From Clostridia bacterium (lineage in GTDB: Bacteria; Bacillota; Clostridia; Acetivibrionales; DSM-27016), in the NCBI GenBank assembly GCA_026414765.1, contig JAOAIJ010000022.1:62001-126000 (forward strand): 64,000 bases of DNA, in the 5' to 3' direction. The notes under the pieces are model-generated. The model saw only the letters and a list, made by a program, of their open reading frames with translations, was not told where the DNA came from and made no database searches. Positions 1-64,000 of the stretch are shown piece after piece; the first letter of the stretch is position 1, and every line of letters begins with the position of its first letter. The translations under genes and the position numbers were made by a program.

Positions 1-456
1 CTAAATGATGATGAAGTTCAAAAAATCGTAATTGATGCATTTGAAAGCGTCCCTCTTGCCGCAGGTGCAAACATACATATGGGTTCGAAGGCGAGTGAAA
101 ACGAACGTATAATGTCAGATATACTAGATATAATCAAAATAAAAGGAGTTTATTTTCTCGACAGCAAAACCAGCAGCAAGGATATTGCACGCAAGATAGC
201 TGAGTCTAAAGGTGTTTTGTTTTTTGAACGTGATGTTTTTCTTGATGGTACTCAGTCAAAAGATTTTATAAAAAAGCGCTTGAAGCAAGCAGGGGAAATT
301 GCTTTAAAACGTGGATATTCAATTGCTATCGGACATGTAGGAACTGAAGGTGGAAAAGTAACTGCAGATGCAATCCTAGAAACACTTTCTTGGTTTGATG
401 ATCACAATATTGAGCTTGTTTATGTTTCAGAGCTTTTTAGCAGTTCCGTCAAATAA
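1..456 (+). CDS. Divergent polysaccharide deacetylase, 3' part
   Basis: Only the last 151 codons are present; the frame is open to the left edge, so the true start lies outside. The stretch ANIHMGS at visible residues 23-29 matches the NHMGS signature of the divergent polysaccharide deacetylase family (NodB-like barrel, PF04748). The C-terminal pattern, with GHVG near residue 113 followed by a strand ending VYVSEL, also fits the end of that barrel. Members are thought to act on envelope or secreted polysaccharide, but the substrate here is unknown and the N-terminal signal region is not visible. No clear terminator follows within the next 100 bases. Confidence 0.75.
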   Translation, partial: LNDDEVQKIVIDAFESVPLAAGANIHMGSKASENERIMSDILDIIKIKGVYFLDSKTSSKDIARKIAESKGVLFFERDVFLDGTQSKDFIKKRLKQAGEIALKRGYSIAIGHVGTEGGKVTADAILETLSWFDDHNIELVYVSELFSSSVK

Positions 457-571
457 TATATAAACCATCTTGTTGCATTGGCTGATTATACTACGAGTTT
501 CATTCTAATAGCATATATTAAGATATTTTATTTTTTTATTGTATGGATATACTATTTCTGAGGTGATTTAC

Positions 572-1204
572 TTGTCAAAGGGCAAACTTTTAGAAAATCT
601 ATTATTTAAAGATATCAGCATTTCTTTGAAGCATGTTTTGGATAATTCAAAGGCTGATAGTGGTGGTGAAAGGGATATAAATTTTTTAAACTATCTTGTT
701 GAAAACAAGCTGGTTATTATGTCTGAAGCAGTGTTGAAACGCTCTGCTACGGATATCGTAGAGGAATACTATCTTGAAAGATATAAAAAAATGAATTATG
801 AAAGTGACAGGCACTTTCTATGCAGGACAGTAATACAGGATGAACTGCAAAAGCTTGGTATTAAGACCCTGAGCGATATAGAAGCAGGTAATTTTGACAT
901 TTTACGCTCAAGCAGCAACTATGATATCGTCCTGGAAGATTTCAGCGCAATAATAGATGTCGGTCTTACTCCGGCAAGAAACTATTTCAGAGGCTTGACT
1001 GATTTAAAGGTAAAACATTACCTTCTGACCTCCTACTTTGATGACTATATGGATGATATCATTTTCAGTGTATTTTCCAGAAGTAATGATAATGATTTCC
1101 TTGAAGCAGTCAGGGATTATCAGGAGGGTTTTAAACTTTATACACCACAGCAGCAGCAAAGAGGTGATGAAAGAATGTACTATAATCATCCTGAAATCCA
1201 GTAA
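572..1204 (+). CDS. Unrecognised 210-residue protein
   Basis: I do not recognise the family. The frame opens at a TTG at 539, but a second TTG at 572 is preceded by a clear AGGTGA ribosome site (561-566) and is the preferred start, giving the N-terminus M-SKGKLLENLL. The product is soluble-looking, mixed charge, with no signal peptide or membrane segment. The C-terminus carries a short Gln run (PQQQQ) and an acidic, aromatic central region. It lies between the deacetylase end and a gene with its own promoter, so it may be the last gene of a short unit. Confidence 0.55.
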   Translation: MSKGKLLENLLFKDISISLKHVLDNSKADSGGERDINFLNYLVENKLVIMSEAVLKRSATDIVEEYYLERYKKMNYESDRHFLCRTVIQDELQKLGIKTLSDIEAGNFDILRSSSNYDIVLEDFSAIIDVGLTPARNYFRGLTDLKVKHYLLTSYFDDYMDDIIFSVFSRSNDNDFLEAVRDYQEGFKLYTPQQQQRGDERMYYNHPEIQ

Positions 1205-1208
1205 AATG

Positions 1209-1238
1209 TTGTTTTACTTCCCGGATTGTTGGTATAAT
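1209..1238 (+). promoter_or_regulatory. Sigma-A promoter with extended -10, for the 110-residue gene
   Basis: A perfect TATAAT (1233-1238) is preceded by TGG, forming an extended -10 element. The upstream hexamer TTGTTT (1209-1214) with an 18-base spacer is a weak -35. The predicted transcription start is about 50 bases before the gene that starts at 1298. Confidence 0.6.
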
Positions 1239-1297
1239 ACCTAATATAAATTCAAATCTGAATGTAGATAAGGGAATTTTGAACAGGAGGGTATTAT

Positions 1298-1630
1298 ATG
1301 TTTTATCATATCAGATTTCAGACAGGAGAAACTTTAGATATTATCAAGGAAATGAAAAAAGGTAATATTCCATGTATGGATGTTGCTGATTCAGATGAAT
1401 TGAACTGGTTTATTTCTCAATTGGAGAAACACGGCATATACAAGGTAGAAGGAATTCCTTATGATAAAAACGCGAGGGATAGGATAAACGAACCGGAATT
1501 TGAATTCAGAATAGCATTTTCAGACAAGCCACTCACATCTGAAAATGCTGCTGAAGAGGGATTAATGTATATTGATTTTTATTTTGAGCCATTTATTGAA
1601 GAAACTTATGATCCTGTAGGCGAGATGTAG
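1298..1630 (+). CDS. Unrecognised acidic 110-residue protein
   Basis: I do not recognise the family. The start ATG follows a strong ACAGGAGG ribosome site at 1282-1289. The protein is acidic and soluble, with no signal peptide, membrane segment or metal motif. Its C-terminal third reads like a compact alpha/beta domain with the aromatic stretch MYIDFYFEPF. It is a single-gene unit: an extended -10 promoter lies upstream and a strong terminator directly downstream. That isolation, together with good codon use and start signals, supports a real gene. Confidence 0.65.
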   Translation: MFYHIRFQTGETLDIIKEMKKGNIPCMDVADSDELNWFISQLEKHGIYKVEGIPYDKNARDRINEPEFEFRIAFSDKPLTSENAAEEGLMYIDFYFEPFIEETYDPVGEM

Positions 1631-1641
1631 AGGTTTTATTC

Positions 1642-1676
1642 AACAAGACGTCAGTACATGCTGACGTCTTGTTTTT
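1642..1676 (+). terminator. Rho-independent terminator after the 110-residue gene
   Basis: A perfect 13-bp stem (AACAAGACGTCAG at 1642-1654 with its complement at 1661-1673) closes a 6-base loop and runs into TTTTTT. It starts 12 bases after the stop codon at 1630. Confidence 0.9.
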
Positions 1677-1716
1677 TAGTGTTACATTATTTGAAAAAAA
1701 TTAGTTAAGTATTTGT

Positions 1717-4179
1717 TCAGCTGCGGCTGATTTCTCTTATTTTATTCACGTATATATTACTCAATTCCTCTGCGAACTCTGCATTATAGCTCTCACTTAT
1801 GACTCTGCACATAGGTTCTTCCGCGTCAGGAAGTACCAGTACCCATCCCTGATCCTGATATACTTTTACTCCTTCTAGTGTTTCTATACTATTAACGTTT
1901 TCATCCTGTATTATTTGTCTGATTACTTTTCCTTTAGCATCCCACGGACATTCTACTTCCCTTTTGTTTATATAGAAATCCGGTATCATATCTACTAGGT
2001 CAGACAGTCTGTAATCATTTTGTGCCATAAAGTCGAGAATTCTTACCAAGCCGGCCATTGCATCAAAATGCATGGTAAACTGATCAAGCATCTCTTCCTT
2101 TATTTCATTACCGAGTATTTTTCCCATCAAATCCTGTGAAGATGTTTTTGTCCTCAGCACTTTCCCATTATTTTCATTGGCAATCTTCTCCACAACGTGA
2201 CTGGCCGAAATTGGTACAACTACTGTCCCTCCGTTCATAGTCTTAAAAAAGATAATGGAAATCAAGGCTATAAACATATCTTCAGTTATAATCCTGCCTT
2301 TATTATCTACAAGCATCATCTTTTCTGATGTATCTTCTATAGAAACGCCTAAATCATAATTCTCCATTTTTATATGACTTGTAAAGAATTTCACATCACC
2401 GGATGTCATACTCTGTCTCATAGTTTTAGTATTCATTAGTTTAAGAGTTAAAGTTTCTACTTCACAACCTATATCACCTAATAGCTCCTTCATTGTATCC
2501 AAAATGAACTTTGATCTTGAATTTAGTGCTACTTTGTATTTCAATTTTTTTGTTTTCATGTTGTTAATAATATTTCTTAAATAAAATTTACTGTAATCTG
2601 GTATCTGTACTACTTCTTTTATACAATCGCCTTCGCATCTGCTGAAATCTTCCCTTAAAAATGCATTTTCAATTTTTCTCTCTACACCCCTGTCAATATT
2701 ACTCCCGTTTCTATCAAGGAAATCCACAAACAATCTAGCTACATCTTCAGTGGAAGTACTGATATGGATACCTCCATCAACTTTATAAAATCTTATTGCA
2801 GATCTTGTGACCGGCAACAACATCTTACCAAAATCAAAAACTTCGATACCAGCTGACAGTAAACCAGATATGAAGGAAATTTTTAGCATTTGTGCAGCCT
2901 TTGAGTCATCACAGCTTATTCCTATCTTTGCTTTGCCTTTGAAAGTCGCGCCATAGGCAGCTCCCAGCTTAGAAGCGTATTCCGGAGTAATGTCTACGTT
3001 TATTTCTCCTGCTATTCCCCTGTTCCCAAATATAACCCTAGTAAATTTTGAACCCCACACCAGATTTGAGTTTACTTCAACACCTGCATCTATCAGCTTG
3101 TTTGGCCAAACTTTTGTATTAGGCTTTAATATTGCATTTTCCTTGACAACAGTATCATCACCTATGACTGAATTCTCAAATGTAGATACATTGTCACGCA
3201 AATGTACCTTGTCACATATTATGCTGCCCCTTAATTGAACATTATTGTCTATGATACAATTTTTCCATATAATGCTTCTCTTAATTCCACTCCTTGCATC
3301 AATAATACTGGAATCACCTACGATTGAATAACTCCCTACGAGCGCTCCACCCTTAATTTTTGCATCTTTTCCAATAATACACGGTCCTTCAATAATTGCA
3401 CTCTCATCAAACTCGGCACCATCATCAATCCATACTTTGTTTTTTATTTCCTTTCCGGGGATGTTAACTTTTACACGACCTTCCAATATATCCGTATGAG
3501 CCTGATGGTATGCTCTTAGATCTCCGATATCACACCAATAATCTTCCGTGATGAAACCATACATAGGCTTTTTATCTTTAAGGAGAGCCGGAAACAGATC
3601 TTTACTGAAATCAAAAATCTCATCCTTGTTAAAGTACTTTAATACCTCCGGTGAAAGCAAGTATATTCCTGTATTCACTGTATCACTGAATACCTCTCCC
3701 CAGCTGGGCTTTTCCAAGAACCTGGTAATCCTTCCGTCTTTATCTGTGACAACAACGCCGTATTCCAGTGGAATATCAACTCTCTTCAGAACCAGTGTCG
3801 CCATAGAACCCTTTTGTATATGAAAGTCTATAGCCTTGCTCAAATCAATATCTGTAAGCGCGTCACCGCTTATAACCACAAACGTATCATTCAAAAATTC
3901 TTCAGCGTTCTTTACACTTCCTGCTGTACCCAGAGGAGTTTTTTCGGTGTAATACTCTATACTAACTCCATAATCCTTACCGTCTTGGAAATAGTCTTTG
4001 ATAAGATCCGGCATGTACTGTAATGTTACGGCAATTTCCTTGAGGTTGTGTTTCTTAAGCAGCTCGATAATATGTTCCATTACAGGTTTATTGACAACAG
4101 GTACCATAGGTTTTGGCCTGTTACAAGTAAGCGGTCTTAGTCTTGTGCCTTCTCCTCCAGCCATGATAACAGCTTTCAT
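1717..4179 (-). CDS. Sugar-1-phosphate nucleotidyltransferase fused to a degenerate phosphohexomutase
   Basis: An 820-residue fusion. Residues 1-235 are a nucleotidyltransferase with the canonical [12 protein letters not shown] loop, a GDALTDIDL metal/substrate motif near 110 and the EKP motif near 160. Residues 245-375 are left-handed beta-helix hexapeptide repeats. Residues 380-820 align in layout with phosphomannomutase/phosphoglucomutase. Such fusions are usually called mannose-1-phosphate guanylyltransferases and supply NDP-sugars for envelope polysaccharide. The ATG at 4179 is chosen over the one nine bases earlier because AAAGGA then sits eight bases upstream. In the mutase half the catalytic TASHNP-type serine loop reads HISTSTED (around 467-475) and the metal loop DGDxDR reads IEDTSEK (around 616), so that half is probably not catalytic. 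Substrate specificity is not established. Confidence 0.85.
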
Positions 4180-4642
4180 CTGCTTCATCCTTTCGTAATT
4201 TTTTCAAAAGAGTAGGAATTATCCCATTAGAAAACAATACTTCCTGTCCAGGAAGCTTTAAAACAAAACAATTTTTCATTAATAAAAGTTTTTGTAATCT
4301 AATCAGCTTTAATTCATTAAATTTTTTTCATCCCTAAAAATATTAACCACTAAAGTATTGTGATAGCATCTGCTAAATGTTGGATATTCGATTATATACA
4401 TACTCCTTATCCTTATATTGCATATAGACATATTTCAAACCTATTAATTACAGTTTTACTTCATTTACGTTCGTATTTTTTAAAAATTCATGTCTATAAT
4501 AAGACTAAATAAATATTGTTATTTAAATATCTTATTTGATAGCAAATTATAGTATATCCCTTTTTAGTAGTTTTTAATTCTAAAAGAAATACTGTTTTAT
4601 AAAAGATCTAAATGCTTATTGATTATAAAGGAGGAATATATA
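4180..4642. other. AT-rich divergent intergenic region
   Basis: This separates the nucleotidyltransferase gene (leftward) from the carbohydrate-binding gene (rightward). It must hold promoters for both, but I see no convincing -35/-10 pair. The only clear structure is a palindrome at 4240-4255 (CTTCCTG-TC-CAGGAAG), 61 bases upstream of the leftward start. Its 2-base centre is too tight for an RNA hairpin, so an operator is more likely than a terminator. Confidence 0.4.
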
Positions 4643-4981
4643 ATGCCAAGAGCAAAAAAGATTGCAAACACAGCAAGCAGTAGTGAATATATGTCTAACG
4701 GGGTAATTATAAGTCCCTCAATTCCTTCTCCAGGTGATGAAATTACTGTCATGTATGACGGGATATTATCCAAAAGCGGGGCAAACCATATTTTTGCTCA
4801 TATCGGATATGGTAGTATGTGGGATGACAGAGCGTATTACAGAATGGAAAAAACAACTACAGGCTTTGAAGCCTCAGTGTCTGTAAGTGAAGCTGACACT
4901 ATGAATATATGTTTCAAGGATTGTGCAAACAATTGGGACAACAATTCTGGAAAAAACTATAGCTTTGATATCAGTAAATAA
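4643..4981 (+). CDS. Free-standing CBM25-like starch/glycogen-binding module
   Basis: A 112-residue protein made of one carbohydrate-binding domain. The region from residue 25 to the end, with HIFAHIGYGSMW near 52-63, then an MEKTTTGF strand and a final CFKDCANNWDNN loop, has the layout of family 25/26 starch-binding modules (conserved H-x-G, W, F-x-D and WDNN positions). The start follows AAAGGAGG at 4627-4634; an in-frame TTG 24 bases earlier overlaps this site and is rejected. No signal peptide, catalytic domain or anchor is present, so it would be cytoplasmic. It could bind glycogen or a storage glucan. The family assignment is by pattern only. Confidence 0.7.
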   Translation: MPRAKKIANTASSSEYMSNGVIISPSIPSPGDEITVMYDGILSKSGANHIFAHIGYGSMWDDRAYYRMEKTTTGFEASVSVSEADTMNICFKDCANNWDNNSGKNYSFDISK

Positions 4982-4988
4982 TTCTTTA

Positions 4989-5022
4989 ATGGGTATGTAT
5001 ACCTTCACATACCCATTTCCTT
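4989..5022 (+). terminator. Terminator after the carbohydrate-binding gene
   Basis: A perfect 10-bp stem (ATGGGTATGT at 4989-4998 with its complement at 5007-5016) and an 8-base loop, followed by TTCCTTCC. The U-tract is imperfect. It starts eight bases after the stop codon. Confidence 0.65.
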
Positions 5023-5120
5023 CCTACTTGAGTACAGTTTGTTCTTGGGGTAATATTGCTGGTAATTTGAGTATTAAGTCCTATTTTGGTACTATAATTA
5101 TTGACTTTCGTCCGTAAATA

Positions 5121-5149
5121 TTGTAAATTTTATACAGCTATGATATAAT
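5121..5149 (+). promoter_or_regulatory. Sigma-A promoter for the 89-residue gene
   Basis: TTGTAA (5121-5126), a 17-base spacer and a perfect TATAAT (5144-5149) with an upstream TG making an extended -10. The predicted start is near 5156, leaving a leader of about 70 bases. That leader contains a TAGG/CCTA pair and repeats of CTTTAG (5164-5195). Confidence 0.65.
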
Positions 5150-5225
5150 TTATGAGTCATAGGTCTTTAGTCCTAATCTTTAGTGCTTTAGCCCCATAAT
5201 TAAATAGTAACTGTGAGGATTCAAT

Positions 5226-5495
5226 ATGCTAAAAGATGCTTTAATTGAGTGTACAATTACAATGCTGAATTTATTGATTAATCAATATGAAGCCGGTAAT
5301 CTAAGCTATAATGATTTTTTGAAGAATATAAGAATAAAAAAGGTGTTTCTTGAAGAACAAATAAATGAAATTAATTCGGTAGAGGATAAAACTTCTGTAG
5401 AGAACATGCTCAAACGTCTGAGGGAAATATCAAAAGGTAAATCCGTACATTTGAACTTTTCCAGCAGCCCTGGCTCAACTACTGTCATCATGTGA
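5226..5495 (+). CDS. Unrecognised helical 89-residue protein
   Basis: I do not recognise the family. The first 70 residues are predicted to be mostly helical and charged, with leucine and isoleucine spacing typical of a small helical bundle. The tail from residue 75 is Ser/Gly-rich and ends in a hydrophobic TVIM. There is no signal peptide. A GTGAGGA ribosome site precedes the ATG, and a good sigma-A promoter lies about 75 bases upstream. It is a monocistronic unit facing the small minus-strand gene at 5600-5734. Confidence 0.5.
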   Translation: MLKDALIECTITMLNLLINQYEAGNLSYNDFLKNIRIKKVFLEEQINEINSVEDKTSVENMLKRLREISKGKSVHLNFSSSPGSTTVIM

Positions 5496-5575
5496 TTCCG
5501 TATCTTTAGTCGGAATAAAGTATCATTGATAATTACCATTTATTTACATGCCAAGAACTTAATATGTACTATAGC

Positions 5576-5600
5576 AAAAAAGGAGGTTTAACCTCCTTTT
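5576..5600 (-). terminator. Hairpin terminator between convergent small genes
   Basis: An 11-bp self-complementary arm pair (5578-5588 with 5590-5600). Read on the minus strand it ends in TTTTTT, directly after the stop codon of the 44-residue gene. On the plus strand it ends in TTTT and may also stop the 89-residue gene's transcript. Confidence 0.7.
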
Positions 5601-5734
5601 CAGCAATTGTCTTTACATCCGAAGCCGCCTAAAAATCCAGGGCAGCAAAGACAAATAATGATAATAATGATTATTACCCAAAATATCCAGTCATTTCCGC
5701 ATCCAAAAATTCCAAATCCTCTTTCATCACCCAT
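5600..5734 (-). CDS. 44-residue Gly/Cys-rich membrane miniprotein
   Basis: The reading frame of 44 codons starts at an ATG preceded by GGGAAGGGG (seven-base spacing). The N-terminus is glycine- and aromatic-rich, with GFGIFGCG at residues 6-13. A hydrophobic segment with a run of seven isoleucines follows, then a CLCC cluster, a second glycine-rich stretch and the C-terminus KDNC. This resembles the short glycine-rich, single-helix sporulation-associated proteins of the YjcZ type, but homology is not proven. A terminator follows immediately, which supports expression. Function unknown. Confidence 0.6.
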   Translation of the reverse strand: MGDERGFGIFGCGNDWIFWVIIIIIIICLCCPGFLGGFGCKDNC

Positions 5735-5935
5735 AAAAATACCCCTTCCCTTATTACAAGATGAAAAAATACTATCTAGGATATAGTATTCGGAGGTAAT
5801 AATTTTTGTTACACTGACTTGGAATTTTCATTTAAGTAATTGTTTTTTAGCAATCGTTATAATCAATTCATTTATTGCTTCTTAGTTTATGATATGTATG
5901 CTCTGGTTATTATGTTACTGAATTAACTGCCAACA

Positions 5936-6121
5936 TTACCAGCTTGCTTTTCTGATTCCGGGTATCTGCCCTTTATATGCCAACTCTCTGAAGCACAATC
6001 TGCAAATTCCATATTTTCTCATATATGCATGTGGCCTTCCACATAATTTGCATCTGTTATGGATTCTTACTTTGTATTTAGGAATTCTTTGTTGTTTTAC
6101 CACTAAAGATCTTTTTGCCAT
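5936..6121 (-). CDS. rpsN: 30S ribosomal protein S14, type Z (zinc-binding)
   Basis: A 61-residue S14 of the short zinc-ribbon class. It has the CKLC and CRLC cysteine pairs (residues 24-27 and 40-43) and the family's C-terminal block ending [11 protein letters not shown]. The ATG at 6121 has AGAGAGGT upstream; a frame extension to 6175 is rejected because it adds a non-conserved hydrophobic tail ahead of the standard MAKRS start. S14 binds the head of the 30S subunit. The gene stands alone, not in the S10/spc ribosomal operon where the principal copy of this class usually lies, so it may be a second copy. Residues 13-23 ([11 protein letters not shown]) look diverged from the usual KPKFSTRAYTR-like stretch. 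Confidence 0.95.
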
Positions 6122-6225
6122 CGGGATTACCTCTCTTTTGCATAAAATAAACAATATAACTTTAGTTATTATCAATTTTGAATTATCTATTCAGGTTTAT
6201 GTAAAAGAATAAAAATAGATAAAAA

Positions 6226-6251
6226 TAAAGAGCCAGGATAAGGCTCAAGAT
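6226..6251 (-). terminator. Possible terminator of the ger operon
   Basis: On the minus strand GAGCC, a 7-base loop and GGCTC (6230-6246) are followed by TTTATTTTTATC. The stem is only five pairs, so the call is weak; its position after the last ger-operon ORF supports it. Confidence 0.4.
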
Positions 6252-6364
6252 GAATTTATGATTTCCTATATGGCAATTATTTATTCCCATAATTTCTTCG
6301 TTTAAAACATTTTATTAATATATTTCATTTATTTATTTCACATTATTTCAAAGTAATAACCAGT

Positions 6365-6523
6365 TTATCTAAAAAGTATAACACTTACAGGCAGCCCAAT
6401 TGAGGCCAATGCCATGATTACTGCTCCGATTGAAGCCCTCTTGCTGTTTTTCCATACATACTTCGCGTAGCTGAAAAGGTAAAGCGACGGGATAATTATA
6501 GTTATAATAACTATATACTTCAC
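6365..6523 (-). CDS. 52-residue two-helix membrane protein, candidate GerD-type receptor subunit
   Basis: A short frame starting with GTG at 6523. Its ribosome site AAAGGAGG lies inside the last codons of gerC, whose stop is four bases upstream of the GTG, so the two are translationally linked. The product has two hydrophobic helices (about residues 3-20 and 31-50) joined by a basic turn, YVWKNSKR. Small two-helix D subunits that modulate germinant receptors are known to be encoded next to gerA-type operons in Bacillus. Size, topology and position fit that role, but there is no sequence evidence beyond this. Confidence 0.65.
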   Translation of the reverse strand: MKYIVIITIIIPSLYLFSYAKYVWKNSKRASIGAVIMALASIGLPVSVILFR

Positions 6524-6526
6524 TTT

Positions 6527-7813
6527 TCACTTTCCTCCTTTTTCATCATTTTTATCTGATGCAGAGTATATTTCTGAACTTTTCAGCATGGTGCCCATAC
6601 GTCTGATCTTGAATTCAACCTCCGAATTCACCTGTGCATCCTTGAAGTTCTTTAGCCAGTTATATTCCTCCCATTCCTGAATCGTCGCAAAATGTACGGC
6701 AGCATTATAGCCAAACCTGAAAACATCGGTATTCAATTCCTGGCACTTCTTTATTGTTTTGTCAAGCCGGCTTTTTATCAGTGAACTAACTACACTCTCC
6801 AAATCATTTTTCTTTTCCCCGCTTTCATAATCAAAAGTACTTTGGACTGCTGTAATATCCCCTTCCAAAAATACTTTTACGTCTACTGTTGCCTTATCTT
6901 CATTAAAAAATACTTTGATCTTCGGACTTTTTTGTCTGCGGATGTTCATTGTTATTACACTATCGGGCCTATTTGGATCTTTTATTGCAAAAAAACCCTT
7001 CCTGAATTCATCCCTAGCCATCATCATCACCCTTGTTTCATCGCCATTCAATTCCCCTACCATTTTTCCTCCGTCAAATACAGCAGTACCCATAAATTCC
7101 ACTTTAGCTCCTCCGCTGCGGACAAGTTCACCGGCATAATAATCTCCTCCGGTTCTGACTGGAACACCTCCAGTCCCTTCCCCTTCCTTGAATTTGCCTC
7201 CTTTGTTTACTGCAGCAAGTATAGCGATTGCCTGACTATAAGGTGTTTTAGCATCATTCAGTACATTACCGTATACTACGTTACTGAAAAAACCCGTATT
7301 CCTGGATTGGTCCATCAAGTTTTCCTGCTTTTTTGTCAAGGAAGAGCTTACGGCCGTTTTATTTTCCTTTAGAAATTCGCTTGCCGATCCCTTTGTTACT
7401 ATAAAGTAAATTTCCCTTCTCAGCTGCCTTCCCCTGATTAGAGCATTTATATAGCCATCTATACCTTCCCTTGCCAGACTTTCGGAAAATACAAGAAACT
7501 TTGTATGCATATAGTTGATTTGTCTGGATAAAAAGGTATTTATCATATCTACCCCTGCATAAAAAGAAGGACAGTCAATAGTTATAGTTTCTACTTCTCC
7601 CTGCCCCCCCTGACTTTCACCGGACTGTCCGCCTCCTTTTGCAGCCTTCATGGTAGGTACTTGTACAGTTAACCTGAGTTTGTCGGCAGTACCTTTTTCT
7701 ATTCCAATACTGTATACATAAGCCCACTCTGTGACCTCTTGTGCATCAAAACACCCTGACAGTGTAATACATATATAAAATAACATCAGTATAAGGCAAA
7801 TTGTTTTCTTCAT
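6527..7813 (-). CDS. Spore germination lipoprotein, GerC family
   Basis: A 428-residue Ger(x)C protein. It begins with a lipoprotein signal whose lipobox LSGC places the lipidated cysteine at residue 21, followed by the family's EVTEWAYVYSIGIEKG start. The C-terminal GerC domain (about 215-410) is complete. It is the C subunit of a germinant receptor, anchored to the outer face of the spore inner membrane together with the GerA- and GerB-type subunits encoded upstream. A Gly/Gln-rich insert lies near residues 58-72. The ATG has a GAGGAGG site, and the gap from gerB is 28 bases. Confidence 0.95.
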   Translation of the reverse strand: MKKTICLILMLFYICITLSGCFDAQEVTEWAYVYSIGIEKGTADKLRLTVQVPTMKAAKGGGQSGESQGGQGEVETITIDCPSFYAGVDMINTFLSRQINYMHTKFLVFSESLAREGIDGYINALIRGRQLRREIYFIVTKGSASEFLKENKTAVSSSLTKKQENLMDQSRNTGFFSNVVYGNVLNDAKTPYSQAIAILAAVNKGGKFKEGEGTGGVPVRTGGDYYAGELVRSGGAKVEFMGTAVFDGGKMVGELNGDETRVMMMARDEFRKGFFAIKDPNRPDSVITMNIRRQKSPKIKVFFNEDKATVDVKVFLEGDITAVQSTFDYESGEKKNDLESVVSSLIKSRLDKTIKKCQELNTDVFRFGYNAAVHFATIQEWEEYNWLKNFKDAQVNSEVEFKIRRMGTMLKSSEIYSASDKNDEKGGK

Positions 7814-7841
7814 TTACTTTCCTCCTCACTGTCCCTACAAA

Positions 7842-8948
7842 TTATGTATTCCCTCTTTTTACCAGATCAGTTCTCTTTTTTCGTATAACTGCTGCAACCA
7901 ATGCAATAAAAGGCATAATGTAAAAAACAGTCCATCCATAATGCCTCGTAACCTGTACATAATCATTTATTGAAGACAAGTCACCTGGAAGCATGCTTAC
8001 TGTAAATAACAATATTGCTGAAGGTATCAGAACAGGACGCATGTCCTGAATCCTGAATGCCTTACAGTATGTACTCAAGGCAGCGTAATACGATAAAGTC
8101 ACACTGATCAGTGTTCCTATACACCATGTAAACAGAAAAAAAGGATCAAGCCTTTGTATAAAACCCCCTATATGTATTATTCGTGCAAGTGCATACAGAC
8201 GGGAGGTAATCTCCTGAGAAGTAGAGTAGTTGAATGTCATCATAGTGGTTAAAAGTGCCGCTGAAGTGATAAGGCCGGATATTATCAGGGCTGTATACCC
8301 TGCTTTTTTTATATGCGTTGTTCCCTGCATTGATGCTGCTATTACTCCCAGAATAATTACTTCACCATAAAAAGAACTTCTGGCCAAACCGTAAGTAACA
8401 GTTTTATCCAGGCCATAGCCAAGTATAGGAAACAAGTAATGAAGATCGTAGTTTGGAGCAGCAAGAATTATAACTGTCAGAAAACCTGTCAGTATAAAAT
8501 ATGCAAACAGTCTTGAAGCCCTCGCTATGCTTTCCAGGCCCAAATAACACCCCGTTATAGTGACAATCAGAAACATACCTATGATAAAGCTGGGGGGTGT
8601 CATAGGAAGCACATATACCTTCATCACCTCTGCAAACTCACGTAATAAAACAGCAGTAGCTACAAGAAGAAATACGGCAAGTATTATTGAAAAAACAAAC
8701 CCCAATATACGCCCAAGAGATAATTCAAAAGCCTGTACCAGATCCTTAGCAGGAAACCGTTTCAGTAACAAATAAATAAATGTAAAACCAACTATAGACG
8801 TAATCATAGATATCAAGGTCATATACCAGGATGCAGTACCTGTCACCCTTGCAACATAAGCAGGGCTGGTAAAATACACCTTTACACTGATTGTAATTGC
8901 GATAAGAGAAATCGCTTCCTGCACCCCGATTTTCCCTTCCTTTATCAT
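7842..8948 (-). CDS. Spore germination permease, GerB family
   Basis: A 368-residue polytopic membrane protein with about ten hydrophobic helices. It starts with the family pattern KIGVQEAISLIAITISVK and is of full family length. GerB-type proteins belong to the APC transporter superfamily and hold the germinant-binding pocket of the receptor. The ATG overlaps the gerA stop codon by four bases (ATGA), indicating translational coupling. It acts in the spore inner membrane with the A and C subunits. Confidence 0.95.
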   Translation of the reverse strand: MIKEGKIGVQEAISLIAITISVKVYFTSPAYVARVTGTASWYMTLISMITSIVGFTFIYLLLKRFPAKDLVQAFELSLGRILGFVFSIILAVFLLVATAVLLREFAEVMKVYVLPMTPPSFIIGMFLIVTITGCYLGLESIARASRLFAYFILTGFLTVIILAAPNYDLHYLFPILGYGLDKTVTYGLARSSFYGEVIILGVIAASMQGTTHIKKAGYTALIISGLITSAALLTTMMTFNYSTSQEITSRLYALARIIHIGGFIQRLDPFFLFTWCIGTLISVTLSYYAALSTYCKAFRIQDMRPVLIPSAILLFTVSMLPGDLSSINDYVQVTRHYGWTVFYIMPFIALVAAVIRKKRTDLVKRGNT

Positions 8949-10720
8949 TTTTTCCTATCTCCTTTATTCTTTTTTTCCCAAGCCCGAGGCATATCACCCT
9001 GCCTTTTCCTATTAGGAAGGTTCAAGAAGTCAGGCCGCATTTTTTGTTTCCAGATCGGCTGTCTTATGATTATGTCCGGACTTGAGTATGTCTTAGGTGC
9101 TACAGGTGAAAAGAAGGGTACTCCAAAGGATTTTATGTTACATGCTATGCATCCTATAAAGAATAACCCTAAAGATATACCGTAAAATCCAAGTATAGCT
9201 GCCAAAAAAATAAAAAAGAACCTGATTATCCTTAGTGCAAGACCCATGGAGTAATTTGGTATAGCGAAGCTCCCTAATCCTGTTACGGATACTATGATAA
9301 TAAGTATCGGACTTACCAGCCCTGCCGCTACAGCTGCCTGGCCCAGAATCAAGGCACCGATTATGCCAAGGGTCTGTCCGATAACCCCAGGCACACGGAT
9401 TCCCCCCTCCCTTATAAGTTCAAAGGATATTTCAAGTAATATTATTTCAAAAATCGTTGGGAAAGGCACCTCTTCCTTCGATCTTGCTATAGAGGCAAGA
9501 AGCTCGGTAGGAATCATTTCCTGGTGAAAAAGTGTAAGAGCTGCGTACATAGCCGGTAAAAATGCTGAAATCATCACACCAAAAATACGTATTAACCGTA
9601 GAAACGTACCATACTGCCATCGAAGCATAGAATCTTCCGAAGTCTGGAGCAGATGAAAAAAAGTTACAGGCACAACCTCAGCAAAAGGAGTACCCTCAGT
9701 AATTATTGCTACCTTTCCTTCCATTAAGAATGATGCTACCCTATCCGGTCTTTCCGTAGTCAGAGTCTGTGGGAACAGCATAAGAGGGCTATCTTCTATA
9801 AACTGCGACACCATTCCGTTTCCTTCTATAAAAGCGGACTCAATACTGTTTATTCTTCTTTTTACCTCCTTTACAACTTCCTGATTCACTATGCCGTTCA
9901 TATACATTATTCCGCAGTATGACTGGTTGGTTTTTCCTACCTGTGTCATTTCGGTTATCAAATTTTTATTTTTAATGATTTTTCTGATAAGAGTGAGATT
10001 TGTACGAAGATTCTCGGTAAAAGCTTCATGTGCACCTAAAACTACATTTTCAGTAACAGGTTTTTCAACATTCCGTTTTTCATAACCCCTGGTGCTGATT
10101 ACAAGGCAAGTATCACAACCATCAATAAACAATGCTGTTTCACCACTCAAAATCTGAAAAAAAACTGTATTCAGATCCTTCATTTTCCCAATTTCATGGA
10201 CTGATATGATATTGTCGGCAATAAAGTCTGCTATGCAAGCATTATCTGCTACACAGTAATCCTGAAAGTTATCTGCATCCATAAGCTGGCGTAATACAAA
10301 TTCACTTAGAAATGTCCGGTCAACCATACCGTCAACGTAAACAACAAAAGCTTTTATTTTCCTTGCTATTTTAAACTCCCTTGTCATTATGTCGGTGTTA
10401 TACGGTATTCCAAACTCTTTTTTAATTGCTTCCATATTTGAATCATAATCACTTAAAACTACCAACTTCTCAGGTTTTCCAGGCTTGTGTCCTTCTTTTC
10501 CTTTTTGCTTATTTGTTTCACCTACAGGAATTGGTATTTTTTTATCACTGCTTTGTTTTTTGACGTTTGCATCGCTGCTGCCATCTACTTTTATATTTGA
10601 CTCTTCAGGTGTGTTTTCTCGTTCACTACCTTCATCATTACCTTCTAAAAGCTCAAAGGTGCTGACAGTATCCGGTTTGTAAGTAAGAAAGTCTTTAATT
10701 GTCTTGAATACTCCTGCCAT
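8945..10720 (-). CDS. Spore germination receptor subunit, GerA family
   Basis: About 591 residues. A hydrophilic, low-complexity linker (residues 22-80) leads into the GerA N-terminal domain (about 90-370), then four to five membrane helices with the family motifs FLRLIRIFGV and ISFELIREGGIRVPG near 370-450. The C-terminal tail is short and basic. The ATG at 10720 has GGTGG upstream; an in-frame TTG at 10735 with AAGG is a possible alternative. It is the first gene of the gerA-gerB-gerC operon and should form part of the oligomeric receptor in the spore inner membrane. Which germinant it senses cannot be read from sequence. Confidence 0.93.
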   Translation of the reverse strand: MAGVFKTIKDFLTYKPDTVSTFELLEGNDEGSERENTPEESNIKVDGSSDANVKKQSSDKKIPIPVGETNKQKGKEGHKPGKPEKLVVLSDYDSNMEAIKKEFGIPYNTDIMTREFKIARKIKAFVVYVDGMVDRTFLSEFVLRQLMDADNFQDYCVADNACIADFIADNIISVHEIGKMKDLNTVFFQILSGETALFIDGCDTCLVISTRGYEKRNVEKPVTENVVLGAHEAFTENLRTNLTLIRKIIKNKNLITEMTQVGKTNQSYCGIMYMNGIVNQEVVKEVKRRINSIESAFIEGNGMVSQFIEDSPLMLFPQTLTTERPDRVASFLMEGKVAIITEGTPFAEVVPVTFFHLLQTSEDSMLRWQYGTFLRLIRIFGVMISAFLPAMYAALTLFHQEMIPTELLASIARSKEEVPFPTIFEIILLEISFELIREGGIRVPGVIGQTLGIIGALILGQAAVAAGLVSPILIIIVSVTGLGSFAIPNYSMGLALRIIRFFFIFLAAILGFYGISLGLFFIGCIACNIKSFGVPFFSPVAPKTYSSPDIIIRQPIWKQKMRPDFLNLPNRKRQGDMPRAWEKKNKGDRKK

Positions 10721-10755
10721 ATGCCCACCACCCAATAAAACCTTATATTCTCAAA

Positions 10756-10786
10756 TAGTATTAGCATTAAGTTGCAGGAATATTAT
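10756..10786 (-). promoter_or_regulatory. Candidate forespore sigma-G promoter for gerA
   Basis: On the minus strand the -10 reads AATACTA (consensus CATACTA, 6 of 7) and, after an 18-base spacer, the -35 reads ATAATA (consensus TGAATA, 4 of 6). It lies about 36 bases before the gerA start. Sigma-G control is the known rule for gerA-type operons; the site itself is a pattern match only. Confidence 0.35.
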
Positions 10787-10984
10787 AGATTATTTGATTG
10801 TCACCCCACCTTCATAAAAAATATTTTCATGACTTAACTGTAAACTAAAAGTTTTGACAGACTAGAGCAATTTTTATAAAAATCCTTTACTTATAGTTGA
10901 TTCTATTTTTAAAAATATACCAGAATTTTTATATTCATTTTCGCTAATACTAGTACTTGATATTGTTGATCCGGAGACAAAATA

Positions 10985-12256
10985 ATGAACAAAGATAGAC
11001 TTAAGAGTTTTTTTTCAAGGCGGAGTAAAGCTTGTGTTGGAATTTTCGGAATTACACAACTGCATTTGAGAAACCCTTTTGTAGTAGCCTGGTGGTCGGC
11101 AGCTTTCCCGGGTCTTGGACACATAATTCTTTCAAAATACTTAAGAGGATATATTCTGTTCTTGTGGGAAATAGTCATTAATTTACAATCCAATATAAAT
11201 CTAGGATTTTTCTATTCCTTTACAGGCAGGTTTGATATGGCAAAAGCAGTAATAAATAAAAGTTGGGTGCTGCTTTATATTCCTACATATCTTTTTGCAG
11301 TATGGGATAGTTACAGGACAACAGTAGATATCAACCACCATTACATCTTAGCCTCAAGAGAAGATGCAGAAATAAAAACAAACAGTATTTCAACTGTAGA
11401 ATTTAATTATCTTGACAAGAGGATTCCCTGCGTTTCACTAGTATGGTCAGGATTAATGCCCGGAATAGGACAGCTTTACTTGCATCGCTTACCGGCTGCT
11501 TTTTTTATTTTATTCTGGTGGATAGTCATAATATATTTTTCAAAAGCCCTCCCGGCTATCCACTACACTTTGACCGGAAATCCCTCACAAGCTGCTGTTG
11601 TCCTTGATCCGCAGTGGTTTTTAAACCTGCCTTCCATTTATTTTTTCTCTGCTTACGACGCATATACAAAAACTGTAGAAAACAATAAACTTTTTGAATG
11701 GGAACAGTCCAAGTTTTTACAAAGGAGTTATCAGAACGGTTTATTTCACATGCCGTCAAAAAAAAAAGAAAATATAGGTGAAAGTATGCATATAGTTTCT
11801 ACATTTGAGCATTCGATATATCTCGAAATAGCTATTACAGCTATACAGATGAAGGGTATAGACAAAAAGGACATCCTGGCAATACCCATGGATAAAAAAG
11901 GCGGATCCGTACAGTTATTTGACAGCATTCACAGTTCAGACGGACTTAGCTTACTGGACCTGCCTATGATTATAGCAACTCTCTTCACCTTATTTGGAGG
12001 CATTTATGGATTTATCCTCAAATGGGGCCCTATAATCTGGGGGTTGATAGGTATGATAATTGGTTTATTCCTGGGGCTTACCATAAAAATCCTTATTAAC
12101 AGAAAATACTCAGATCAGCGGAATAATAAAAAATCCGCGGAAGTGGTATTGATTATAGAATGTACAGAGAATCAAGCTGAGACAGTAAAAAACACTCTTT
12201 GGGAACATCATGCCCTTGGTGTGCGAAAACTGATTCTGGGTAAAGATATGCAATAA
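10985..12256 (+). CDS. Unknown 423-residue membrane protein with 117-residue internal duplication (copy 1)
   Basis: Function unrecognised. Two TM2-like membrane units are repeated at a fixed offset of 117 residues. Matching pairs include S38/S155, P42/P159, G43/G160, G45/G162, T80/T197, G81/G198, W94/W211, D108/D225, Y110/Y227 and V114/V231. Each unit has a PGxG hairpin, a helix, a TG(x)n(Q/K)A segment and a WDSYxxTV or YDAYxxTV end. The C-terminal third (about 272-423) is a soluble fold split by two membrane helices around WGPIIWGLIG, ending EVVLIIEC...GVRKL. The layout recalls DUF1269/DUF3341-type split domains, but that is only a resemblance. The ATG follows CGGAGAC. A close paralog lies at 14111. 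Confidence 0.7.
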   Translation: MNKDRLKSFFSRRSKACVGIFGITQLHLRNPFVVAWWSAAFPGLGHIILSKYLRGYILFLWEIVINLQSNINLGFFYSFTGRFDMAKAVINKSWVLLYIPTYLFAVWDSYRTTVDINHHYILASREDAEIKTNSISTVEFNYLDKRIPCVSLVWSGLMPGIGQLYLHRLPAAFFILFWWIVIIYFSKALPAIHYTLTGNPSQAAVVLDPQWFLNLPSIYFFSAYDAYTKTVENNKLFEWEQSKFLQRSYQNGLFHMPSKKKENIGESMHIVSTFEHSIYLEIAITAIQMKGIDKKDILAIPMDKKGGSVQLFDSIHSSDGLSLLDLPMIIATLFTLFGGIYGFILKWGPIIWGLIGMIIGLFLGLTIKILINRKYSDQRNNKKSAEVVLIIECTENQAETVKNTLWEHHALGVRKLILGKDMQ

Positions 12257-12351
12257 AATATACCCTCCAGCTATTTGTTGTTCAGAATTTATATATATGT
12301 AAATAAATCCATGGTTTACATCATAATCATATGTGCTATAATATTAATAAG

Positions 12352-12384
12352 GACGGCGACGCTTGTTGCTGTCAGGTTTTTTTT
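12352..12384 (+). terminator. Terminator after membrane-protein copy 1
   Basis: Stem GACGGCGAC (12352-12360) pairs with GTTGCTGTC (12365-12373) through nine pairs including two G-U, with a GCTT loop. AGG and eight T's follow. Confidence 0.75.
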
Positions 12385-12391
12385 CAGTGGA

Positions 12392-12565
12392 TTATTTATT
12401 AAAACGGTTCTTTACAGACCGTTTTTTTCTTTGTCTTTCAGACTGTGGCCGAAGCAGCTTTTCGGCAATATATCTTGACGAAACAGCTACTCCAAACGGT
12501 ATGAATATATACTTTATACACCAGATAACAGCAAAGCCGAGATCAGCGTATAATTCACGATCCAT
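12392..12565 (-). CDS. Unrecognised 57-residue membrane protein
   Basis: The ATG at 12565 follows a GAGGTGG ribosome site with five-base spacing; a longer frame reaching 12658 lacks such a site. Residues 10-34 form one hydrophobic helix (FAVIWCIKYIFIPFGVAV). The last 18 residues are strongly basic (RQRKKRSVKNRFNK), typical of a cytoplasmic tail. The stop codon sits beside a small hairpin (12401-12425) that pairs AAAACGGT with ACCGTTTT and may contribute to termination. Nothing similar is recognised. Confidence 0.5.
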   Translation of the reverse strand: MDRELYADLGFAVIWCIKYIFIPFGVAVSSRYIAEKLLRPQSERQRKKRSVKNRFNK

Positions 12566-12761
12566 ATCAACCACCTCGTTCCTTTGTTTATTCCCTGCAG
12601 CAACTATAACGTCACCGTCCCCATGATGGGAAAAACAAAGAAAAGAGTTGAAAGACATTTCATCCAGCTAAACCTGAGTGTTTGTCACATATACATTATA
12701 TTCCATTTATTGAACATTTTCAATATTGCCCGGAACATTTGTTCCTGTTTTTGTTTTTAGC

Positions 12762-13709
12762 TTAAAATCTATCCAGCCTGTTAAAGTTTTTTAGTAATCT
12801 AACTTTATCGATTGCAACGCTTGCTTTCCACCAATTTTCACTTATAGCAAATTCCTTTGCATATTTCTCATTGTTTTCAAACCAACTCCATGTAATATTC
12901 CATACACCATTCTGCGGCCTTGTATCAATGAGATAATCAAGCTCTTTTGTTAATATATCCTCGTTATCCTTATAAAAAATACTTTCAGGAGAATATATAT
13001 AGTCAGAAGGTCTTCGAGAATAATGAATCCATTTGGATGTATCTCTTTCTATAGAATCATATACAAGCTCTTTTACTTTTTCTGCAAGAAATTTGTGATC
13101 AAAGTATGTAGTTAAGCCCGCCTGTTCTATAGCGTCAAGCAACACACAATAACCTCCGATACCCATTTCTCCATATTTGTCCGCCGTGTTGAGCTTACCG
13201 ATTATAGCATCAGAAAGCGTTAGCGCCTTGCTAAATATTTCAGAATTCTTATCAGCATTCAAAAATATGAAACTAATTATGCCTGCTGTTACTCCTATAC
13301 CTTCAAAAGCATTGTCTTCCACATTGTATGTCCACCATGGTGCATGCGCATAGTCATCATTAGACGGAATATTGAAATACCATCCATTTTCAGAACAATA
13401 AACGTTACTTTCGAGGTACTTAAATATTCCCTGCATCATCGGATGCTGTTTATCATTAAAGTCAATTTCTTTCAAAATATTAATTGCCTTCAATGTTGTA
13501 TATGGCGACGAATTTGGATTCCAACTATCTGCTTCAAGGGCATGTCCAAAGCCACCGTCGTCATTCTGATAAAATGATAAAGCAGAAAGCACTGCTTCCT
13601 TACTGCCATTTTCAAAATAAAACTGCCATATTGCTAATTCGATTGGCCTTGCATTACGATACATCCATGATTTAATCTCTTTGTAGTCTTTTGGTGACAA
13701 TTTCTTCAT
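12762..13709 (-). CDS. Alpha/alpha-toroid (prenyltransferase/terpenoid-cyclase fold) protein of unknown function
   Basis: A 315-residue soluble protein. It shows the repeated Gly/Trp-rich loop pattern of six-hairpin toroid folds: NDDGGFGHALEAD near 49-61, SENGWYFNIPS near 105-115, and QNGVWNITWSWFE near 262-274. Hydrophobic helices of about 15 residues separate these. No catalytic DxDD or metal-binding set typical of squalene cyclases or protein prenyltransferases is apparent, so no reaction is assigned. The ATG follows GAGGTGATTTT. It is transcribed leftward between the two paralogous membrane-protein genes. Confidence 0.65.
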   Translation of the reverse strand: MKKLSPKDYKEIKSWMYRNARPIELAIWQFYFENGSKEAVLSALSFYQNDDGGFGHALEADSWNPNSSPYTTLKAINILKEIDFNDKQHPMMQGIFKYLESNVYCSENGWYFNIPSNDDYAHAPWWTYNVEDNAFEGIGVTAGIISFIFLNADKNSEIFSKALTLSDAIIGKLNTADKYGEMGIGGYCVLLDAIEQAGLTTYFDHKFLAEKVKELVYDSIERDTSKWIHYSRRPSDYIYSPESIFYKDNEDILTKELDYLIDTRPQNGVWNITWSWFENNEKYAKEFAISENWWKASVAIDKVRLLKNFNRLDRF

Positions 13710-14110
13710 AAAATCACCTCATTATTAATTTGGAGAAAGAAAAATACAAACTAATAGTAACTTGGCGTTTTTCTCTACTTTTAAAATTTCTTTTTCATTC
13801 TGTATAAAGTAACTACTGATTTTTCGCAATCTCTATCCTCCATTTTGATTTCATATAAAAGTATTCAATTAATTATATCATTTCATTATAATTAATTCCA
13901 AGTCACATATGGTTGGAGTATTACCTTTAGGTCGTATGAAGCTTTTTAAAAGTATATTCTACTATGTCTTATCTCTCTATATAAATGATGGGCTCGAGAG
14001 TTCGATCTTACTCTTCACCATTATATCGAATTTTTTAGTTAAGTTATGTTCTAAGTCCTCTAAATTATGGAAATAATCTTATCGTAACAAATTGAGTTAG
14101 GGGGCTAATT
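13710..14110. other. Intergenic region between divergent genes
   Basis: A 401-base AT-rich spacer between the toroid protein gene (leftward) and membrane-protein copy 2 (rightward). It must contain two promoters. I see no convincing hairpin, repeat or small ORF with a ribosome site. Confidence 0.4.
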
Positions 14111-15382
14111 ATGAACCTAAAGAATTACAGGCCTGGAAGACGATACATGGCTTATGTCAGTTCCCTTGGAACAACGCAGCTACATTTAAGAAATCCGTTA
14201 GTCATCGCATTTTGGTCTGCTATGTTCCCAGGTTTTGGGCACTTGCTGTTATCAAAGTACCTACGTGGCTATCTTTTGTTTGTTTGGGAAGTATATATTA
14301 ACATTGAAGGACACATTAACGAAGGACTTTTGTATTCTTTCACTGGTCAGTTCGACAAGGCAAAAGACATACTGGATATCAGATGGATGTTGCTTTATAT
14401 TCCGACATTCTTTTTTGCTATATGGGACAGCTATCGAACAACAGTAGATTTGAATAACCATTACATATTGGCATCAAGGGAAGATTCAGGAGTAAAGCCT
14501 TTCAAAATGGATGCAATAGAAATTAATTATCTTGATAAGAAGGCACCATGGTCATCTGTAGTATGGACATTTATTATGCCCGGTGCAGGACAAATATCCA
14601 TTCATCGTATTATTCCCGCATTTTTTATTCTAATATGGTGGATAGTCATTATCTATTATTCAAAATTTCTTCCTGCAATCCATAATACTCTTATGGGGGA
14701 TTTTGAACAGGCAAAGGCTATTTTAAACCCGCAATGGACATTAAATATTCCATCAATTTATTGTTTCACTATATATGATGCCTATATCAACACCGTAGAA
14801 AGTAATAAGTTGTTTGACTGGGAACAGGCAAAATATCTGAAAAAAAATTATCAAAGCAGTTCTTTTCAAATGCCTTCAAATAAAATTTCAGGGAGTGAAC
14901 GCATGTATATTATCTCAATTTTTGAACATTCAATTTCATTGGAAAAAGCTGTTACCTCAATTCAAATGAAAGGAATTGCAAAGGAAAATATTCTTGCTGT
15001 GCCTATGGATAAAAGAGGTGAGGAACGAAAACTATTTGATAATATTCACCATTCAGATGGCTTAAGCCTACTTGACTTACCATTTATCCTTGGCTCTTTC
15101 TTTACTCTCATTTGTGGAATTTATGGATTTATATGGGCATGGGGGCCGATTATATGGGGCTTAATTGGCTTAGTTGCTGGTTTTGGAATAGGGCTTGCTA
15201 TAAAATTATTTACAACAAAAAGGTTTTCAAATCAACGTACAAATAAGAAAGTGTCAGAAGTTGTGTTGATAATTGAGTGTAAAGAACATCAAATGGAAAT
15301 TGTGAAAGATATACTTTGGGCACATAACGCCTTTGGAGTTCGTAAACTTGACCTGAAGGAACATGAAAAATCTCCACTTTAA
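14111..15382 (+). CDS. Unknown 423-residue membrane protein with internal duplication (copy 2)
   Basis: A close paralog of the protein at 10985, of identical length and alignable almost without gaps, with roughly 60% identity by eye. It carries the same duplicated TM2-like units (WSAMFPGFGH and WTFIMPGAGQ), the same WDSYRTTVD and YDAYINTVE ends, and the same split C-terminal domain with WGPIIWGLIG. The least conserved parts are the first 20 residues and the linker before residue 275. The start follows AGGGGG. Conservation of both copies argues that each is functional. Function unknown; membrane location is clear. Confidence 0.7.
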   Translation: MNLKNYRPGRRYMAYVSSLGTTQLHLRNPLVIAFWSAMFPGFGHLLLSKYLRGYLLFVWEVYINIEGHINEGLLYSFTGQFDKAKDILDIRWMLLYIPTFFFAIWDSYRTTVDLNNHYILASREDSGVKPFKMDAIEINYLDKKAPWSSVVWTFIMPGAGQISIHRIIPAFFILIWWIVIIYYSKFLPAIHNTLMGDFEQAKAILNPQWTLNIPSIYCFTIYDAYINTVESNKLFDWEQAKYLKKNYQSSSFQMPSNKISGSERMYIISIFEHSISLEKAVTSIQMKGIAKENILAVPMDKRGEERKLFDNIHHSDGLSLLDLPFILGSFFTLICGIYGFIWAWGPIIWGLIGLVAGFGIGLAIKLFTTKRFSNQRTNKKVSEVVLIIECKEHQMEIVKDILWAHNAFGVRKLDLKEHEKSPL

Positions 15383-15415
15383 ACTATTTTACAAATAGTA
15401 TACATGAGGTGAAGA

Positions 15416-15574
15416 ATGTATTTCTTCAAAATTTCAGTAATTGGGTATGCTATAATTGGGGTACTGTTCCAACCGCCCCTCAAACATATTAGCAGCTGGC
15501 TTAGAACTCTATCTCTATCCGAACTCATATATCTCATGGTCACCTTTTTCATTGAAGTAAAAAATACAGAGTAA
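15416..15574 (+). CDS. Putative 52-residue two-helix membrane miniprotein
   Basis: An open frame preceded by GAGGTG with four-base spacing and located 33 bases after copy 2. The product is hydrophobic at residues 3-18 and 34-46, around a QPPLKHISSWLR turn, and ends KVKNTE-like with a charged tail. It is co-directional with copy 2 and could be co-transcribed. Its end meets the terminator of the opposing tRNA gene. Short ORFs of this kind can occur by chance, so confidence is moderate. Confidence 0.45.
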   Translation: MYFFKISVIGYAIIGVLFQPPLKHISSWLRTLSLSELIYLMVTFFIEVKNTE

Positions 15575-15575
15575 T

Positions 15576-15610
15576 GAAAAAGGGCTGTAACCGTTAAGAT
15601 TACAACCTTT
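15576..15610 (-). terminator. Terminator of the tRNA-Leu gene
   Basis: On the minus strand GGTTGTAA (15600-15607) pairs with TTACAGCC (15583-15590), eight pairs including one G-U, followed by CTTTTT. It directly follows the tRNA 3' end. Confidence 0.7.
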
Positions 15611-15697
15611 TGGTGCCGAAGGCCGGACTCGAACCGGCATGTACTCACGTACGCTGGATTTTGAGTCCAGTGCGTCTGCCAATTTCACCACTTCGGC
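15611..15697 (-). tRNA. tRNA-Leu(CAA)
   Basis: An 87-base type II tRNA with encoded CCA. The acceptor stem GCCGAAG pairs with CTTCGGC, with A at position 73. The anticodon stem CTGGA/TCCAG encloses CTCAAAA, giving anticodon CAA (UUG codons). The GTTCGAGTC T-loop and a long variable arm are present. Confidence 0.97.
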
Positions 15698-15724
15698 ATA
15701 TATTATGTTTTCTATCGCTTAAAT

Positions 15725-15753
15725 ATAGTAACACAAAGCTTCTAAGAAATCAA
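15725..15753 (-). promoter_or_regulatory. Probable sigma-A promoter of tRNA-Leu
   Basis: On the minus strand TTGATT, a 17-base spacer and TACTAT. The predicted start is about 20 bases before the mature tRNA 5' end. Both hexamers match consensus at four of six positions. Confidence 0.45.
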
Positions 15754-15844
15754 TACTTTTTTAGAATAAGATATAAATTATTTACTGAAAACTTTTCCCA
15801 TACCCATCAAAAGAATACTTATCACTTCACTATAATCAGTCCAT

Positions 15845-15876
15845 AAAAACAAGTGCCGTTTACGTACCGGCACTTG
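15845..15876 (-). terminator. Terminator overlapping the end of the GPP34-like gene
   Basis: A nine-base arm pair (15850-15858 with 15868-15876) followed on the minus strand by TTTTT. The upstream arm lies in the last codons and the stop codon is in the loop. Confidence 0.85.
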
Positions 15877-16534
15877 CTACAGCAGCAGTTTGTGAAGCGA
15901 TTGCACTTCCTACCGCCTTTATTACTTCCTTAAGTGTATTATTTTCAATAGGATAGTATTCACCTTTTTTTATGAGCTTTATTTTTTCCTTTGACTCTTT
16001 AATTTCCTGTCCCGACAAAAATGGTTTGGTAAAGCCGCATATGGTAATAAGGCTTGCAAGGAAAGCATCATCCTTTGCTACCTGATCCTTACTTTTAAAA
16101 AAAGCATCATGTATACACTTACTGACTTCCGCTTTTTTATCAGAGCCCGATATGATATAGCTACTTATAGTAAAAAAAACTAAAACTCTGGTTTCTTCCT
16201 GAGTGATAATACCCTTATCTTCAAGTCTGTTTAATGCTCTGTTTTTTATTTCTTTGTTGTTTGCAGAATAGCCGTATATCCAACTACTTAATCTTAATGG
16301 TCTCTTCGTATCACTAAAATGTTTCAGGACAAAATCCAGTATATCATCACCTGTATAGCTCTCATCAATTACTACTATTTTCTTGTTCTCAATCCTGATC
16401 TTATTGAGTTCGGCCAGCTTTAATACTACTGCTCCCTTAAGACCAAACCTCACCAGATTATGTGATCTCCAGGTTATTTTGTTTTTTCTTTCGTCTATAG
16501 CTGCGAGCATCATTTTTTCTAACAAACTAAGCAT
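15860..16534 (-). CDS. GOLPH3/VPS74 (GPP34) family protein
   Basis: A 224-residue soluble helical protein matching the GPP34 family layout. It has the N-terminal LLxxxLLAAIDERKxKI helix, the central HFSDTKRPLRLSSWI region where the family has its conserved K-R-L core (about 92-106), and the NRALNRLEDKGII segment. In eukaryotes this family binds PI4P and sorts Golgi glycosyltransferases. The role of bacterial members is not established, though membrane association is plausible. The C-terminus is Ala/Ser-rich (from about 205), unlike the rest. The ATG follows GAGGTT. It is probably a single gene, with a terminator overlapping its stop codon. Confidence 0.8.
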   Translation of the reverse strand: MLSLLEKMMLAAIDERKNKITWRSHNLVRFGLKGAVVLKLAELNKIRIENKKIVVIDESYTGDDILDFVLKHFSDTKRPLRLSSWIYGYSANNKEIKNRALNRLEDKGIITQEETRVLVFFTISSYIISGSDKKAEVSKCIHDAFFKSKDQVAKDDAFLASLITICGFTKPFLSGQEIKESKEKIKLIKKGEYYPIENNTLKEVIKAVGSAIASQTAAVASAGT

Positions 16535-16605
16535 AATAACCTCAGCATCCCTTCTCTACTTCCTGACTCTTGTTTAGAAGCATCATAATTACAGCAATCA
16601 ATGCA

Positions 16606-16627
16606 TGGGGACACATTTATGTCCCCA
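16606..16627. repeat. REP-like palindrome TGGGGACA...TGTCCCCA
   Basis: A perfect 8-bp stem with the six-base loop CATTTA and no U-tract on either strand. It stands 15 bases after the stop of the ribbon-helix-helix gene. The GGGGACA/TGTCCCC core is of the kind dispersed in many Firmicutes genomes with REP-associated (IS200-like) tyrosine transposases; no transposase is nearby. Confidence 0.6.
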
Positions 16628-16641
16628 CATCAAACTGTAGC

Positions 16642-16830
16642 TTATTCAAGATTTTGATATTCATCTCCGACATTAATTTTTTTATTTGATTTCAGTCTCC
16701 GGTTTATAGCATCCTGCAGCAGGTATTCTATTTGACCGTTTACCGAGCGGAATTCTTCTTCAGCCCACTTATTTATTTCTTCCCATATTTTAGGGCTCAG
16801 CCTTAAAAGAATTTGTTTTTTCTCTGCCAT
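16642..16830 (-). CDS. Arc-like ribbon-helix-helix DNA-binding protein
   Basis: A 62-residue protein of the Arc/MetJ ribbon-helix-helix fold. The strand KKQILLRLSPKIW (residues 4-16) is followed by helices containing INKWAEEEFRSVNGQIEYLLQDAI, described here only by its ends at about 19-42. The SVNGQIEYLL segment is the classic Arc-family helix. It would dimerise and bind DNA in the major groove. It starts 14 bases after the SPFH gene stop, so the two form a unit. The same gene pair occurs in many Firmicutes and Actinobacteria, with a supporting rather than antitoxin-like role presumed. Target genes are unknown. Confidence 0.88.
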   Translation of the reverse strand: MAEKKQILLRLSPKIWEEINKWAEEEFRSVNGQIEYLLQDAINRRLKSNKKINVGDEYQNLE

Positions 16831-16844
16831 AATATCATCACTTT

Positions 16845-17735
16845 CTAATTATGCAATGTACCAGTATTAATTACCGGCTGTGTTGATCTTTCTCCACAGA
16901 GCACAACCATTAGATTGCTTACCATAGCTGCTTTTCTTTCTTCATCCAGTTCAACTATGCCATTTTCATTCAATTTGTCCAAAGCCATTTGAACCATCCC
17001 TACTGCACCCTCAACAATCTTTTGTCTTGCAGCAATTATAGCTGATGCCTGCTGACGCTGAAGCATTGCTGCAGCAATTTCCGGAGCATAAGCCAAATGA
17101 CTTAGACGTGCTTCCTCAACAATAACACCTGCTTTTCCCAGTCTTTCCTGAAGTTCCAGTCTCAATGCCTCTGACACTTCATCCGCACTTCCCCTCAACG
17201 ATATTTCCTTGGTGTCATCAGTAATATCATATGGGTACAAGCCTGCAAGATGTCTTATTGCTGATTCACTTTGTATTTTCACATATTCAACATAATTTTC
17301 TACATCAAACATTGCCTGGTATGTATTATTCACCCTCCATACAACAACCGCAGCTATTTCTATAGGATTACCCATCTCATCATTTACTTTCAGTTTTTCT
17401 CCATTTAGATTTCTTGAACGTAATGACACTTTCTTCTTAGTGTAAAAGGGATTTGTCCAGTGCCAGCCCGACTTCTTTACTGTACCCTTATATTCACCAA
17501 AAAGAATGAGGACAGCTGCAGTATTAGGTTGCAGTGTGAAAAATCCCGCTGTAAAGAAAAACCAGAATAATGACAGTACTATTCCTGCAATCATTTCTGT
17601 TATATTCAATACATTTGCACCCTTTGCTGCGCCGGATACCCCTATTATGAACAGGACCGGTCCAAGAACCAGCACTAAAAGATCAAAAAATATCATTTTT
17701 ATTCCTGCATACACTTTAATTTCTTTTTCCAGCAT
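16845..17735 (-). CDS. SPFH/Band 7 domain membrane protein
   Basis: A 296-residue protein. Two hydrophobic helices at about residues 14-34 and 46-68 lead into an SPFH domain (about 70-240). The domain starts with [17 protein letters not shown] and contains the family's [18 protein letters not shown] and [20 protein letters not shown] segments. SPFH proteins assemble large membrane scaffolds in lipid microdomains. The C-terminal [21 protein letters not shown] segment is shared by the subgroup that travels with Arc-like regulators, and that regulator gene follows directly. The ATG follows AAGGAGG. Function beyond membrane organisation is not established. Confidence 0.88.
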
Positions 17736-17810
17736 ATTAATGCCTCCTTATATATGTGTGATATCATTATTATATCACTTTTATAGTAATTTGCAATATA
17801 TTAGCAGAAA

Positions 17811-17850
17811 ATATCCAAAAAAAATAAGCCTCCTTAATAGTGGCTTATTT
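17811..17850 (-). terminator. Terminator of the EamA transporter gene
   Basis: On the minus strand AAATAAGCC (17842-17850) pairs over nine bases with GGCTTATTT (17822-17830), followed by a run of T's. It lies 17 bases after the stop codon. Confidence 0.88.
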
Positions 17851-17867
17851 AGTTAGCTTAATTCATT

Positions 17868-18767
17868 CTATTTACCTGCAAAAATCAGTATAATTCCAAT
17901 ACCCAGCAAGCACATACCGTAAAACTTTGATTTCAGATTTTCTTCTTTAAAAATGTATCCTCCTACCAAGGCAGAAACCAGTATTGATATCTTTCTTAAA
18001 GGCATTATAACTGAAATCTGACTATCAGGCATTTTTACCGCAAAGTAATATATTCTGTCGGATATTACTAAAAAAATACTCATAAGTATTATGAAATATG
18101 GAATTTTCTTTATGTTATTTTTAAGCAGTGTATCTTCAGATTTTTTATTTGTACTTTCTTTTTTATTAAACAACTTGTTTGCTAAAAAAGCTGATATATA
18201 TAATGCTGCAAGAAAAAGAGAAAACCAGAATTGCAGTTGTCCAGTATTCACATTTTTTAGTGCTATTTTATCAATCAAAGCACTGGTCGCACTTAAGGCC
18301 ATACTTAATACCATAAAATACAAGTATTTGCTTCTAAAAAGGCCTTTTACTTCCCTAGCTCCGGCCTTACCGATGAAATAGTAGGCCAAGAGAGCTATCA
18401 GTATACCTGCCAGTTGTATATATCCCATTTTTTCATTTAAAACAATAATGCCTAAAATAATGGAAAATAAAGGACTTAATGTTCCAAATGGCGTTATTAC
18501 ACTTATCGGCATGTTTTTTATCGATATAAAACCTAGTATCCAGCTAAAAAAAATGATTACAGCTTTTAGCAGTATCAATAAAAGGTTGTTTCTACATATC
18601 TGTATTGCATTAGTAAATTCGAATGCCACAATTATGAAGCAAAGCGAAGAATAAAGAGCCAACACACTAAAAAGTGTATTCCTTTGCAAGGCCTTTTTCT
18701 TGAATATGTCATATAATCCCAAAAAAGCTCCGGAAATAAGTATCAACCACAACCACAAATAATACAT
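17868..18767 (-). CDS. EamA/DMT-family membrane transporter
   Basis: About 299 residues with ten hydrophobic helices arranged as two EamA repeats (about 4-130 and 150-298). Each repeat ends with the family's PLR(K)IS or PFGTLSPLFSIILG helix followed by a short charged loop. Drug/metabolite-superfamily members export or exchange small metabolites; the substrate cannot be told. The ATG at 18767 is used because GGAG stands eight bases upstream, while the GTG six bases earlier is too close. Terminators bound it on both sides, so it is a monocistronic gene. Confidence 0.85.
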   Translation of the reverse strand: MYYLWLWLILISGAFLGLYDIFKKKALQRNTLFSVLALYSSLCFIIVAFEFTNAIQICRNNLLLILLKAVIIFFSWILGFISIKNMPISVITPFGTLSPLFSIILGIIVLNEKMGYIQLAGILIALLAYYFIGKAGAREVKGLFRSKYLYFMVLSMALSATSALIDKIALKNVNTGQLQFWFSLFLAALYISAFLANKLFNKKESTNKKSEDTLLKNNIKKIPYFIILMSIFLVISDRIYYFAVKMPDSQISVIMPLRKISILVSALVGGYIFKEENLKSKFYGMCLLGIGIILIFAGK

Positions 18768-18783
18768 TTTCACTTCTCCACAA

Positions 18784-18817
18784 AAATATACAGAAGCTAT
18801 GACGGCATAGCTTCTGT
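18784..18817 (-). terminator. Terminator of the MltG-N-domain gene
   Basis: A perfect 12-bp stem (18790-18801 with 18806-18817) with a four-base loop, followed on the minus strand by ATATTTTTG. It starts six bases after the stop codon. Confidence 0.88.
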
Positions 18818-18822
18818 GTTTC

Positions 18823-19359
18823 TTATTTTCTTCCTGCTATAATGCCTATGATTTCTTTAATATCCGTTCCACTAGTGATATTGAATTCTCCTATATTTAT
18901 TTCTGCTTCCATGCCCATTTCCTTCAGCATCTTTATAAAGGCCTGTTTGTCTTTTATTAATCCTGAATTTATCAATTTTCCTGCTACAACCTCTGATGTA
19001 TCTCCTGGGCTTATTACAATTTTTATTTTCTCCCCAGTACCTGATTCTCCTGACCTTTTTGCAACCTGAGCGCTATCCGCACCCGTTTCCTTACTCTTTT
19101 GGTCTTCACCTGTCTTTTTTTCTGTACCCTCCGCTTTTTTCTCTGTTTCAGCACTGGTTTCAATGTTTTCCGACTGATCCTGCCGTATAAGTGCTGTATT
19201 GTCAACCATTCCGAATTCCTTCGCTTTTAGGATAATTTCTTCCCTGGTCATCGCATTTTTTGTACTGATACCTGCGGCGTAAATCATACTGATGATAGAG
19301 GTTATTACTATTCCTATTCCAATACCCAATAAGATACTTTTAATCTGGAAATTCCTCAT
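18823..19359 (-). CDS. Membrane protein with an MltG/YceG N-terminal (LysM-like) domain only
   Basis: A 178-residue protein. One membrane helix (about 7-28) is followed by a charged, low-complexity linker rich in Glu, Lys, Thr and Ser (55-110) and a C-terminal domain (113-178). The domain reads IVISPGDTSEVVAGKLINSG ... IGEFNITSGTDIKEIIGII, the pattern of the substrate-positioning LysM-like domain of MltG. The catalytic transglycosylase domain of MltG is absent, so it may bind peptidoglycan or a partner without cutting. The ATG at 19359 follows AGGGAGG; the frame upstream is not used. It comes right after the swrB-like end of the flagellar cluster. Confidence 0.7.
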   Translation of the reverse strand: MRNFQIKSILLGIGIGIVITSIISMIYAAGISTKNAMTREEIILKAKEFGMVDNTALIRQDQSENIETSAETEKKAEGTEKKTGEDQKSKETGADSAQVAKRSGESGTGEKIKIVISPGDTSEVVAGKLINSGLIKDKQAFIKMLKEMGMEAEINIGEFNITSGTDIKEIIGIIAGRK

Positions 19360-19445
19360 TTTGCCTCCCTTAGCCATAACTAGAAAAAGCGTCATAGATT
19401 AGTTTTTATCTATACGCTTCTTTCTTATTTATATTGGCCCTGTAA

Positions 19446-20057
19446 TCATTTATTCATGCCTAGAATCAGCTGTACCTCACCTTTACCCATTCTTAAATCC
19501 TTAGCTATCTCTGTGTCGCTCATACCAGCTTCTGCAAGTCTGATTACTTCTCTGTATTTATTATTTAAAGGTATGACTTTTTCCCTGCTTTTTTGAATCG
19601 GCCTACTCACTTGCGAAATAGCAGCATTCTCAGACTTTAAATTATCGGAATCATGTTCGCTGCCATATCCGTGATTATATACAGAATGATCGGAGTTTAG
19701 CCTCACGTCAATTACATTTCCGTTAACTACTTTATCGCTTTTGATATTCATAACCTTAAGTCCGGCTGACTCCTCAGCTGCAACATTTATTAAACTGACC
19801 TTCTTCTCAAGTTCTTTAAGGTTAGAACACATTTCCTCATTTTTCAGCTCCATCTGTGTCACTATATAATCAGAAAATTTGTTCATTTCCTCTATCATCT
19901 GTTCGGCATCATTAATAATTGTAACTAGTTCTTCTTTTTTAGAGTCCATCTGCGTCACATAGTCGTAGGATTTCTTCCTGTCGTATGCAATCCACACCAA
20001 AGAAATAACAATTAGCGTAATACCTATAAAGATAATACTTACATAAAATTCGTTCAT
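19446..20057 (-). CDS. SwrB-like membrane protein with coiled coil and C-terminal HTH (DUF6115 type)
   Basis: A 203-residue protein. One N-terminal membrane helix (about 5-25) precedes a coiled coil (about 35-95, with the repeated phrases YVTQMDSKKEE and YIVTQMELKNEE). A variable linker follows, and then a small helix-turn-helix-like end, YREVIRLAEAGMSDTEIAKDLRMGKGEVQLIL, described by its limits at about 168-200. Architecture and place, after sigD at the end of the cluster, match SwrB of Bacillus, which promotes export-apparatus activation. Identity is inferred from layout, not shown. The ATG at 20057 follows GGGGTG. Confidence 0.65.
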   Translation of the reverse strand: MNEFYVSIIFIGITLIVISLVWIAYDRKKSYDYVTQMDSKKEELVTIINDAEQMIEEMNKFSDYIVTQMELKNEEMCSNLKELEKKVSLINVAAEESAGLKVMNIKSDKVVNGNVIDVRLNSDHSVYNHGYGSEHDSDNLKSENAAISQVSRPIQKSREKVIPLNNKYREVIRLAEAGMSDTEIAKDLRMGKGEVQLILGMNK

Positions 20058-20171
20058 AATATACACCCCAAATGCACTTTATCTTTTGTAATAGTGTAGT
20101 ACCGGTCATTGTTACGCACTAAAGCCGGAAACAAACATAAAATTTATGTCATCTCCAGCTACAAGCTGGTA

Positions 20172-20489
20172 CTATAACCTTATGTCAATGGTACTTGTTT
20201 TTATATCTTCTTCCTTTTTACTGTTTGAGTTGTAATTACCTTTATTTTTATTTTTTCTCTTTTCCTGTTTTTTATCGTTTCTTTCTTTCTCTTCCTTTTC
20301 CCTTATTTTTGCTTCCTGTACTTTATCCTGCGAGTGTACATATTTTACATTGTCTTCAGCTTTGTGCTGTACTGTACTTTCTTGCTGCTGCTGAATAATC
20401 TGATTTTTGTGCTGTTCATCACTATGGATTTTAGAAATCTCTGTGGTTCTAGGAAGCATAACCTGAAAATCTACCGGTTTTATTGACAT
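20172..20489 (-). CDS. Unrecognised hydrophilic Lys/Glu/Gln-rich protein in the flagellar tail
   Basis: A 105-residue protein. A short conserved-looking N-terminus (SIKPVDFQVMLPRTTEIS) is followed by a highly charged, low-complexity stretch of Lys, Glu, Gln and Asn from residue 30 to 95, and the end STIDIRL. It has no membrane segment and is probably disordered. It lies between fapA and the swrB-like gene, in the same direction, and so shares their transcript. I assign no function. Start at the ATG at 20489, with GAGGAA upstream. Confidence 0.6.
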   Translation of the reverse strand: MSIKPVDFQVMLPRTTEISKIHSDEQHKNQIIQQQQESTVQHKAEDNVKYVHSQDKVQEAKIREKEEKERNDKKQEKRKNKNKGNYNSNSKKEEDIKTSTIDIRL

Positions 20490-20568
20490 AACTTCCACTT
20501 CCTCACGTTAAGGTTAAGTTAATAAATGCTTATTCAACTTATCCTATGTCAACATTAATTGACAAATT

Positions 20569-22197
20569 CTATCTATCTATAGGTCCTACCCTTACATCAG
20601 CCCCATCCCGATATAATGTACAATACTGCAGATTTTCTTTTACAAACATCATACAAGTACCTATTGCAACCTTGGTGCCCGGATAAATATAGTTCAGGGC
20701 CCTTATTTTACCATAAGCATCTTGTTGCAGTTTTGCTTCTATCTGAGCCATTTCTTCTCTCATTTCATTTATTCGGTTAGAGAAGAATACTTTTGTTCTG
20801 ACACTTTTTGCCATCATTTCCTGCTTTTCAGGTGTAAGCATCCCTGCTGCTTCCAGCTTTTTGAGAATGGTTATTGCCTGGTCCGCTTTTTTCATATCAT
20901 TGTCCATGATATTTATTTCTTCTCTTATTACCTTATAACGTTCCCTTAGAGATGGATCTACACCAACTTCTATATCTGTCACAGTAGCCATATGCGAACC
21001 GATGACTTTTGCAGAAATTTCCTTACCTACCTTGCATGTACCTCCAACCAGCAACCCCTTCTTGCCGGAAAGCTCCAGCTTGTTTCCACACTTTACGTTG
21101 CTATGCATTATAGCTTCTGATTTTATGTCATTTTTTGCTTCAATATTGCTATGTTCTATATATCTTGCGATTATGTCACCACCGCTTACCAGGACACCCT
21201 TTCCTAATCCCTGCATTCCTCTTCGAAGTATTATGTCCCCTCCGGCTTTTATTGTCGCTCCCTCTACTACTCCCCATACTTCTACATTTCCACCTGCTTC
21301 AATAGTAAAACCCGATAAAACATTTCCTCTTACACTTACATTGCCTACGAAGTTAATATTGCCTGTTGAATTATCTACATCAGCAGGTACTTCATAACTT
21401 GCAAAAACATTTATTTTTCCGTCTATATAGTTTACCTGTCCGTCTATTAAAGACACAAGTGACTGGCCGTCTTCAGTTGCCTCTACATTTCTTCCTCTTG
21501 GCAATGTCGCAGGCTTTCCATCAAGACATGGTATATCGGTTCCGGTAACAGTTTTGCCCTTTGTTCCTGACATAGGAGGTATCAAAGTACATAATACCTG
21601 CCCCTGTCTCACACTTTCTATCAAATTCAGTTCCCTATAATCAACTCTACCATCCTCAAGTATAGTCGGTTTTCTATCTTTGCTCAAATCAAAGCTAAAA
21701 TTAATTTTCCCATTTTGCCCATTGACAGGCATAGTACCTTCAGCTATACAAATCATTTCATTGTATACGGGATACTTGGTGATAGTTTCCAAAGTCGTCC
21801 TGTTTATTCCATATATAACACCGTTTTTGCTGAACGAAGAAACAATTTCTTCTATTGTAAGATCTCTTCCACCCTCTGGAGGTGATATTGTCAGAAATGC
21901 TTTCATCTTATCAGGTGATATGATAACGGACGCCAACGCATCAATCTTTACTTCTTCCTGTGCTTCTGCAACTATAACTGGATTTTTATCCGCTTTTAGT
22001 ACAGCCAGCTCTACTATATCTTTCTTAAAGCTTTTTATTTGCTTCTTGTTAAGTTTCTCGATTATTTCCCTTGCTTCAACCCTTCTCCCCTTGCCTACAG
22101 GAGGAAATACTGTAAGAACTACACCGTTTTCCTGGAATTTGATTTCAAAAAAACCATCATTAACATTATTAGAAGAGCCACTTGATCTTTCTAACAT
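20569..22197 (-). CDS. fapA: FapA (DUF342) family protein
   Basis: A 542-residue protein of the flagellar-assembly-protein-A family. The N-terminal half (about 30-230) contains the family's Gly/Asp-rich stretches. A beta-helix region (about 240-400) has the short repeats GNVSVRGNVLSGFTIEAGG and GVVEGATIKAGGDIILRRG. A coiled coil (about 415-490) and a small beta domain follow. Polymerising bactofilin-like behaviour is suspected for the family; its role is not settled. The ATG follows GGAGGT at four bases and is preferred over the frame's earlier codon at 22233. It sits directly after sigD in the cluster, tying it to motility. Confidence 0.85.
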   Translation of the reverse strand: MLERSSGSSNNVNDGFFEIKFQENGVVLTVFPPVGKGRRVEAREIIEKLNKKQIKSFKKDIVELAVLKADKNPVIVAEAQEEVKIDALASVIISPDKMKAFLTISPPEGGRDLTIEEIVSSFSKNGVIYGINRTTLETITKYPVYNEMICIAEGTMPVNGQNGKINFSFDLSKDRKPTILEDGRVDYRELNLIESVRQGQVLCTLIPPMSGTKGKTVTGTDIPCLDGKPATLPRGRNVEATEDGQSLVSLIDGQVNYIDGKINVFASYEVPADVDNSTGNINFVGNVSVRGNVLSGFTIEAGGNVEVWGVVEGATIKAGGDIILRRGMQGLGKGVLVSGGDIIARYIEHSNIEAKNDIKSEAIMHSNVKCGNKLELSGKKGLLVGGTCKVGKEISAKVIGSHMATVTDIEVGVDPSLRERYKVIREEINIMDNDMKKADQAITILKKLEAAGMLTPEKQEMMAKSVRTKVFFSNRINEMREEMAQIEAKLQQDAYGKIRALNYIYPGTKVAIGTCMMFVKENLQYCTLYRDGADVRVGPIDR

Positions 22198-22303
22198 TTT
22201 TACCTCCACACCCCCTATATTAAGAATATCCACTGAATACTTTAAATGAGAATAATATTATGGGGATAATCTGTTTGTCTTTCGTAAAACAGAACTTATT
22301 GAA

Positions 22304-23074
22304 TTAATCATGCAATATGCTTTTGTGCCGGGCAAGTTTTCCCCTCAGCCTCAATATTGCTTTAGTGTGAAGCTGGGAAATCCTTGATTCCGACACTTTC
22401 ATTATCGCACTTATTTCTTTTAGTGTCAATTCTTCAAAATAATACAAGGAAACAACAGTTTTTTCTTTTTCCGGCAATCTGTCTATGGAATCTGCCAAAA
22501 TATCTTTTATTTCAGAAAATTCAGCATAATTTTCCGGCCTGTCATCCTTATTTGCATTCGGAACATCTACCCCGATTTCATAATTCTGCTCTAAAAACTC
22601 TTCAAGGGAAACCATCGAGGAAACATTGACATCGTTTAAGAGTTTGTTCAGTTCATCAGTCGTTATGCCAAGCTTATCAGCTATCTCCTTATCTGAAGCA
22701 GAGTGTCCCAACTCATTTTCCAGTTCCCAATAAACCCTTTCCAGTTCCTTGCTCTTTTGCCGCAAAGATCTAGGAACCCAATCCATTTCCCTAATACTGT
22801 CAATTATTGAACCTCTTATTCGAAGAGATGCATATGTCTCAAATTTAACGCCTTTACTTATATCAAACTTATCTATGGCATCAATCAAACCAAAAACTCC
22901 AAAACCAACAAGATCATCGTACTCAACGTTAGAGCCGAAGTAAATGTTTAATCTTCCTGCAATAAACTTAATAAGGTGGGCATATTCAAGTATTAATTTC
23001 TCCCTTATAGCAGGATCTTTTGTATCGCTATATTGTTTCCACAAATCCAGCTGTTTGTTATTAGCAGATGACAT
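22304..23074 (-). CDS. sigD: Flagellar/motility RNA polymerase sigma factor SigD (FliA)
   Basis: A 256-residue sigma-28 family factor. Region 2 (about 20-95) contains VEYDDLVGFGVFGLIDAIDKF and ETYASLRIRGSIIDSIRE, each described within limits. Region 3 starts at VPRSLRQKS (near 101-109). Region 4 (about 195-250) ends with the HTH LTLKEISAIMKVSESRISQLH. It directs transcription of late flagellar, chemotaxis and autolysin genes. The ATG at 23074 has GGGGGA upstream, better than the earlier ATG in the frame. Its place near the end of the cluster matches Bacillus, where position affects the amount made. A candidate SigD promoter lies upstream of flgE, so it may boost its own synthesis. Confidence 0.96.
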   Translation of the reverse strand: MSSANNKQLDLWKQYSDTKDPAIREKLILEYAHLIKFIAGRLNIYFGSNVEYDDLVGFGVFGLIDAIDKFDISKGVKFETYASLRIRGSIIDSIREMDWVPRSLRQKSKELERVYWELENELGHSASDKEIADKLGITTDELNKLLNDVNVSSMVSLEEFLEQNYEIGVDVPNANKDDRPENYAEFSEIKDILADSIDRLPEKEKTVVSLYYFEELTLKEISAIMKVSESRISQLHTKAILRLRGKLARHKSILHD

Positions 23075-23177
23075 TAAAATCCCCCAATACATGAACTCTT
23101 ATTTTAGATTTCAGAGTCCGTTTTTCATTTGTATGTGTTTATTTAGAAATTTATAGAAGCTTATCTAGTCACTATAC

Positions 23178-23570
23178 TTAACTTTCATTATTACTTCTCA
23201 AGATTTCCTTTACCGTAAGCGGAGCAAAATCTTCTCCAAAAACTGAATTACTGTCATAACTATCATCTACCTTAAGGTCAAGTTTGGAAGTTTTCTTATT
23301 TTCTTCAGATGCTTTTAGCTGCTCCTGCATCTGCTGTTCTAATTCCGCCTGCCTTTCCAGCTCCTCTGCTTCTCTCTTCTTAGCAGTTTCATCTAAAATT
23401 TTCATAATCGTATTTCTTATATAAGTGCCAATAAAAAAGAATACAACCATGGAAATTGCAATCCTAATATAAATCTCTTGTTGGCTTACATGGTATTTGT
23501 AGCTGATTAATCCGATTATTATTGCCATTAATGAACCAAGCATAAACGGCAACTTATGGATGTATTCCAT
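23178..23570 (-). CDS. Unrecognised two-helix membrane protein between cheD and sigD
   Basis: About 130 residues from the ATG at 23570 (AGGGAAAGGG upstream). The frame extends to 23657, so a 159-residue form is possible. Two hydrophobic helices (about 8-24 and 32-56) are followed by a Glu/Gln-rich coiled coil (65-95). A soluble tail ends with the phrase EDFAPLTVKEILRSNNES. The tail resembles a docking peptide but has no recognised match. Co-directional with cheD and sigD. Function unknown, presumably motility-related by context. Confidence 0.65.
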   Translation of the reverse strand: MEYIHKLPFMLGSLMAIIIGLISYKYHVSQQEIYIRIAISMVVFFFIGTYIRNTIMKILDETAKKREAEELERQAELEQQMQEQLKASEENKKTSKLDLKVDDSYDSNSVFGEDFAPLTVKEILRSNNES

Positions 23571-23798
23571 ATCGGTTCCCTTTCCCTCTGTAAAAAACAC
23601 GGTATTAGAATTATTATTTGAGTACTCTGCTAAATCTGATAAATAATATTCTATCATCTAAATCAAGTAATTATTTATATTAATAACCACAACTCTTTTC
23701 TTAATAAATAAAACATGGTTCAGATGACAAAACATTATTAATATCCTCAGTCGCTACCAGCATAAATAAAGCAATCAGAAGTTTAATAAACCAGTACA

Positions 23799-24284
23799 TT
23801 ATATCTGCCTAAGTCCATGTCCTATTGTTTTAATTAGTAATCTCCCATCATTTGAATACAATTCAATAGTTCTTCCGTAATTTCCCCCTGTATCTTCAGA
23901 AATTATAGGTATATGCAACTCCTGCAATTTTTCCTTTGCAGCCATTACATTTCTCGCACCTATTCTCATCATATCAGAGGCTTCCGAAAAAGCAAACATC
24001 TGGGCACCGCCTGCCAGCTTTGCAGTAATATTTTCCCTACGTGCCCCTATTCTAATCATATCTTCCACGAGTTTTGTTATCGCTGTATCCGCAAATTTTG
24101 CAGTATTTGAATTGTTTCTCGCTTGCTGGCTTGAAGGCAGCATAATATGAGCCAACCCTACTATTTTCTTAATGTTATCGTATAGAGCTATCCCCACACA
24201 AGAACCTAATCCTAATGTTGTAAGAATACTTGGATGGCCTGAACTCTGAAGGTCAGCCATTCCAACCTTTATCATATTTTCCAT
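23799..24284 (-). CDS. cheD: Chemoreceptor glutamine deamidase CheD
   Basis: A 161-residue CheD. It shows the catalytic motif TLGLGSCVGIALYD (Cys near residue 29) and the following GLAHIMLPSS with the catalytic His, then KLAGGAQMF near 88. It deamidates glutamines on methyl-accepting receptors and, bound to CheC, stimulates CheY-P dephosphorylation. The ATG shares a base with the cheC stop codon (TGATG), so the partners are translationally coupled. An AGGAG site lies inside the end of cheC. Confidence 0.96.
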   Translation of the reverse strand: MENMIKVGMADLQSSGHPSILTTLGLGSCVGIALYDNIKKIVGLAHIMLPSSQQARNNSNTAKFADTAITKLVEDMIRIGARRENITAKLAGGAQMFAFSEASDMMRIGARNVMAAKEKLQELHIPIISEDTGGNYGRTIELYSNDGRLLIKTIGHGLRQI

Positions 24285-24904
24285 CAACTTATTACTCCTA
24301 ATGCCTTTAATAATGTTGCGTATGATTCTACGTCAGGAATAAGGAAAAAGTCGCCTACAACTCTTGTGCTTCCCTCAGAAAATTCAGTTTCTATATATAA
24401 TACCGTATCGCCGACCTTTCCAAACTGAATAGCAGGTACACTCAGTATGGCTCCTGCCATATCAATAGCCATTTCCGGTACTGATGGCATTATTTTGAGG
24501 TTTGTTAAGGCTGAGAGAGCTGATAAATAGGAGCCAGCCAGGATATTACCTATCTCTCTTAAAGCAGACAGCTCTATTTCATTGAAATCATTAAGCTCAT
24601 CGACCGGTTTTCCCATCAATATGTTTACCAGCACCTGCGCAGCTTTATACTCAAGTATAAACATTATGTCTCCGGTCAAATCCCCCGTTACCCTTAAAAG
24701 TATCCCAATAACTAATATCTCCGCTCCCCCAAGGATTTCATTTACTTCCTTGAATTCAAGTACATTAATTTTGGGTACATCCATATCAACTTTTTTGTTT
24801 AGCATCTTCGCTAAAGCTGTAGCTGCATTACCGGCACCAATATTGCCTATTTCTCTCAGTACGTCAATTTGCATGTTATTCAGGTTATCGATATTAATCG
24901 TCAT
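24284..24904 (-). CDS. cheC: CheY-P phosphatase CheC
   Basis: A 206-residue CheC with both phosphatase helices intact. The first is REIGNIGAGNAATALA (about 18-33, active E and N). The second is LREIGNILAGSYLSAL (about 119-134). It dephosphorylates CheY-P and feeds back to the receptors through CheD. The ATG at 24904 has GGAGGAG just upstream; earlier in-frame codons overlap that site. FliY in the same cluster carries a second CheC-like module. Confidence 0.95.
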   Translation of the reverse strand: MTINIDNLNNMQIDVLREIGNIGAGNAATALAKMLNKKVDMDVPKINVLEFKEVNEILGGAEILVIGILLRVTGDLTGDIMFILEYKAAQVLVNILMGKPVDELNDFNEIELSALREIGNILAGSYLSALSALTNLKIMPSVPEMAIDMAGAILSVPAIQFGKVGDTVLYIETEFSEGSTRVVGDFFLIPDVESYATLLKALGVIS

Positions 24905-24972
24905 ATTCTCCTCCATGAAAATCACCACTGATGATTTTCAAAACATTTCGGAATAAGAACTTCAGTGTATAA

Positions 24973-25419
24973 TCAATCTTCAAATTTCACCAGTTTTTCT
25001 ATATTGAGCAAAGTTACTATGCGGTCATCAACTTTGCCTACCCCCAGAAGATAATCCAATGATAAATCATTGCTGAAGTGAGTAATGTTTTCTATTGAGT
25101 CCTCTGTCAATTGAAGAACCTCTGCAACGCTATCTACTATTATTCCTATAAATATATCTTCAAGTTTAATAATTATTATCCTGGTTTCTTCAGTATCCTC
25201 AACAGTTGGGAGGTTGAATCTCTTTCTGAGATCCATAATAGGTATTATATCTCCTCTTAAATTTATTACACCTTTTATAAAATCAGGGGTCTTTGGTACT
25301 CTCGTAATATGCTTAACCTGCTCTATTGTAGTTACTTTCTGAATATCAACGCCATATTCTTCCTGCCCTAGCCTGAAAACTACAAATTGCTTAGTATCCG
25401 ATACAGTATTTGCTTCCAT
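24973..25419 (-). CDS. cheW: Chemotaxis coupling protein CheW
   Basis: A 148-residue single CheW domain. It contains the family's QFVVFRLGQEEYGVDI strand pair and the VINLRGDIIPIMDLRKRF motif (about 67-84). It links CheA to chemoreceptors in the membrane-associated signalling array. GGGAGGT precedes the ATG, and the gap from cheA is 15 bases. Confidence 0.96.
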   Translation of the reverse strand: MEANTVSDTKQFVVFRLGQEEYGVDIQKVTTIEQVKHITRVPKTPDFIKGVINLRGDIIPIMDLRKRFNLPTVEDTEETRIIIIKLEDIFIGIIVDSVAEVLQLTEDSIENITHFSNDLSLDYLLGVGKVDDRIVTLLNIEKLVKFED

Positions 25420-25434
25420 ATTCTTACCTCCCTA

Positions 25435-27513
25435 TTAAGCTAAAGAATTTACATCAAGGATAAGGGCAACATTTCCATCTCCAAGGATCGTAGCACCTGC
25501 TATTGATTTTATTCCCTGCAGTAGCTTTCCAAGAGACTTAATTACTATTTCCTGTTGTCCCAATACCGAATCTACCAGGAAGCCTGAAAGCTTATCACCT
25601 TTTTTAACTATAACAACAGTAAGCTGCTTCTGTACTTTTTCTTCTCTTGGTATTTCAAGTACTTTATCCAATCTGATAATAGGTACAACCATATTCCTCA
25701 ACAGAATGACCTCTTGCTTCTGAACCATTTTTATCTCATCAGGAGAAATGTTTTTTATCAAACTGACGGAACTAATGGGTATTGCATACTTTTCTTCACC
25801 TATCAATACCAGTAACGCCTGGATAATTGCGAGTGTAAGCGGAAGTCTAATTATAGTTCTGCTTCCTTTGCCCATTTCAGTTTCTATTTCAACATTACCA
25901 TTCAACGACTCTATTTTTGTTTTTACTACATCAAGCCCAACACCCCTGCCTGACAGGTTTGTTATCTGATCGGCAGTGCTGAAACCAGGTTTAAACAAAA
26001 GCTCTATAGCATCCTTCTGTGAAAGATTACTTGCTATCTCCTTACTTACTAAACCTTTCTCGATAGCTTTTTTCTTTATCTTTTCTACATTCATTCCCTG
26101 TCCGTCATCAGATACTTCAATAACAACGTTATTCCCATCCTGGTATGCTTTTAAGCTTATCTGTCCTGCACTTGGTTTTCCTAATTCTTTTCTTTTTTCC
26201 AGAGGCTCTATTCCATGGTCTACTGAATTCCTTAGAAGATGGATTAAAGGATCTCCTATTTCGTCTATAACAGTTCTGTCAAGTTCTGTTTCTTCACCTG
26301 ACATAGTAAGGTTTATTTCCTTACCCAGTTCCTTTGAAATATCTCTCAGCATTCTTGGGAATCTGTTGAAAACAGTTTCTACGGGAACCATCCTGACTTT
26401 CATAACTGCATCATGCAAATCAGTCGTAATTCTCTCTAAGGACTCAAGTGCCTCATTATAAGTGGAGGTACGGTCAATATTTTCTATACCTTCCAATCTG
26501 GTCTTTTGTATAATCAACTCACTTACAAGATTCATCAGAATATCAAGTCTGTTTATATCAACCCTGACTGTTTTTCCTGTCATTGCCTTTTTGGCTATAC
26601 TAGCAGCCTTACTTGCATTTCCATCGTCTTTTTCATCACTCGCAGCTTCACTACCGTTATCTTCAATCACTACACGTTCCGTTTTCACATCCTCGGTCTT
26701 TGTTTCGGATGCATCTATTGCTTTTGTTTCCAAAGTCTTAATTATTACCGTTTCGACTTCAGCAATTGAATTCAATTCTTTTTCAAAAAGCTCCTTGCTC
26801 TCTTTTGAAATAATGACTACAGTGAATTCATAATCAAATTTTTCATCCTCAATATCTTCAACCTTCGGATTCGACTTGATTATTTCAGAATGCCTTTCAA
26901 GCGTCTGGAATATGATGAAAGCTCTGGCAGACTTAAGTACGCATCCCTTGTTAAGTATAATTGTAGTCTGAAATACATTCATATCCATTTCTATAGCTTT
27001 ATTAATTACATTTTGGTCATATTGATTTATGTGAATATCAGCGGTTGCATGTCCTGAATCACTTCTCTCCGTGAAAGGTACAGCAGTTTCTTTATCATTG
27101 TGTGAATCAATAACAATATTCTCAGCGGATTTATTTTTTTGTATATCACTGAGGGCCTGAATGATCTCTTTATACTCATTGCTTCCTTCACTGCTTGAAT
27201 TAATTATGTTGTTCAAATAATTTTCCAGTGCATCCAGACATTTAAAAAGTAAATCAATCAGTTTTGTGGATACTTTAATTTCATTACTTCTCAAAGCATG
27301 TAAAACATTTTCCATATCATGTGTAAGCTTTTGCATCTTTGCAAAGCCCATAGTACCAGACATACCTTTTAATGTATGTGCAACCCTGAATATTTCATTC
27401 AGCATTGCGTCATCATTAGGATTCTGCTCCAATTGAAGTAATGATTGGTTTAATCCCTGCAAGTGCTCCTTTGATTCTTCGATAAAGATTTCAAGGTATT
27501 GAGACATATCCAT
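25435..27513 (-). CDS. cheA: Chemotaxis histidine kinase CheA
   Basis: 692 residues with the full CheA layout. The P1 Hpt domain has the phosphorylated His46 in RVAHTLKGMSG. A P2 CheY/CheB-binding region (about 160-260) follows, then P3 dimerisation (about 310-375, RVDINRLDILMNLVSELI). P4 is the ATPase with N, G1 and G2 boxes (LLRNSVDHGIE, VEVSDDGQGMN, LSGRGVGLDVVK). P5 is CheW-like (about 550-690). It phosphorylates CheY and CheB. The ATG overlaps the cheB stop by one base. Confidence 0.97.
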   Translation of the reverse strand: MDMSQYLEIFIEESKEHLQGLNQSLLQLEQNPNDDAMLNEIFRVAHTLKGMSGTMGFAKMQKLTHDMENVLHALRSNEIKVSTKLIDLLFKCLDALENYLNNIINSSSEGSNEYKEIIQALSDIQKNKSAENIVIDSHNDKETAVPFTERSDSGHATADIHINQYDQNVINKAIEMDMNVFQTTIILNKGCVLKSARAFIIFQTLERHSEIIKSNPKVEDIEDEKFDYEFTVVIISKESKELFEKELNSIAEVETVIIKTLETKAIDASETKTEDVKTERVVIEDNGSEAASDEKDDGNASKAASIAKKAMTGKTVRVDINRLDILMNLVSELIIQKTRLEGIENIDRTSTYNEALESLERITTDLHDAVMKVRMVPVETVFNRFPRMLRDISKELGKEINLTMSGEETELDRTVIDEIGDPLIHLLRNSVDHGIEPLEKRKELGKPSAGQISLKAYQDGNNVVIEVSDDGQGMNVEKIKKKAIEKGLVSKEIASNLSQKDAIELLFKPGFSTADQITNLSGRGVGLDVVKTKIESLNGNVEIETEMGKGSRTIIRLPLTLAIIQALLVLIGEEKYAIPISSVSLIKNISPDEIKMVQKQEVILLRNMVVPIIRLDKVLEIPREEKVQKQLTVVIVKKGDKLSGFLVDSVLGQQEIVIKSLGKLLQGIKSIAGATILGDGNVALILDVNSLA

Positions 27514-28583
27514 TACTTATGCACCCCCACAATTTTCATTATCTCTTTTGTAATACTCTTCAGCGGAACTACAGCATCTACTACACCCGTCTGAACTGCT
27601 ACTTTTGGCATTCCATATACAACACAAGATTTTTCGTCCTGGGCTATTATATAGCCTTTATTGACATTCTTTATCAGCTTAACCCCTTCACTTCCATCCC
27701 CGCCCATACCTGTCATTATTACGCCTATAAGGTTTGTAAGTCCTGTATTGGAAAGGGACTCCATCATTACGTTTACTGCCGGCCTATGGCCTCCCACAGG
27801 AGGAGATTGAGACAGCCTTATTTTTATATTTTTATTTTTGTCTTTCTCTACCAGCATATGATAGCTGCCTGGCGCAATATATACGTATCCTGGTTTTATA
27901 AATTCACCGTCTTCAGCTTCCTTTACAGTCACTTCACTTAAAGAGTTCAACCTCTCTGCCAGTGATTTGGTAAACCCCGGCGGCATATGCTGCACTACCA
28001 GAAAAGCAGCCGGAACATTTCCAGGGATAAGCGGTATAACATCCTGAAGAGCTTTCGGCCCCCCTGTAGAAGTTCCGATAGCAACTATATTTTTTATTTC
28101 ACTACTTTTAACTATATCACTTTTTGGCTTAATATGTAAGCTTTTTATGCATTGTTGAGTAATTCTTGTCGAATTTTTTGCAATTTTCACTTTTTCTATT
28201 ACTTCTATCTTCTTTTCATCACTGGACATCTCAAAAATGTTGGAAGGTTTTGTAATGAAATCCACAGCCCCATCTTCCAGCGCTCTGATAGTTTGTTCTG
28301 CTCCATCCTTGGTGACACTGCTCAACATAACAACAGGAATATATGAGGTCTTAAGAAGCTCTTTTAAACAGGTCAACCCATCCATTATCGGCATTTCAAC
28401 ATCAAGAGTAACAACATCCGGTTTGAGTTCCTTGACCTTTTCTATAGCTTCTACTCCATTTTTTGCAGTATCAATTACTTTAATGCTCAGATCACTTTTA
28501 AGAATATCGGATATAACTTTGCGCATAAAGGCCGAATCATCTACAACTAATACTCTTATCTCTTCTTGAAGCCCTTTGATCAT
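27513..28583 (-). CDS. cheB: Chemotaxis response regulator protein-glutamate methylesterase CheB
   Basis: 356 residues. A receiver domain (about 9-125) has acidic D15/D16 and phospho-acceptor D61 in TLDVEMPIMDG. A linker leads to the methylesterase domain (about 165-350) with the catalytic triad motifs GTSTGGPKAL, QHMPPGFTKSL and GMGGDGSEG. It removes methyl groups from chemoreceptors for adaptation. No cheR is present in the window, so the partner methyltransferase must be elsewhere. Confidence 0.97.
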   Translation of the reverse strand: MIKGLQEEIRVLVVDDSAFMRKVISDILKSDLSIKVIDTAKNGVEAIEKVKELKPDVVTLDVEMPIMDGLTCLKELLKTSYIPVVMLSSVTKDGAEQTIRALEDGAVDFITKPSNIFEMSSDEKKIEVIEKVKIAKNSTRITQQCIKSLHIKPKSDIVKSSEIKNIVAIGTSTGGPKALQDVIPLIPGNVPAAFLVVQHMPPGFTKSLAERLNSLSEVTVKEAEDGEFIKPGYVYIAPGSYHMLVEKDKNKNIKIRLSQSPPVGGHRPAVNVMMESLSNTGLTNLIGVIMTGMGGDGSEGVKLIKNVNKGYIIAQDEKSCVVYGMPKVAVQTGVVDAVVPLKSITKEIMKIVGVHK

Positions 28584-28587
28584 ATGT

Positions 28588-29286
28588 TTAGATCAACCCT
28601 TTTTTTCTTAGTTTTCGTTGCTCTACAAAAATAAATTTTATTATAGCTTCCCTATCCTTGTTATCTATCTTCCTGAAAAGAATTCCTATCTCATAACAGT
28701 GTCTGTCGGTATCTTCAAGCTTTATTACCCTTACTATAGTTCCGAAAAAGTTTCTTACATCATCTTCTGCCAATGTCAGTTCTATTTCCAGAATCTTATT
28801 CATTTCTAGCTTTTCTTCTGTAACAAAACATAACCCGCCGCCGCTTATATCCCTTGTATATGTCTTTTTATATTGAATCCCTTTATTATGCTCACTAATA
28901 AATGAAACTGCTTGTCTGTACTTTATCGGAATTGAGCATTCAAACCGGAAAAATTGCCGTCTTTGTATCTTTTCAATTTCGCTTAATATTTCAACTTCTA
29001 ATACTGCTATGTTATCAATTGTCTTTCTACCCAACACTTCTGCCCTGAATTTATACATTTCTATCCTGCCTGAATCCTCATACTTTCGTGTAAAGTACAC
29101 TTCCATATAAGTACCAATAGGAACGGGATATATGATACCTTCATATATTGGAGCCGCTATCACAGCTATATTTTCATCTTCAACCCATTCAAGCTCACTT
29201 ACGAAGGTGGGCTTTATTGTTTTCCCTTCATTGTCATAGAGTTCCAGTTCCAGTTTGTTTCCTATAGTCAATTCAGTAAGCTTCAT
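28588..29286 (-). CDS. PilZ-domain flagellar brake protein (YcgR type)
   Basis: 232 residues. An N-terminal YcgR-like beta domain (about 1-105) is followed by a PilZ domain (about 108-225). The c-di-GMP-binding set is present: RRQFFRF (RxxxR) near 110-116 and RDISGGGL (D/NxSxxG) near 147-154. Bound to c-di-GMP, such proteins slow or stop the flagellar motor. It lies between flhG and cheB, the usual clostridial place. Confidence 0.92.
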   Translation of the reverse strand: MKLTELTIGNKLELELYDNEGKTIKPTFVSELEWVEDENIAVIAAPIYEGIIYPVPIGTYMEVYFTRKYEDSGRIEMYKFRAEVLGRKTIDNIAVLEVEILSEIEKIQRRQFFRFECSIPIKYRQAVSFISEHNKGIQYKKTYTRDISGGGLCFVTEEKLEMNKILEIELTLAEDDVRNFFGTIVRVIKLEDTDRHCYEIGILFRKIDNKDREAIIKFIFVEQRKLRKKGLI

Positions 29287-29331
29287 TTATAACACACCCT
29301 GATTCCCAATACTGTATTTTCACTCTCTATC

Positions 29332-30243
29332 CTATGAATTAAGGAAGTTGACAAGCCTGCTGACAAATCCTTTTATACCGATTGTACCATTATCTTCTTT
29401 TTTCTCCCTGTCTTCCCCCAATTTCCTCGACAAGTCTCTTACAGACCTTGAAGCCTGACTTTTCGGAAAGTTTATCATGAATGGCTGCTGTAGTTTTACA
29501 GCCTTAATAACCATTTCATCCTGCAGTATATATCCCAGCGGGTTAAGTCTCAGTGATAAGAATTTTTCAGCTACAAGTGACAGTTTGCTCAGTATATCAT
29601 TTGCTTCAGCCTGACTTTCTGCGCGGTTGACAACTACTCTGATAATCTTTTCCTTGTCCCTGTTTGATACCATCTTTATTAAAGCGTATGCATCGGTGAT
29701 CGACGTAGGTTCAGGAGTAGTTACAAGAAGAACCTCGTCGGCTGCCATTACAAAGCTCATAACGTTGTCGGAAAGACCTGCTCCCGTATCAATCAGTATA
29801 ATATCTGCAAGTTTATCCAATAATGCTATATTTTCTATAAATCTGTCCAACTGCTTCTTTTCTATCTGGACAAGTTCCTCTACTCCCGAACCCCCAGAAA
29901 TAAACTTTATGTTTTTAGGCCCATCACACAAAACCTCCAGTATGTTTTTCCTATTGTGTATAACGTCAACCAGAGTATGTTGAGGAATAATGCCAAACAA
30001 AACATCAATATTTGCCAATCCGAAGTCAGCATCAAGTATAACCACCCTGTATCCTATCTCACTTAAGGCAATAGCCAGGTTTATGGTCAGATTCGTTTTT
30101 CCGACTCCACCCTTGCCGCTGGTTACTGTTATTACTTTTGCAGACTTCTTTTTGAAGTTCTCCAGCAGGTTAGCCTGATTTGCAGCTTGTCTGGCCTTAA
30201 GGTTTTCAATTATTTGCCTTAATTTATCTGCCTGATCCCTCAT
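29332..30243 (-). CDS. flhG: Flagellum-number ATPase FlhG (MinD/ParA family)
   Basis: 303 residues. The deviant Walker A motif SGKGGVGKTNLTINLA (about 42-57) is followed by VILDADFGLANIDVLFG and a C-terminal amphipathic helix for membrane binding. The N-terminal DQADKLRQIIENLKARQ stretch carries the DQAxxLR motif that activates the FlhF GTPase. It controls number and placement of flagella. The start codon abuts the flhF stop. Confidence 0.96.
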   Translation of the reverse strand: MRDQADKLRQIIENLKARQAANQANLLENFKKKSAKVITVTSGKGGVGKTNLTINLAIALSEIGYRVVILDADFGLANIDVLFGIIPQHTLVDVIHNRKNILEVLCDGPKNIKFISGGSGVEELVQIEKKQLDRFIENIALLDKLADIILIDTGAGLSDNVMSFVMAADEVLLVTTPEPTSITDAYALIKMVSNRDKEKIIRVVVNRAESQAEANDILSKLSLVAEKFLSLRLNPLGYILQDEMVIKAVKLQQPFMINFPKSQASRSVRDLSRKLGEDREKKEDNGTIGIKGFVSRLVNFLNS

Positions 30244-31473
30244 TTAAGATATGCTCCCCAATAATAGTTTTGTTATCTTTTCGGTGTTTGCAACTTCAAT
30301 ATCGTCAGGCACACTTTGACCGGTTGTTACATAAGATAGTTCTTTGTTTGTCCATAGTTTTGAGTTCAGTATCACTCCAGCTACCGGGGCTTCATCCAAT
30401 TTCGTAAATATTAATTTGTAATCTTTGAGAAAACTATAGTTGTTTATTATTTCTTTACAGTTGCTGTTGCTTGTCGTAGCACTCAATACCAGATAAATCT
30501 CATTTGCTTCGGAAGCTGCGACTAAAGTTTTCAACTCTTCAAACTGTGATTTGTTTCTATGGCTTCTCCCTGCTGTATCTATAAGTATTATGTCCTTATT
30601 TGAAAATGCGCTTATTGCATCACTTATTTCATTTATAGAATATATTACTGTTGCAGGCATACCCAAAATCTCTGCATAGGTTTTTAGTTGTTCTACTGCT
30701 GCTATTCTATAAGTATCGGCGGTTATAAGACCTACTTCCTTTTTCTGGTTTAATGAATAGTTGGCTGCAATCTTTGCAAGTGTAGTTGTTTTTCCTACCC
30801 CTGTAGGACCTACAAATATAACTATAGTCGGCTTCCCATCCTCTCTGAGCTTAATGGTATCCGGCTTACCTAATGCACCTGAAATAATGTTAAATAAAAG
30901 AGACGCCGTTTCATTAACACTCGCATTGGAGCCTACCTTTTCCTTAACTATGTTAATAAACTTTTTTGCATGTTCTGCATCCACTTCATTCTTTACAAGA
31001 TTATTATAAAACAACTGAAGTACATTCGGCATTGAAGGCTTTTTTTCCTCTACATCTTGCTGCTTTTCAGCCTTTTGTGCCATTGGCTGCATCTGTTCGT
31101 ATATTTTTTTCAGCAAAGATTCCATACTATTTACTTTATTCTCTAATTCCGAAATTTTTTCCTCTTTTTTGTCGAAATTATTTTTTTCTTCTGCTTTCTC
31201 TGTCAGGACATTGGTAACGACAGGTTTCTGTATTTCACCTGCATTCTTTGGCGCAGACCTGCCGGCAGCCGCATCTTTCTGAAGTGATTCCTTTTTGCCA
31301 TAGTCCTCATCAATAGCTGCTAACACTTCTATCATTGGCTTGGAAAATATGTTAAGTATCCCTTTCTTTCTGACTTTTCTTGTATTAAGAATAATTGCTT
31401 CGTTTCCCAAATCCATTTTAACTTTTAGTATTGCTTCCTGGGTATTGTTTCCCAGATAACGCCTTATTTTCAT
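30244..31473 (-). CDS. flhF: Flagellar SRP-like GTPase FlhF
   Basis: 409 residues. A basic N-terminal B domain (about 1-130) leads to the NG domain, with the P-loop FVGPTGVGKTTTLAKIA (about 223-239), DTYR, the DTAGRS switch and TKLDEA base-specificity motif. It places the flagellar base at the membrane and is switched by FlhG. It starts two bases after the flhA stop. A long charged linker rich in Glu and Lys separates the two domains. Confidence 0.97.
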   Translation of the reverse strand: MKIRRYLGNNTQEAILKVKMDLGNEAIILNTRKVRKKGILNIFSKPMIEVLAAIDEDYGKKESLQKDAAAGRSAPKNAGEIQKPVVTNVLTEKAEEKNNFDKKEEKISELENKVNSMESLLKKIYEQMQPMAQKAEKQQDVEEKKPSMPNVLQLFYNNLVKNEVDAEHAKKFINIVKEKVGSNASVNETASLLFNIISGALGKPDTIKLREDGKPTIVIFVGPTGVGKTTTLAKIAANYSLNQKKEVGLITADTYRIAAVEQLKTYAEILGMPATVIYSINEISDAISAFSNKDIILIDTAGRSHRNKSQFEELKTLVAASEANEIYLVLSATTSNSNCKEIINNYSFLKDYKLIFTKLDEAPVAGVILNSKLWTNKELSYVTTGQSVPDDIEVANTEKITKLLLGSIS

Positions 31474-31475
31474 CT

Positions 31476-33500
31476 TTAGACATTCACCATCCCTACTGAT
31501 TGAACTTCTATATTAGGGTCAAGTTCATTATATGATAATACTATAAGTCCTGGCATAACCTGTTCTGTAAGCCTCTTAAAGTAAAGCCTTACAACCGGAG
31601 AAGCAAGAATTACAGGCTGTTGGCCTAATTGAAGGAGTCTTTGCACCTGTTTTGACAAATTATTCACTATACTGTTTGTCGTACCGGGATCAAGGTTCAG
31701 ATAAGATCCATGCTCAGTTCTCTGCAGCGAGTCCATTATCATCTGCTCAAGCTGCGGGTCTAATGTTATTACATTTGATTTGCTGTCGGTTATAAATTTC
31801 TTTGAAATAGCTCTTCCGAGAGCCTGTCTTACGTATTCTGTCAGCATATCCGCATCATGAGTTATCGGAGCATAATCCGCCAGCGTTTCAAGTATTGTTA
31901 CCATATCACGTATGGAGACACCTTCCTTTAAGAGATTTGCCAGTACTTTTTGTATTTCTCCTATGGTCATGATCTTAGGAATCAGCTCGTCTACTATAGC
32001 AGGATAATTCTGCTTGATATTATCTATCAGTTTCTGAACTTCTTGTCTTCCTGTAAGTTCATGCGCATACTTCTTCACAATTTCCGTTAAATGTGTCGCA
32101 ATTATAGACGGTGCATCTACAACTGTATATCCATACATTTCTGCCCTGTCTCTCTGATTTTCATTTATCCATATGGCAGGCAGTCCGAATGCAGGCTCAG
32201 TAGTCTTTATTCCATCGAGTTCTTCCTCAGCCATTCCGGGATTCATTGCAAGGAAATGATCTATCATTATTTCACCTTTTGATACTTCAACACCTTTGAT
32301 TTTGATAATATATTCGTTTGGACTCAACTGAATATTATCTCTCAATCTTATTATAGGAACAATCATTCCAAGTTCCAGTGCAAGCTGCCTTCTGATCATT
32401 ACAACTCTGTCAAGCAGATCCCCTCCCTGGTTGACATCTGCCAGCGGTATAATACCATAGCCGAACTCAAGTTCAATTGGGTCAACCTGCAACAACGAAA
32501 CTACATTTTCTGGCTTTCTTATATCTTCAACTTCACTTTCCTGTATCTGTACCTCTTCCTGCATAATAGCTTCTTTTTCTTGATTTTTCAATCTAACACC
32601 GACAATAGCCAGTATTACTGCAACTATCAAAAAAGGCACTGTCGGTAAGAAAAATGACAGGATGACACAGGTTCCTGAAGCTACAAACATAACCTTTTTG
32701 TTATAAAACATTTGCTTCAGTATATCCTGACTCATTTCGGCATCTGAACCCGCTCTGGTCACGATAATACTTGTCGCTGTAGATATCATAACTGCCGGTA
32801 TCTGACTCACGAGGCCATCACCTATTGTCAATATAGTAAATGTAGATAGGGCTTCCATAGCTTCCATCTCCATAAACACCATACCCATTATGAAACCACC
32901 GATAATATTAATGACTGTTATCAAAATACCTGCTATAGCATCGTTTTTTACAAACTTGCTGGCACCATCCACTGCTCCATAAAAATCTGCTTCCCTCTGA
33001 ATATTTCTCCTTCTTTCCTTTGCTTCAGTCTCGTTAATCAGTCCTGAATTCAAATCTGCGTCAATTGCCATCTGTTTACCAGGCATAGCATCAAGGGTAA
33101 ATCTTGCAGCAACTTCGGCAACTCTCTCAGAACCCCTTGTAATTACCAAAAAGTTTACAATCATTATTATGAGGAACATAACAAAACCTACAACTATGTT
33201 TCCTCCTGCTACGAAATTTCCGAAGCCGGCAATTATATCCCCAGCTTCTCCAGTTGAAAGTATAAGCCTCATCGCAGTTATATTCAGTGTAAGCCTGTAT
33301 AAAGTAGTAACAACAAGCAGCGAAGGAAAAGATGAAAGTTCTAAAGCACTCTTTAGATATACCGTATTAAGCATTAAAATAAGCGTAATTGCTATGTTTA
33401 TTACAAGAAGAAAATCCAGAACAAATTCGGGTATAGGAACAATGATAGCCAGTATTATAGTTACAAGTATTGCTGGAACTGCATAATTCCCAAGCCTCAT
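31476..33500 (-). CDS. flhA: Flagellar export gate protein FlhA
   Basis: 674 residues. Eight membrane helices occupy about 1-305, with the FHIPEP-family signature (here around MAIDADLNSGLINETEAKERR, given by limits near 150-170) and the cytoplasmic loop RRNIQREADFYG. The C-terminal cytoplasmic platform (about 340-674) docks chaperone-substrate complexes. The ATG at 33500 has GGGGGAAG upstream; an earlier in-frame codon at 33515 overlaps it. Confidence 0.97.
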   Translation of the reverse strand: MRLGNYAVPAILVTIILAIIVPIPEFVLDFLLVINIAITLILMLNTVYLKSALELSSFPSLLVVTTLYRLTLNITAMRLILSTGEAGDIIAGFGNFVAGGNIVVGFVMFLIIMIVNFLVITRGSERVAEVAARFTLDAMPGKQMAIDADLNSGLINETEAKERRRNIQREADFYGAVDGASKFVKNDAIAGILITVINIIGGFIMGMVFMEMEAMEALSTFTILTIGDGLVSQIPAVMISTATSIIVTRAGSDAEMSQDILKQMFYNKKVMFVASGTCVILSFFLPTVPFLIVAVILAIVGVRLKNQEKEAIMQEEVQIQESEVEDIRKPENVVSLLQVDPIELEFGYGIIPLADVNQGGDLLDRVVMIRRQLALELGMIVPIIRLRDNIQLSPNEYIIKIKGVEVSKGEIMIDHFLAMNPGMAEEELDGIKTTEPAFGLPAIWINENQRDRAEMYGYTVVDAPSIIATHLTEIVKKYAHELTGRQEVQKLIDNIKQNYPAIVDELIPKIMTIGEIQKVLANLLKEGVSIRDMVTILETLADYAPITHDADMLTEYVRQALGRAISKKFITDSKSNVITLDPQLEQMIMDSLQRTEHGSYLNLDPGTTNSIVNNLSKQVQRLLQLGQQPVILASPVVRLYFKRLTEQVMPGLIVLSYNELDPNIEVQSVGMVNV

Positions 33501-33524
33501 TTGACTTCCCCCCATCTTTAGTAA

Positions 33525-34709
33525 TTACACTGCTCTTTCTTTTCCCTTCATGCTATAAACGAATGCCAATACCTCTGCAACAGCTTGATATAAATCTGCG
33601 GGTATGGACTGCCCGATTTCTACCGTTTCAAAAAGATTTCTTGCCAATGGCTTGTTTTCAACAATTTCTATATTGTTTTCCTTGGCTACTTCCTTAATCC
33701 TCTGAGCTATAAAATCTTGCCCCTTTGCGATTACTACAGGAGCATCGGATATTGCCGCATCATACTTTATCGCAACAGCAAAGTGTGTAGGATTTGTAAT
33801 TACTACATCAGCCTGCGGCACTTGCTGCATCATTCTCCTCATCGAAATCTGCCTTTGTTTCTGTTTTATTTTAGCCTTTACTTCCGGATTACCTTCGACC
33901 TGTTTATACTCCTCTTTTACTTCCTGCTTGGTCATCCTTAAACTTTTCTCATACTCCCACCACTGATATGCGTAGTCAAATATACCCAGTATTATAAGAG
34001 CTACACATATTCTTATGGCAACATTTATTGATGTAGTTCCAATATAGATAGCTATGTTCATAGGCTCCATATTCATTGTATTTATAACATTTCTTTCCTC
34101 ACCTTTCAGATATGAATATGCTATATAGCCTATAACAGCAATTTTAAATATCGACTTTATTAGTTCCGCTACAGAACGCATTGAAAAAATTCTTTTTAGT
34201 CCGCTCAGTGGGTTTATTCTGCTAAATTTAAAGCCAAGAGTTTCCATTGTAAACAAAAAACCAACCTGAGCATATCCTGCGATTAATCCAGTTACTAAAG
34301 CTATAGCAAAAATTGGAGCTGTTGTCTTTAAAAATACCGTCATTCCCTCAATGAATAGCTTGGCCAATACATTAACCGTAAACAAATCGTCAATCTTCGG
34401 ATATTCAGAAAAGACCCTTTTCATATAAACCGTCATTTCCTCATAAATGTTCTTTCCAAATATCCTCAGTCCAATAAATACAAAAATAAGGACAACTGCA
34501 GTTGTAATCTCCCTGCTTTGTAAGACCTGTCCCTTTTTTCTTGCATCCTGCTTTTTTTTGGGTGTAGCTTTTTCAGTCTTACCGTCAGCTGCAAATAACT
34601 GGAGGTTGATCCTAATATTTAAATTCAAATTCTTTATATTTGAAATATTTCCTTTTTCTAGCCCCAAACATCCAGCCTCCACTTCCAATACCCGGTCACT
34701 GAATTCCAT
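33525..34709 (-). CDS. flhB: Flagellar export switch protein FlhB
   Basis: 394 residues. Four membrane helices and the autocleaved NPTH motif, in VVITNPTHFAVAIKYD (about 302-317), mark FlhB, which switches export from hook to filament substrates. About 30 residues precede the usual LQLFAADGKTEKATPKKKQDARKKGQV-type start (described by its limits at about 37-63), so the N-terminus is longer than normal. I see no good internal start, hence the first ATG, four bases after the fliR stop, is kept. The next gene downstream is flhA. Confidence 0.96.
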   Translation of the reverse strand: MEFSDRVLEVEAGCLGLEKGNISNIKNLNLNIRINLQLFAADGKTEKATPKKKQDARKKGQVLQSREITTAVVLIFVFIGLRIFGKNIYEEMTVYMKRVFSEYPKIDDLFTVNVLAKLFIEGMTVFLKTTAPIFAIALVTGLIAGYAQVGFLFTMETLGFKFSRINPLSGLKRIFSMRSVAELIKSIFKIAVIGYIAYSYLKGEERNVINTMNMEPMNIAIYIGTTSINVAIRICVALIILGIFDYAYQWWEYEKSLRMTKQEVKEEYKQVEGNPEVKAKIKQKQRQISMRRMMQQVPQADVVITNPTHFAVAIKYDAAISDAPVVIAKGQDFIAQRIKEVAKENNIEIVENKPLARNLFETVEIGQSIPADLYQAVAEVLAFVYSMKGKERAV

Positions 34710-34712
34710 GTG

Positions 34713-35498
34713 TTACTTTCCCATATGCTTCATGAAGTTAAACATCTCTCCATTCATTCCATTAACCAACACTTCGATAAAAGCAACAAATGCAGGAATA
34801 GTAACTATCATAATCAAAAGACCAAGTATGATCTTTAATGGCATACCTACAACAAACACGTTTAGCTGAGGTACTGTTTTTGAAATAACGCCTAATGCAA
34901 TATCCGTAATCAGTATTGCAGCCAGAATCGGTGCGCTTATCCTAAAACCCAGGACAAAGGCTTCAGAAAAAATCCTTATTACATCATTTAGCAAAGCTTC
35001 ACTAAAAACAGCCCCCCCCAAGGGAACATATTCATAACTATCAAATAAAGCTTTTATTAATGCATGATGTCCGTTTAGCATCAGAAACACTAACATACTT
35101 ATTATTGAGTAAAAGTTTGATGTTATGGGAATCTGTATATTGCTAACAGGGTCAAGTACGTTTACCATACCAAAGCCTACCTGCATATCAATAAGCTGTC
35201 CGGCAATATATATCGCAGTAAAAATCAAGTACGAAATATATCCTAGTGTAATACCTACCATAAACTCTTTAAAGACTAGCAGGAGAAAGCCATATATATT
35301 ATCAAATTGCGAAGGTTTTTGCAAAGAAACATTACTAACAAGAATTATTGCTAGAAAAAATGCAAACCCTATCTTCAAGTAGGTAGGAACATTTCTTCTC
35401 CCAAATATCGGTGCTATTACGAATAACCCTGTCATCCTCACAAAAACAAGTAAAAACGAATCAAAGCCACTTAAGAATAAATCAACCGGAATAAACAA
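34713..35498 (-). CDS. fliR: Flagellar export protein FliR
   Basis: 261 residues with six hydrophobic helices and the FliR pattern FVRMTGLFVIAPIFGRRNVP near 19-38. It forms the export gate core with FliP and FliQ. The start appears to be TTG, with GGAGGGG eight bases upstream. The adjacent fliR-fliQ gap is 95 bases and of odd composition, unlike the tight spacing elsewhere. Confidence 0.95.
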   Translation of the reverse strand: MFIPVDLFLSGFDSFLLVFVRMTGLFVIAPIFGRRNVPTYLKIGFAFFLAIILVSNVSLQKPSQFDNIYGFLLLVFKEFMVGITLGYISYLIFTAIYIAGQLIDMQVGFGMVNVLDPVSNIQIPITSNFYSIISMLVFLMLNGHHALIKALFDSYEYVPLGGAVFSEALLNDVIRIFSEAFVLGFRISAPILAAILITDIALGVISKTVPQLNVFVVGMPLKIILGLLIMIVTIPAFVAFIEVLVNGMNGEMFNFMKHMGK

Positions 35499-35593
35499 TA
35501 GTGACTCCCCTCCAAAACTGTAGGGTCATCGGCTTTGGGCTATAGACTGTGGGCAATAGGTATACCTGCTGCCTAGCTCCTGCGGCCAGCGCC

Positions 35594-35863
35594 TTAGTGT
35601 ATATAGTTATTTATATTTAAATATAAATCTTGTGTGTATTCTATCAGTACTCGTAGCATCCATGACCCAAATAATGATATTGCTGCAATAACAGCTAATA
35701 TTTTAGGTATAAACGTAAGAGTTTGTTCCTGTATCTGTGTAGTCGCTTGAAAAATGCTTATAGCTATTCCCACTATCAGGCTTAATCCTAACATAGGAGC
35801 AGAAACTAATAGAACTATATTAAGAGCTTTTTGTGCCAGTGATATTATCATCCCCTGGTCCAT
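35594..35863 (-). CDS. fliQ: Flagellar export protein FliQ
   Basis: 89 residues, two membrane helices, and the family pattern LIVGIAISIFQATTQIQEQTL (given by its limits near 25-45). It builds the export channel with FliP and FliR. GGGGGGAAG precedes the ATG, 15 bases after fliP. Confidence 0.96.
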   Translation of the reverse strand: MDQGMIISLAQKALNIVLLVSAPMLGLSLIVGIAISIFQATTQIQEQTLTFIPKILAVIAAISLFGSWMLRVLIEYTQDLYLNINNYIH

Positions 35864-35878
35864 GTTTCTTCCCCCCTG

Positions 35879-36655
35879 TTACATAGTGAAACTTCCTACA
35901 ATTGACTGTATTACCAGTCCCCAGCCGCCAACCATAATAAAAAGTAGTATCTTAAAAGGTAATGATATCATTACCGGTGGAAGCATCATCATTCCCATTG
36001 ACATCAGTGTACTTGATACAACAAGGTCTATTATGAGAAAAGGTATGAATATTAAGAATCCAAATTTAAAAGCTACAGTCAGCTCATTCACCAAAAAAGC
36101 CGGCACTACTACAGTTAAAGGTAATTCATCAGGTTTCACCGGTGATTTGATTTTAGCCAGATTCATAAATAATTTAAGGTCCTTTTCATTACTTTTCCTC
36201 ATTTGTTTCAGCATAAAGGTTTTAATAACCTTTGATGACTTGTCTATCGCTTGCTGCTGACTTATTTGCCCCTTTGTATATGGTTGGAATGCTTCATTGT
36301 TTATTTGAGTTCCCACAGGGGCCATAATAAAGAAGGTTAAAAACAAAGCTAGCCCAATCAAAACTTGATTCGGCGGCATCTGCTGAGTTCCCAGTGCATT
36401 CCTTAAAAAGGAAAGTATTATGATAATCCTTGTAAAACAGGTCATCATAATCAGAATCGACGGAGCAATCGATAAAACTGTAAGCATAAGCAGAATTTGT
36501 ACACTTGTAGATACATCTTTTGGGTTTTGTGATGGTTCTATATCAAACCCGAATTTAAAAGAAGGAACTGTTGTGTCTGCATAAGAGACGGATGTAAAAA
36601 TTATTAAGATAATGCTAATAATTAGAATCTGAAGGTATATCCTCCTATTTTTCAT
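35879..36655 (-). CDS. fliP: Flagellar export protein FliP
   Basis: About 258 residues. A cleavable signal peptide (MKNRR, a hydrophobic core and SYA near 26) is followed by the FliP core with FTRIIIILSFLRNALGTQQMPPNQVLIGLALFLTFF, described by its limits at about 76-111, and four membrane helices. It nucleates the export channel. The frame reaches 36673; the ATG at 36655 is preferred because it gives a typical basic n-region, and GGGGATGA lies upstream. The start overlaps the end of fliO by 11 bases. Confidence 0.95.
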   Translation of the reverse strand: MKNRRIYLQILIISIILIIFTSVSYADTTVPSFKFGFDIEPSQNPKDVSTSVQILLMLTVLSIAPSILIMMTCFTRIIIILSFLRNALGTQQMPPNQVLIGLALFLTFFIMAPVGTQINNEAFQPYTKGQISQQQAIDKSSKVIKTFMLKQMRKSNEKDLKLFMNLAKIKSPVKPDELPLTVVVPAFLVNELTVAFKFGFLIFIPFLIIDLVVSSTLMSMGMMMLPPVMISLPFKILLFIMVGGWGLVIQSIVGSFTM

Positions 36656-37172
36656 TTGTACCGTCATCCCCATCTATTTTACCTTGTTTATACATTAGAT
36701 TGGTCATAGACCTTAATCTGTCAAGGTTTGATTTGAAAGTTTCTCCTTCTATCGGACTGGCTATATCTTCATCACTTTCACTTTGCTTTTTGCTATTTCT
36801 ATTTTCAGATCTTCCTGTCTGAGTCTTCTCAGTCTTTTTTTCTTTATACGCTTGTATATATTTATCGAATAATGCCTTGAAATCAAAGACATTACTGGTG
36901 TTGGTCTGTGTTTCATCTTCTTCGTAGTTGTCTAAAGTAACAGTTGTCAAAAACTCAACGGTTTTTCCGGCAGTTGCTATTAACACAAACTGATTATCCA
37001 CTTTCAGAAGATGAATCTGCTTATCAAGCCCCAGACTAACTGTTTCAACTATATTTATATACTGCCCCTTCATAGCTCTTTTGGTCTTACCTGCTAAAAG
37101 CCTGGTAAATATTACTGCAAGAAATAAAATAGATCCAAACGCTAATAGGACACCGACAACCTGAAAAAACAT
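36645..37172 (-). CDS. fliO: Flagellar biosynthesis protein FliO
   Basis: 175 residues. One N-terminal membrane helix (about 2-25) is followed by the small FliO beta domain (about 35-90, VETVSLGLDKQIHLLKVDNQFVLI in two halves). A long charged C-terminal tail completes it. FliO assists assembly of the FliP ring. Placed between cheY and fliP, as expected. Confidence 0.92.
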   Translation of the reverse strand: MFFQVVGVLLAFGSILFLAVIFTRLLAGKTKRAMKGQYINIVETVSLGLDKQIHLLKVDNQFVLIATAGKTVEFLTTVTLDNYEEDETQTNTSNVFDFKALFDKYIQAYKEKKTEKTQTGRSENRNSKKQSESDEDIASPIEGETFKSNLDRLRSMTNLMYKQGKIDGDDGTNEK

Positions 37173-37183
37173 TATTTACCCTC

Positions 37184-37546
37184 TTATCCTAGTACTTTTT
37201 TAACTGCTTCTACTACCCTTTCAGCCTGGAAGGGCTTTACTATAAAATCCCTTGCTCCAGCCTGAATGGATTCTATAACCATAGCCTGCTGTCCCATAGC
37301 TGAACACATAATAATTTTAGCGTCTGCATTAATCTTCTTTATTTCCTTGACAGCTTGTATGCCATCTACTTCAGGCATTGTAATGTCCATAATAACCAGA
37401 TCGGGAATCAGGTCTTTGTACTGTTGTATTGCTCTTCCTCCGTTTTCTGCTTCTCCGCATACCTCATATCCGTTTTTACCCAGGATATCTCTGATCATCA
37501 TTCTCATAAAAGCAGCATCATCAACTATTAGAATTCTTTTCCCCAT
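37184..37546 (-). CDS. cheY: Chemotaxis response regulator CheY
   Basis: A 120-residue stand-alone receiver domain with acidic pair D9/D10, phospho-acceptor D54 in MDITMPEVDG, the conserved Ser in IIMCSAMGQQ and Lys in FIVKPF near 104. CheY-P binds FliM and FliY at the switch. AAGGAGAGG precedes the ATG. Confidence 0.97.
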   Translation of the reverse strand: MGKRILIVDDAAFMRMMIRDILGKNGYEVCGEAENGGRAIQQYKDLIPDLVIMDITMPEVDGIQAVKEIKKINADAKIIMCSAMGQQAMVIESIQAGARDFIVKPFQAERVVEAVKKVLG

Positions 37547-37656
37547 TACGTATCCCTCTCCTTAAATTATAGTTTATCTAAATTGTGTTTCTATGGTCTA
37601 CAATCATAAATCAATCAATGAGTTTATGTATTTCTGTTTGTTTTCCACACCTTTAA

Positions 37657-38859
37657 CTAGAGCCTTTTTGAAGGATGAATAATATCAGTTATCCTTACAC
37701 CAAAACTTTCGTCTATAACTACAACTTCACCCTTTGCAATTGCTTTTCCATTTACCAGTATGTCTACAGGCTCGCCTGCCAGTTTGTCAAGCTCTATTAT
37801 TGATCCCGGTCCAAACTCAAGTATATCTTTAATCAATTTATTTGTTCTACCAAGTTCAACTGTCACCTGTAACGGAACATCCATTATAAGACTGATGTTC
37901 TTCTTTTCAATGGAAATCCTGCTGTCATCAAAAGCTTGAAATTGTGCCGGCTGAACATTAACCGGTCCCCTGCTTCTGGGTTGTTCATAATACATAGTTC
38001 CTTGTTCATTATATCCGCCATAGCCCTGTTGGGGTGGCATCTGGGGCTGCCCATACTGTGGTTCCTGGTAATAACCGTTTTGCTGTGCCGGTGTTTGGTG
38101 TTGTTCCATTTGAGGATATCCGGGCTGAGGCTGTGAAGACGCCATACGCTGTGGTGGTGCAGGTTCAGGTGCAGGGCTTTCTATATCTACATTCAGCAGG
38201 TTATCTACCAGATCTTTTGCAAACTTTATAGGGATAAGCTGCATAATTTCACTATCTATGAGGCTCCCTACTTCCATTTTGAAAGCTATTTTTACTAGCT
38301 TTTGGCTAGTATCAAAATCAATATACGGTTGAGCAGAATCAAACTGCATCACAAAAGCTTTTGGAGGTGATATATCAATGCGTTTGTCAAACATTGATGA
38401 CATAGAGGTTGCGGAAGACCCTACCATCTGGTTCATTGCCTCACTGATTGCACTCAAATGCAAATCTGTCAGATCACCTGAAGTATTGTTTCCTTCCCCA
38501 CCCATCATTAAATCGGTAATTACCTTTACGTCTGCTTCCCTCATTATTAGAAGGTTACTACCAACCAGTCCATGAGTATATTCTACTCTTACAGCCACAT
38601 ATTGTGAACCGTATTGCTTTGCCATTTCATCCCATGAAGTTATTGTTACCTTAGGTGTGGTTATAAGCACCTTATGACCAAGCAACGTGAATAAAGTAGT
38701 TGCAGAAGTCCCCATGCTTATATTTCCGATTTCTCCAAGGGCATCGACTTCCTGTGTTGAAAGATCCTCTCCTTCATTTGTCATGGCACTGTCACTGCTG
38801 CTTATAGAGGTTCCGTTTAGTAAAGCATCTATTTCAGCTTGTGAAAGCATATCACCCAT
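37657..38859 (-). CDS. fliY: Flagellar switch phosphatase FliY (FliN plus CheC-like)
   Basis: 400 residues. A CheY-P-binding N-terminal peptide (LSQAEIDALLNG, 5-16) is followed by a CheC-like phosphatase domain (about 30-225) with EIGNISMGTSATTLF and LSAISEAMNQMVGSSATSM. A Gln/Pro-rich linker (about 232-305) leads to the C-terminal FliN/SpoA domain (about 320-400). It is part of the motor switch and lowers CheY-P near it. The ATG starts immediately after the fliM stop. Confidence 0.96.
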   Translation of the reverse strand: MGDMLSQAEIDALLNGTSISSSDSAMTNEGEDLSTQEVDALGEIGNISMGTSATTLFTLLGHKVLITTPKVTITSWDEMAKQYGSQYVAVRVEYTHGLVGSNLLIMREADVKVITDLMMGGEGNNTSGDLTDLHLSAISEAMNQMVGSSATSMSSMFDKRIDISPPKAFVMQFDSAQPYIDFDTSQKLVKIAFKMEVGSLIDSEIMQLIPIKFAKDLVDNLLNVDIESPAPEPAPPQRMASSQPQPGYPQMEQHQTPAQQNGYYQEPQYGQPQMPPQQGYGGYNEQGTMYYEQPRSRGPVNVQPAQFQAFDDSRISIEKKNISLIMDVPLQVTVELGRTNKLIKDILEFGPGSIIELDKLAGEPVDILVNGKAIAKGEVVVIDESFGVRITDIIHPSKRL

Positions 38860-39846
38860 TTACTCGTCCTCCCTTCTCACAACTTCAGTAATCTTTACAG
38901 ACACCTTGTTCTTTTTTACACCAGGCTTAGCATAGAACTTTAGCAAATCTCCCACCATTATTTCAAGTTCTCCGTTTACACTGGTATCCAGCGGCATTAC
39001 GTCACCGGGCTGTAGTTCTATAAAATCATTTACATTGATTATTGTTTTTCCTAAAATCGCTCTTACAGGAACTTTTGTATTTTCGATTTTTATCTCTATA
39101 GTATCTTTTGTTTCTCTTGTTACTTCCTTTTCTATCGTGGAAAACCAAAATCTTGTACTTAGTTTAGGAACTATAGGCTCTACAACCATGTGGGGTATAC
39201 AGATATTTATCATACCTTCAACCTCTCCTACTCTGGCATTGAAGGTAACCAACGCGACCATTTCATTTGGTGAAATAATCTGTGCAAACTGTGCATTGGT
39301 TTCTATCTTTTCCAGTCTAGGTCTGATTGCAATTACATTTTCCCAGGGTTCTCGCATCAGATTCAGTATTTGTATGACAATACGCTCTATGATTGCCAGT
39401 TCTATTTCAGTAAAACCCCTAACCTTGTCAATCATAGTTCCCTTGCCACCCAAAATCCTGTCTACCAAAGCATATGCAATAGCGGGCGATATTTCAAATA
39501 TTATTGATCCAGTGAGTGGGGTAAAATCTACTACTGCTAAAACTACCGGGTTTGATATGGAGTTGTTGAATTCATAATATGATACTGCCTCAACATTCGC
39601 AACCTCAACCTGTACAAGTGTCCTAAGATATCCCGATAGGAAGTTGGTTATCAAACGTGCATAAGTATCATTAATTATCTGCAGAGTTTTAATATGATCC
39701 TTTGCAAACTTGCTCGGTCTTCTGAAGTCATGGCTTCTGACTTTCTTTTCCTGAGTCGTGGTTTGCATCTGCTGAACATCAATTTCTCCGGTATTCAGGG
39801 CTTTTAGGAGCTCATCTATCTCATTTTGTGACAGTATATCCCCCAT
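38860..39846 (-). CDS. fliM: Flagellar motor switch protein FliM
   Basis: 328 residues. The N-terminal CheY-binding motif ILSQNEIDELLKAL (4-17) is followed by a middle CheC-like domain (about 45-240) lacking phosphatase residues and a C-terminal SpoA domain (about 250-325). It forms the C-ring wall between FliG and FliY. The gene starts eleven bases after fliL with GGGG upstream. Confidence 0.96.
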   Translation of the reverse strand: MGDILSQNEIDELLKALNTGEIDVQQMQTTTQEKKVRSHDFRRPSKFAKDHIKTLQIINDTYARLITNFLSGYLRTLVQVEVANVEAVSYYEFNNSISNPVVLAVVDFTPLTGSIIFEISPAIAYALVDRILGGKGTMIDKVRGFTEIELAIIERIVIQILNLMREPWENVIAIRPRLEKIETNAQFAQIISPNEMVALVTFNARVGEVEGMINICIPHMVVEPIVPKLSTRFWFSTIEKEVTRETKDTIEIKIENTKVPVRAILGKTIINVNDFIELQPGDVMPLDTSVNGELEIMVGDLLKFYAKPGVKKNKVSVKITEVVRREDE

Positions 39847-39857
39847 CTAAACACCCC

Positions 39858-40388
39858 CTAGGAATAAAACCATTTTTCAAATGTAATCTCGTATATTATA
39901 TCCTTTTTATCTTCTTCATTCTCGTTGATAAGCTCGTTTATGGCTTTCTTCAACTCCTCAGCAGCTTTTTTCTTTGCATCAGGCTGCTTTACTTCCTCCA
40001 GTGTCCTGTTCATGAAGTATGTACCTATCAGCTCTTTTATCTTTTTTTGATAAGCTTGCACTTTGAGAGCTGTATCCTTGATGCTGCTTCCCTTAGGAGC
40101 CTTCTTAAAATACTCAAGTTCAATACTCACCTGAATTACAGGTAATACACCGGAATCCTTATTTTCATTTTTGAGATTAAATAACTCAGGTTTGCCTTCT
40201 TCAAATACTGTTAAAGAAACCAGGTCTTCGTCTTTTGGCACTTCAATGTGAGCTTTCTCAACAACTTTTTCAGTAGTTTTGGAGCCTCCACCTAAAAAGA
40301 CATAACCTGCCAATGCAGCAAGGGTTAGAGTAAGAAATGCGACTATAAGTAAAAGGACTATATTAAAAAAGCTTCCTTTGCCCTCCAA
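39858..40388 (-). CDS. fliL: Flagellar basal-body protein FliL
   Basis: 176 residues with a membrane helix (about 9-31) and a periplasm-side FliL domain (about 50-176), ending DIIYEITFEKWFYS. It associates with the stator around the motor. The start is TTG, with AAAGGGGG upstream. The gene is set 540 bases from flgE. Confidence 0.92.
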   Translation of the reverse strand: MEGKGSFFNIVLLLIVAFLTLTLAALAGYVFLGGGSKTTEKVVEKAHIEVPKDEDLVSLTVFEEGKPELFNLKNENKDSGVLPVIQVSIELEYFKKAPKGSSIKDTALKVQAYQKKIKELIGTYFMNRTLEEVKQPDAKKKAAEELKKAINELINENEEDKKDIIYEITFEKWFYS

Positions 40389-40928
40389 TGTTTATGCCCC
40401 CTTTATCTTTTGCGTAAATAAAACAAGTAATCCTTTGTAATACTATATCTATCTGATTAATTAAAGAGCACTTTTATAAATATCTATTTTAAAAACTCCG
40501 TCTATATTCTATCATTAACCAACATATTTCTTCAATACTTTACACCTTACAAAATATATACCGTTATTGTTGTTTTTATCAAAAACTACTAAAAAAAGCC
40601 TTTATAATTTATAAATGGTATGTTTTCTACATCATGTCCACGTATTTATAAGGACAAACCTCACCCATTTAACTTTATTAATCTAATGATAATATTTTTA
40701 CTATAAAAACTCAATAGAAATTTTCTAAATCACCCTAAAATATGTGCATTTTAGCTAAAATGTACTAATTATTTACATTATCACAAGTAAGTTAATGCTA
40801 CATGCTATTTACGTTTAAGCTGGAGAAAATATATTACTTTGCGCAATTATTCAACCAATATAATTTTGCCGTAGGCTGCAGTATTTATTTGCCTGCAACC
40901 TACGGCCATATCTTACTTCATCTCAATA
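40389..40928. other. Intergenic region between flgE and fliL
   Basis: A very AT-rich 540-base gap in an otherwise tightly packed cluster. flbD, motA and motB, often found here in clostridia, are absent. One strong hairpin lies next to the flgE stop: 14-bp arms at 40868-40881 and 40893-40906 with one G-U on the transcribed strand and an 11-base loop, but no U-tract. A possible fliL promoter was looked for and not identified. Confidence 0.6.
40868..40906 (-). repeat. Strong hairpin after flgE without a U-tract
   Basis: Arms of 14 bases (GCCGTAGG...CTGCAG type) with one G-U pair and an 11-base loop. The following bases on the minus strand are AAAATTATATT, so classical intrinsic termination is not expected. 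It may protect an mRNA end or act as a processing barrier. Confidence 0.6.
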
Positions 40929-42254
40929 TTACCTCTTCAAATTTACCAGTTCCTGAAGCATTTCATCAGAGGTGGTAATTATTCTGCTGTTAGCCTGAAA
41001 ACCCCTTTGTGTAACTATCATATCTGTAAATTCCTTAGATAAATCAACATTTGACATTTCCAGTGTACCGGGATTCATCATACCCACACCCTCAGAACCT
41101 GCCTTTAACCCTTTTTTGAAATCACCTGAGTTAGTTGTCGGTATAAATAAGTTGTCGCCTACCTTCTGCAAGCCTGCCGGGTTTTCAAAACTTGCAAGGG
41201 CTACCATTCCCAATGGCTGCTGCTGGCCGTTACTGTATATTCCGGTCAGTACCCCATCCGCTCCTATATTAAAGGTAACCAGATTACCCGTCGGATATCC
41301 GTCAATGTTAGTAGGTTTTGCGGAACTGTCTGCAGCATACATTGTAAGCTTTGTAAAATCAAGTGTTACCGGGAAATCGCTCGCCCCAACTGACGATGCA
41401 GGGCTAAATGTTACAGAAGGTGTATTGCCTGAACCTACTATGATTTTTCCTTCTGTATCAAATTGTATTGTACCTGTTGAACCTGATGTACTAGGTCCTG
41501 ATCCGGTATCTATTGACCAATTCCAATTTGTAATTCCACCTGAACCACCGGTCGAACTAACTTTCCAAAATTTTACATTTACTTTATAATCATTTCCAAG
41601 AGAGTCATATATAGTCATAGGAACAGAAAATTGTGCATCTGCTACTGTAGCAGATGCTCCCAAAGCGGATGCTCCTGCGTTCAGATTACCTGCAAAAACT
41701 GCATTTGCTGTAGCTTTTGCAGCTATCATTCTTTTGTTTTTATTGTATTTATCTGAGTAAAGGTTTATAGGCTCTATTGTTTTTTCTGTATTATATTCAT
41801 ATGAGCCATCAGTATTTCTTGTATATTCCTGCCATCCAAGAACATTCATACCGTTACCGGTTACCAGATTACCAAGCTTATCTACACCAAAGTTACCTGC
41901 CCTAGTAAATCTGTATGTGTCGCCTGATCCGCCTTGTACTACAAAAAAGCCTTCACCTTCAATTGAAAGGTCGGTAGGGTTATCTGTCCTCTGCAAACTT
42001 CCTCTTGTTACTATAGTATCGACCGCACCTACACCGATACCGAGACCAACCTGCATCGGATTCTGACCACCCCTGCCTGTAGCCTGGTCTGGAGCTCCTG
42101 CACCCTTTAGGGTCTGGTTGAATACTTCTTGAAAGGTTACTCTACCTGATTTAAATCCAACTGTGTTAACATTGGCAACGTTATTACCTATGACATCCAT
42201 TCTTGTCTGATGTGCTCTTAATCCTGACACACCAGAGAACATAGATCTCATCAT
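40929..42254 (-). CDS. flgE: Flagellar hook protein FlgE
   Basis: 441 residues. The N-terminal rod-like D0 region reads MRSMFSGVSGLRAHQTRMDVIG (given by its limits near 2-23). Hook domains with Gly/Ser-rich loops follow. The C-terminal D0 helix reads VDLSKEFTDMIVTQRGFQANSR. It polymerises into the hook. The ATG pair is preceded by a strong AAGGAGG. A SigD-type promoter lies about 100 bases upstream, giving a structured leader of about 90 bases. Confidence 0.96.
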   Translation of the reverse strand: MMRSMFSGVSGLRAHQTRMDVIGNNVANVNTVGFKSGRVTFQEVFNQTLKGAGAPDQATGRGGQNPMQVGLGIGVGAVDTIVTRGSLQRTDNPTDLSIEGEGFFVVQGGSGDTYRFTRAGNFGVDKLGNLVTGNGMNVLGWQEYTRNTDGSYEYNTEKTIEPINLYSDKYNKNKRMIAAKATANAVFAGNLNAGASALGASATVADAQFSVPMTIYDSLGNDYKVNVKFWKVSSTGGSGGITNWNWSIDTGSGPSTSGSTGTIQFDTEGKIIVGSGNTPSVTFSPASSVGASDFPVTLDFTKLTMYAADSSAKPTNIDGYPTGNLVTFNIGADGVLTGIYSNGQQQPLGMVALASFENPAGLQKVGDNLFIPTTNSGDFKKGLKAGSEGVGMMNPGTLEMSNVDLSKEFTDMIVTQRGFQANSRIITTSDEMLQELVNLKR

Positions 42255-42352
42255 AAAGATACGACCTCCTTCGTTTTCTATTCCTTCTGTCAGTCCGGAA
42301 TAGGTAGCCTCCCGAAAGGGTCCGGCTACAGTCTTTTCTATGACTAATTAGT

Positions 42353-42379
42353 ATATCGACATAATTTTACATAATCTTA
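42353..42379 (-). promoter_or_regulatory. Candidate sigma-D (sigma-28) promoter upstream of flgE
   Basis: On the minus strand TAAG, exactly 15 bases and then GTCGATAT. The consensus is TAAA-N15-GCCGATAT, so 10 of 12 positions match with ideal spacing. It sits in the only sizeable gap before flgE. The predicted start is near 42345. Confidence 0.65.
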
Positions 42380-42397
42380 ATAGAATTCTCAGCTTCC

Positions 42398-42784
42398 TCA
42401 GCCGAATACTGCCCCATCAATATTGGTAAACACATTCTCTTTCAGTTCGTTGCTGTTTACTGCGGTAATAACTGTCCTATTCTTCACGTTTACAACAAAT
42501 GCAATATTATCAACTACTACAAGAGATTCCTTAACCCCTTTTGCTTCTGCTTTGTCAACAGCACTTCCAATTTTCTCCTTCTGTACATCTGTCAGATTTA
42601 TATTTCTTGCCTGCAGTCTCATCTCGGCGTGCTTGGAAAACTTAACACCTGGATTCTGACTCATTTTATCCTGGAGAATCTTTCCAAAATCTCCTGTATG
42701 CTGACTTGGCTTTTGTACTGCAGGAGTTAAAGGGGAATTTTGAATTCTACCTATATTGTTCATGAACTTATTGTTCACAACCAT
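42398..42784 (-). CDS. Flagellar operon protein (TIGR02530 family)
   Basis: 128 residues. It contains the family core FSKHAEMRLQARNINLT and the VVDNIAFVVNVKNRTVITAV strands (about 50-115). The family is found only between flgD and flgE in Firmicutes flagellar clusters; its role is not established, but a hook-assembly function is inferred. GGGAGGAG precedes the ATG at 42784; the upstream codon in frame is not used. Confidence 0.9.
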   Translation of the reverse strand: MVVNNKFMNNIGRIQNSPLTPAVQKPSQHTGDFGKILQDKMSQNPGVKFSKHAEMRLQARNINLTDVQKEKIGSAVDKAEAKGVKESLVVVDNIAFVVNVKNRTVITAVNSNELKENVFTNIDGAVFG

Positions 42785-42802
42785 AAAAACTCCTCCCACA
42801 TT

Positions 42803-44047
42803 TTATGTCCCGGACGGCTTAACATTTGTTATGCTGTCTACCGGAACATCAACCTGGTTAATAACTGCCTTTATTTTTCCTCCAACCGTTTCATAACTTC
42901 CCAACTTACCTTTAACCGTTACTTTTTGTCCGGTAACAGGATCTTTTATTACCAGTGATACTTCACCTGCACCATTTTTATGCTGTTCAAGGTAATTATT
43001 AATATAGCCCGGATCTGTTGATCTTGTTCCGTCTGCTATTTCCACTACCTCAGCATTTATACCGTCCATTACAGCATAATCTTCATATACACCGGCTTTT
43101 ATTGAAGAAACTACTCCATTTACACCAACGATATTTTCCCGCTTCTGGTCATGTACACTTCCTGATGCATTGTAGCCTATAAGATTAGTATAAGTTGATA
43201 TATTCGGTCTTTGAGTTCTGCTGATATTTGATACACTTGTCAAAGGTACCCCTAACTGATCAAGAGTAGCCTTTATCCTGCCTGAAGCATCTATTGTATA
43301 ATCTTTCAGTACCCCGCTGACAGCAACCCTTTTATCAGTATTTCTGTCTACGATTTCTATTGTAACTACCTTGCCTTTATTCATTGCGAGATACTCTTTC
43401 ATGTAATTTGAGTCAGCAGACGTTTCCCCTCCTGGAGTAATTATCTGGGATACATCAACATTTACACCGTCCATAACTGCATAATCTTCATAAACACCCT
43501 TTTGCAGCGACTTAATTATGCCGTTAACCATTACAATATCTCCCGTTTCAGGATCATATACAGCTCCCCCGGCTTCTGATCCAATCAGACTAGTGTGATT
43601 AGATAGATTTGATTCTGAAGCTCCATATCCTTCTGTAACGTCAGAAATCCGCTCAATCGGGATATCCTTGCCTTTTACTACTACATAGACCTTGCCATGA
43701 TCAACCTTTACACTTGTTACATCGCCTTCTATAGGTTTGGATTCTTTTGTGACATCATCCACAAGACTAGCAGTTACACGTTTGCCTATCAGACTGAATG
43801 CTTGTGACTGTGACAAGCTGCTGTTCATATTCTGCATTTGCTCAAGAGAACTGAACTGAGCCATTTGTGCAACAAATTCCTTATCGTCTACAGGTTTCAA
43901 AGGATCCTGGTATCTCAGCTGAGTAACCAGGAGATTCAGAAAATCATCCTTCCCAAGCGTACCGGTATTTCGGTCACTGGTTTTCTTTGCACTGTCATCG
44001 ATTATTTGTTGTATTGTTTTTTGGTTACCTACACTGTTTACTGCCAC
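42803..44047 (-). CDS. flgD: Hook-capping protein FlgD with extra tandem C-terminal repeats
   Basis: 414 residues, about twice the normal family length. The cap N-terminus (about 30-80, DDFLNLLVTQLRYQDPLKP and EFVAQMAQFSSLEQMQNM) and one FlgD beta domain (about 85-138) are canonical. Residues 153-287 and 288-414 are a tandem duplicate with an offset of 135 residues. LIGS at 154 matches LIGY at 289, VNG matches at 174/309, and GVYEDYAVMDG matches at 184/319. FlgD caps the growing hook, and the added domains may enlarge the cap. The start is GTG, with GGGGG upstream. Confidence 0.93.
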   Translation of the reverse strand: MAVNSVGNQKTIQQIIDDSAKKTSDRNTGTLGKDDFLNLLVTQLRYQDPLKPVDDKEFVAQMAQFSSLEQMQNMNSSLSQSQAFSLIGKRVTASLVDDVTKESKPIEGDVTSVKVDHGKVYVVVKGKDIPIERISDVTEGYGASESNLSNHTSLIGSEAGGAVYDPETGDIVMVNGIIKSLQKGVYEDYAVMDGVNVDVSQIITPGGETSADSNYMKEYLAMNKGKVVTIEIVDRNTDKRVAVSGVLKDYTIDASGRIKATLDQLGVPLTSVSNISRTQRPNISTYTNLIGYNASGSVHDQKRENIVGVNGVVSSIKAGVYEDYAVMDGINAEVVEIADGTRSTDPGYINNYLEQHKNGAGEVSLVIKDPVTGQKVTVKGKLGSYETVGGKIKAVINQVDVPVDSITNVKPSGT

Positions 44048-44066
44048 TTTAATACCCCCAAACGGA

Positions 44067-45737
44067 TTATGCTGTCAGATTTATCTGACTGTCTGTCCAT
44101 GCATAAGGATTTGTTTTTTGTACCTTTTCAAGATTGATTTCATTATTGACGTTTATACCGCCAGTAATACCGTTTCTTGAGCCATCATCTTTTCTTCCGG
44201 TTTCATACTGTCTCTCGCCGCCAAAACCCTTGTGCGAATCCTGACGTACAGATACACTGAACCCCTGTACTGCAAGGCCCTGTTTTTCCAGTGAATCTTT
44301 TAAAAGCTGCATGTTTGCCTCAAGTGCCTCTTTTACCTGCTGACTTTCCGCTACAAATTTGGCAACAACCATCCCTCTTTCAGTTACTACCTTCAAGGAG
44401 AGTTTCCCGAGGCTTTCTGGATTCAGGTCCATTACCATTTCAGACTTATCTCCGGTAAGTACAACCTTTGCCTTATGTACTACCTGTTCAATAATCTCAC
44501 TCTTAGGTATGCTGCTGTCTTTAATTACCTTTGCAGCTTCATGTACATTAGACTTCTGGTTTTGTATTTCCGGGTGATTGTTTAACTGTACACTGTTCAA
44601 ATTATCTGCTTTACTGCTTTCAATTATTGAACTTTTGGCTTCCGGGTTTCTTGTCATTGAAAATGCTTGGTTATCATCACCCTTAGCATTACCGGATTCA
44701 TTTTTTGTTTCTTTCTCAGCCGCCTTATCACTCTTGCCTGGCTTTTCACTTAGATTTACAGGTAATTGCGTTTCTTCTGATTCGTCCTGCTTTGCACTGG
44801 AATCAGAAGTCTCCGGTAGGCTTTCGCTTCCAAGATTCTTAATAAATGAAGCTTTTATTTCCTCATTTATTTCCTGCTTGAATTCTATCGGATTGTTCTG
44901 AAGTTTAGTTGCCAGCTCCTCCAGTTTGGTTTTAAGCCTTGCCATTATAGCCTGGAACTCCTGTAAAGGCTTGTTATTATCTACTACTGTTAAGTCTACA
45001 TTCTTAACTTCTATCCAGTTTTCCTTCTCCTCAAGTTCTTTTGCAGAAACTATGTTTTCTGCCTCATGGATTTTTTCGCTGCCTGTATCCTTTAATACCG
45101 TACTTGTTTCTTTTGCAGAATATTGTTCAAGTATGGTTCCAAGTGAGCCCGTTATCTCAGAAAGAACTCTTTTCTGCATGTCAGTAAAATTCGCTAATTC
45201 AGCAAGTTTATTTACTGCCGCTTCAATATCTTTTACATTTGTGAGTTCTTCAGGTTTTACATTTACGCTTTCAAGAATCTTTGTCAGTTCAATTGTCGTA
45301 ACTCCCAGTATCTGTGCAAGGCTTTCCAAAACAGCATCCGATTTTGTTATCTCCTTTGGCTCTCCGGCTTTATCGTTATGCTCTACTTCCTCAGTTTTTG
45401 AAGTTCCAGAAGCTGCTTTGCTTTCTACTTTTTGCATTTTTGCTTCATGGTTAACAGCGCTATTAACTTCCCTAAAACTTCTGAACTGAGGCTTTTGATC
45501 CATATACGTTCCTTTGTCAGTATCATTACTATCTTTCCTTTTTGTTTCAGGTTTATTAATATTGCTATCTGTGCCGGTTACTTTAGAATATGGTCTGTTC
45601 AGCGTACCTTCCAGAATATCCTTAAACTGTGGAAATCCTGTCTTACCTGTGCTTTCCGGCTTCTTAAAATCGATTATCGTCTGCTGGGCATTTGAGACTT
45701 TTGACATGAAATCCACTGTATAGTTTTGCTTAAGCAT
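44067..45737 (-). CDS. fliK: Flagellar hook-length control protein FliK
   Basis: 556 residues. A long, poorly conserved, charged N-terminal ruler region (about 1-410) precedes the C-terminal FliK domain (about 420-500, VMDLNPESLGKLSLKVVTE and then MQLLKDSLEKQGLAVQGFSVSV in parts). It measures hook length and triggers the FlhB switch. The ATG at 45737 follows AAAGGGGGTG. A Ser/Lys/Glu-rich composition dominates the ruler. Confidence 0.9.
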   Translation of the reverse strand: MLKQNYTVDFMSKVSNAQQTIIDFKKPESTGKTGFPQFKDILEGTLNRPYSKVTGTDSNINKPETKRKDSNDTDKGTYMDQKPQFRSFREVNSAVNHEAKMQKVESKAASGTSKTEEVEHNDKAGEPKEITKSDAVLESLAQILGVTTIELTKILESVNVKPEELTNVKDIEAAVNKLAELANFTDMQKRVLSEITGSLGTILEQYSAKETSTVLKDTGSEKIHEAENIVSAKELEEKENWIEVKNVDLTVVDNNKPLQEFQAIMARLKTKLEELATKLQNNPIEFKQEINEEIKASFIKNLGSESLPETSDSSAKQDESEETQLPVNLSEKPGKSDKAAEKETKNESGNAKGDDNQAFSMTRNPEAKSSIIESSKADNLNSVQLNNHPEIQNQKSNVHEAAKVIKDSSIPKSEIIEQVVHKAKVVLTGDKSEMVMDLNPESLGKLSLKVVTERGMVVAKFVAESQQVKEALEANMQLLKDSLEKQGLAVQGFSVSVRQDSHKGFGGERQYETGRKDDGSRNGITGGINVNNEINLEKVQKTNPYAWTDSQINLTA

Positions 45738-45765
45738 CTTTTCACCCCCTTTCAACATTTTGTTG

Positions 45766-46587
45766 TTATTTTACATATGCAGTCTTGAGTTTTTCCGTTA
45801 CCTTGGCTGCAAAATCTGGTTCCATTGCTGCCAACACTTCAGATGCAACTGCTTTTTTCATATTCTTAAGTGTTTCCACTATAAGACTCATTTTGGAATT
45901 TCCAAGTTCCTGGAAAATCTGTGCCGATGCAGATGGATCCATTGCTTCATATAGCTTTGCAAATTCTATAGCTTTTTGAGTTGCTTTTTCTTCTTTCATT
46001 ACAGCTTCATATACTTTTGCTGCCGTTTCCTTGTCAACTGTTTCGAAATACTGCTTAAAACCTTCCTTATCACCTTTTGCAATAAGGTCATCTATTTTCT
46101 TCTTCAATTCATCAAGCTGTTTGCTTCTTTCCTCAATTTGCTTCTGCTTTTCTTCAGCATCCTTCCTGATCTTTTCACTCTCTGCCTTTATTTTCTCTTT
46201 CTCATCTTTTTGCTGCTGCAAATCTTTTACATTTTTATTTGCATCATCCAACTGTTTTTTTAGTTCATCACGCGTTTTCAACAATTCTCTATATTTCTTT
46301 CTGACCTCTTCTTCTGTCATAAATTTGTCATCGTCAGGATTCAGGGGCTTAGGCAGTGCAAGTTTCAATACTGGAATTTTTTGAATGTTCGGCCTGTATT
46401 TATCCGCAAGACCGTTTAAATTATTATGAATTACAATATAAAAAGCCCCTCCTAGTACCGCAGTCATTATAAGCGTTGCAACCAAAAACGCCAGTAATCC
46501 GAATACAAATCCGTTTGTTTTACCTTTCTGGTTTTCGCTTCCTTGCGGTGTGGGGCTTCCGGTATTCTTTTCCTTAGTCTTAGCCAT
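45766..46587 (-). CDS. MotE/YlxF-like membrane protein with MgtE-N domain
   Basis: 273 residues. One membrane helix (about 27-52) is followed by a long coiled coil (about 95-180, Lys/Glu-rich) and an MgtE N-terminal-like domain (about 185-265) with AKLYEAMDPSASAQIFQELG. It matches YlxF of Bacillus by place, between fliJ and fliK; related MotE proteins act in stator positioning. The ATG overlaps the end of fliJ by eight bases, with TAGGAG inside fliJ. Confidence 0.85.
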   Translation of the reverse strand: MAKTKEKNTGSPTPQGSENQKGKTNGFVFGLLAFLVATLIMTAVLGGAFYIVIHNNLNGLADKYRPNIQKIPVLKLALPKPLNPDDDKFMTEEEVRKKYRELLKTRDELKKQLDDANKNVKDLQQQKDEKEKIKAESEKIRKDAEEKQKQIEERSKQLDELKKKIDDLIAKGDKEGFKQYFETVDKETAAKVYEAVMKEEKATQKAIEFAKLYEAMDPSASAQIFQELGNSKMSLIVETLKNMKKAVASEVLAAMEPDFAAKVTEKLKTAYVK

Positions 46588-47041
46588 CTTGTTCTCCTAC
46601 CAAGATTTTATTATACTTATAGCTGGTTATTTCATCATTTATTTTTTGCTCTTCCCTGAGCTGTTCATTTAAGTATTCCTTATGTTTTTTTTCTCTAAGC
46701 TTTTCAAGCATTTCCTTTTCCTGTACAACCTTTATTAACTGTTCTCTATATCTATCGACAACATTTTGTGCATAGTTTATATTTTCTTTCTGAAGTTCTG
46801 CTTTTTCTTTTAAAAAAGAAATGTACGAACCGTATTCTTTTAGTTTTCCTACCATAATACCTTTACTGGACTCACCACATACTTTATTAATATATTCATC
46901 ACGTTCATTTTCAATATTCCTGAGCCGCTCCTTTTCTCTTTCGAGCTTTTGGACAGCTTTACCCAATTCATTCTTTAAATTGTCTTCCATTTGTATTTTT
47001 ACGTTTAACAAAGCTTGAAGCTTGAAAACAAACTTAGCCAT
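46580..47041 (-). CDS. fliJ: Flagellar export chaperone FliJ
   Basis: 153 residues, almost entirely coiled coil, beginning MAKFVFKLQALLNVKIQMED. It joins FliI to the export gate. The ATG at 47041 follows GGAG at six bases. It lies directly after fliI, as expected. Confidence 0.9.
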   Translation of the reverse strand: MAKFVFKLQALLNVKIQMEDNLKNELGKAVQKLEREKERLRNIENERDEYINKVCGESSKGIMVGKLKEYGSYISFLKEKAELQKENINYAQNVVDRYREQLIKVVQEKEMLEKLREKKHKEYLNEQLREEQKINDEITSYKYNKILVGEQDG

Positions 47042-47116
47042 AAGATTCTCCATACGAAATCATTGATTTAGCTTTTACCTGGTATAAATATTTCTAAATA
47101 TTGTACATATGCTCAT

Positions 47117-48430
47117 CTACCTTAATATTCTTCCAATCTCATCCATTACTTCTTCAAATGTATATTTATCATGAGTTCCCTGCTCTATAAAGCCTATTAT
47201 GTTGTCTATTACTTCTATAGCGTAATCAATTTTTTCATTGCTCCCTTTTACATACGCACCTATATTGATCAGATCTTCCGCATCCCTGTATACAGCCATT
47301 ATTTTTTTAACCTCGCCTGCAATCTTCTTATGATCGGGAGATATGATATCCGACATAACCCTGCTTATGCTTGCCAGAACATCTATAGCAGGGTATTGAT
47401 TTTTATTTGCCAGCGCTCTTGATAATACTATATGTCCGTCAAGTATACCTCTGGCTGTATCTGTTACGGGTTCTGTCAAATCATCTCCATCCACCAGGAC
47501 CGTATATAGTCCGGTTATTGACCCGTTTTGAGAGTTTCCTGAACGCTCCAGCAGCTTTGGCAGCAGTGCAAAAACTGATGGAGTATATCCTCTCGAAACA
47601 GGAGGCTCTCCAATCGCAAGTCCAATCTCCCTTTGTGCCATAGCAAAACGGGTCAGAGAGTCCATAAGAAGTAATACATCTTTTCCCTGATCTCTGAAAT
47701 ATTCTGCAACAGCCGTAGCTAGAAGTGCACCTTTGAGTCTGATCAGTGCAGGCTGATCGGAAGTAGCTACTATAACAACAGAACGCTCCAAGCCTTCTTC
47801 TTTTAAATCTTTTTCTAAAAATTCTCTCACTTCTCTGCCACGTTCTCCAATTAAAGCAATTACATTTATATCTGCTTTTGTATTTCTTGCAATCATACCC
47901 AGCAAGGTACTTTTTCCAACACCGCTACCTGCAAATATACCTATCCTCTGACCTTTCCCTACGGTCAAAAGTCCGTCTATTGTCTTAACCCCCAGTGGTA
48001 AAGGCTCAGATATCCTTTTTCTCGTAAGTGGATGAGGAGGTGTATTATTGACAGGGTAGTAGCCCTCTGTTTCCAAGTCTCCCTTATCATCAATCGGAGA
48101 ACCCAATCCATCCAGTACTCTCCCAAGCAATTTCCTGCCAACACCTACTTTTAAAGAATCACCTGTTGCTACAACCGAGCTGCCAGGACCTATTCCACTC
48201 ATGTCTCCCAGTGGCATTAATAAAACGCTGTTATCCCTGAATCCTACAACTTCTGCATTTATTACCTTCTTGCTCCTTACTGTGTGAAGCTGGCAGAGCT
48301 CACCTATATTGACTTCAGGTCCGATTGATTCAATAGTCAGACCAACAACCTTGGAAACTTTTCCTGTATACTCAATAAAATCAGACTGTTCCAGAATCTT
48401 TTTGTATTTATTGAAGTTAATACTGACCAT
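47117..48430 (-). CDS. fliI: Flagellum-specific ATPase FliI
   Basis: 437 residues of the F1-beta-like export ATPase. The Walker A stretch FAGSGVGKSTLLGMIARN lies near 163-180, GERGREVREF near 195 and the Walker B VLLLMDSLTRFA near 245. It dissociates export substrates from chaperones. The frame reaches 48460; the ATG at 48430 is preferred, although a GTG 12 bases earlier with AGAGGT is possible. Confidence 0.96.
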   Translation of the reverse strand: MVSINFNKYKKILEQSDFIEYTGKVSKVVGLTIESIGPEVNIGELCQLHTVRSKKVINAEVVGFRDNSVLLMPLGDMSGIGPGSSVVATGDSLKVGVGRKLLGRVLDGLGSPIDDKGDLETEGYYPVNNTPPHPLTRKRISEPLPLGVKTIDGLLTVGKGQRIGIFAGSGVGKSTLLGMIARNTKADINVIALIGERGREVREFLEKDLKEEGLERSVVIVATSDQPALIRLKGALLATAVAEYFRDQGKDVLLLMDSLTRFAMAQREIGLAIGEPPVSRGYTPSVFALLPKLLERSGNSQNGSITGLYTVLVDGDDLTEPVTDTARGILDGHIVLSRALANKNQYPAIDVLASISRVMSDIISPDHKKIAGEVKKIMAVYRDAEDLINIGAYVKGSNEKIDYAIEVIDNIIGFIEQGTHDKYTFEEVMDEIGRILR

Positions 48431-48565
48431 ACTATTTATCACTCCTGTACCTCTTAGCAAAGGGTGCTATTGCTATTTTTTCAAACACAAAATTATATAG
48501 AAAATGGAGAACATTTTTCATTTCTCCACACGTTAGTCCCGCTCTTTACTTTATTCTTCCTGTGT

Positions 48566-49336
48566 CTAATCTTCTTTCCCTACAGCCTGTCTGAAAGCCT
48601 CTTCTATCTTCTTCAGCTTGGTCTGAACACCTGCGTCTATGCTCCCAAAAGGTGTATCGATCAGACATCCGCCTTCCTTCAATGAAGCATCCTTTTTGAT
48701 CTCAAGCTCACTCAATCCCCCAACCATTGACATCAGCCGATGCTTGTTTGAATCAATGTAATCGAAGTCTTCCGGAGAAACCCTAAGTATTACTCTTTCC
48801 CTGTTTGCGCATTTTTCAAAAGCCTGTTTTACCAGATATAGAATATCTTCTTTGTTAAATGCTATTTCTGCTCCTATTACATTCCGTGCTATATCAAGTA
48901 TCATCTTTACAGCCTCTGATTCAATTCCAGCAAGAACTTCCTTATATTCTGCTTTTGCGTGCTCCTTTATAAATTCCGCTTCCTGCAGCAGATCTTCATA
49001 CTGTCTTTTTGCTTCGTTTATTCCTTCCTCATAACCACGTTGTCTGGCCTCTTCCTCAACTGACAGTTTCAACTCACTTGCTTCCCTTTCAGCATCTTCA
49101 ATGATTCTCATAGATTCAAACTGAGCTTCCTTCAGTATCAGCTCAGCTTTCTGCTGTGCATCATTGATTATACTTTCAATACTTGCTTCACTAAGCTCTT
49201 CTGCCGCATTCTCTTTTTCTTTTTCAAGCGGAGTTGTAGTGTTAACAGTCTGTAAGTTCTGAAAATTCATTGGATTACGAATTTGAAAAGGTATGCCTAC
49301 ATTAACCTGATAGTTTTTATAGACCTTATTAGACAA
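48566..49336 (-). CDS. fliH: Flagellar export ATPase regulator FliH
   Basis: 256 residues. A variable N-terminal part and long helix (about 45-130) leads to the FliH/VATPase E-like C-terminal domain (about 135-245) with ILRVSPEDFDYI and GGCLIDTPFGSIDAGVQTKL. It regulates FliI. It appears to start at TTG overlapping the last eight bases of fliG. Confidence 0.92.
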   Translation of the reverse strand: MSNKVYKNYQVNVGIPFQIRNPMNFQNLQTVNTTTPLEKEKENAAEELSEASIESIINDAQQKAELILKEAQFESMRIIEDAEREASELKLSVEEEARQRGYEEGINEAKRQYEDLLQEAEFIKEHAKAEYKEVLAGIESEAVKMILDIARNVIGAEIAFNKEDILYLVKQAFEKCANRERVILRVSPEDFDYIDSNKHRLMSMVGGLSELEIKKDASLKEGGCLIDTPFGSIDAGVQTKLKKIEEAFRQAVGKED

Positions 49337-50351
49337 TTATCTCATCTCCTCCACCCCTGGAGATTACAATTTCTCCGGCATCTTCAAGCTTACGTATAAC
49401 GTTAACGATTTTCTGCTGTGCTTCCTCAACATCCTTTAGTCTGACAGGACCAAGGAAATCCATATCCTCCTTTATCATTTCCGCTAAACGCTTAGACATA
49501 TTGGAGAAAATGAGCTTCTGTACCTCCTCAGTGGAGCCTTTAAGCGCAATAGCAAGCTGGTGATTTTCCACATCCCTGAGAAATCTCTGGATTGAACGGT
49601 TGTCCAATGAAAGAATATCTTCAAATACAAACATTCTTTTCTTAATTTCTTCTGCCAGATCTGTATCTTCGATTTCCAGCGTTTCCATAATATACTTTTC
49701 TGTACCTCTGTCAACACTGTTCAGAATGTCAACTATTGCTTGCACACCGCCAGCAGCTGTATAGTCCTCTGTAACCAGTGATGAAAGCTTCTTTTCCAAA
49801 ACTCTTTCTACTTCTTTAATAACTTCAGGCGAAGTTCTGTCCATAGTAGCAATTCTTCTTGCAACATCCGCCTGTTTATCCTGGGGTAAAGCCGATAACA
49901 CTGTTGAAGCTTGCTGTGGTTTTAGGTATGCAAGTATAAGTGCTATGGTTTGCGGATGCTCATTCTGTATAAAGTTCAATAACTGTGAAGGGTCTGTTTT
50001 TCTTATGAAATCAAAAGGTCTTACCTGTAAAGAAACAGTAAGCTTGTTTATGACATCCAGAGCTTTTTGTGTTCCCAATGCTTTTTCAAGTATATCCTTT
50101 GCATAGCCTATACCGCCTTCTGCAATATATTCCTGAGCAAGACATATCTGATAAAATTCATCCAATACTTTTTCCTTTTCTTCGGGAGTAACTGTACGGA
50201 TGTTTGCTATTTCCAATGTTAATTGTTCAATCTCTTCCTCTTTTAAATGCTTAAATATCTCCGCAGACTTTTCCGGCCCCAGGGATATCAGAAGCATTGC
50301 CGCTTTTTCCTTACCTGTACGGTCGGATTTTGCAAGAGTAGCACGTGCCAC
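49329..50351 (-). CDS. fliG: Flagellar motor switch protein FliG
   Basis: 340 residues with the three FliG domains. The EHPQTIALILAYL motif lies near 126-138. The C-terminal torque helix contains KRMFVFEDILSLDNRSIQRFLRDV, given by its limits near 241-264. It couples the C-ring to the stators. The GTG at 50351 follows GGGGGTG and gives the normal family length, so the earlier in-frame codon is not used. Confidence 0.95.
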   Translation of the reverse strand: MARATLAKSDRTGKEKAAMLLISLGPEKSAEIFKHLKEEEIEQLTLEIANIRTVTPEEKEKVLDEFYQICLAQEYIAEGGIGYAKDILEKALGTQKALDVINKLTVSLQVRPFDFIRKTDPSQLLNFIQNEHPQTIALILAYLKPQQASTVLSALPQDKQADVARRIATMDRTSPEVIKEVERVLEKKLSSLVTEDYTAAGGVQAIVDILNSVDRGTEKYIMETLEIEDTDLAEEIKKRMFVFEDILSLDNRSIQRFLRDVENHQLAIALKGSTEEVQKLIFSNMSKRLAEMIKEDMDFLGPVRLKDVEEAQQKIVNVIRKLEDAGEIVISRGGGDEIIV

Positions 50352-50598
50352 AAACCACACCCCCAAATATATCAGTAACAAGAAGATAATCTAACCCCTG
50401 CTGAATGTATATAATTACCATACCTGTCATGTTAATTGGTATATAAATATTCAACCACTTTACATAAATTCAGTAGTACAAGCTTTTTGTTTTACATTTT
50501 TAGTCTACATTTTTACAGATTGTATTACCAGTATAACATTTTTCCAGCTAATCATCTAAAATAGCCTATAGCTGTTGTAACCTTTACTTTATTAGTTT

Positions 50599-52188
50599 TT
50601 AGCCATCCCATTCGTCTGATAGCCAGTTTCTCAATAAAGAAGCAACTGCTTCCGGTTTTTGTTTTACAAATTTCTCTATTTGCTTCTTAACTTCAGATCT
50701 TTCTTCTATATCAATTTCAGGTATCGGTTCCCCTGCATGTTCAGGTACAATAAACCTAGGTCCTCCTGCCGATGCAAGAGCGGGCTCCAGTGCAGGTTCT
50801 TCCTCTTTCTTCTTTCTCTTGGGAAGAGCAGCAATCATTAATCCTATAGCAAGGATAACTATCAGAGCAAATAAACCGTAAGTGTTGAATATATCTTTTA
50901 TTCTGTCTGAAATCTGAGTCTGAACCTCTTCAGGAGGTGCAATCTTGAATTTATTTATCGCTATATTGGCTACCGGTATGCTTGTAGCCCTGCTTACCAT
51001 CTGCTTGATTGTTTCTATCTCTTCTGTCGTTACATCCTTTGCTTTTATTCCATACTTAACATTTACAGCAATAGAAGACTGATCGGAAACTATATCGCCA
51101 ACAGAGCTTTCCAGTTCAGTCAGAGTTTCATTGAATTCATTATTGACTATTTCCCTTGTTTCCTTATATGAGGAGTTATCTCCATTTGTTTCTATCTGAT
51201 AAGAAGGAGAACTTCCCGTTCCCGGATTGCTTCCCACTCCTGGTGCCCCACCCGTTGCACTTCCATTTTTCAATTCTATTTTGGTTGTTTCGCTGCTTCT
51301 TACAGCCGGTCCGTCTGCTGTTGGGTTTTCAAATCTCTTTGATTGTGTTTTTTGTTTATTGAAGTTCAATTTTGGATTTGCAACAACCGCCATATCATCA
51401 AAACTTTCAAACTGCCCTTCAAAAAGCTTTTTGACTTTCCGTTCCAGCTCGGTCGCCCATTTGAGAGTCATTTCGTACTGGTCATTCACTTTGTCTATTG
51501 AATCATCACCTGCATCACTTGTAAGCTGTTTCATGTTATTATCGACTACTGTAATGTTTTTGGGATCAAGTTTTTCTACACTCTTTGAAATCCACATGAC
51601 AATAGCGTTGACCTGATCTTTATTCAGCTTTACTCTTGGTTTTATCCAGATAGCAGCTTTTGCTTCTTCCGCTTTCTCGTCATCAAGGAGCAGTACCGAT
51701 TCTTCCGGAATTGTAAGAGTAACTGTAGCATCTTCAATGTAATCAAACATTTTAAGCTTTGCAGCCAATAATCTTTCCTGGGTATTTTTATCGAATTTTC
51801 TTTTATCACTTTCTGTAGTACTGAGTTTTATATTATTTACATAACTCTCATTAAAAATTGCATCAATGGATTTAGGATATCCTTTTTCGACGAGTAACTG
51901 CTCTGCCTTGCTTTTTGATCTGGAATCTATAAGAATGTTATTATTATCAGGCTTGTATTTGATATTGCCTTCACTTAATATTGCTGTAATCTCCGAAAGT
52001 TCTTTTTGGTCATTCAAACCACTGCTAAACAAAGGTACATATGTTGTCCTGGTAGCGATAAACATCCCTACTGCTACCGCAACAACCAGTATACCTGCAA
52101 TTATGTACACTCTTATTTTTTGTGATTTATCAAGATTCTTCCAAAAATCCACAACCCGCTGCTGCAGTCTTGTAAGCACCTCAGGCAT
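50599..52188 (-). CDS. fliF: Flagellar MS-ring protein FliF
   Basis: 529 residues. An N-terminal helix (about 23-43) precedes the ring-building domains (with SGLNDQKELSEI and QERLLAAKLKMFDYI) and a disordered Ser/Gly/Pro loop (about 285-350). A second helix (about 440-460) leads to the C-terminal FliG-binding tail, ending LLRNWLSDEWDG. The ATG at 52188 follows GGGTGGTG. A 247-base gap without a gene separates it from fliG. Confidence 0.96.
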   Translation of the reverse strand: MPEVLTRLQQRVVDFWKNLDKSQKIRVYIIAGILVVAVAVGMFIATRTTYVPLFSSGLNDQKELSEITAILSEGNIKYKPDNNNILIDSRSKSKAEQLLVEKGYPKSIDAIFNESYVNNIKLSTTESDKRKFDKNTQERLLAAKLKMFDYIEDATVTLTIPEESVLLLDDEKAEEAKAAIWIKPRVKLNKDQVNAIVMWISKSVEKLDPKNITVVDNNMKQLTSDAGDDSIDKVNDQYEMTLKWATELERKVKKLFEGQFESFDDMAVVANPKLNFNKQKTQSKRFENPTADGPAVRSSETTKIELKNGSATGGAPGVGSNPGTGSSPSYQIETNGDNSSYKETREIVNNEFNETLTELESSVGDIVSDQSSIAVNVKYGIKAKDVTTEEIETIKQMVSRATSIPVANIAINKFKIAPPEEVQTQISDRIKDIFNTYGLFALIVILAIGLMIAALPKRKKKEEEPALEPALASAGGPRFIVPEHAGEPIPEIDIEERSEVKKQIEKFVKQKPEAVASLLRNWLSDEWDG

Positions 52189-52252
52189 TAATTTCACCAC
52201 CCTGTTTGAAGGTTATTTATCATTAGTATAGTTATCCCGGACATAATCAGCT

Positions 52253-52558
52253 CTAAATCTGTATTCTCATTATTTCGTTGTATGCATCAAGTATTTTATT
52301 CCGTATTTGCATAGTAAATTGTAATGCTACGTCAGCTTTTTCTCCGGCAATCAAAACTTCATGAATATTATCAGTTCTTCCCGAAGCAAAATCATTTGTC
52401 AACTTTTCCGCTCCCAATTGCATATCACTCACTTTATCGAGAGCATTCTTCAGATAATCTCCAAAGTTTACTTTACTGCTATCATCTTCCGCTATACTAT
52501 TTAGTCCTGAACTTGAAGGAGTAAATAAATTTATCCCACCTATTTTATTTATAGCCAT
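52253..52558 (-). CDS. fliE: Flagellar hook-basal body complex protein FliE
   Basis: 101 residues with the FliE pattern SKVNFGDYLKNALDKVSDMQ and VLIAGEKADVALQFTMQIRNK. It links the MS-ring to the rod. TAGGAGG precedes the ATG. Confidence 0.96.
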   Translation of the reverse strand: MAINKIGGINLFTPSSSGLNSIAEDDSSKVNFGDYLKNALDKVSDMQLGAEKLTNDFASGRTDNIHEVLIAGEKADVALQFTMQIRNKILDAYNEIMRIQI

Positions 52559-52574
52559 ATTTTCCTCCTAAAAA

Positions 52575-53021
52575 TCAGCGTCCTATTTCCAGTGCCTTCA
52601 TAGCCATGCTTTTGGTAGTATTTATTGATGTTACATTTGCCTCGTAGGCTCTTGTTGCAGATATCATGTTCACCATTTCCGTAACAATATCTATATTAGG
52701 CATTTCTACATATCCGTCTTCATTAGCATCAGGATGCCCCGGATCATACACTTTTTTAAACGGTGTCTGATCTTCTACTATCCTTGCAACTCTTACACCC
52801 TTACCTTCGAAATAACGTTTGCTGTTTTCTGTCAGATAGTGCGAAAAGGGAGTACCTGAGGCGTTTCTCTCTTCAAATATTACTTCACGGCGCCTGTAAG
52901 GCGTACCGTTTTCAGTTCTTGTAGTATTTGCATTGGCGATGTTCTGTGATATAGTGTCCATTCTCAGTCTCTGAGCTGTAAGTGCTGAGGAACCAATATC
53001 AAGTGAAGAAAAGTAACCCAT
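52575..53021 (-). CDS. flgC: Flagellar basal-body rod protein FlgC
   Basis: 148 residues with the N-terminal ALTAQRLRMDTISQNIANANTT pattern (given by its limits near 13-34) and the C-terminal NMISATRAYEANVTSINTTKSM segment. Part of the proximal rod. GAGGGGAG lies before the ATG. Confidence 0.96.
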   Translation of the reverse strand: MGYFSSLDIGSSALTAQRLRMDTISQNIANANTTRTENGTPYRRREVIFEERNASGTPFSHYLTENSKRYFEGKGVRVARIVEDQTPFKKVYDPGHPDANEDGYVEMPNIDIVTEMVNMISATRAYEANVTSINTTKSMAMKALEIGR

Positions 53022-53026
53022 TTACA

Positions 53027-53434
53027 TTATCTCCCCTCTTTAATTACAGATTTTATTTTTCTAAAATATCCGTTCAGACTCTGAACTAAAGTGTTGTATT
53101 GAATAGTGTTTTTTGCCATAGCAGCCATTTCATTTTCTATATCAACATTGTTACCGTCCAAACGGTAGTTCGTGGAATTATTTTGCTCAATAATCCGTGG
53201 AGTAACATTATCTATTTTCGTTCCACCGATAGGAATATGTTTTTTATCTGTTATTTTTCCCTTAATGCCGCTATCCATCGCATTACTGAGAAATTCTTCA
53301 AATGCTACAATCTTTCTCTTGTATCCGGGCGTATCGACATTTGCGATATTATCAGATATAGCTTCATTCCTGAGTAATGCCGCATTTAATGCCTTTTCTC
53401 TCGTTTTTGCGCCACTGAATATTTTTTCCAGCAT
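53027..53434 (-). CDS. flgB: Flagellar basal-body rod protein FlgB
   Basis: 135 residues with RNEAISDNIANVDTPGYKRK near 22-41 and the C-terminal ENEMAAMAKNTIQYNTLVQ. The first gene of the cluster and part of the proximal rod. AGGGGG precedes the ATG, and a 475-base non-coding region lies upstream. Confidence 0.96.
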   Translation of the reverse strand: MLEKIFSGAKTREKALNAALLRNEAISDNIANVDTPGYKRKIVAFEEFLSNAMDSGIKGKITDKKHIPIGGTKIDNVTPRIIEQNNSTNYRLDGNNVDIENEMAAMAKNTIQYNTLVQSLNGYFRKIKSVIKEGR

Positions 53435-53909
53435 CGGGTATACCCCCTAAAATCTACATTTGACAGATATTTTCATTATTCAGACTATTTGCTTCTACTT
53501 CATAAACACAACTATACTTAATATATATTTCGACAGATTATCATTGTTTCCTTTATACTTTAACAAATTTAATCTGTTAATTTACTCCATAAAATCTGCA
53601 TTAATTCTCCTGTAGATACCGGAATACCTGTATACCGGTGATTGAATGCAAGCCTGCCCGTGTTTTGGTGTATTGACTATGCTTAATACTTTCTTATTTT
53701 CTGTTCATAAAACGCCATTATTAAAAACTATATTAACATATTTTGTCTGAAAATACAACAATATAGGGTATTATAAATACTAAAACTATCAATATGTTGT
53801 ATTGATAGTTTTAGCTAAACATAAATAAATTTTAATGACGCATTGTCTTTAAGCCTAAAAAGTGCTTTATTTCACATTTTGGGTAAGAGTTTTGTAAGCC
53901 CTCAGTACT
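53435..53909. other. Upstream region of the flagellar cluster
   Basis: A 475-base AT-rich gap between trmFO and flgB with no gene; hslV, hslU and codY, common here in relatives, are missing. Weak sigma-A-like pairs occur on the minus strand, for example TTGTTA-N18-GATAAT at 53537-53566, but no site is convincing. A direct repeat of ATACCGG lies near 53617-53639. A 14-bp perfect hairpin lies at 53780-53814. Confidence 0.5.
53780..53814 (-). terminator. Hairpin after trmFO, possible terminator
   Basis: A perfect 14-bp AT-rich stem (CTAAAACTATCAAT at 53780-53793 with its complement at 53801-53814) and a seven-base loop. It lies about 95 bases after the trmFO stop. The U-tract is poor (GTATTTATAAT), so it could instead be an operator for the flagellar promoter. 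Confidence 0.5.
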
Positions 53910-55217
53910 CTATATCCTGTCTGCAATTTCTTTTATTATTCCAATAGCTCTTTGCGAGATTTCAAAGTTCTTTTTCCTCTTGTCCCTGATTCTTACATCC
54001 AATCCCTGCATAATTCCGAAATTTATATTCATAGGCTGGAAATTCTTGATACTGCTGTCAGATATGTAATTACTCAAGCCACCTGTTGCAGTCGTATTCG
54101 GGAAAATTATTTCAGCCTTGTCCAGAAACTTCATCGCCGCATTAATGCCGGCTACCAGACCTGAGGAGGTTGATTCGACATATCCTTCAACTCCTGTTAT
54201 CTGTCCAGCAAAATACAACCCTTCCTTATTCTTGAACCTATAAGTAGAATCAAGAAGCTTGGGTGAGTTAATATATGTATTTCTATGCATGACCCCATAT
54301 CTTACATACTCGGCATTTTCAAGCCCAGGAATCAAACTGAATACTCTCTTTTGTTCCGGCCATTTTAAATGTGTTTGGAAGCCGACTATATTATAAAGTG
54401 TCCCCTCACTGTTATCCTGTCTAAGCTGCACTACCGCATAAGCTTCCTTGCCTGTGGATGGATCCGTCAATCCTACAGGTTTTAGCGGTCCGAACCGCAA
54501 TGTGTCCTTGCCCCTCTTAGCCATACTTTCAACAGGCATACATCCTTCAAAGACCATATTTTTTTCAAAACCCTTCACTTCTGCTTCTTCTGCATTCACC
54601 AGTTCATTCCAAAACAACTCGTATTCTTCCTTTGTCATGGAACAATTTATATAATCCTCTGTGCCCCTTCCATACCTGGCAGCTTTATACGCTTTGTTCA
54701 TATCTATGGAATCATATGTAACAATTGGTGCTGCTGCATCAAAAAAATACATGTACTCCTCTCCAGTAAGTCCGCTTATTACCCCTGACATACAGTCGGA
54801 TGTCAATGGTCCTGTCGCGATTATCGTAATTGCATCCTCCGGAATATTGCATACCTCTTCGCTAATGATAGATATATTTTCATTATTCTTTATTTGGTCC
54901 GTTACCATTTTCGAAAAGCCTTCCCTGTCTACTGCCAATGCCCCGCCAGCCGGCACCCTTGTTGCATCCGCGCACTTCATAATCAGGGAATCAAGTATCC
55001 GAAGTTCTTCTTTAAGCAGGCCTACTGCATTTTCAATCTGGTCTGATCGCAGAGAATTACTGCACACCAGTTCAGCAAAGGTCTTCAGATGATGCGCAGG
55101 AGTAAACATTTTCGGCTTCATTTCATACAATCTTACTTTTATGCCTCTCCTGGCTATTTGCCATGCAGCCTCACATCCCGCCAGCCCTGCTCCGATTACA
55201 TTTATATATTCAGTCAT
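53910..55217 (-). CDS. trmFO: tRNA (uracil-54-C5)-methyltransferase TrmFO, folate/FAD-dependent
   Basis: 435 residues. The FAD-binding N-terminus reads [18 protein letters not shown] (about 5-22), and the family motifs [16 protein letters not shown] and VASINAA-like [13 protein letters not shown] are present. It makes ribothymidine at position 54 of tRNA using methylene-THF. The ATG at 55217 follows GAGGAG. It is downstream of topA, an order common in Firmicutes. Confidence 0.96.
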
Positions 55218-55245
55218 ATTCACTCCTCTTTCGTACTAACTGTTC

Positions 55246-55269
55246 AAAAGGCGGACACACTGGTCCGCC
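55246..55269 (-). terminator. Palindrome GGCGGAC/GTCCGCC between topA and trmFO
   Basis: A perfect 7-bp GC stem with a six-base loop, then TTTTGAAC on the minus strand. The U-tract is short, so this may be an attenuator. The GGCGGAC core also resembles intergenic repeat palindromes of clostridia. Confidence 0.5.
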
Positions 55270-55306
55270 CCCACAAAAATATTAATATAAAAGGCCTTTA
55301 AACTTC

Positions 55307-57385
55307 CTACTCTTGTTTTACAAAATCACAACCTTCGTTACTGCATTTCAGATTTGCCTTTTTCCCCGAAAATTTCTTCAGAAGGAAGTTTCCACACTTA
55401 GGACAATTCTCATTAACCGGTTTATCCCATGTCATAAAAGTACATTTAGGATTGTTTTCGCATCCGAAATATTTTTTCCCTCTTTTTGATTTCTTAACAA
55501 GTATCTTTCCCTCACATTTAGGGCAGTTTACCCCTGCTTCTTCGAGTATCGGTCTTGCATTCCTGCACTCTGGAAATCCGGGACATGCAAGAAACTTACC
55601 GAATCTTCCATGCTTTATGACCATATTTCTTCCACACTTTTCACAAACAATATCTGTAACTTCATCCTGAATTGTTACATGTCCGATCTGGTCGTCTGCT
55701 TTCTTCAGCTCATCAATAAACTGGGTATAAAAATCCTTCATTATTTCTACCCATTTTTTATCTCCTTCTTCGACATCATCCAGCTTCTTTTCCATTTGAG
55801 CTGTAAACTGTACATCTACAATATCTTTGAAATGGTTTTTCATTATATCAGTCACAATCTTGCCAAGTTCTGTAGGTATCAGCAGCTTTTTTTCTTTTTC
55901 TACATATCCTCTTGCCAGGATGGTAGTAATAGTTGGTGCATAAGTACTTGGACGACCTATCCCCTTCTCTTCAAGAGCCTTAACCAATGTTGCTTCTGTA
56001 TATCTTTGAGGCGGTTGGGTAAAGTGTTGCTTCGGTTCCAGTTTCTTGAGGTCTACATTTTCTCCCTCTTTCAAATCCGGAATACTGACTTCGTCATCTT
56101 CCACTTCTTCATCCCTGCCTTCAATGTATAGCACCATATACCCGGCAAATCTTACTTTGGAACCATTTGACCTAAAGATATACTTATTTGCAGTAATATC
56201 TACAGATAAAGTATCATAAACCGCTGACGCCATCTGACTTGCAACAAATCTTTCCCATATTAGCTTATAAAGTTTGTATTGATCATTTGTCAAGGATTCT
56301 TTTATGGAATCAGGGTCCATGTTAATATGAGTCGGTCTGATCGCTTCATGGGCATCCTGTGATGCAGACTTGTTTTTATAGTTCCTTATTTCTTCAGGTA
56401 TATATTTCTCTCCATATTTGCTTTTAATATACTCGCGCGTTTCCTGCTGGGCTTCATTAGAAATCCTCAATGAATCCGTACGTATATATGTTACCAAACC
56501 CACTGCTCCGACATTTTTAACGTCTATACCTTCGTACAGTTGTTGAGCTACCATCATAGTCTTTTTTGTAGTATACCCCAGCTTTCTTGATGCTTCCTGC
56601 TGTAGAGTACTTGTAGTAAAAGGCGGTGATGGAGCTTTTTTCTTTTCCCCGGTCTTAACTTTTTTTATGGTATAAATGCTTCCTTCAAGTTCCTTTAATA
56701 TTTTATTTACCTGTTCTTCGTTCTTAAGTTCGATTTTTTCATTTTCAAGTCCGTAAAATTTTGCCTCAAAAGCAGACTTTTGGCTTTTCTTTGAAAGCTT
56801 TGCTATTAAACTCCAATATTCCTCAGGCACAAATTTTTCTATTTCTTCCTCCCTGTCACAAATCAACCTTGTAGCCACAGATTGGACTCTTCCTGCACTT
56901 AAGCCTTTCCTAACCTTTCTCCAGAGAATGGGGCTTATTTTGTAACCGACTATTCTGTCCAGCACCCTTCTGGCCTGCTGTGCATCAACAAGATCCATAT
57001 CAATTTGTCTGGGAGATTTTATTGCATTTTTAACTGCATTTTTTGTAATTTCATTAAACGTAATTCTGCATTTTGCATTTTCATCTATGTTTAGAAGATT
57101 TGCCAGATGCCATGATATAGCTTCGCCTTCACGGTCAGGGTCGGTTGCAAGAAAAACTTTTTGTGCGTTTTTTGCTTCCTTTTTCAGCTTGCTTAATAGA
57201 TCGCCTTTTCCTCTTATGGTAATATATTTAGGTTCAAAGTCTTTTTCTACATCAACTCCAATCTGACTTTTAGGTAAATCCCTAATATGCCCCATTGAAG
57301 CTTCGATCTTATATCCTTTTCCCAAAAACTTGCCTATAGTCTTAGCTTTAGCCGGAGACTCGACAATTACCAAATACTCTGCCAT
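55307..57385 (-). CDS. topA: DNA topoisomerase I
   Basis: 692 residues, type IA. The Toprim domain begins YLVIVESPAKAKTIGKFLG and carries DPDREGEAI near 82-90. The catalytic Tyr lies in VTYIRTDSLRIS near 296-307. The C-terminus has three zinc ribbons with CxxC...C pairs (CEKC, CPKC, CPKC). It relaxes negative supercoils. GGAGGA precedes the ATG; dprA lies upstream. Confidence 0.98.
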   Translation of the reverse strand: MAEYLVIVESPAKAKTIGKFLGKGYKIEASMGHIRDLPKSQIGVDVEKDFEPKYITIRGKGDLLSKLKKEAKNAQKVFLATDPDREGEAISWHLANLLNIDENAKCRITFNEITKNAVKNAIKSPRQIDMDLVDAQQARRVLDRIVGYKISPILWRKVRKGLSAGRVQSVATRLICDREEEIEKFVPEEYWSLIAKLSKKSQKSAFEAKFYGLENEKIELKNEEQVNKILKELEGSIYTIKKVKTGEKKKAPSPPFTTSTLQQEASRKLGYTTKKTMMVAQQLYEGIDVKNVGAVGLVTYIRTDSLRISNEAQQETREYIKSKYGEKYIPEEIRNYKNKSASQDAHEAIRPTHINMDPDSIKESLTNDQYKLYKLIWERFVASQMASAVYDTLSVDITANKYIFRSNGSKVRFAGYMVLYIEGRDEEVEDDEVSIPDLKEGENVDLKKLEPKQHFTQPPQRYTEATLVKALEEKGIGRPSTYAPTITTILARGYVEKEKKLLIPTELGKIVTDIMKNHFKDIVDVQFTAQMEKKLDDVEEGDKKWVEIMKDFYTQFIDELKKADDQIGHVTIQDEVTDIVCEKCGRNMVIKHGRFGKFLACPGFPECRNARPILEEAGVNCPKCEGKILVKKSKRGKKYFGCENNPKCTFMTWDKPVNENCPKCGNFLLKKFSGKKANLKCSNEGCDFVKQE

Positions 57386-57554
57386 CTGATTCCTCCAAAA
57401 ATTCAGCAGGCATGCCCATTTATTATAAGGTGCTTGACCTACTGCCTAATAATCTTTACTGTGCCAGAGGCACATAAATATATTAACACATTTTTTTATA
57501 AAGTCTATAGCTAACATTTTTTGCACATAAATATTTTAGTTTTCTAGCATATAC

Positions 57555-58676
57555 CTATATTAAGCTTCTCAGTTTATATACTTTTCCCGGAAATTGTTCA
57601 ATTATTCCCTTGAGTTCCATCATTACCAGTAAAGAGTTAACTGTCTGAATGCTAAACCCGGTTTTATGAGCAATTATATCAATATGTAAGGCTTCATTTT
57701 CAATTGTTTTGACAATCCCAAGTTCTTCACTGCTCAAAGCACCAAGCCGTATATCAACATTGTCCATCATGTTTTTTGATGGTCTGCTTTCACCTTTTAC
57801 TATCATCATATTCAGTTCTTCTAAAATATCCTCAATACATGTGACAATTTTTGCTCCTTCCCTGATTAATCCGTTTGTTCCTCTGCTATTATGGCTTGTA
57901 ATATTTCCCGGAACTGCGAATACTTCTCTTCCCTGCTCCAGAGCAAAGTCCGCTGTTATCAGCGAACCGCTTTTTTCTCCTGCCTCTATTACAACAACTC
58001 CCAGAGACATTCCGCTTATAATTCTGTTTCGCGCCGGGAAGTATGCCGGAAAGGGTTTTTCTCCGGGCAAATACTCGGATATTACAGCGCCACGATGGAT
58101 TATTTCTTCCATAAGCTTCTTGTTTTCTATGGGATATGCGATATCAACCCCACAACCAAGAACCGCTATCGTGTTCCCCCCTGCCTTTAGGGCACCGGTG
58201 TGGGCATACGTATCCACTCCGCGAGCCATTCCGCTTATCACCGTTATTCCGCATCTGGATAGTTCATATGAAAGCGTGGCAGCCATTTCCAAACCATAGT
58301 TGCTTGCCTTTCTGGAACCAACAACTGCAACAGTTTTATCATTATTGATATTATTACCTTTCATATATATTACTAAAGGGGGGTCATGTATGTTTTTTAA
58401 ATGTTCAGGATAGGACAAGCTTTTATATGAAATTACCTGTATACCATTTTTCTCGATTTTTTCCATATGTGATTCAATTTCGTCCCTGTGCTTTGAATCC
58501 ATAAGCATTTTGACAGTGGAGATATCCATATGAAGCTCTCTTATGAGATCTCTTTCAGACATTTCCCATAAAGTTTTTGGGCTTCCGAAATGTTCAATTA
58601 ACTGAATACGCTTTTTATAACGCATTCTTGGTATGATACTTAACCATACCCAGTATTTTATATCACTTTCCTGCAT
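57555..58676 (-). CDS. dprA: DNA-processing protein DprA
   Basis: 373 residues. An N-terminal SAM-like part (about 1-70) precedes the Rossmann-like DprA core (about 85-300) with VGSRKASNYG, SGMARGVDTYAHTGAL and AVLGCGVDIAYP. A C-terminal winged-helix (about 310-370) completes it. It loads RecA on incoming single-stranded DNA. It is common also in species without known natural transformation. Confidence 0.96.
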   Translation of the reverse strand: MQESDIKYWVWLSIIPRMRYKKRIQLIEHFGSPKTLWEMSERDLIRELHMDISTVKMLMDSKHRDEIESHMEKIEKNGIQVISYKSLSYPEHLKNIHDPPLVIYMKGNNINNDKTVAVVGSRKASNYGLEMAATLSYELSRCGITVISGMARGVDTYAHTGALKAGGNTIAVLGCGVDIAYPIENKKLMEEIIHRGAVISEYLPGEKPFPAYFPARNRIISGMSLGVVVIEAGEKSGSLITADFALEQGREVFAVPGNITSHNSRGTNGLIREGAKIVTCIEDILEELNMMIVKGESRPSKNMMDNVDIRLGALSSEELGIVKTIENEALHIDIIAHKTGFSIQTVNSLLVMMELKGIIEQFPGKVYKLRSLI

Positions 58677-58755
58677 TCTAACCTCACTGTAAATTAACCA
58701 AATTATTGATTCACTTCAAAACATCACAAATATCCAAAACAACTTTTTATATTTT

Positions 58756-59112
58756 CTAAAACAGTTTACCGATCATATCTCCAAAAATAAAACCTATTAA
58801 TCCGCTAACCAAAGTACCCACAATATATATACACGCATTTAGCATTTTTTTATTCGATATAAAGTTAAATCCTTCATACATAAATGTAGAAAAAGTAGTA
58901 TATGCTCCCAAAAAACCGTCTGCAAGCAGCAAATATGCATTCCTTGTAATATCCAGGCTATTTACTACCCCTAAAAGTACAGCTCCCGAGATATTAACTA
59001 AATACGTAGAAAAAGGGAACCCCCCAAAATTCCTGTTTACCATTTTTTTACCGATAATAAATCTCACAAGACCACCCATCATTCCACCAAACCCCACAAA
59101 CAGGTACTCCAT
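58756..59112 (-). CDS. crcB: Fluoride channel CrcB/Fluc, subunit 2
   Basis: 118 residues, four membrane helices. It has the Fluc motifs GGMMGGLVRFIIG, FGFPFSTYLVNISGAVLLG-type N-helix (Asn near 41) and GAYTTFSTFMYEG. It exports fluoride. The tandem neighbour is a different Fluc homolog, so the two may form a heterodimer. GGGGTG precedes the ATG, three bases after the first crcB. Confidence 0.94.
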   Translation of the reverse strand: MEYLFVGFGGMMGGLVRFIIGKKMVNRNFGGFPFSTYLVNISGAVLLGVVNSLDITRNAYLLLADGFLGAYTTFSTFMYEGFNFISNKKMLNACIYIVGTLVSGLIGFIFGDMIGKLF

Positions 59113-59115
59113 CTG

Positions 59116-59565
59116 TTACACCCCGTCTTTTTTCTTACTTTCTTCCCTCATCTGCATTTTGATATCATTTTTTTTTTTTAAAGTCATTGCAAGCAACACT
59201 TGTGCTGATGTCATGCCGGCATAAACTGCTAACAACCCAAGTGCAATTGAAAGTACCGTATATAAAAATAATTCTGCATATCGGAAGCTATCGAGTAACG
59301 TAATGAATTCCTTACAAAGAGTAGAGAAAGTAGTATAAGCACCAAGGAAACCTATTGCCACACCCTGTCTCACTTCATCCCCAAGTTTAATCACATCCAG
59401 TGACAGTGCAAGAAAAAAGGCAAGTGCAAATGCTCCGGTAACATTAACTGTTAATGTATTGACCGGAAATTCACCTTTATAGTTGAAAAATTGAATATTT
59501 TTTAGTGCAAACCGGCATATTGCTCCCAAAAATCCGCCTATAGCCACAAACAGATATGATTTCAT
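59116..59565 (-). CDS. crcB: Fluoride channel CrcB/Fluc, subunit 1
   Basis: 149 residues, four membrane helices, with GGFLGAICRFALK, FPVNTLTVNVTGAFALAFF (Asn near 42) and GAYTTFSTLCKEF. The last 20 residues form a basic cytoplasmic tail absent from subunit 2. No fluoride riboswitch (GGCGATGG-type core) is seen in the 150 bases upstream. Confidence 0.94.
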   Translation of the reverse strand: MKSYLFVAIGGFLGAICRFALKNIQFFNYKGEFPVNTLTVNVTGAFALAFFLALSLDVIKLGDEVRQGVAIGFLGAYTTFSTLCKEFITLLDSFRYAELFLYTVLSIALGLLAVYAGMTSAQVLLAMTLKKKNDIKMQMREESKKKDGV

Positions 59566-59718
59566 TAATTAGTTCTCCCAAATCCTAAACTACAAGTAAA
59601 CCAAGATTTCTTTAAAGCATGAATGACTATATATGATCGATTATTCTTTATTATTAGGCATAATTTATTGTCCATTCATTTTAACATACTGAATTCCTGT
59701 TATCTACTAAATAACATA

Positions 59719-61254
59719 TTACACATTCCAGAACTTTCTGTCCAGACTCCGGTACTGAATCGCTTCGGCCAGATGTTCCGGTTTGATATGTTCACTTCCT
59801 TCCATATCTGCTATTGTTCTTGAAACCTTAAGTATTCTGTTATGCGCTCTTGCACTTAAGCCTAATTTTTCAAAAGCATTTTGCAATAGCCCCTTTCCGC
59901 TTTCATCAAGCTTACAGAATCTGTTAATCAGAGCAGGTTGAAGCTGGGAATTAGAGTATATTTTCATTCCTTTATACCTATCAAGTTGAATTTTTCTTGC
60001 TCTATTTACCCGCTCTCTTATTGCTGCAGATTTTTCTTCCTCTTTCACACTGTCCAGGTCACTATACTTCACTGAAGCTACTTCTATATGAATATCCAAC
60101 CTATCCAGCAGCGGACCTGAGAGGCGGCCAAGATACTGCTGTATCTGTCTTGGAGTACAAGTACATTGCTTGGATTGATCAAGGAAATTGCCACATTTAC
60201 ATGGATTTGCGGCAGCTATCACGGTAGTTTTTGATGGATAGCTCAGGCTCGCATTCACTCTTGAAATAGTAACAATCCCATCTTCCAAAGGCTGCCTTAG
60301 TACTTCCAGAGCGTCTTTACTAAACTCCGGTACCTCGTCAAGAAAGAGAACTCCATAGTGAGCAAGGCTTATCTCACCAGGTTTCGGATATTTCCCACCA
60401 CCTATCAAACTGACTGCTGATATAGTATGATGAGGACTTCTAAATGGTCTGGAAGTTATAAGGGAAGTCTTTGGAGGAAGAACACCTGCAATGCTATAGA
60501 TTTTTGTAACCTCCAACGCTTCTTCAAAAGTCATTGAAGGAAGTATGGTAGGAAGCCTTTTGGCAATCATAGTCTTGCCTGCTCCCGGTGAGCCTATCAT
60601 CAGACAATTGTGTGCTCCTGATGCAGCAACTTCCAAAGCCCGCTTTACATTTTCCTGTCCTTTTACATCTGCAAAATCCAGACTATGTTCCGTATTATTA
60701 CTGAACAATCCATCTATATCAATACCATACTTTGGGACTTGCTTTTCACCACTTAAGTGGCTAAATACCTCGGAAAGGTTTTTTACTGGAAGTACGTTCA
60801 ATCCCTTTACAACTGCAGCTTCATCCGCATTAGCTGCCGGGAGTATCATGTTTTCAATACCTGATTGCAACGCACAAATAGCCATCGGCAGCACACCTGC
60901 AACAGGCCTGACTTCCCCGTCCAGCGCAAGTTCACCGACCATCATACAGGCTTTGATATCATTATTCTCCAGTTGTCCAGTTGCTGCGAGTATACCTATA
61001 GCAATTGGTAGATCAAATGCAGACCCTTCTTTTTTCATGTTTGCGGGAGCCAGGTTTACAGTTATCTTTCTTACAGGAAATTCTAAACCTGTGTTCTTAA
61101 TAGCTGCTCTTACACGCTCCTTCGATTCCTTTACAGCAGTATCCGCCAAGCCTACAATCTCAAATCCCGGTATACCGCTGCTTATGTCAGTTTCAACTTC
61201 AATAATATAGCCATCAATTCCAACCAATCCGCAGCTATTTACTCTGGAAATCAT
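59719..61254 (-). CDS. comM: YifB/ComM family AAA ATPase (Mg-chelatase-like)
   Basis: 511 residues. An N-terminal ChlI-type/LonC-like domain (about 1-170) is followed by an AAA core with Walker A GSPGAGKTMIAKRLP near 220 and Walker B GVLFLDEVPEFSKD near 300. The C-terminal subdomain contains LLDRLDIHIEV and LSARAHNRILKVSRTIAD. ComM is a hexameric helicase that extends branch migration in transformation-linked recombination. It lies near dprA, forming a DNA-uptake/recombination cluster. Confidence 0.93.
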   Translation of the reverse strand: MISRVNSCGLVGIDGYIIEVETDISSGIPGFEIVGLADTAVKESKERVRAAIKNTGLEFPVRKITVNLAPANMKKEGSAFDLPIAIGILAATGQLENNDIKACMMVGELALDGEVRPVAGVLPMAICALQSGIENMILPAANADEAAVVKGLNVLPVKNLSEVFSHLSGEKQVPKYGIDIDGLFSNNTEHSLDFADVKGQENVKRALEVAASGAHNCLMIGSPGAGKTMIAKRLPTILPSMTFEEALEVTKIYSIAGVLPPKTSLITSRPFRSPHHTISAVSLIGGGKYPKPGEISLAHYGVLFLDEVPEFSKDALEVLRQPLEDGIVTISRVNASLSYPSKTTVIAAANPCKCGNFLDQSKQCTCTPRQIQQYLGRLSGPLLDRLDIHIEVASVKYSDLDSVKEEEKSAAIRERVNRARKIQLDRYKGMKIYSNSQLQPALINRFCKLDESGKGLLQNAFEKLGLSARAHNRILKVSRTIADMEGSEHIKPEHLAEAIQYRSLDRKFWNV

Positions 61255-61382
61255 ATTTTTGACCTCACTTATGGATATTTTTCAATCTCTTTCTACATAA
61301 TACTACATTATTTTCCAGTTGTATATAGGGATTTGTGTCATTTTTTGTTTATTATGTTTAAGTCATACATATTTTGAACATT

Positions 61383-61438
61383 ACTATATATGAAAAAGAC
61401 TATTGTCTCTACAGGCAATAGTCTTTTTCATATATAGT
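61383..61438. terminator. Strong 23-bp hairpin terminator between the DUF115 gene and comM
   Basis: Perfect arms of 23 bases (61383-61405 and 61416-61438) extended by a U-G and a C-G pair, with a small loop. It begins four bases after the DUF115-gene stop codon. The arm holds AAAAA/TTTTT, so it can end transcripts from either side. Confidence 0.85.
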
Positions 61439-61442
61439 CAGT

Positions 61443-63299
61443 TTAATTGTTATAATACTCTCTTAATTTTTGTAAATTCTTCTTCAATATTTTGTTTTGC
61501 TGCTCCATAGCATTTACATATAAGGGTTTTGCCTCACCATAGGAACTGCACTCTTTTGTAGAACGGTCTACTTCCGCCTTTATAAGATAAAAATCTATTT
61601 CAATCAGATTCTTTAACAGTGAATTGTAAATCGGCGATCCCATTACCAGTTCCATAAGTTTGTTCAGTTGAGCAACAGCCCTGTCAAAAGCCTTTTTATC
61701 CTTTGCAGGATGATAGATTTCTCTTTTTATCAGATCAGTTATTCTAGCCTGATCTTTGGTGTAAGCCTCAAGCCTTTCAATTTCCAAGCAGACAGTTTTC
61801 TCATATTCCTTCAGCTTTTCTAGTAAACTGCTATCAAACCTGCTGTCCGAAAACTGTGTCTTTATATTTTCTAAAACAGGCTGTTCACGAAAGCTGTACC
61901 CGCAAATAACTTTTGAAAGTTCATCATTTCTGGCATGTTCTATATTCAGTCCGCCTTCAGTTGCGTTGATTATTTCCACTTTTTCTTTTACCTTTTCAAA
62001 ATATCCTTCAAACCAGTTTTTCATTGTAACAAAATCACTTCTTGTAAGTATTTCTTTCCCGTAAATATCCTTAGAAGTACTATACCCCTGCTTCATTAAC
62101 TCCTCTTTGTTTTTTAAAACCGGATCAGCTTCATCGCCTGCGTACAACTTTTCATTGGTAAAGGCCAGGTCTTGTCCAACAAGGATTATTGGGTTACACC
62201 CCATCTTATACAGTAAATCAAAACAGGTATTTGATACAGAAGGCCCGCTAATGAACATATTTGCTTTTACTCCTGTAATTTTTAGGAAATTGTCAGTATA
62301 TATGTCTGCAGAGTAGTTCATCAGAAGCTTTGGGCCTGCATAGCTGTCTAATGATCCTTCCGCAATCTGATTTGAGTAAATAAAACAAATTTCCTTTGAT
62401 TTTACCTGTCTGTGTATCTCTGCTTCACTTTCTGTCGCATCTATTCCTACCATAAAATGAGGCACTATACCTTTGTTTTCAAGAATGTTTACTGAGGTTC
62501 CGGCTGCCATAATTACACATTTATCTCTTAAATCCTTCAGTAAGTGAATATTTTTCTCAAGTGATGGACCTGCCGATACCAGAATTCCCGGTACCCCTGT
62601 AAATTTTCCAATTAGCTCCGCTGCATTTGCAGCGCCATATATCTTCTTCAGATTCTTAATATTATTATGCACCCAGAGTCCGCCATAAAACCTTTTTGTT
62701 GCAATATCAACATTAAAGTTTTCAACCTGCTTTACGAATCTACTTCTCAGTTCATCCCACTGCTGCCAGAAGATATCACCATATACTTCAAGAGGCTGGC
62801 ATTGTATCCCGCCTTTTTCCGTATCCCAGAACATCACATTTAGTCTCTGCAATATGGTATCCATACTGTCATCAACATAAATCTCAGTCTTTTCGATAAT
62901 AGACTCCATGTTCCTGACTTTTATTATCTGACAAAAAAGTTCTATATTAGGTTCAACCAGTATGACTTTTCTGTTTTTAAAGCTGGCAAGCAAAACTTCA
63001 ATATGATAGCCAAAACCCAAACCAAAAACTATATCGGCCTTATTGGAAGGATCAATGTATTTATCAATCCAGCTGTAAGCTTGATTTATAGGATCATTGT
63101 GGTCGCATATCAAATATTCGTTACCATCACTTATAACAAGCATATTGATAATGATATCTCCATGATTTGCCAGCAGTATCCGCTCTATTTTACTGTTTAA
63201 AGGTTTATAGTGTCCGTTCAGATAAGCGTTTATCTTATTGAAAACAAATGGTTGATGCTTTTCCAGAAGTTTCATGTTTCTTTCAAATACAATAGACAT
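61443..63299 (-). CDS. DUF115 / MptE-like motility-accessory protein
   Basis: 618 residues. An N-terminal domain (about 1-190) contains IVFGLGFGYHIEVLL near 90-104. The DUF115 core (about 205-440) contains VSAGPSLEKNIHLLKDLRDK (given by its limits near 242-261) and PHFMVGIDATESE. A helical C-terminal part follows. Members resemble 6-hydroxymethylpterin diphosphokinase and act in nonulosonic-acid flagellin glycosylation (maf proteins). The specific role here is inferred from the family and the nearby flagellar cluster. GGAG precedes the ATG. Confidence 0.85.
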   Translation of the reverse strand: MSIVFERNMKLLEKHQPFVFNKINAYLNGHYKPLNSKIERILLANHGDIIINMLVISDGNEYLICDHNDPINQAYSWIDKYIDPSNKADIVFGLGFGYHIEVLLASFKNRKVILVEPNIELFCQIIKVRNMESIIEKTEIYVDDSMDTILQRLNVMFWDTEKGGIQCQPLEVYGDIFWQQWDELRSRFVKQVENFNVDIATKRFYGGLWVHNNIKNLKKIYGAANAAELIGKFTGVPGILVSAGPSLEKNIHLLKDLRDKCVIMAAGTSVNILENKGIVPHFMVGIDATESEAEIHRQVKSKEICFIYSNQIAEGSLDSYAGPKLLMNYSADIYTDNFLKITGVKANMFISGPSVSNTCFDLLYKMGCNPIILVGQDLAFTNEKLYAGDEADPVLKNKEELMKQGYSTSKDIYGKEILTRSDFVTMKNWFEGYFEKVKEKVEIINATEGGLNIEHARNDELSKVICGYSFREQPVLENIKTQFSDSRFDSSLLEKLKEYEKTVCLEIERLEAYTKDQARITDLIKREIYHPAKDKKAFDRAVAQLNKLMELVMGSPIYNSLLKNLIEIDFYLIKAEVDRSTKECSSYGEAKPLYVNAMEQQNKILKKNLQKLREYYNN

Positions 63300-63420
63300 T
63301 TTATCTCCATGCTCCTGTAATTTATTTACTTTAATGGCTAAATCTTTGAAGTTTAGCTTCCTATACTCAAACTTAATTTATTGTTTACTCACAATATTAT
63401 CAAATACTTATTATTGTTAC

Positions 63421-63450
63421 AACAAAAAAACGGAGGAGCACTCCGTTTTT
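63421..63450 (-). terminator. Terminator of nrdR
   Basis: A 10-bp stem (63426-63435 with 63441-63450), the loop GAGCA and TTTGTT after it on the minus strand. It lies about 45 bases after the nrdR stop. Confidence 0.85.
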
Positions 63451-63492
63451 GTTGTTGCCTTCAATATATCAATAGTCTTTGCCTGCTTTGAT

Positions 63493-63948
63493 TTATTTAT
63501 TTTTAAGCAGCTTCCTCAATTCATCCATAAATGTGTTTATGTCCTTAAACTGCCTGTATACCGATGCAAATCTTACATATGCAACTTCATCCATGTCTTT
63601 AAGGCGAGCCATAACCATTTCTCCGATTTCCTGAGAAGTGATCTCCCTCTGAAGTGTGTTATAAGCCTGGCTCTCAATTTCATCAACAAGCTTTTCCAAG
63701 TCATTTGCAGATACAGGCCTTTTTTCACAAGCCCGCAGCAATCCATTTAGCAGTTTTTCCCTGTCAAAGCTTTGTCTGGTCTTATCTTTTTTGATTACCA
63801 TCAGAGGTAAACTTTCAACTTTCTCATAAGTAGTAAACCTTTTTACACATTTCGAACATTCTCTTCTTCTTCTTATAGCAGAACCTTCATCTGTAGGTCT
63901 GGAATCTATGACCTTATCCTCAACATAACCGCAATACGGACACTTCAT
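63493..63948 (-). CDS. nrdR: Ribonucleotide reductase regulator NrdR
   Basis: 151 residues. An N-terminal zinc ribbon with CPYC (3-6) and CSKC (31-34) precedes an ATP-cone domain (about 49-139). It represses nrd genes when dATP is bound. GGGAGG precedes the ATG near the right edge. No NrdR box can be judged because the upstream region is cut by the window. Confidence 0.97.
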
Positions 63949-64000
63949 TTGCAGCCTCCCATTTCCCCCACACTAAACGTGGATTTCTTCTTTTGTATAT

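Follow-up and report, generated by a model that had tools for sequence, protein, structure and literature searches.

Across flagellated genomes, a short RNA element found before hook (flgE) and distal-rod (flgG) genes of many Clostridia tracks the protein family TIGR02530. Judged by sequence comparison, the element is a structured RNA with covarying helices and a fixed gene context in the loci read, and its cis-regulatory role is putative. The copy described here lies in a Clostridia flagellar cluster within a 64,000-nucleotide stretch of DNA (the window), where a working SigD promoter very probably precedes flgE at 42353-42379; a transcript started there by SigD would carry the whole RNA element (Table 1). 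We consider that the leader RNA and its candidate protein partner matter more than the promoter itself. An earlier note on this DNA, which described the promoter, overlooked the conserved RNA directly downstream of it.

Table 1. Coordinates of the features discussed (positions in the window).
Feature	Position	Strand	Basis
SigD-type -35 box, TAAG	42376..42379	-	sequence; TAAG also in own flagellin promoter
SigD-type -10 box, GTCGATAT, 15 nt from the -35 box	42353..42360	-	sequence and conservation pattern
Expected transcription start, about 7 nt past the -10 box, near 42346	42344..42348	-	inferred from sigma-28 promoter geometry
Two-hairpin leader RNA, ~55 nt	42274..42331	-	model R1 match, E 8.4e-17
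Hairpin P1: UAGCC [GGA] CCC - loop UUUC - GGG [A] GGCUA	42305..42328	-	
Hairpin P2: CUAUUCC - loop GGACUGACAGAA - GGAAUAG	42278..42303	-	
flgE Shine-Dalgarno, AGGAGG	42265..42270	-	sequence
TIGR02530 (flg_new) gene, just upstream of the flgE gap; proposed RNA partner	42398..42784	-	NCBIfam
flgE, hook protein	40929..42254	-	NCBIfam
Perfect 14-bp hairpin directly 3' of flgE, no U-run, z -5.2	40868..40906	-	
sigD, FliA/WhiG family sigma factor	22304..23092	-	NCBIfam

The element was first seen as a near-identical block that follows a spacer in the leaders of flgE relatives. Hairpin P1 has an internal loop that keeps GGA in one strand and mostly has A in the opposite strand, and its GGACC stretch is invariant in an alignment of 46 distinct cores (A1); in P2 the stem sequence is free and the pairing kept, and the 12-nt GA-rich loop is conserved. 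In A1, composed of 43 of the 55 unique cores plus L029, L032 and L039, 97.5% of 690 cells were paired, changes were found on both sides in 12 of 15 pairs, and the covariation score was 0.604, compared with 0.215 for shuffles and no more than 0.139 after sliding. Twelve cores were left out of A1 (L024, L025, L027, L030, L031, L051, L057, L061, L064, L073, L077 and L078), some being near-duplicates and L061, L064, L077 and L078 having a long P1 loop. A second alignment of 47 distinct rows found by the model (A2), which is fitted to the model and includes one match in a coding stretch (L130), was 96.3% paired with a covariation of 0.737 versus 0.245, and two of its five covariation measures, the number of pairs with changes (277/500) and of pair types (169/500), were not above shuffles. 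Rfam 15 held no match for the element in the window, where the sole match was a tRNA at 15614-15697; with E up to 10 the leader gave four matches to unrelated families, far below the cut-offs, and 12 other loci gave none.

In a phylum-wide sample of 398 genomes, 214 had a match to the model R1 at E <= 0.01. The element is short and easy to test. One confident copy is present in the own genome; three further matches there (E 1.4 to 7.2) were taken as chance, as were the match inside the L130 coding stretch (E 0.003) and one at L081 (E 0.18). Among 51 loci of flgE homologues on named contigs, 40 matched R1 at E <= 0.002, and at 5 of the 11 non-matching loci the flgE alignment does not start from residue 1, the leader being possibly uncovered. 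The carriers include Acetivibrio alkalicellulosi, Ruminiclostridium cellobioparum, R. hungatei, R. sufflavum and Lutispora thermophila, and further Caldicoprobacter, Tissierella simiarum, Anoxynatronum buryatiense and Clostridium hydrogenum. We read 47 distinct places (48 loci, mostly best-scoring matches together with two-match genomes, and a minority of the matches in the 214 genomes), of which 37 lie before flgE-type starts, 9 before flgG-type starts and one is cut by a contig end. Nine additional loci, chosen for a match away from TIGR02530, were all before flgG-type genes. By eye, 15 of the 18 flgG-type loci have a FlgF-like C-terminus just upstream, so placed that the element stands between flgF and flgG, the exceptions being L139, L154 and L160; the three of these 18 genes compared with NCBIfam were all FlgG. 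In seven of the eight two-match genomes read, one copy precedes flgE and the other flgG, and the genome G350 has two identical flgE copies with the element, at contig ends. At locus L118 a flgE copy (117-1563, minus strand) follows the element with no adjoining TIGR02530 gene, the TIGR02530 match of that genome being on another contig. Among the loci retrieved, L145 entered none of the counts.

Of the same 398 genomes, 280 have TIGR02530 and 335 have the FlgE/F/G family, by which a genome was counted as flagellated. All 214 genomes with R1 carry TIGR02530, as do all 45 genomes with two R1 matches, and among the 55 flagellated genomes that lack TIGR02530 none has an R1 match (Fisher p 2e-29 among the 335 flagellated genomes, shared descent ignored). 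A relaxed rescan of 40 of these 55 again gave no R1 match (0/40). Of the 66 TIGR02530-plus genomes missed at first, 40 were subjected to a looser rescan, in which 29 matched at E <= 0.1 and 25 at E <= 0.003, and 11 still had no R1 match. The same picture was obtained from the leaders: 15 of 16 flgE leaders linked to TIGR02530 have the element, compared with none of 17 TIGR02530-minus flgE leaders among the matches listed for the 55 genomes. Within the family f92 both states occur, in two genera, with and without TIGR02530 and the element. The one exception among the linked leaders, L080 (2659-3001, plus strand) from a Muiribacteriota MAG, shows a TIGR02530-like ORF before flgE and no recognisable element. 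Joint loss of neighbouring genes could account for the co-occurrence before flgE, the more so as the genomes are not independent, but the flgG copies are not adjacent to TIGR02530 and therefore joint deletion of neighbours does not explain them, an objection that concerns these non-adjacent copies only.

The TIGR02530 product is possibly of RelE/ParE-like fold, which on the models at hand is a lead and not a family assignment. The model of its conserved domain (85 residues, 38 sequences; pLDDT 88.3) consists of a strand followed by two helices and an antiparallel sheet, an arrangement like that of RelE, ParE and HigB. The 22 best VIA rows for the domain model (Z 4.9-6.2, below the tool's clear level; rmsd 2.8-4.3 over 61-77 residues), identified in part by their titles, are presumably all RelE/ParE/HigB-type proteins, pantothenate kinases came next (Z 4.9), and the full-length model again had a RelE/ParE-type protein as its best match (Z 5.9). 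Foldseek with the TIGR02530 models returned nothing at E <= 0.001. Unlike RelE, ParE and HigB, the family has a conserved place in flagellar operons, and a sequence search against solved members of the three gave no match. The residues H52, R56, K82 and T107 are invariant in the protein alignment A3, and in A4, where one row is truncated, the H and R are almost invariant; this conservation is at most suggestive of RNA cleavage or binding, and folds of the RelE/ParE type often bind or cleave RNA. Two other candidates were set aside, an ESCRT protein that alone gave weak matches in a profile search of solved structures (E 0.012-0.022) and DUF4258, with a Pfam match below the cut-off (E 0.016). 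No described role for TIGR02530, a curated family, was found in the literature searched, so that an RNA target would give it a concrete first candidate function.

Several ways in which the leader RNA could act can be weighed on 108 distinct leaders, namely those meeting the patterns of our script. A T-run follows P2 in 2 of the 108, the predicted probability that the Shine-Dalgarno sequence is unpaired is 0.44, and 0.45 once the element is shuffled (p 0.40), and the distance from element to start codon ranges from 16 to 225 nt. Neither terminator nor Shine-Dalgarno switching was thus seen across these leaders. With T-runs so scarce and Shine-Dalgarno pairing independent of the element, a riboswitch of the classical kind is disfavoured, and an RNA that is processed or bound by a protein is favoured. 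Pairing of GGACC with the GGUC that follows many Shine-Dalgarno sequences was dropped, as reading revealed leaders without GGUC. A riboswitch that binds a ligand as a motility signal would suit the compact form and the strongly conserved loops of an RNA in a 5' leader, yet no expression platform was seen, neither the c-di-GMP classes nor any other Rfam family matched, and the presence of the element follows a protein family, which makes this reading very unlikely.

We regard it as rather improbable, though less so, that the RNA acts in cis without TIGR02530, either as a signal that brings hook and rod mRNA, or the nascent protein, to the flagellar export apparatus, or by stabilising or processing the mRNA and so increasing the yield of flgE or flgG in a long operon. 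The loci read precede only two kinds of exported axial protein, and the unaffected Shine-Dalgarno pairing and the range of distances to the start codon would agree with such a signal; its confinement to TIGR02530 genomes, the non-adjacent flgG copies included, speaks against it. CsrA, which targets flagellin mRNA in other bacteria, could be proposed from the invariant GGA in P1 and from the csrA gene present in the own genome. CsrA targets have their GGA in a hairpin loop, however, and here it sits in a modelled internal loop; furthermore, csrA is unassociated with the element (181/33 vs 100/21, p 0.65) and 33 of the 214 element genomes have no csrA match. A CsrA target is therefore highly improbable, and CsrA was dropped as the partner for want of this association.

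The promoter upstream of the RNA was described in the earlier note as a SigD site, TAAG-N15-GTCGATAT on the minus strand just before flgE. Both the match (42379..42353, 10 of 12 positions, 15-nt spacing) and the place were confirmed, the site lying inside the 143-nt gap 42255-42397 that runs from TIGR02530 to flgE. It occurs exactly once in the window and has the SigD/sigma-28 form of a TAAA-like -35 box, 15-16 nt and a -10 box with CGATAT; as sigma-28 promoters start transcripts about 7 nt downstream of the -10 box, the start can be predicted. The score alone means little, since the consensus TAAA-N15-GCCGATAT with up to two mismatches has 10 sites in the window. With up to three mismatches there are 93 window sites against 75.6 expected, a number reached by 2 of 100 shuffles, and a looser SigD motif was not enriched over the whole genome (37 matches vs 63 for a reversed control). 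We therefore dropped the plain 10/12 score as promoter evidence, such sites being frequent in the window and the loose motif not enriched genome-wide.

It is the likeness to flagellin promoters and the recurrence in relatives that lift the site beyond chance. The earlier note had proposed a search upstream of flagellin, and there the own genome indeed has a like element, CTATTAAG-N15-TCCGATATA, next to which the flgE gap reads CTATTAAG-N15-GTCGATATA. The pattern of the order ([TA]AA[AG] or TTAA, 15-16 nt, NNCGATA[TA]) occurs in 27 of 28 flagellin upstream regions (30 loci from a search of 40 relatives, two of them without a usable start) compared with 2.2% of shuffled regions. Of 59 distinct flgE leaders, 8 have it within the 120 nt that precede the RNA element, the chance level in shuffles of the window's own leader being about 0.6%; the search was confined to these 120 nt, and the placement upstream of the RNA follows from that design. 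The eight leaders (own genome, G011, G033, G037, G005, G028, G019 and G054; families f1, f11, f5 and f14) are not independent, five coming from f5. In the own genome fapA also has a full-consensus site, about 65 nt upstream of its start codon (C20:6849-6875, minus strand, equal to L001 1501-1527), and the third exact consensus match of the genome is inside an ORF, by eye that of a TetR-type regulator. In the part of PMC3720852 available to us, which concerns Eubacterium and Roseburia flagellin promoters, TAAA-N15-CCGATAT is quoted as the general sigma-28 consensus. The flgE-gap site resembles these clostridial flagellin promoters in its TAAA/TAAG box, 15-16 nt and CGATAT, and differs from those described in that part of the paper (PMC3720852) by its position within the flagellar cluster, before flgE. 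That the match arose by chance and flgE is transcribed from upstream only would agree with the abundance of 10/12 matches, the lack of genome-wide enrichment and the 51 of 59 leaders without the pattern, but we hold this to be unlikely given the close likeness to the own flagellin promoter and the recurrence in four families. The claim of a SigD promoter is thus supported by its likeness to the flagellin promoters of genome and order, and the site is likely a further member of the known sigma-28 promoter class.

For the RNA and the promoter together we propose that flgE can be expressed from transcripts that read through from flagellar genes upstream and, in the lineage at hand, also from transcripts started at the SigD promoter, and that both kinds would carry the two-hairpin RNA 5' of flgE. 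The TIGR02530 protein would recognise this RNA through the GGA internal loop of P1 and the GA-rich loop of P2 and so exert post-transcriptional control over the mRNA of the hook and, in many species, also over that of the distal rod (flgG), whereby rod and hook synthesis would be tuned to flagellar assembly. We give this joint reading, with TIGR02530 acting on the leader RNA, about an even chance of being right. Use of the promoter by SigD is what we infer from the sequence, and so are the binding of the RNA by TIGR02530, the direction of control and the thing sensed. The wider proposal, in which TIGR02530 would be a RelE/ParE-fold regulator dedicated to binding or cleaving flgE and flgG leaders, and so an RNA-level checkpoint for making rod and hook across much of Clostridia, with SigD feeding the same leader from its own promoter in some lineages, is more tentative and falls somewhat short of even.

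RNA-level control of flagellin is known from the switch of CsrA, FliW and flagellin mRNA and from Caulobacter FlbT with its flagellin leader. The proposed system resembles these in that a dedicated protein would control an exported flagellar structural protein at the RNA level, and differs in its targets, hook and distal rod, in the RNA and in the candidate protein; if the proposal is true, we know of no earlier RNA checkpoint that acts on hook and distal rod, beside the known control of flagellin. A leader RNA in a clostridial flagellar operon is also described for C. difficile, where, according to the part of PMC3649979 available to us, a c-di-GMP-I riboswitch stands before flgB; the place is different from that of the present element, which has no Rfam match. 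Among the papers shown in literature listings, outside the coverage of which lay a 2017 survey of 224 candidate RNAs, none dealt with this RNA element or with TIGR02530, and a term search of PMC11109978 found no mention of flagell, flgE, flgG or hook.

The earlier note had also placed sigD about 19 kb further on, and a FliA/WhiG-family gene is indeed found on the same strand, 19.3 kb downstream. An autoregulatory loop of SigD, from the flgE-gap promoter through the operon to sigD, is possible on this arrangement; with the site retained in so few relatives (8 of 59 leaders), such a loop would be lineage-specific. In B. subtilis the fla/che operon has an internal SigD promoter, before another gene in the ylxF/fliK region; the likeness is that SigD would feed its own long operon, and the difference that the promoter here stands before flgE, upstream of a structured leader. 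The hairpin directly 3' of flgE may limit readthrough toward sigD. It is followed by an AT-rich gap of about 540 nt and then by a FliL-like gene; the gap contains no minus-strand ORF of at least 40 aa and therefore no flbD, motA or motB. Over 23000-42900 there are 70 sigma-A-like sites, about the 67.5 seen in shuffles, so that the sequence gives no indication of transcript continuity. On the minus strand, sigD is flanked by an ORF of 159 aa (23178-23657) with family matches below cut-offs and by one of 554 aa (20569-22233) with a weak MinC-like NCBIfam match.
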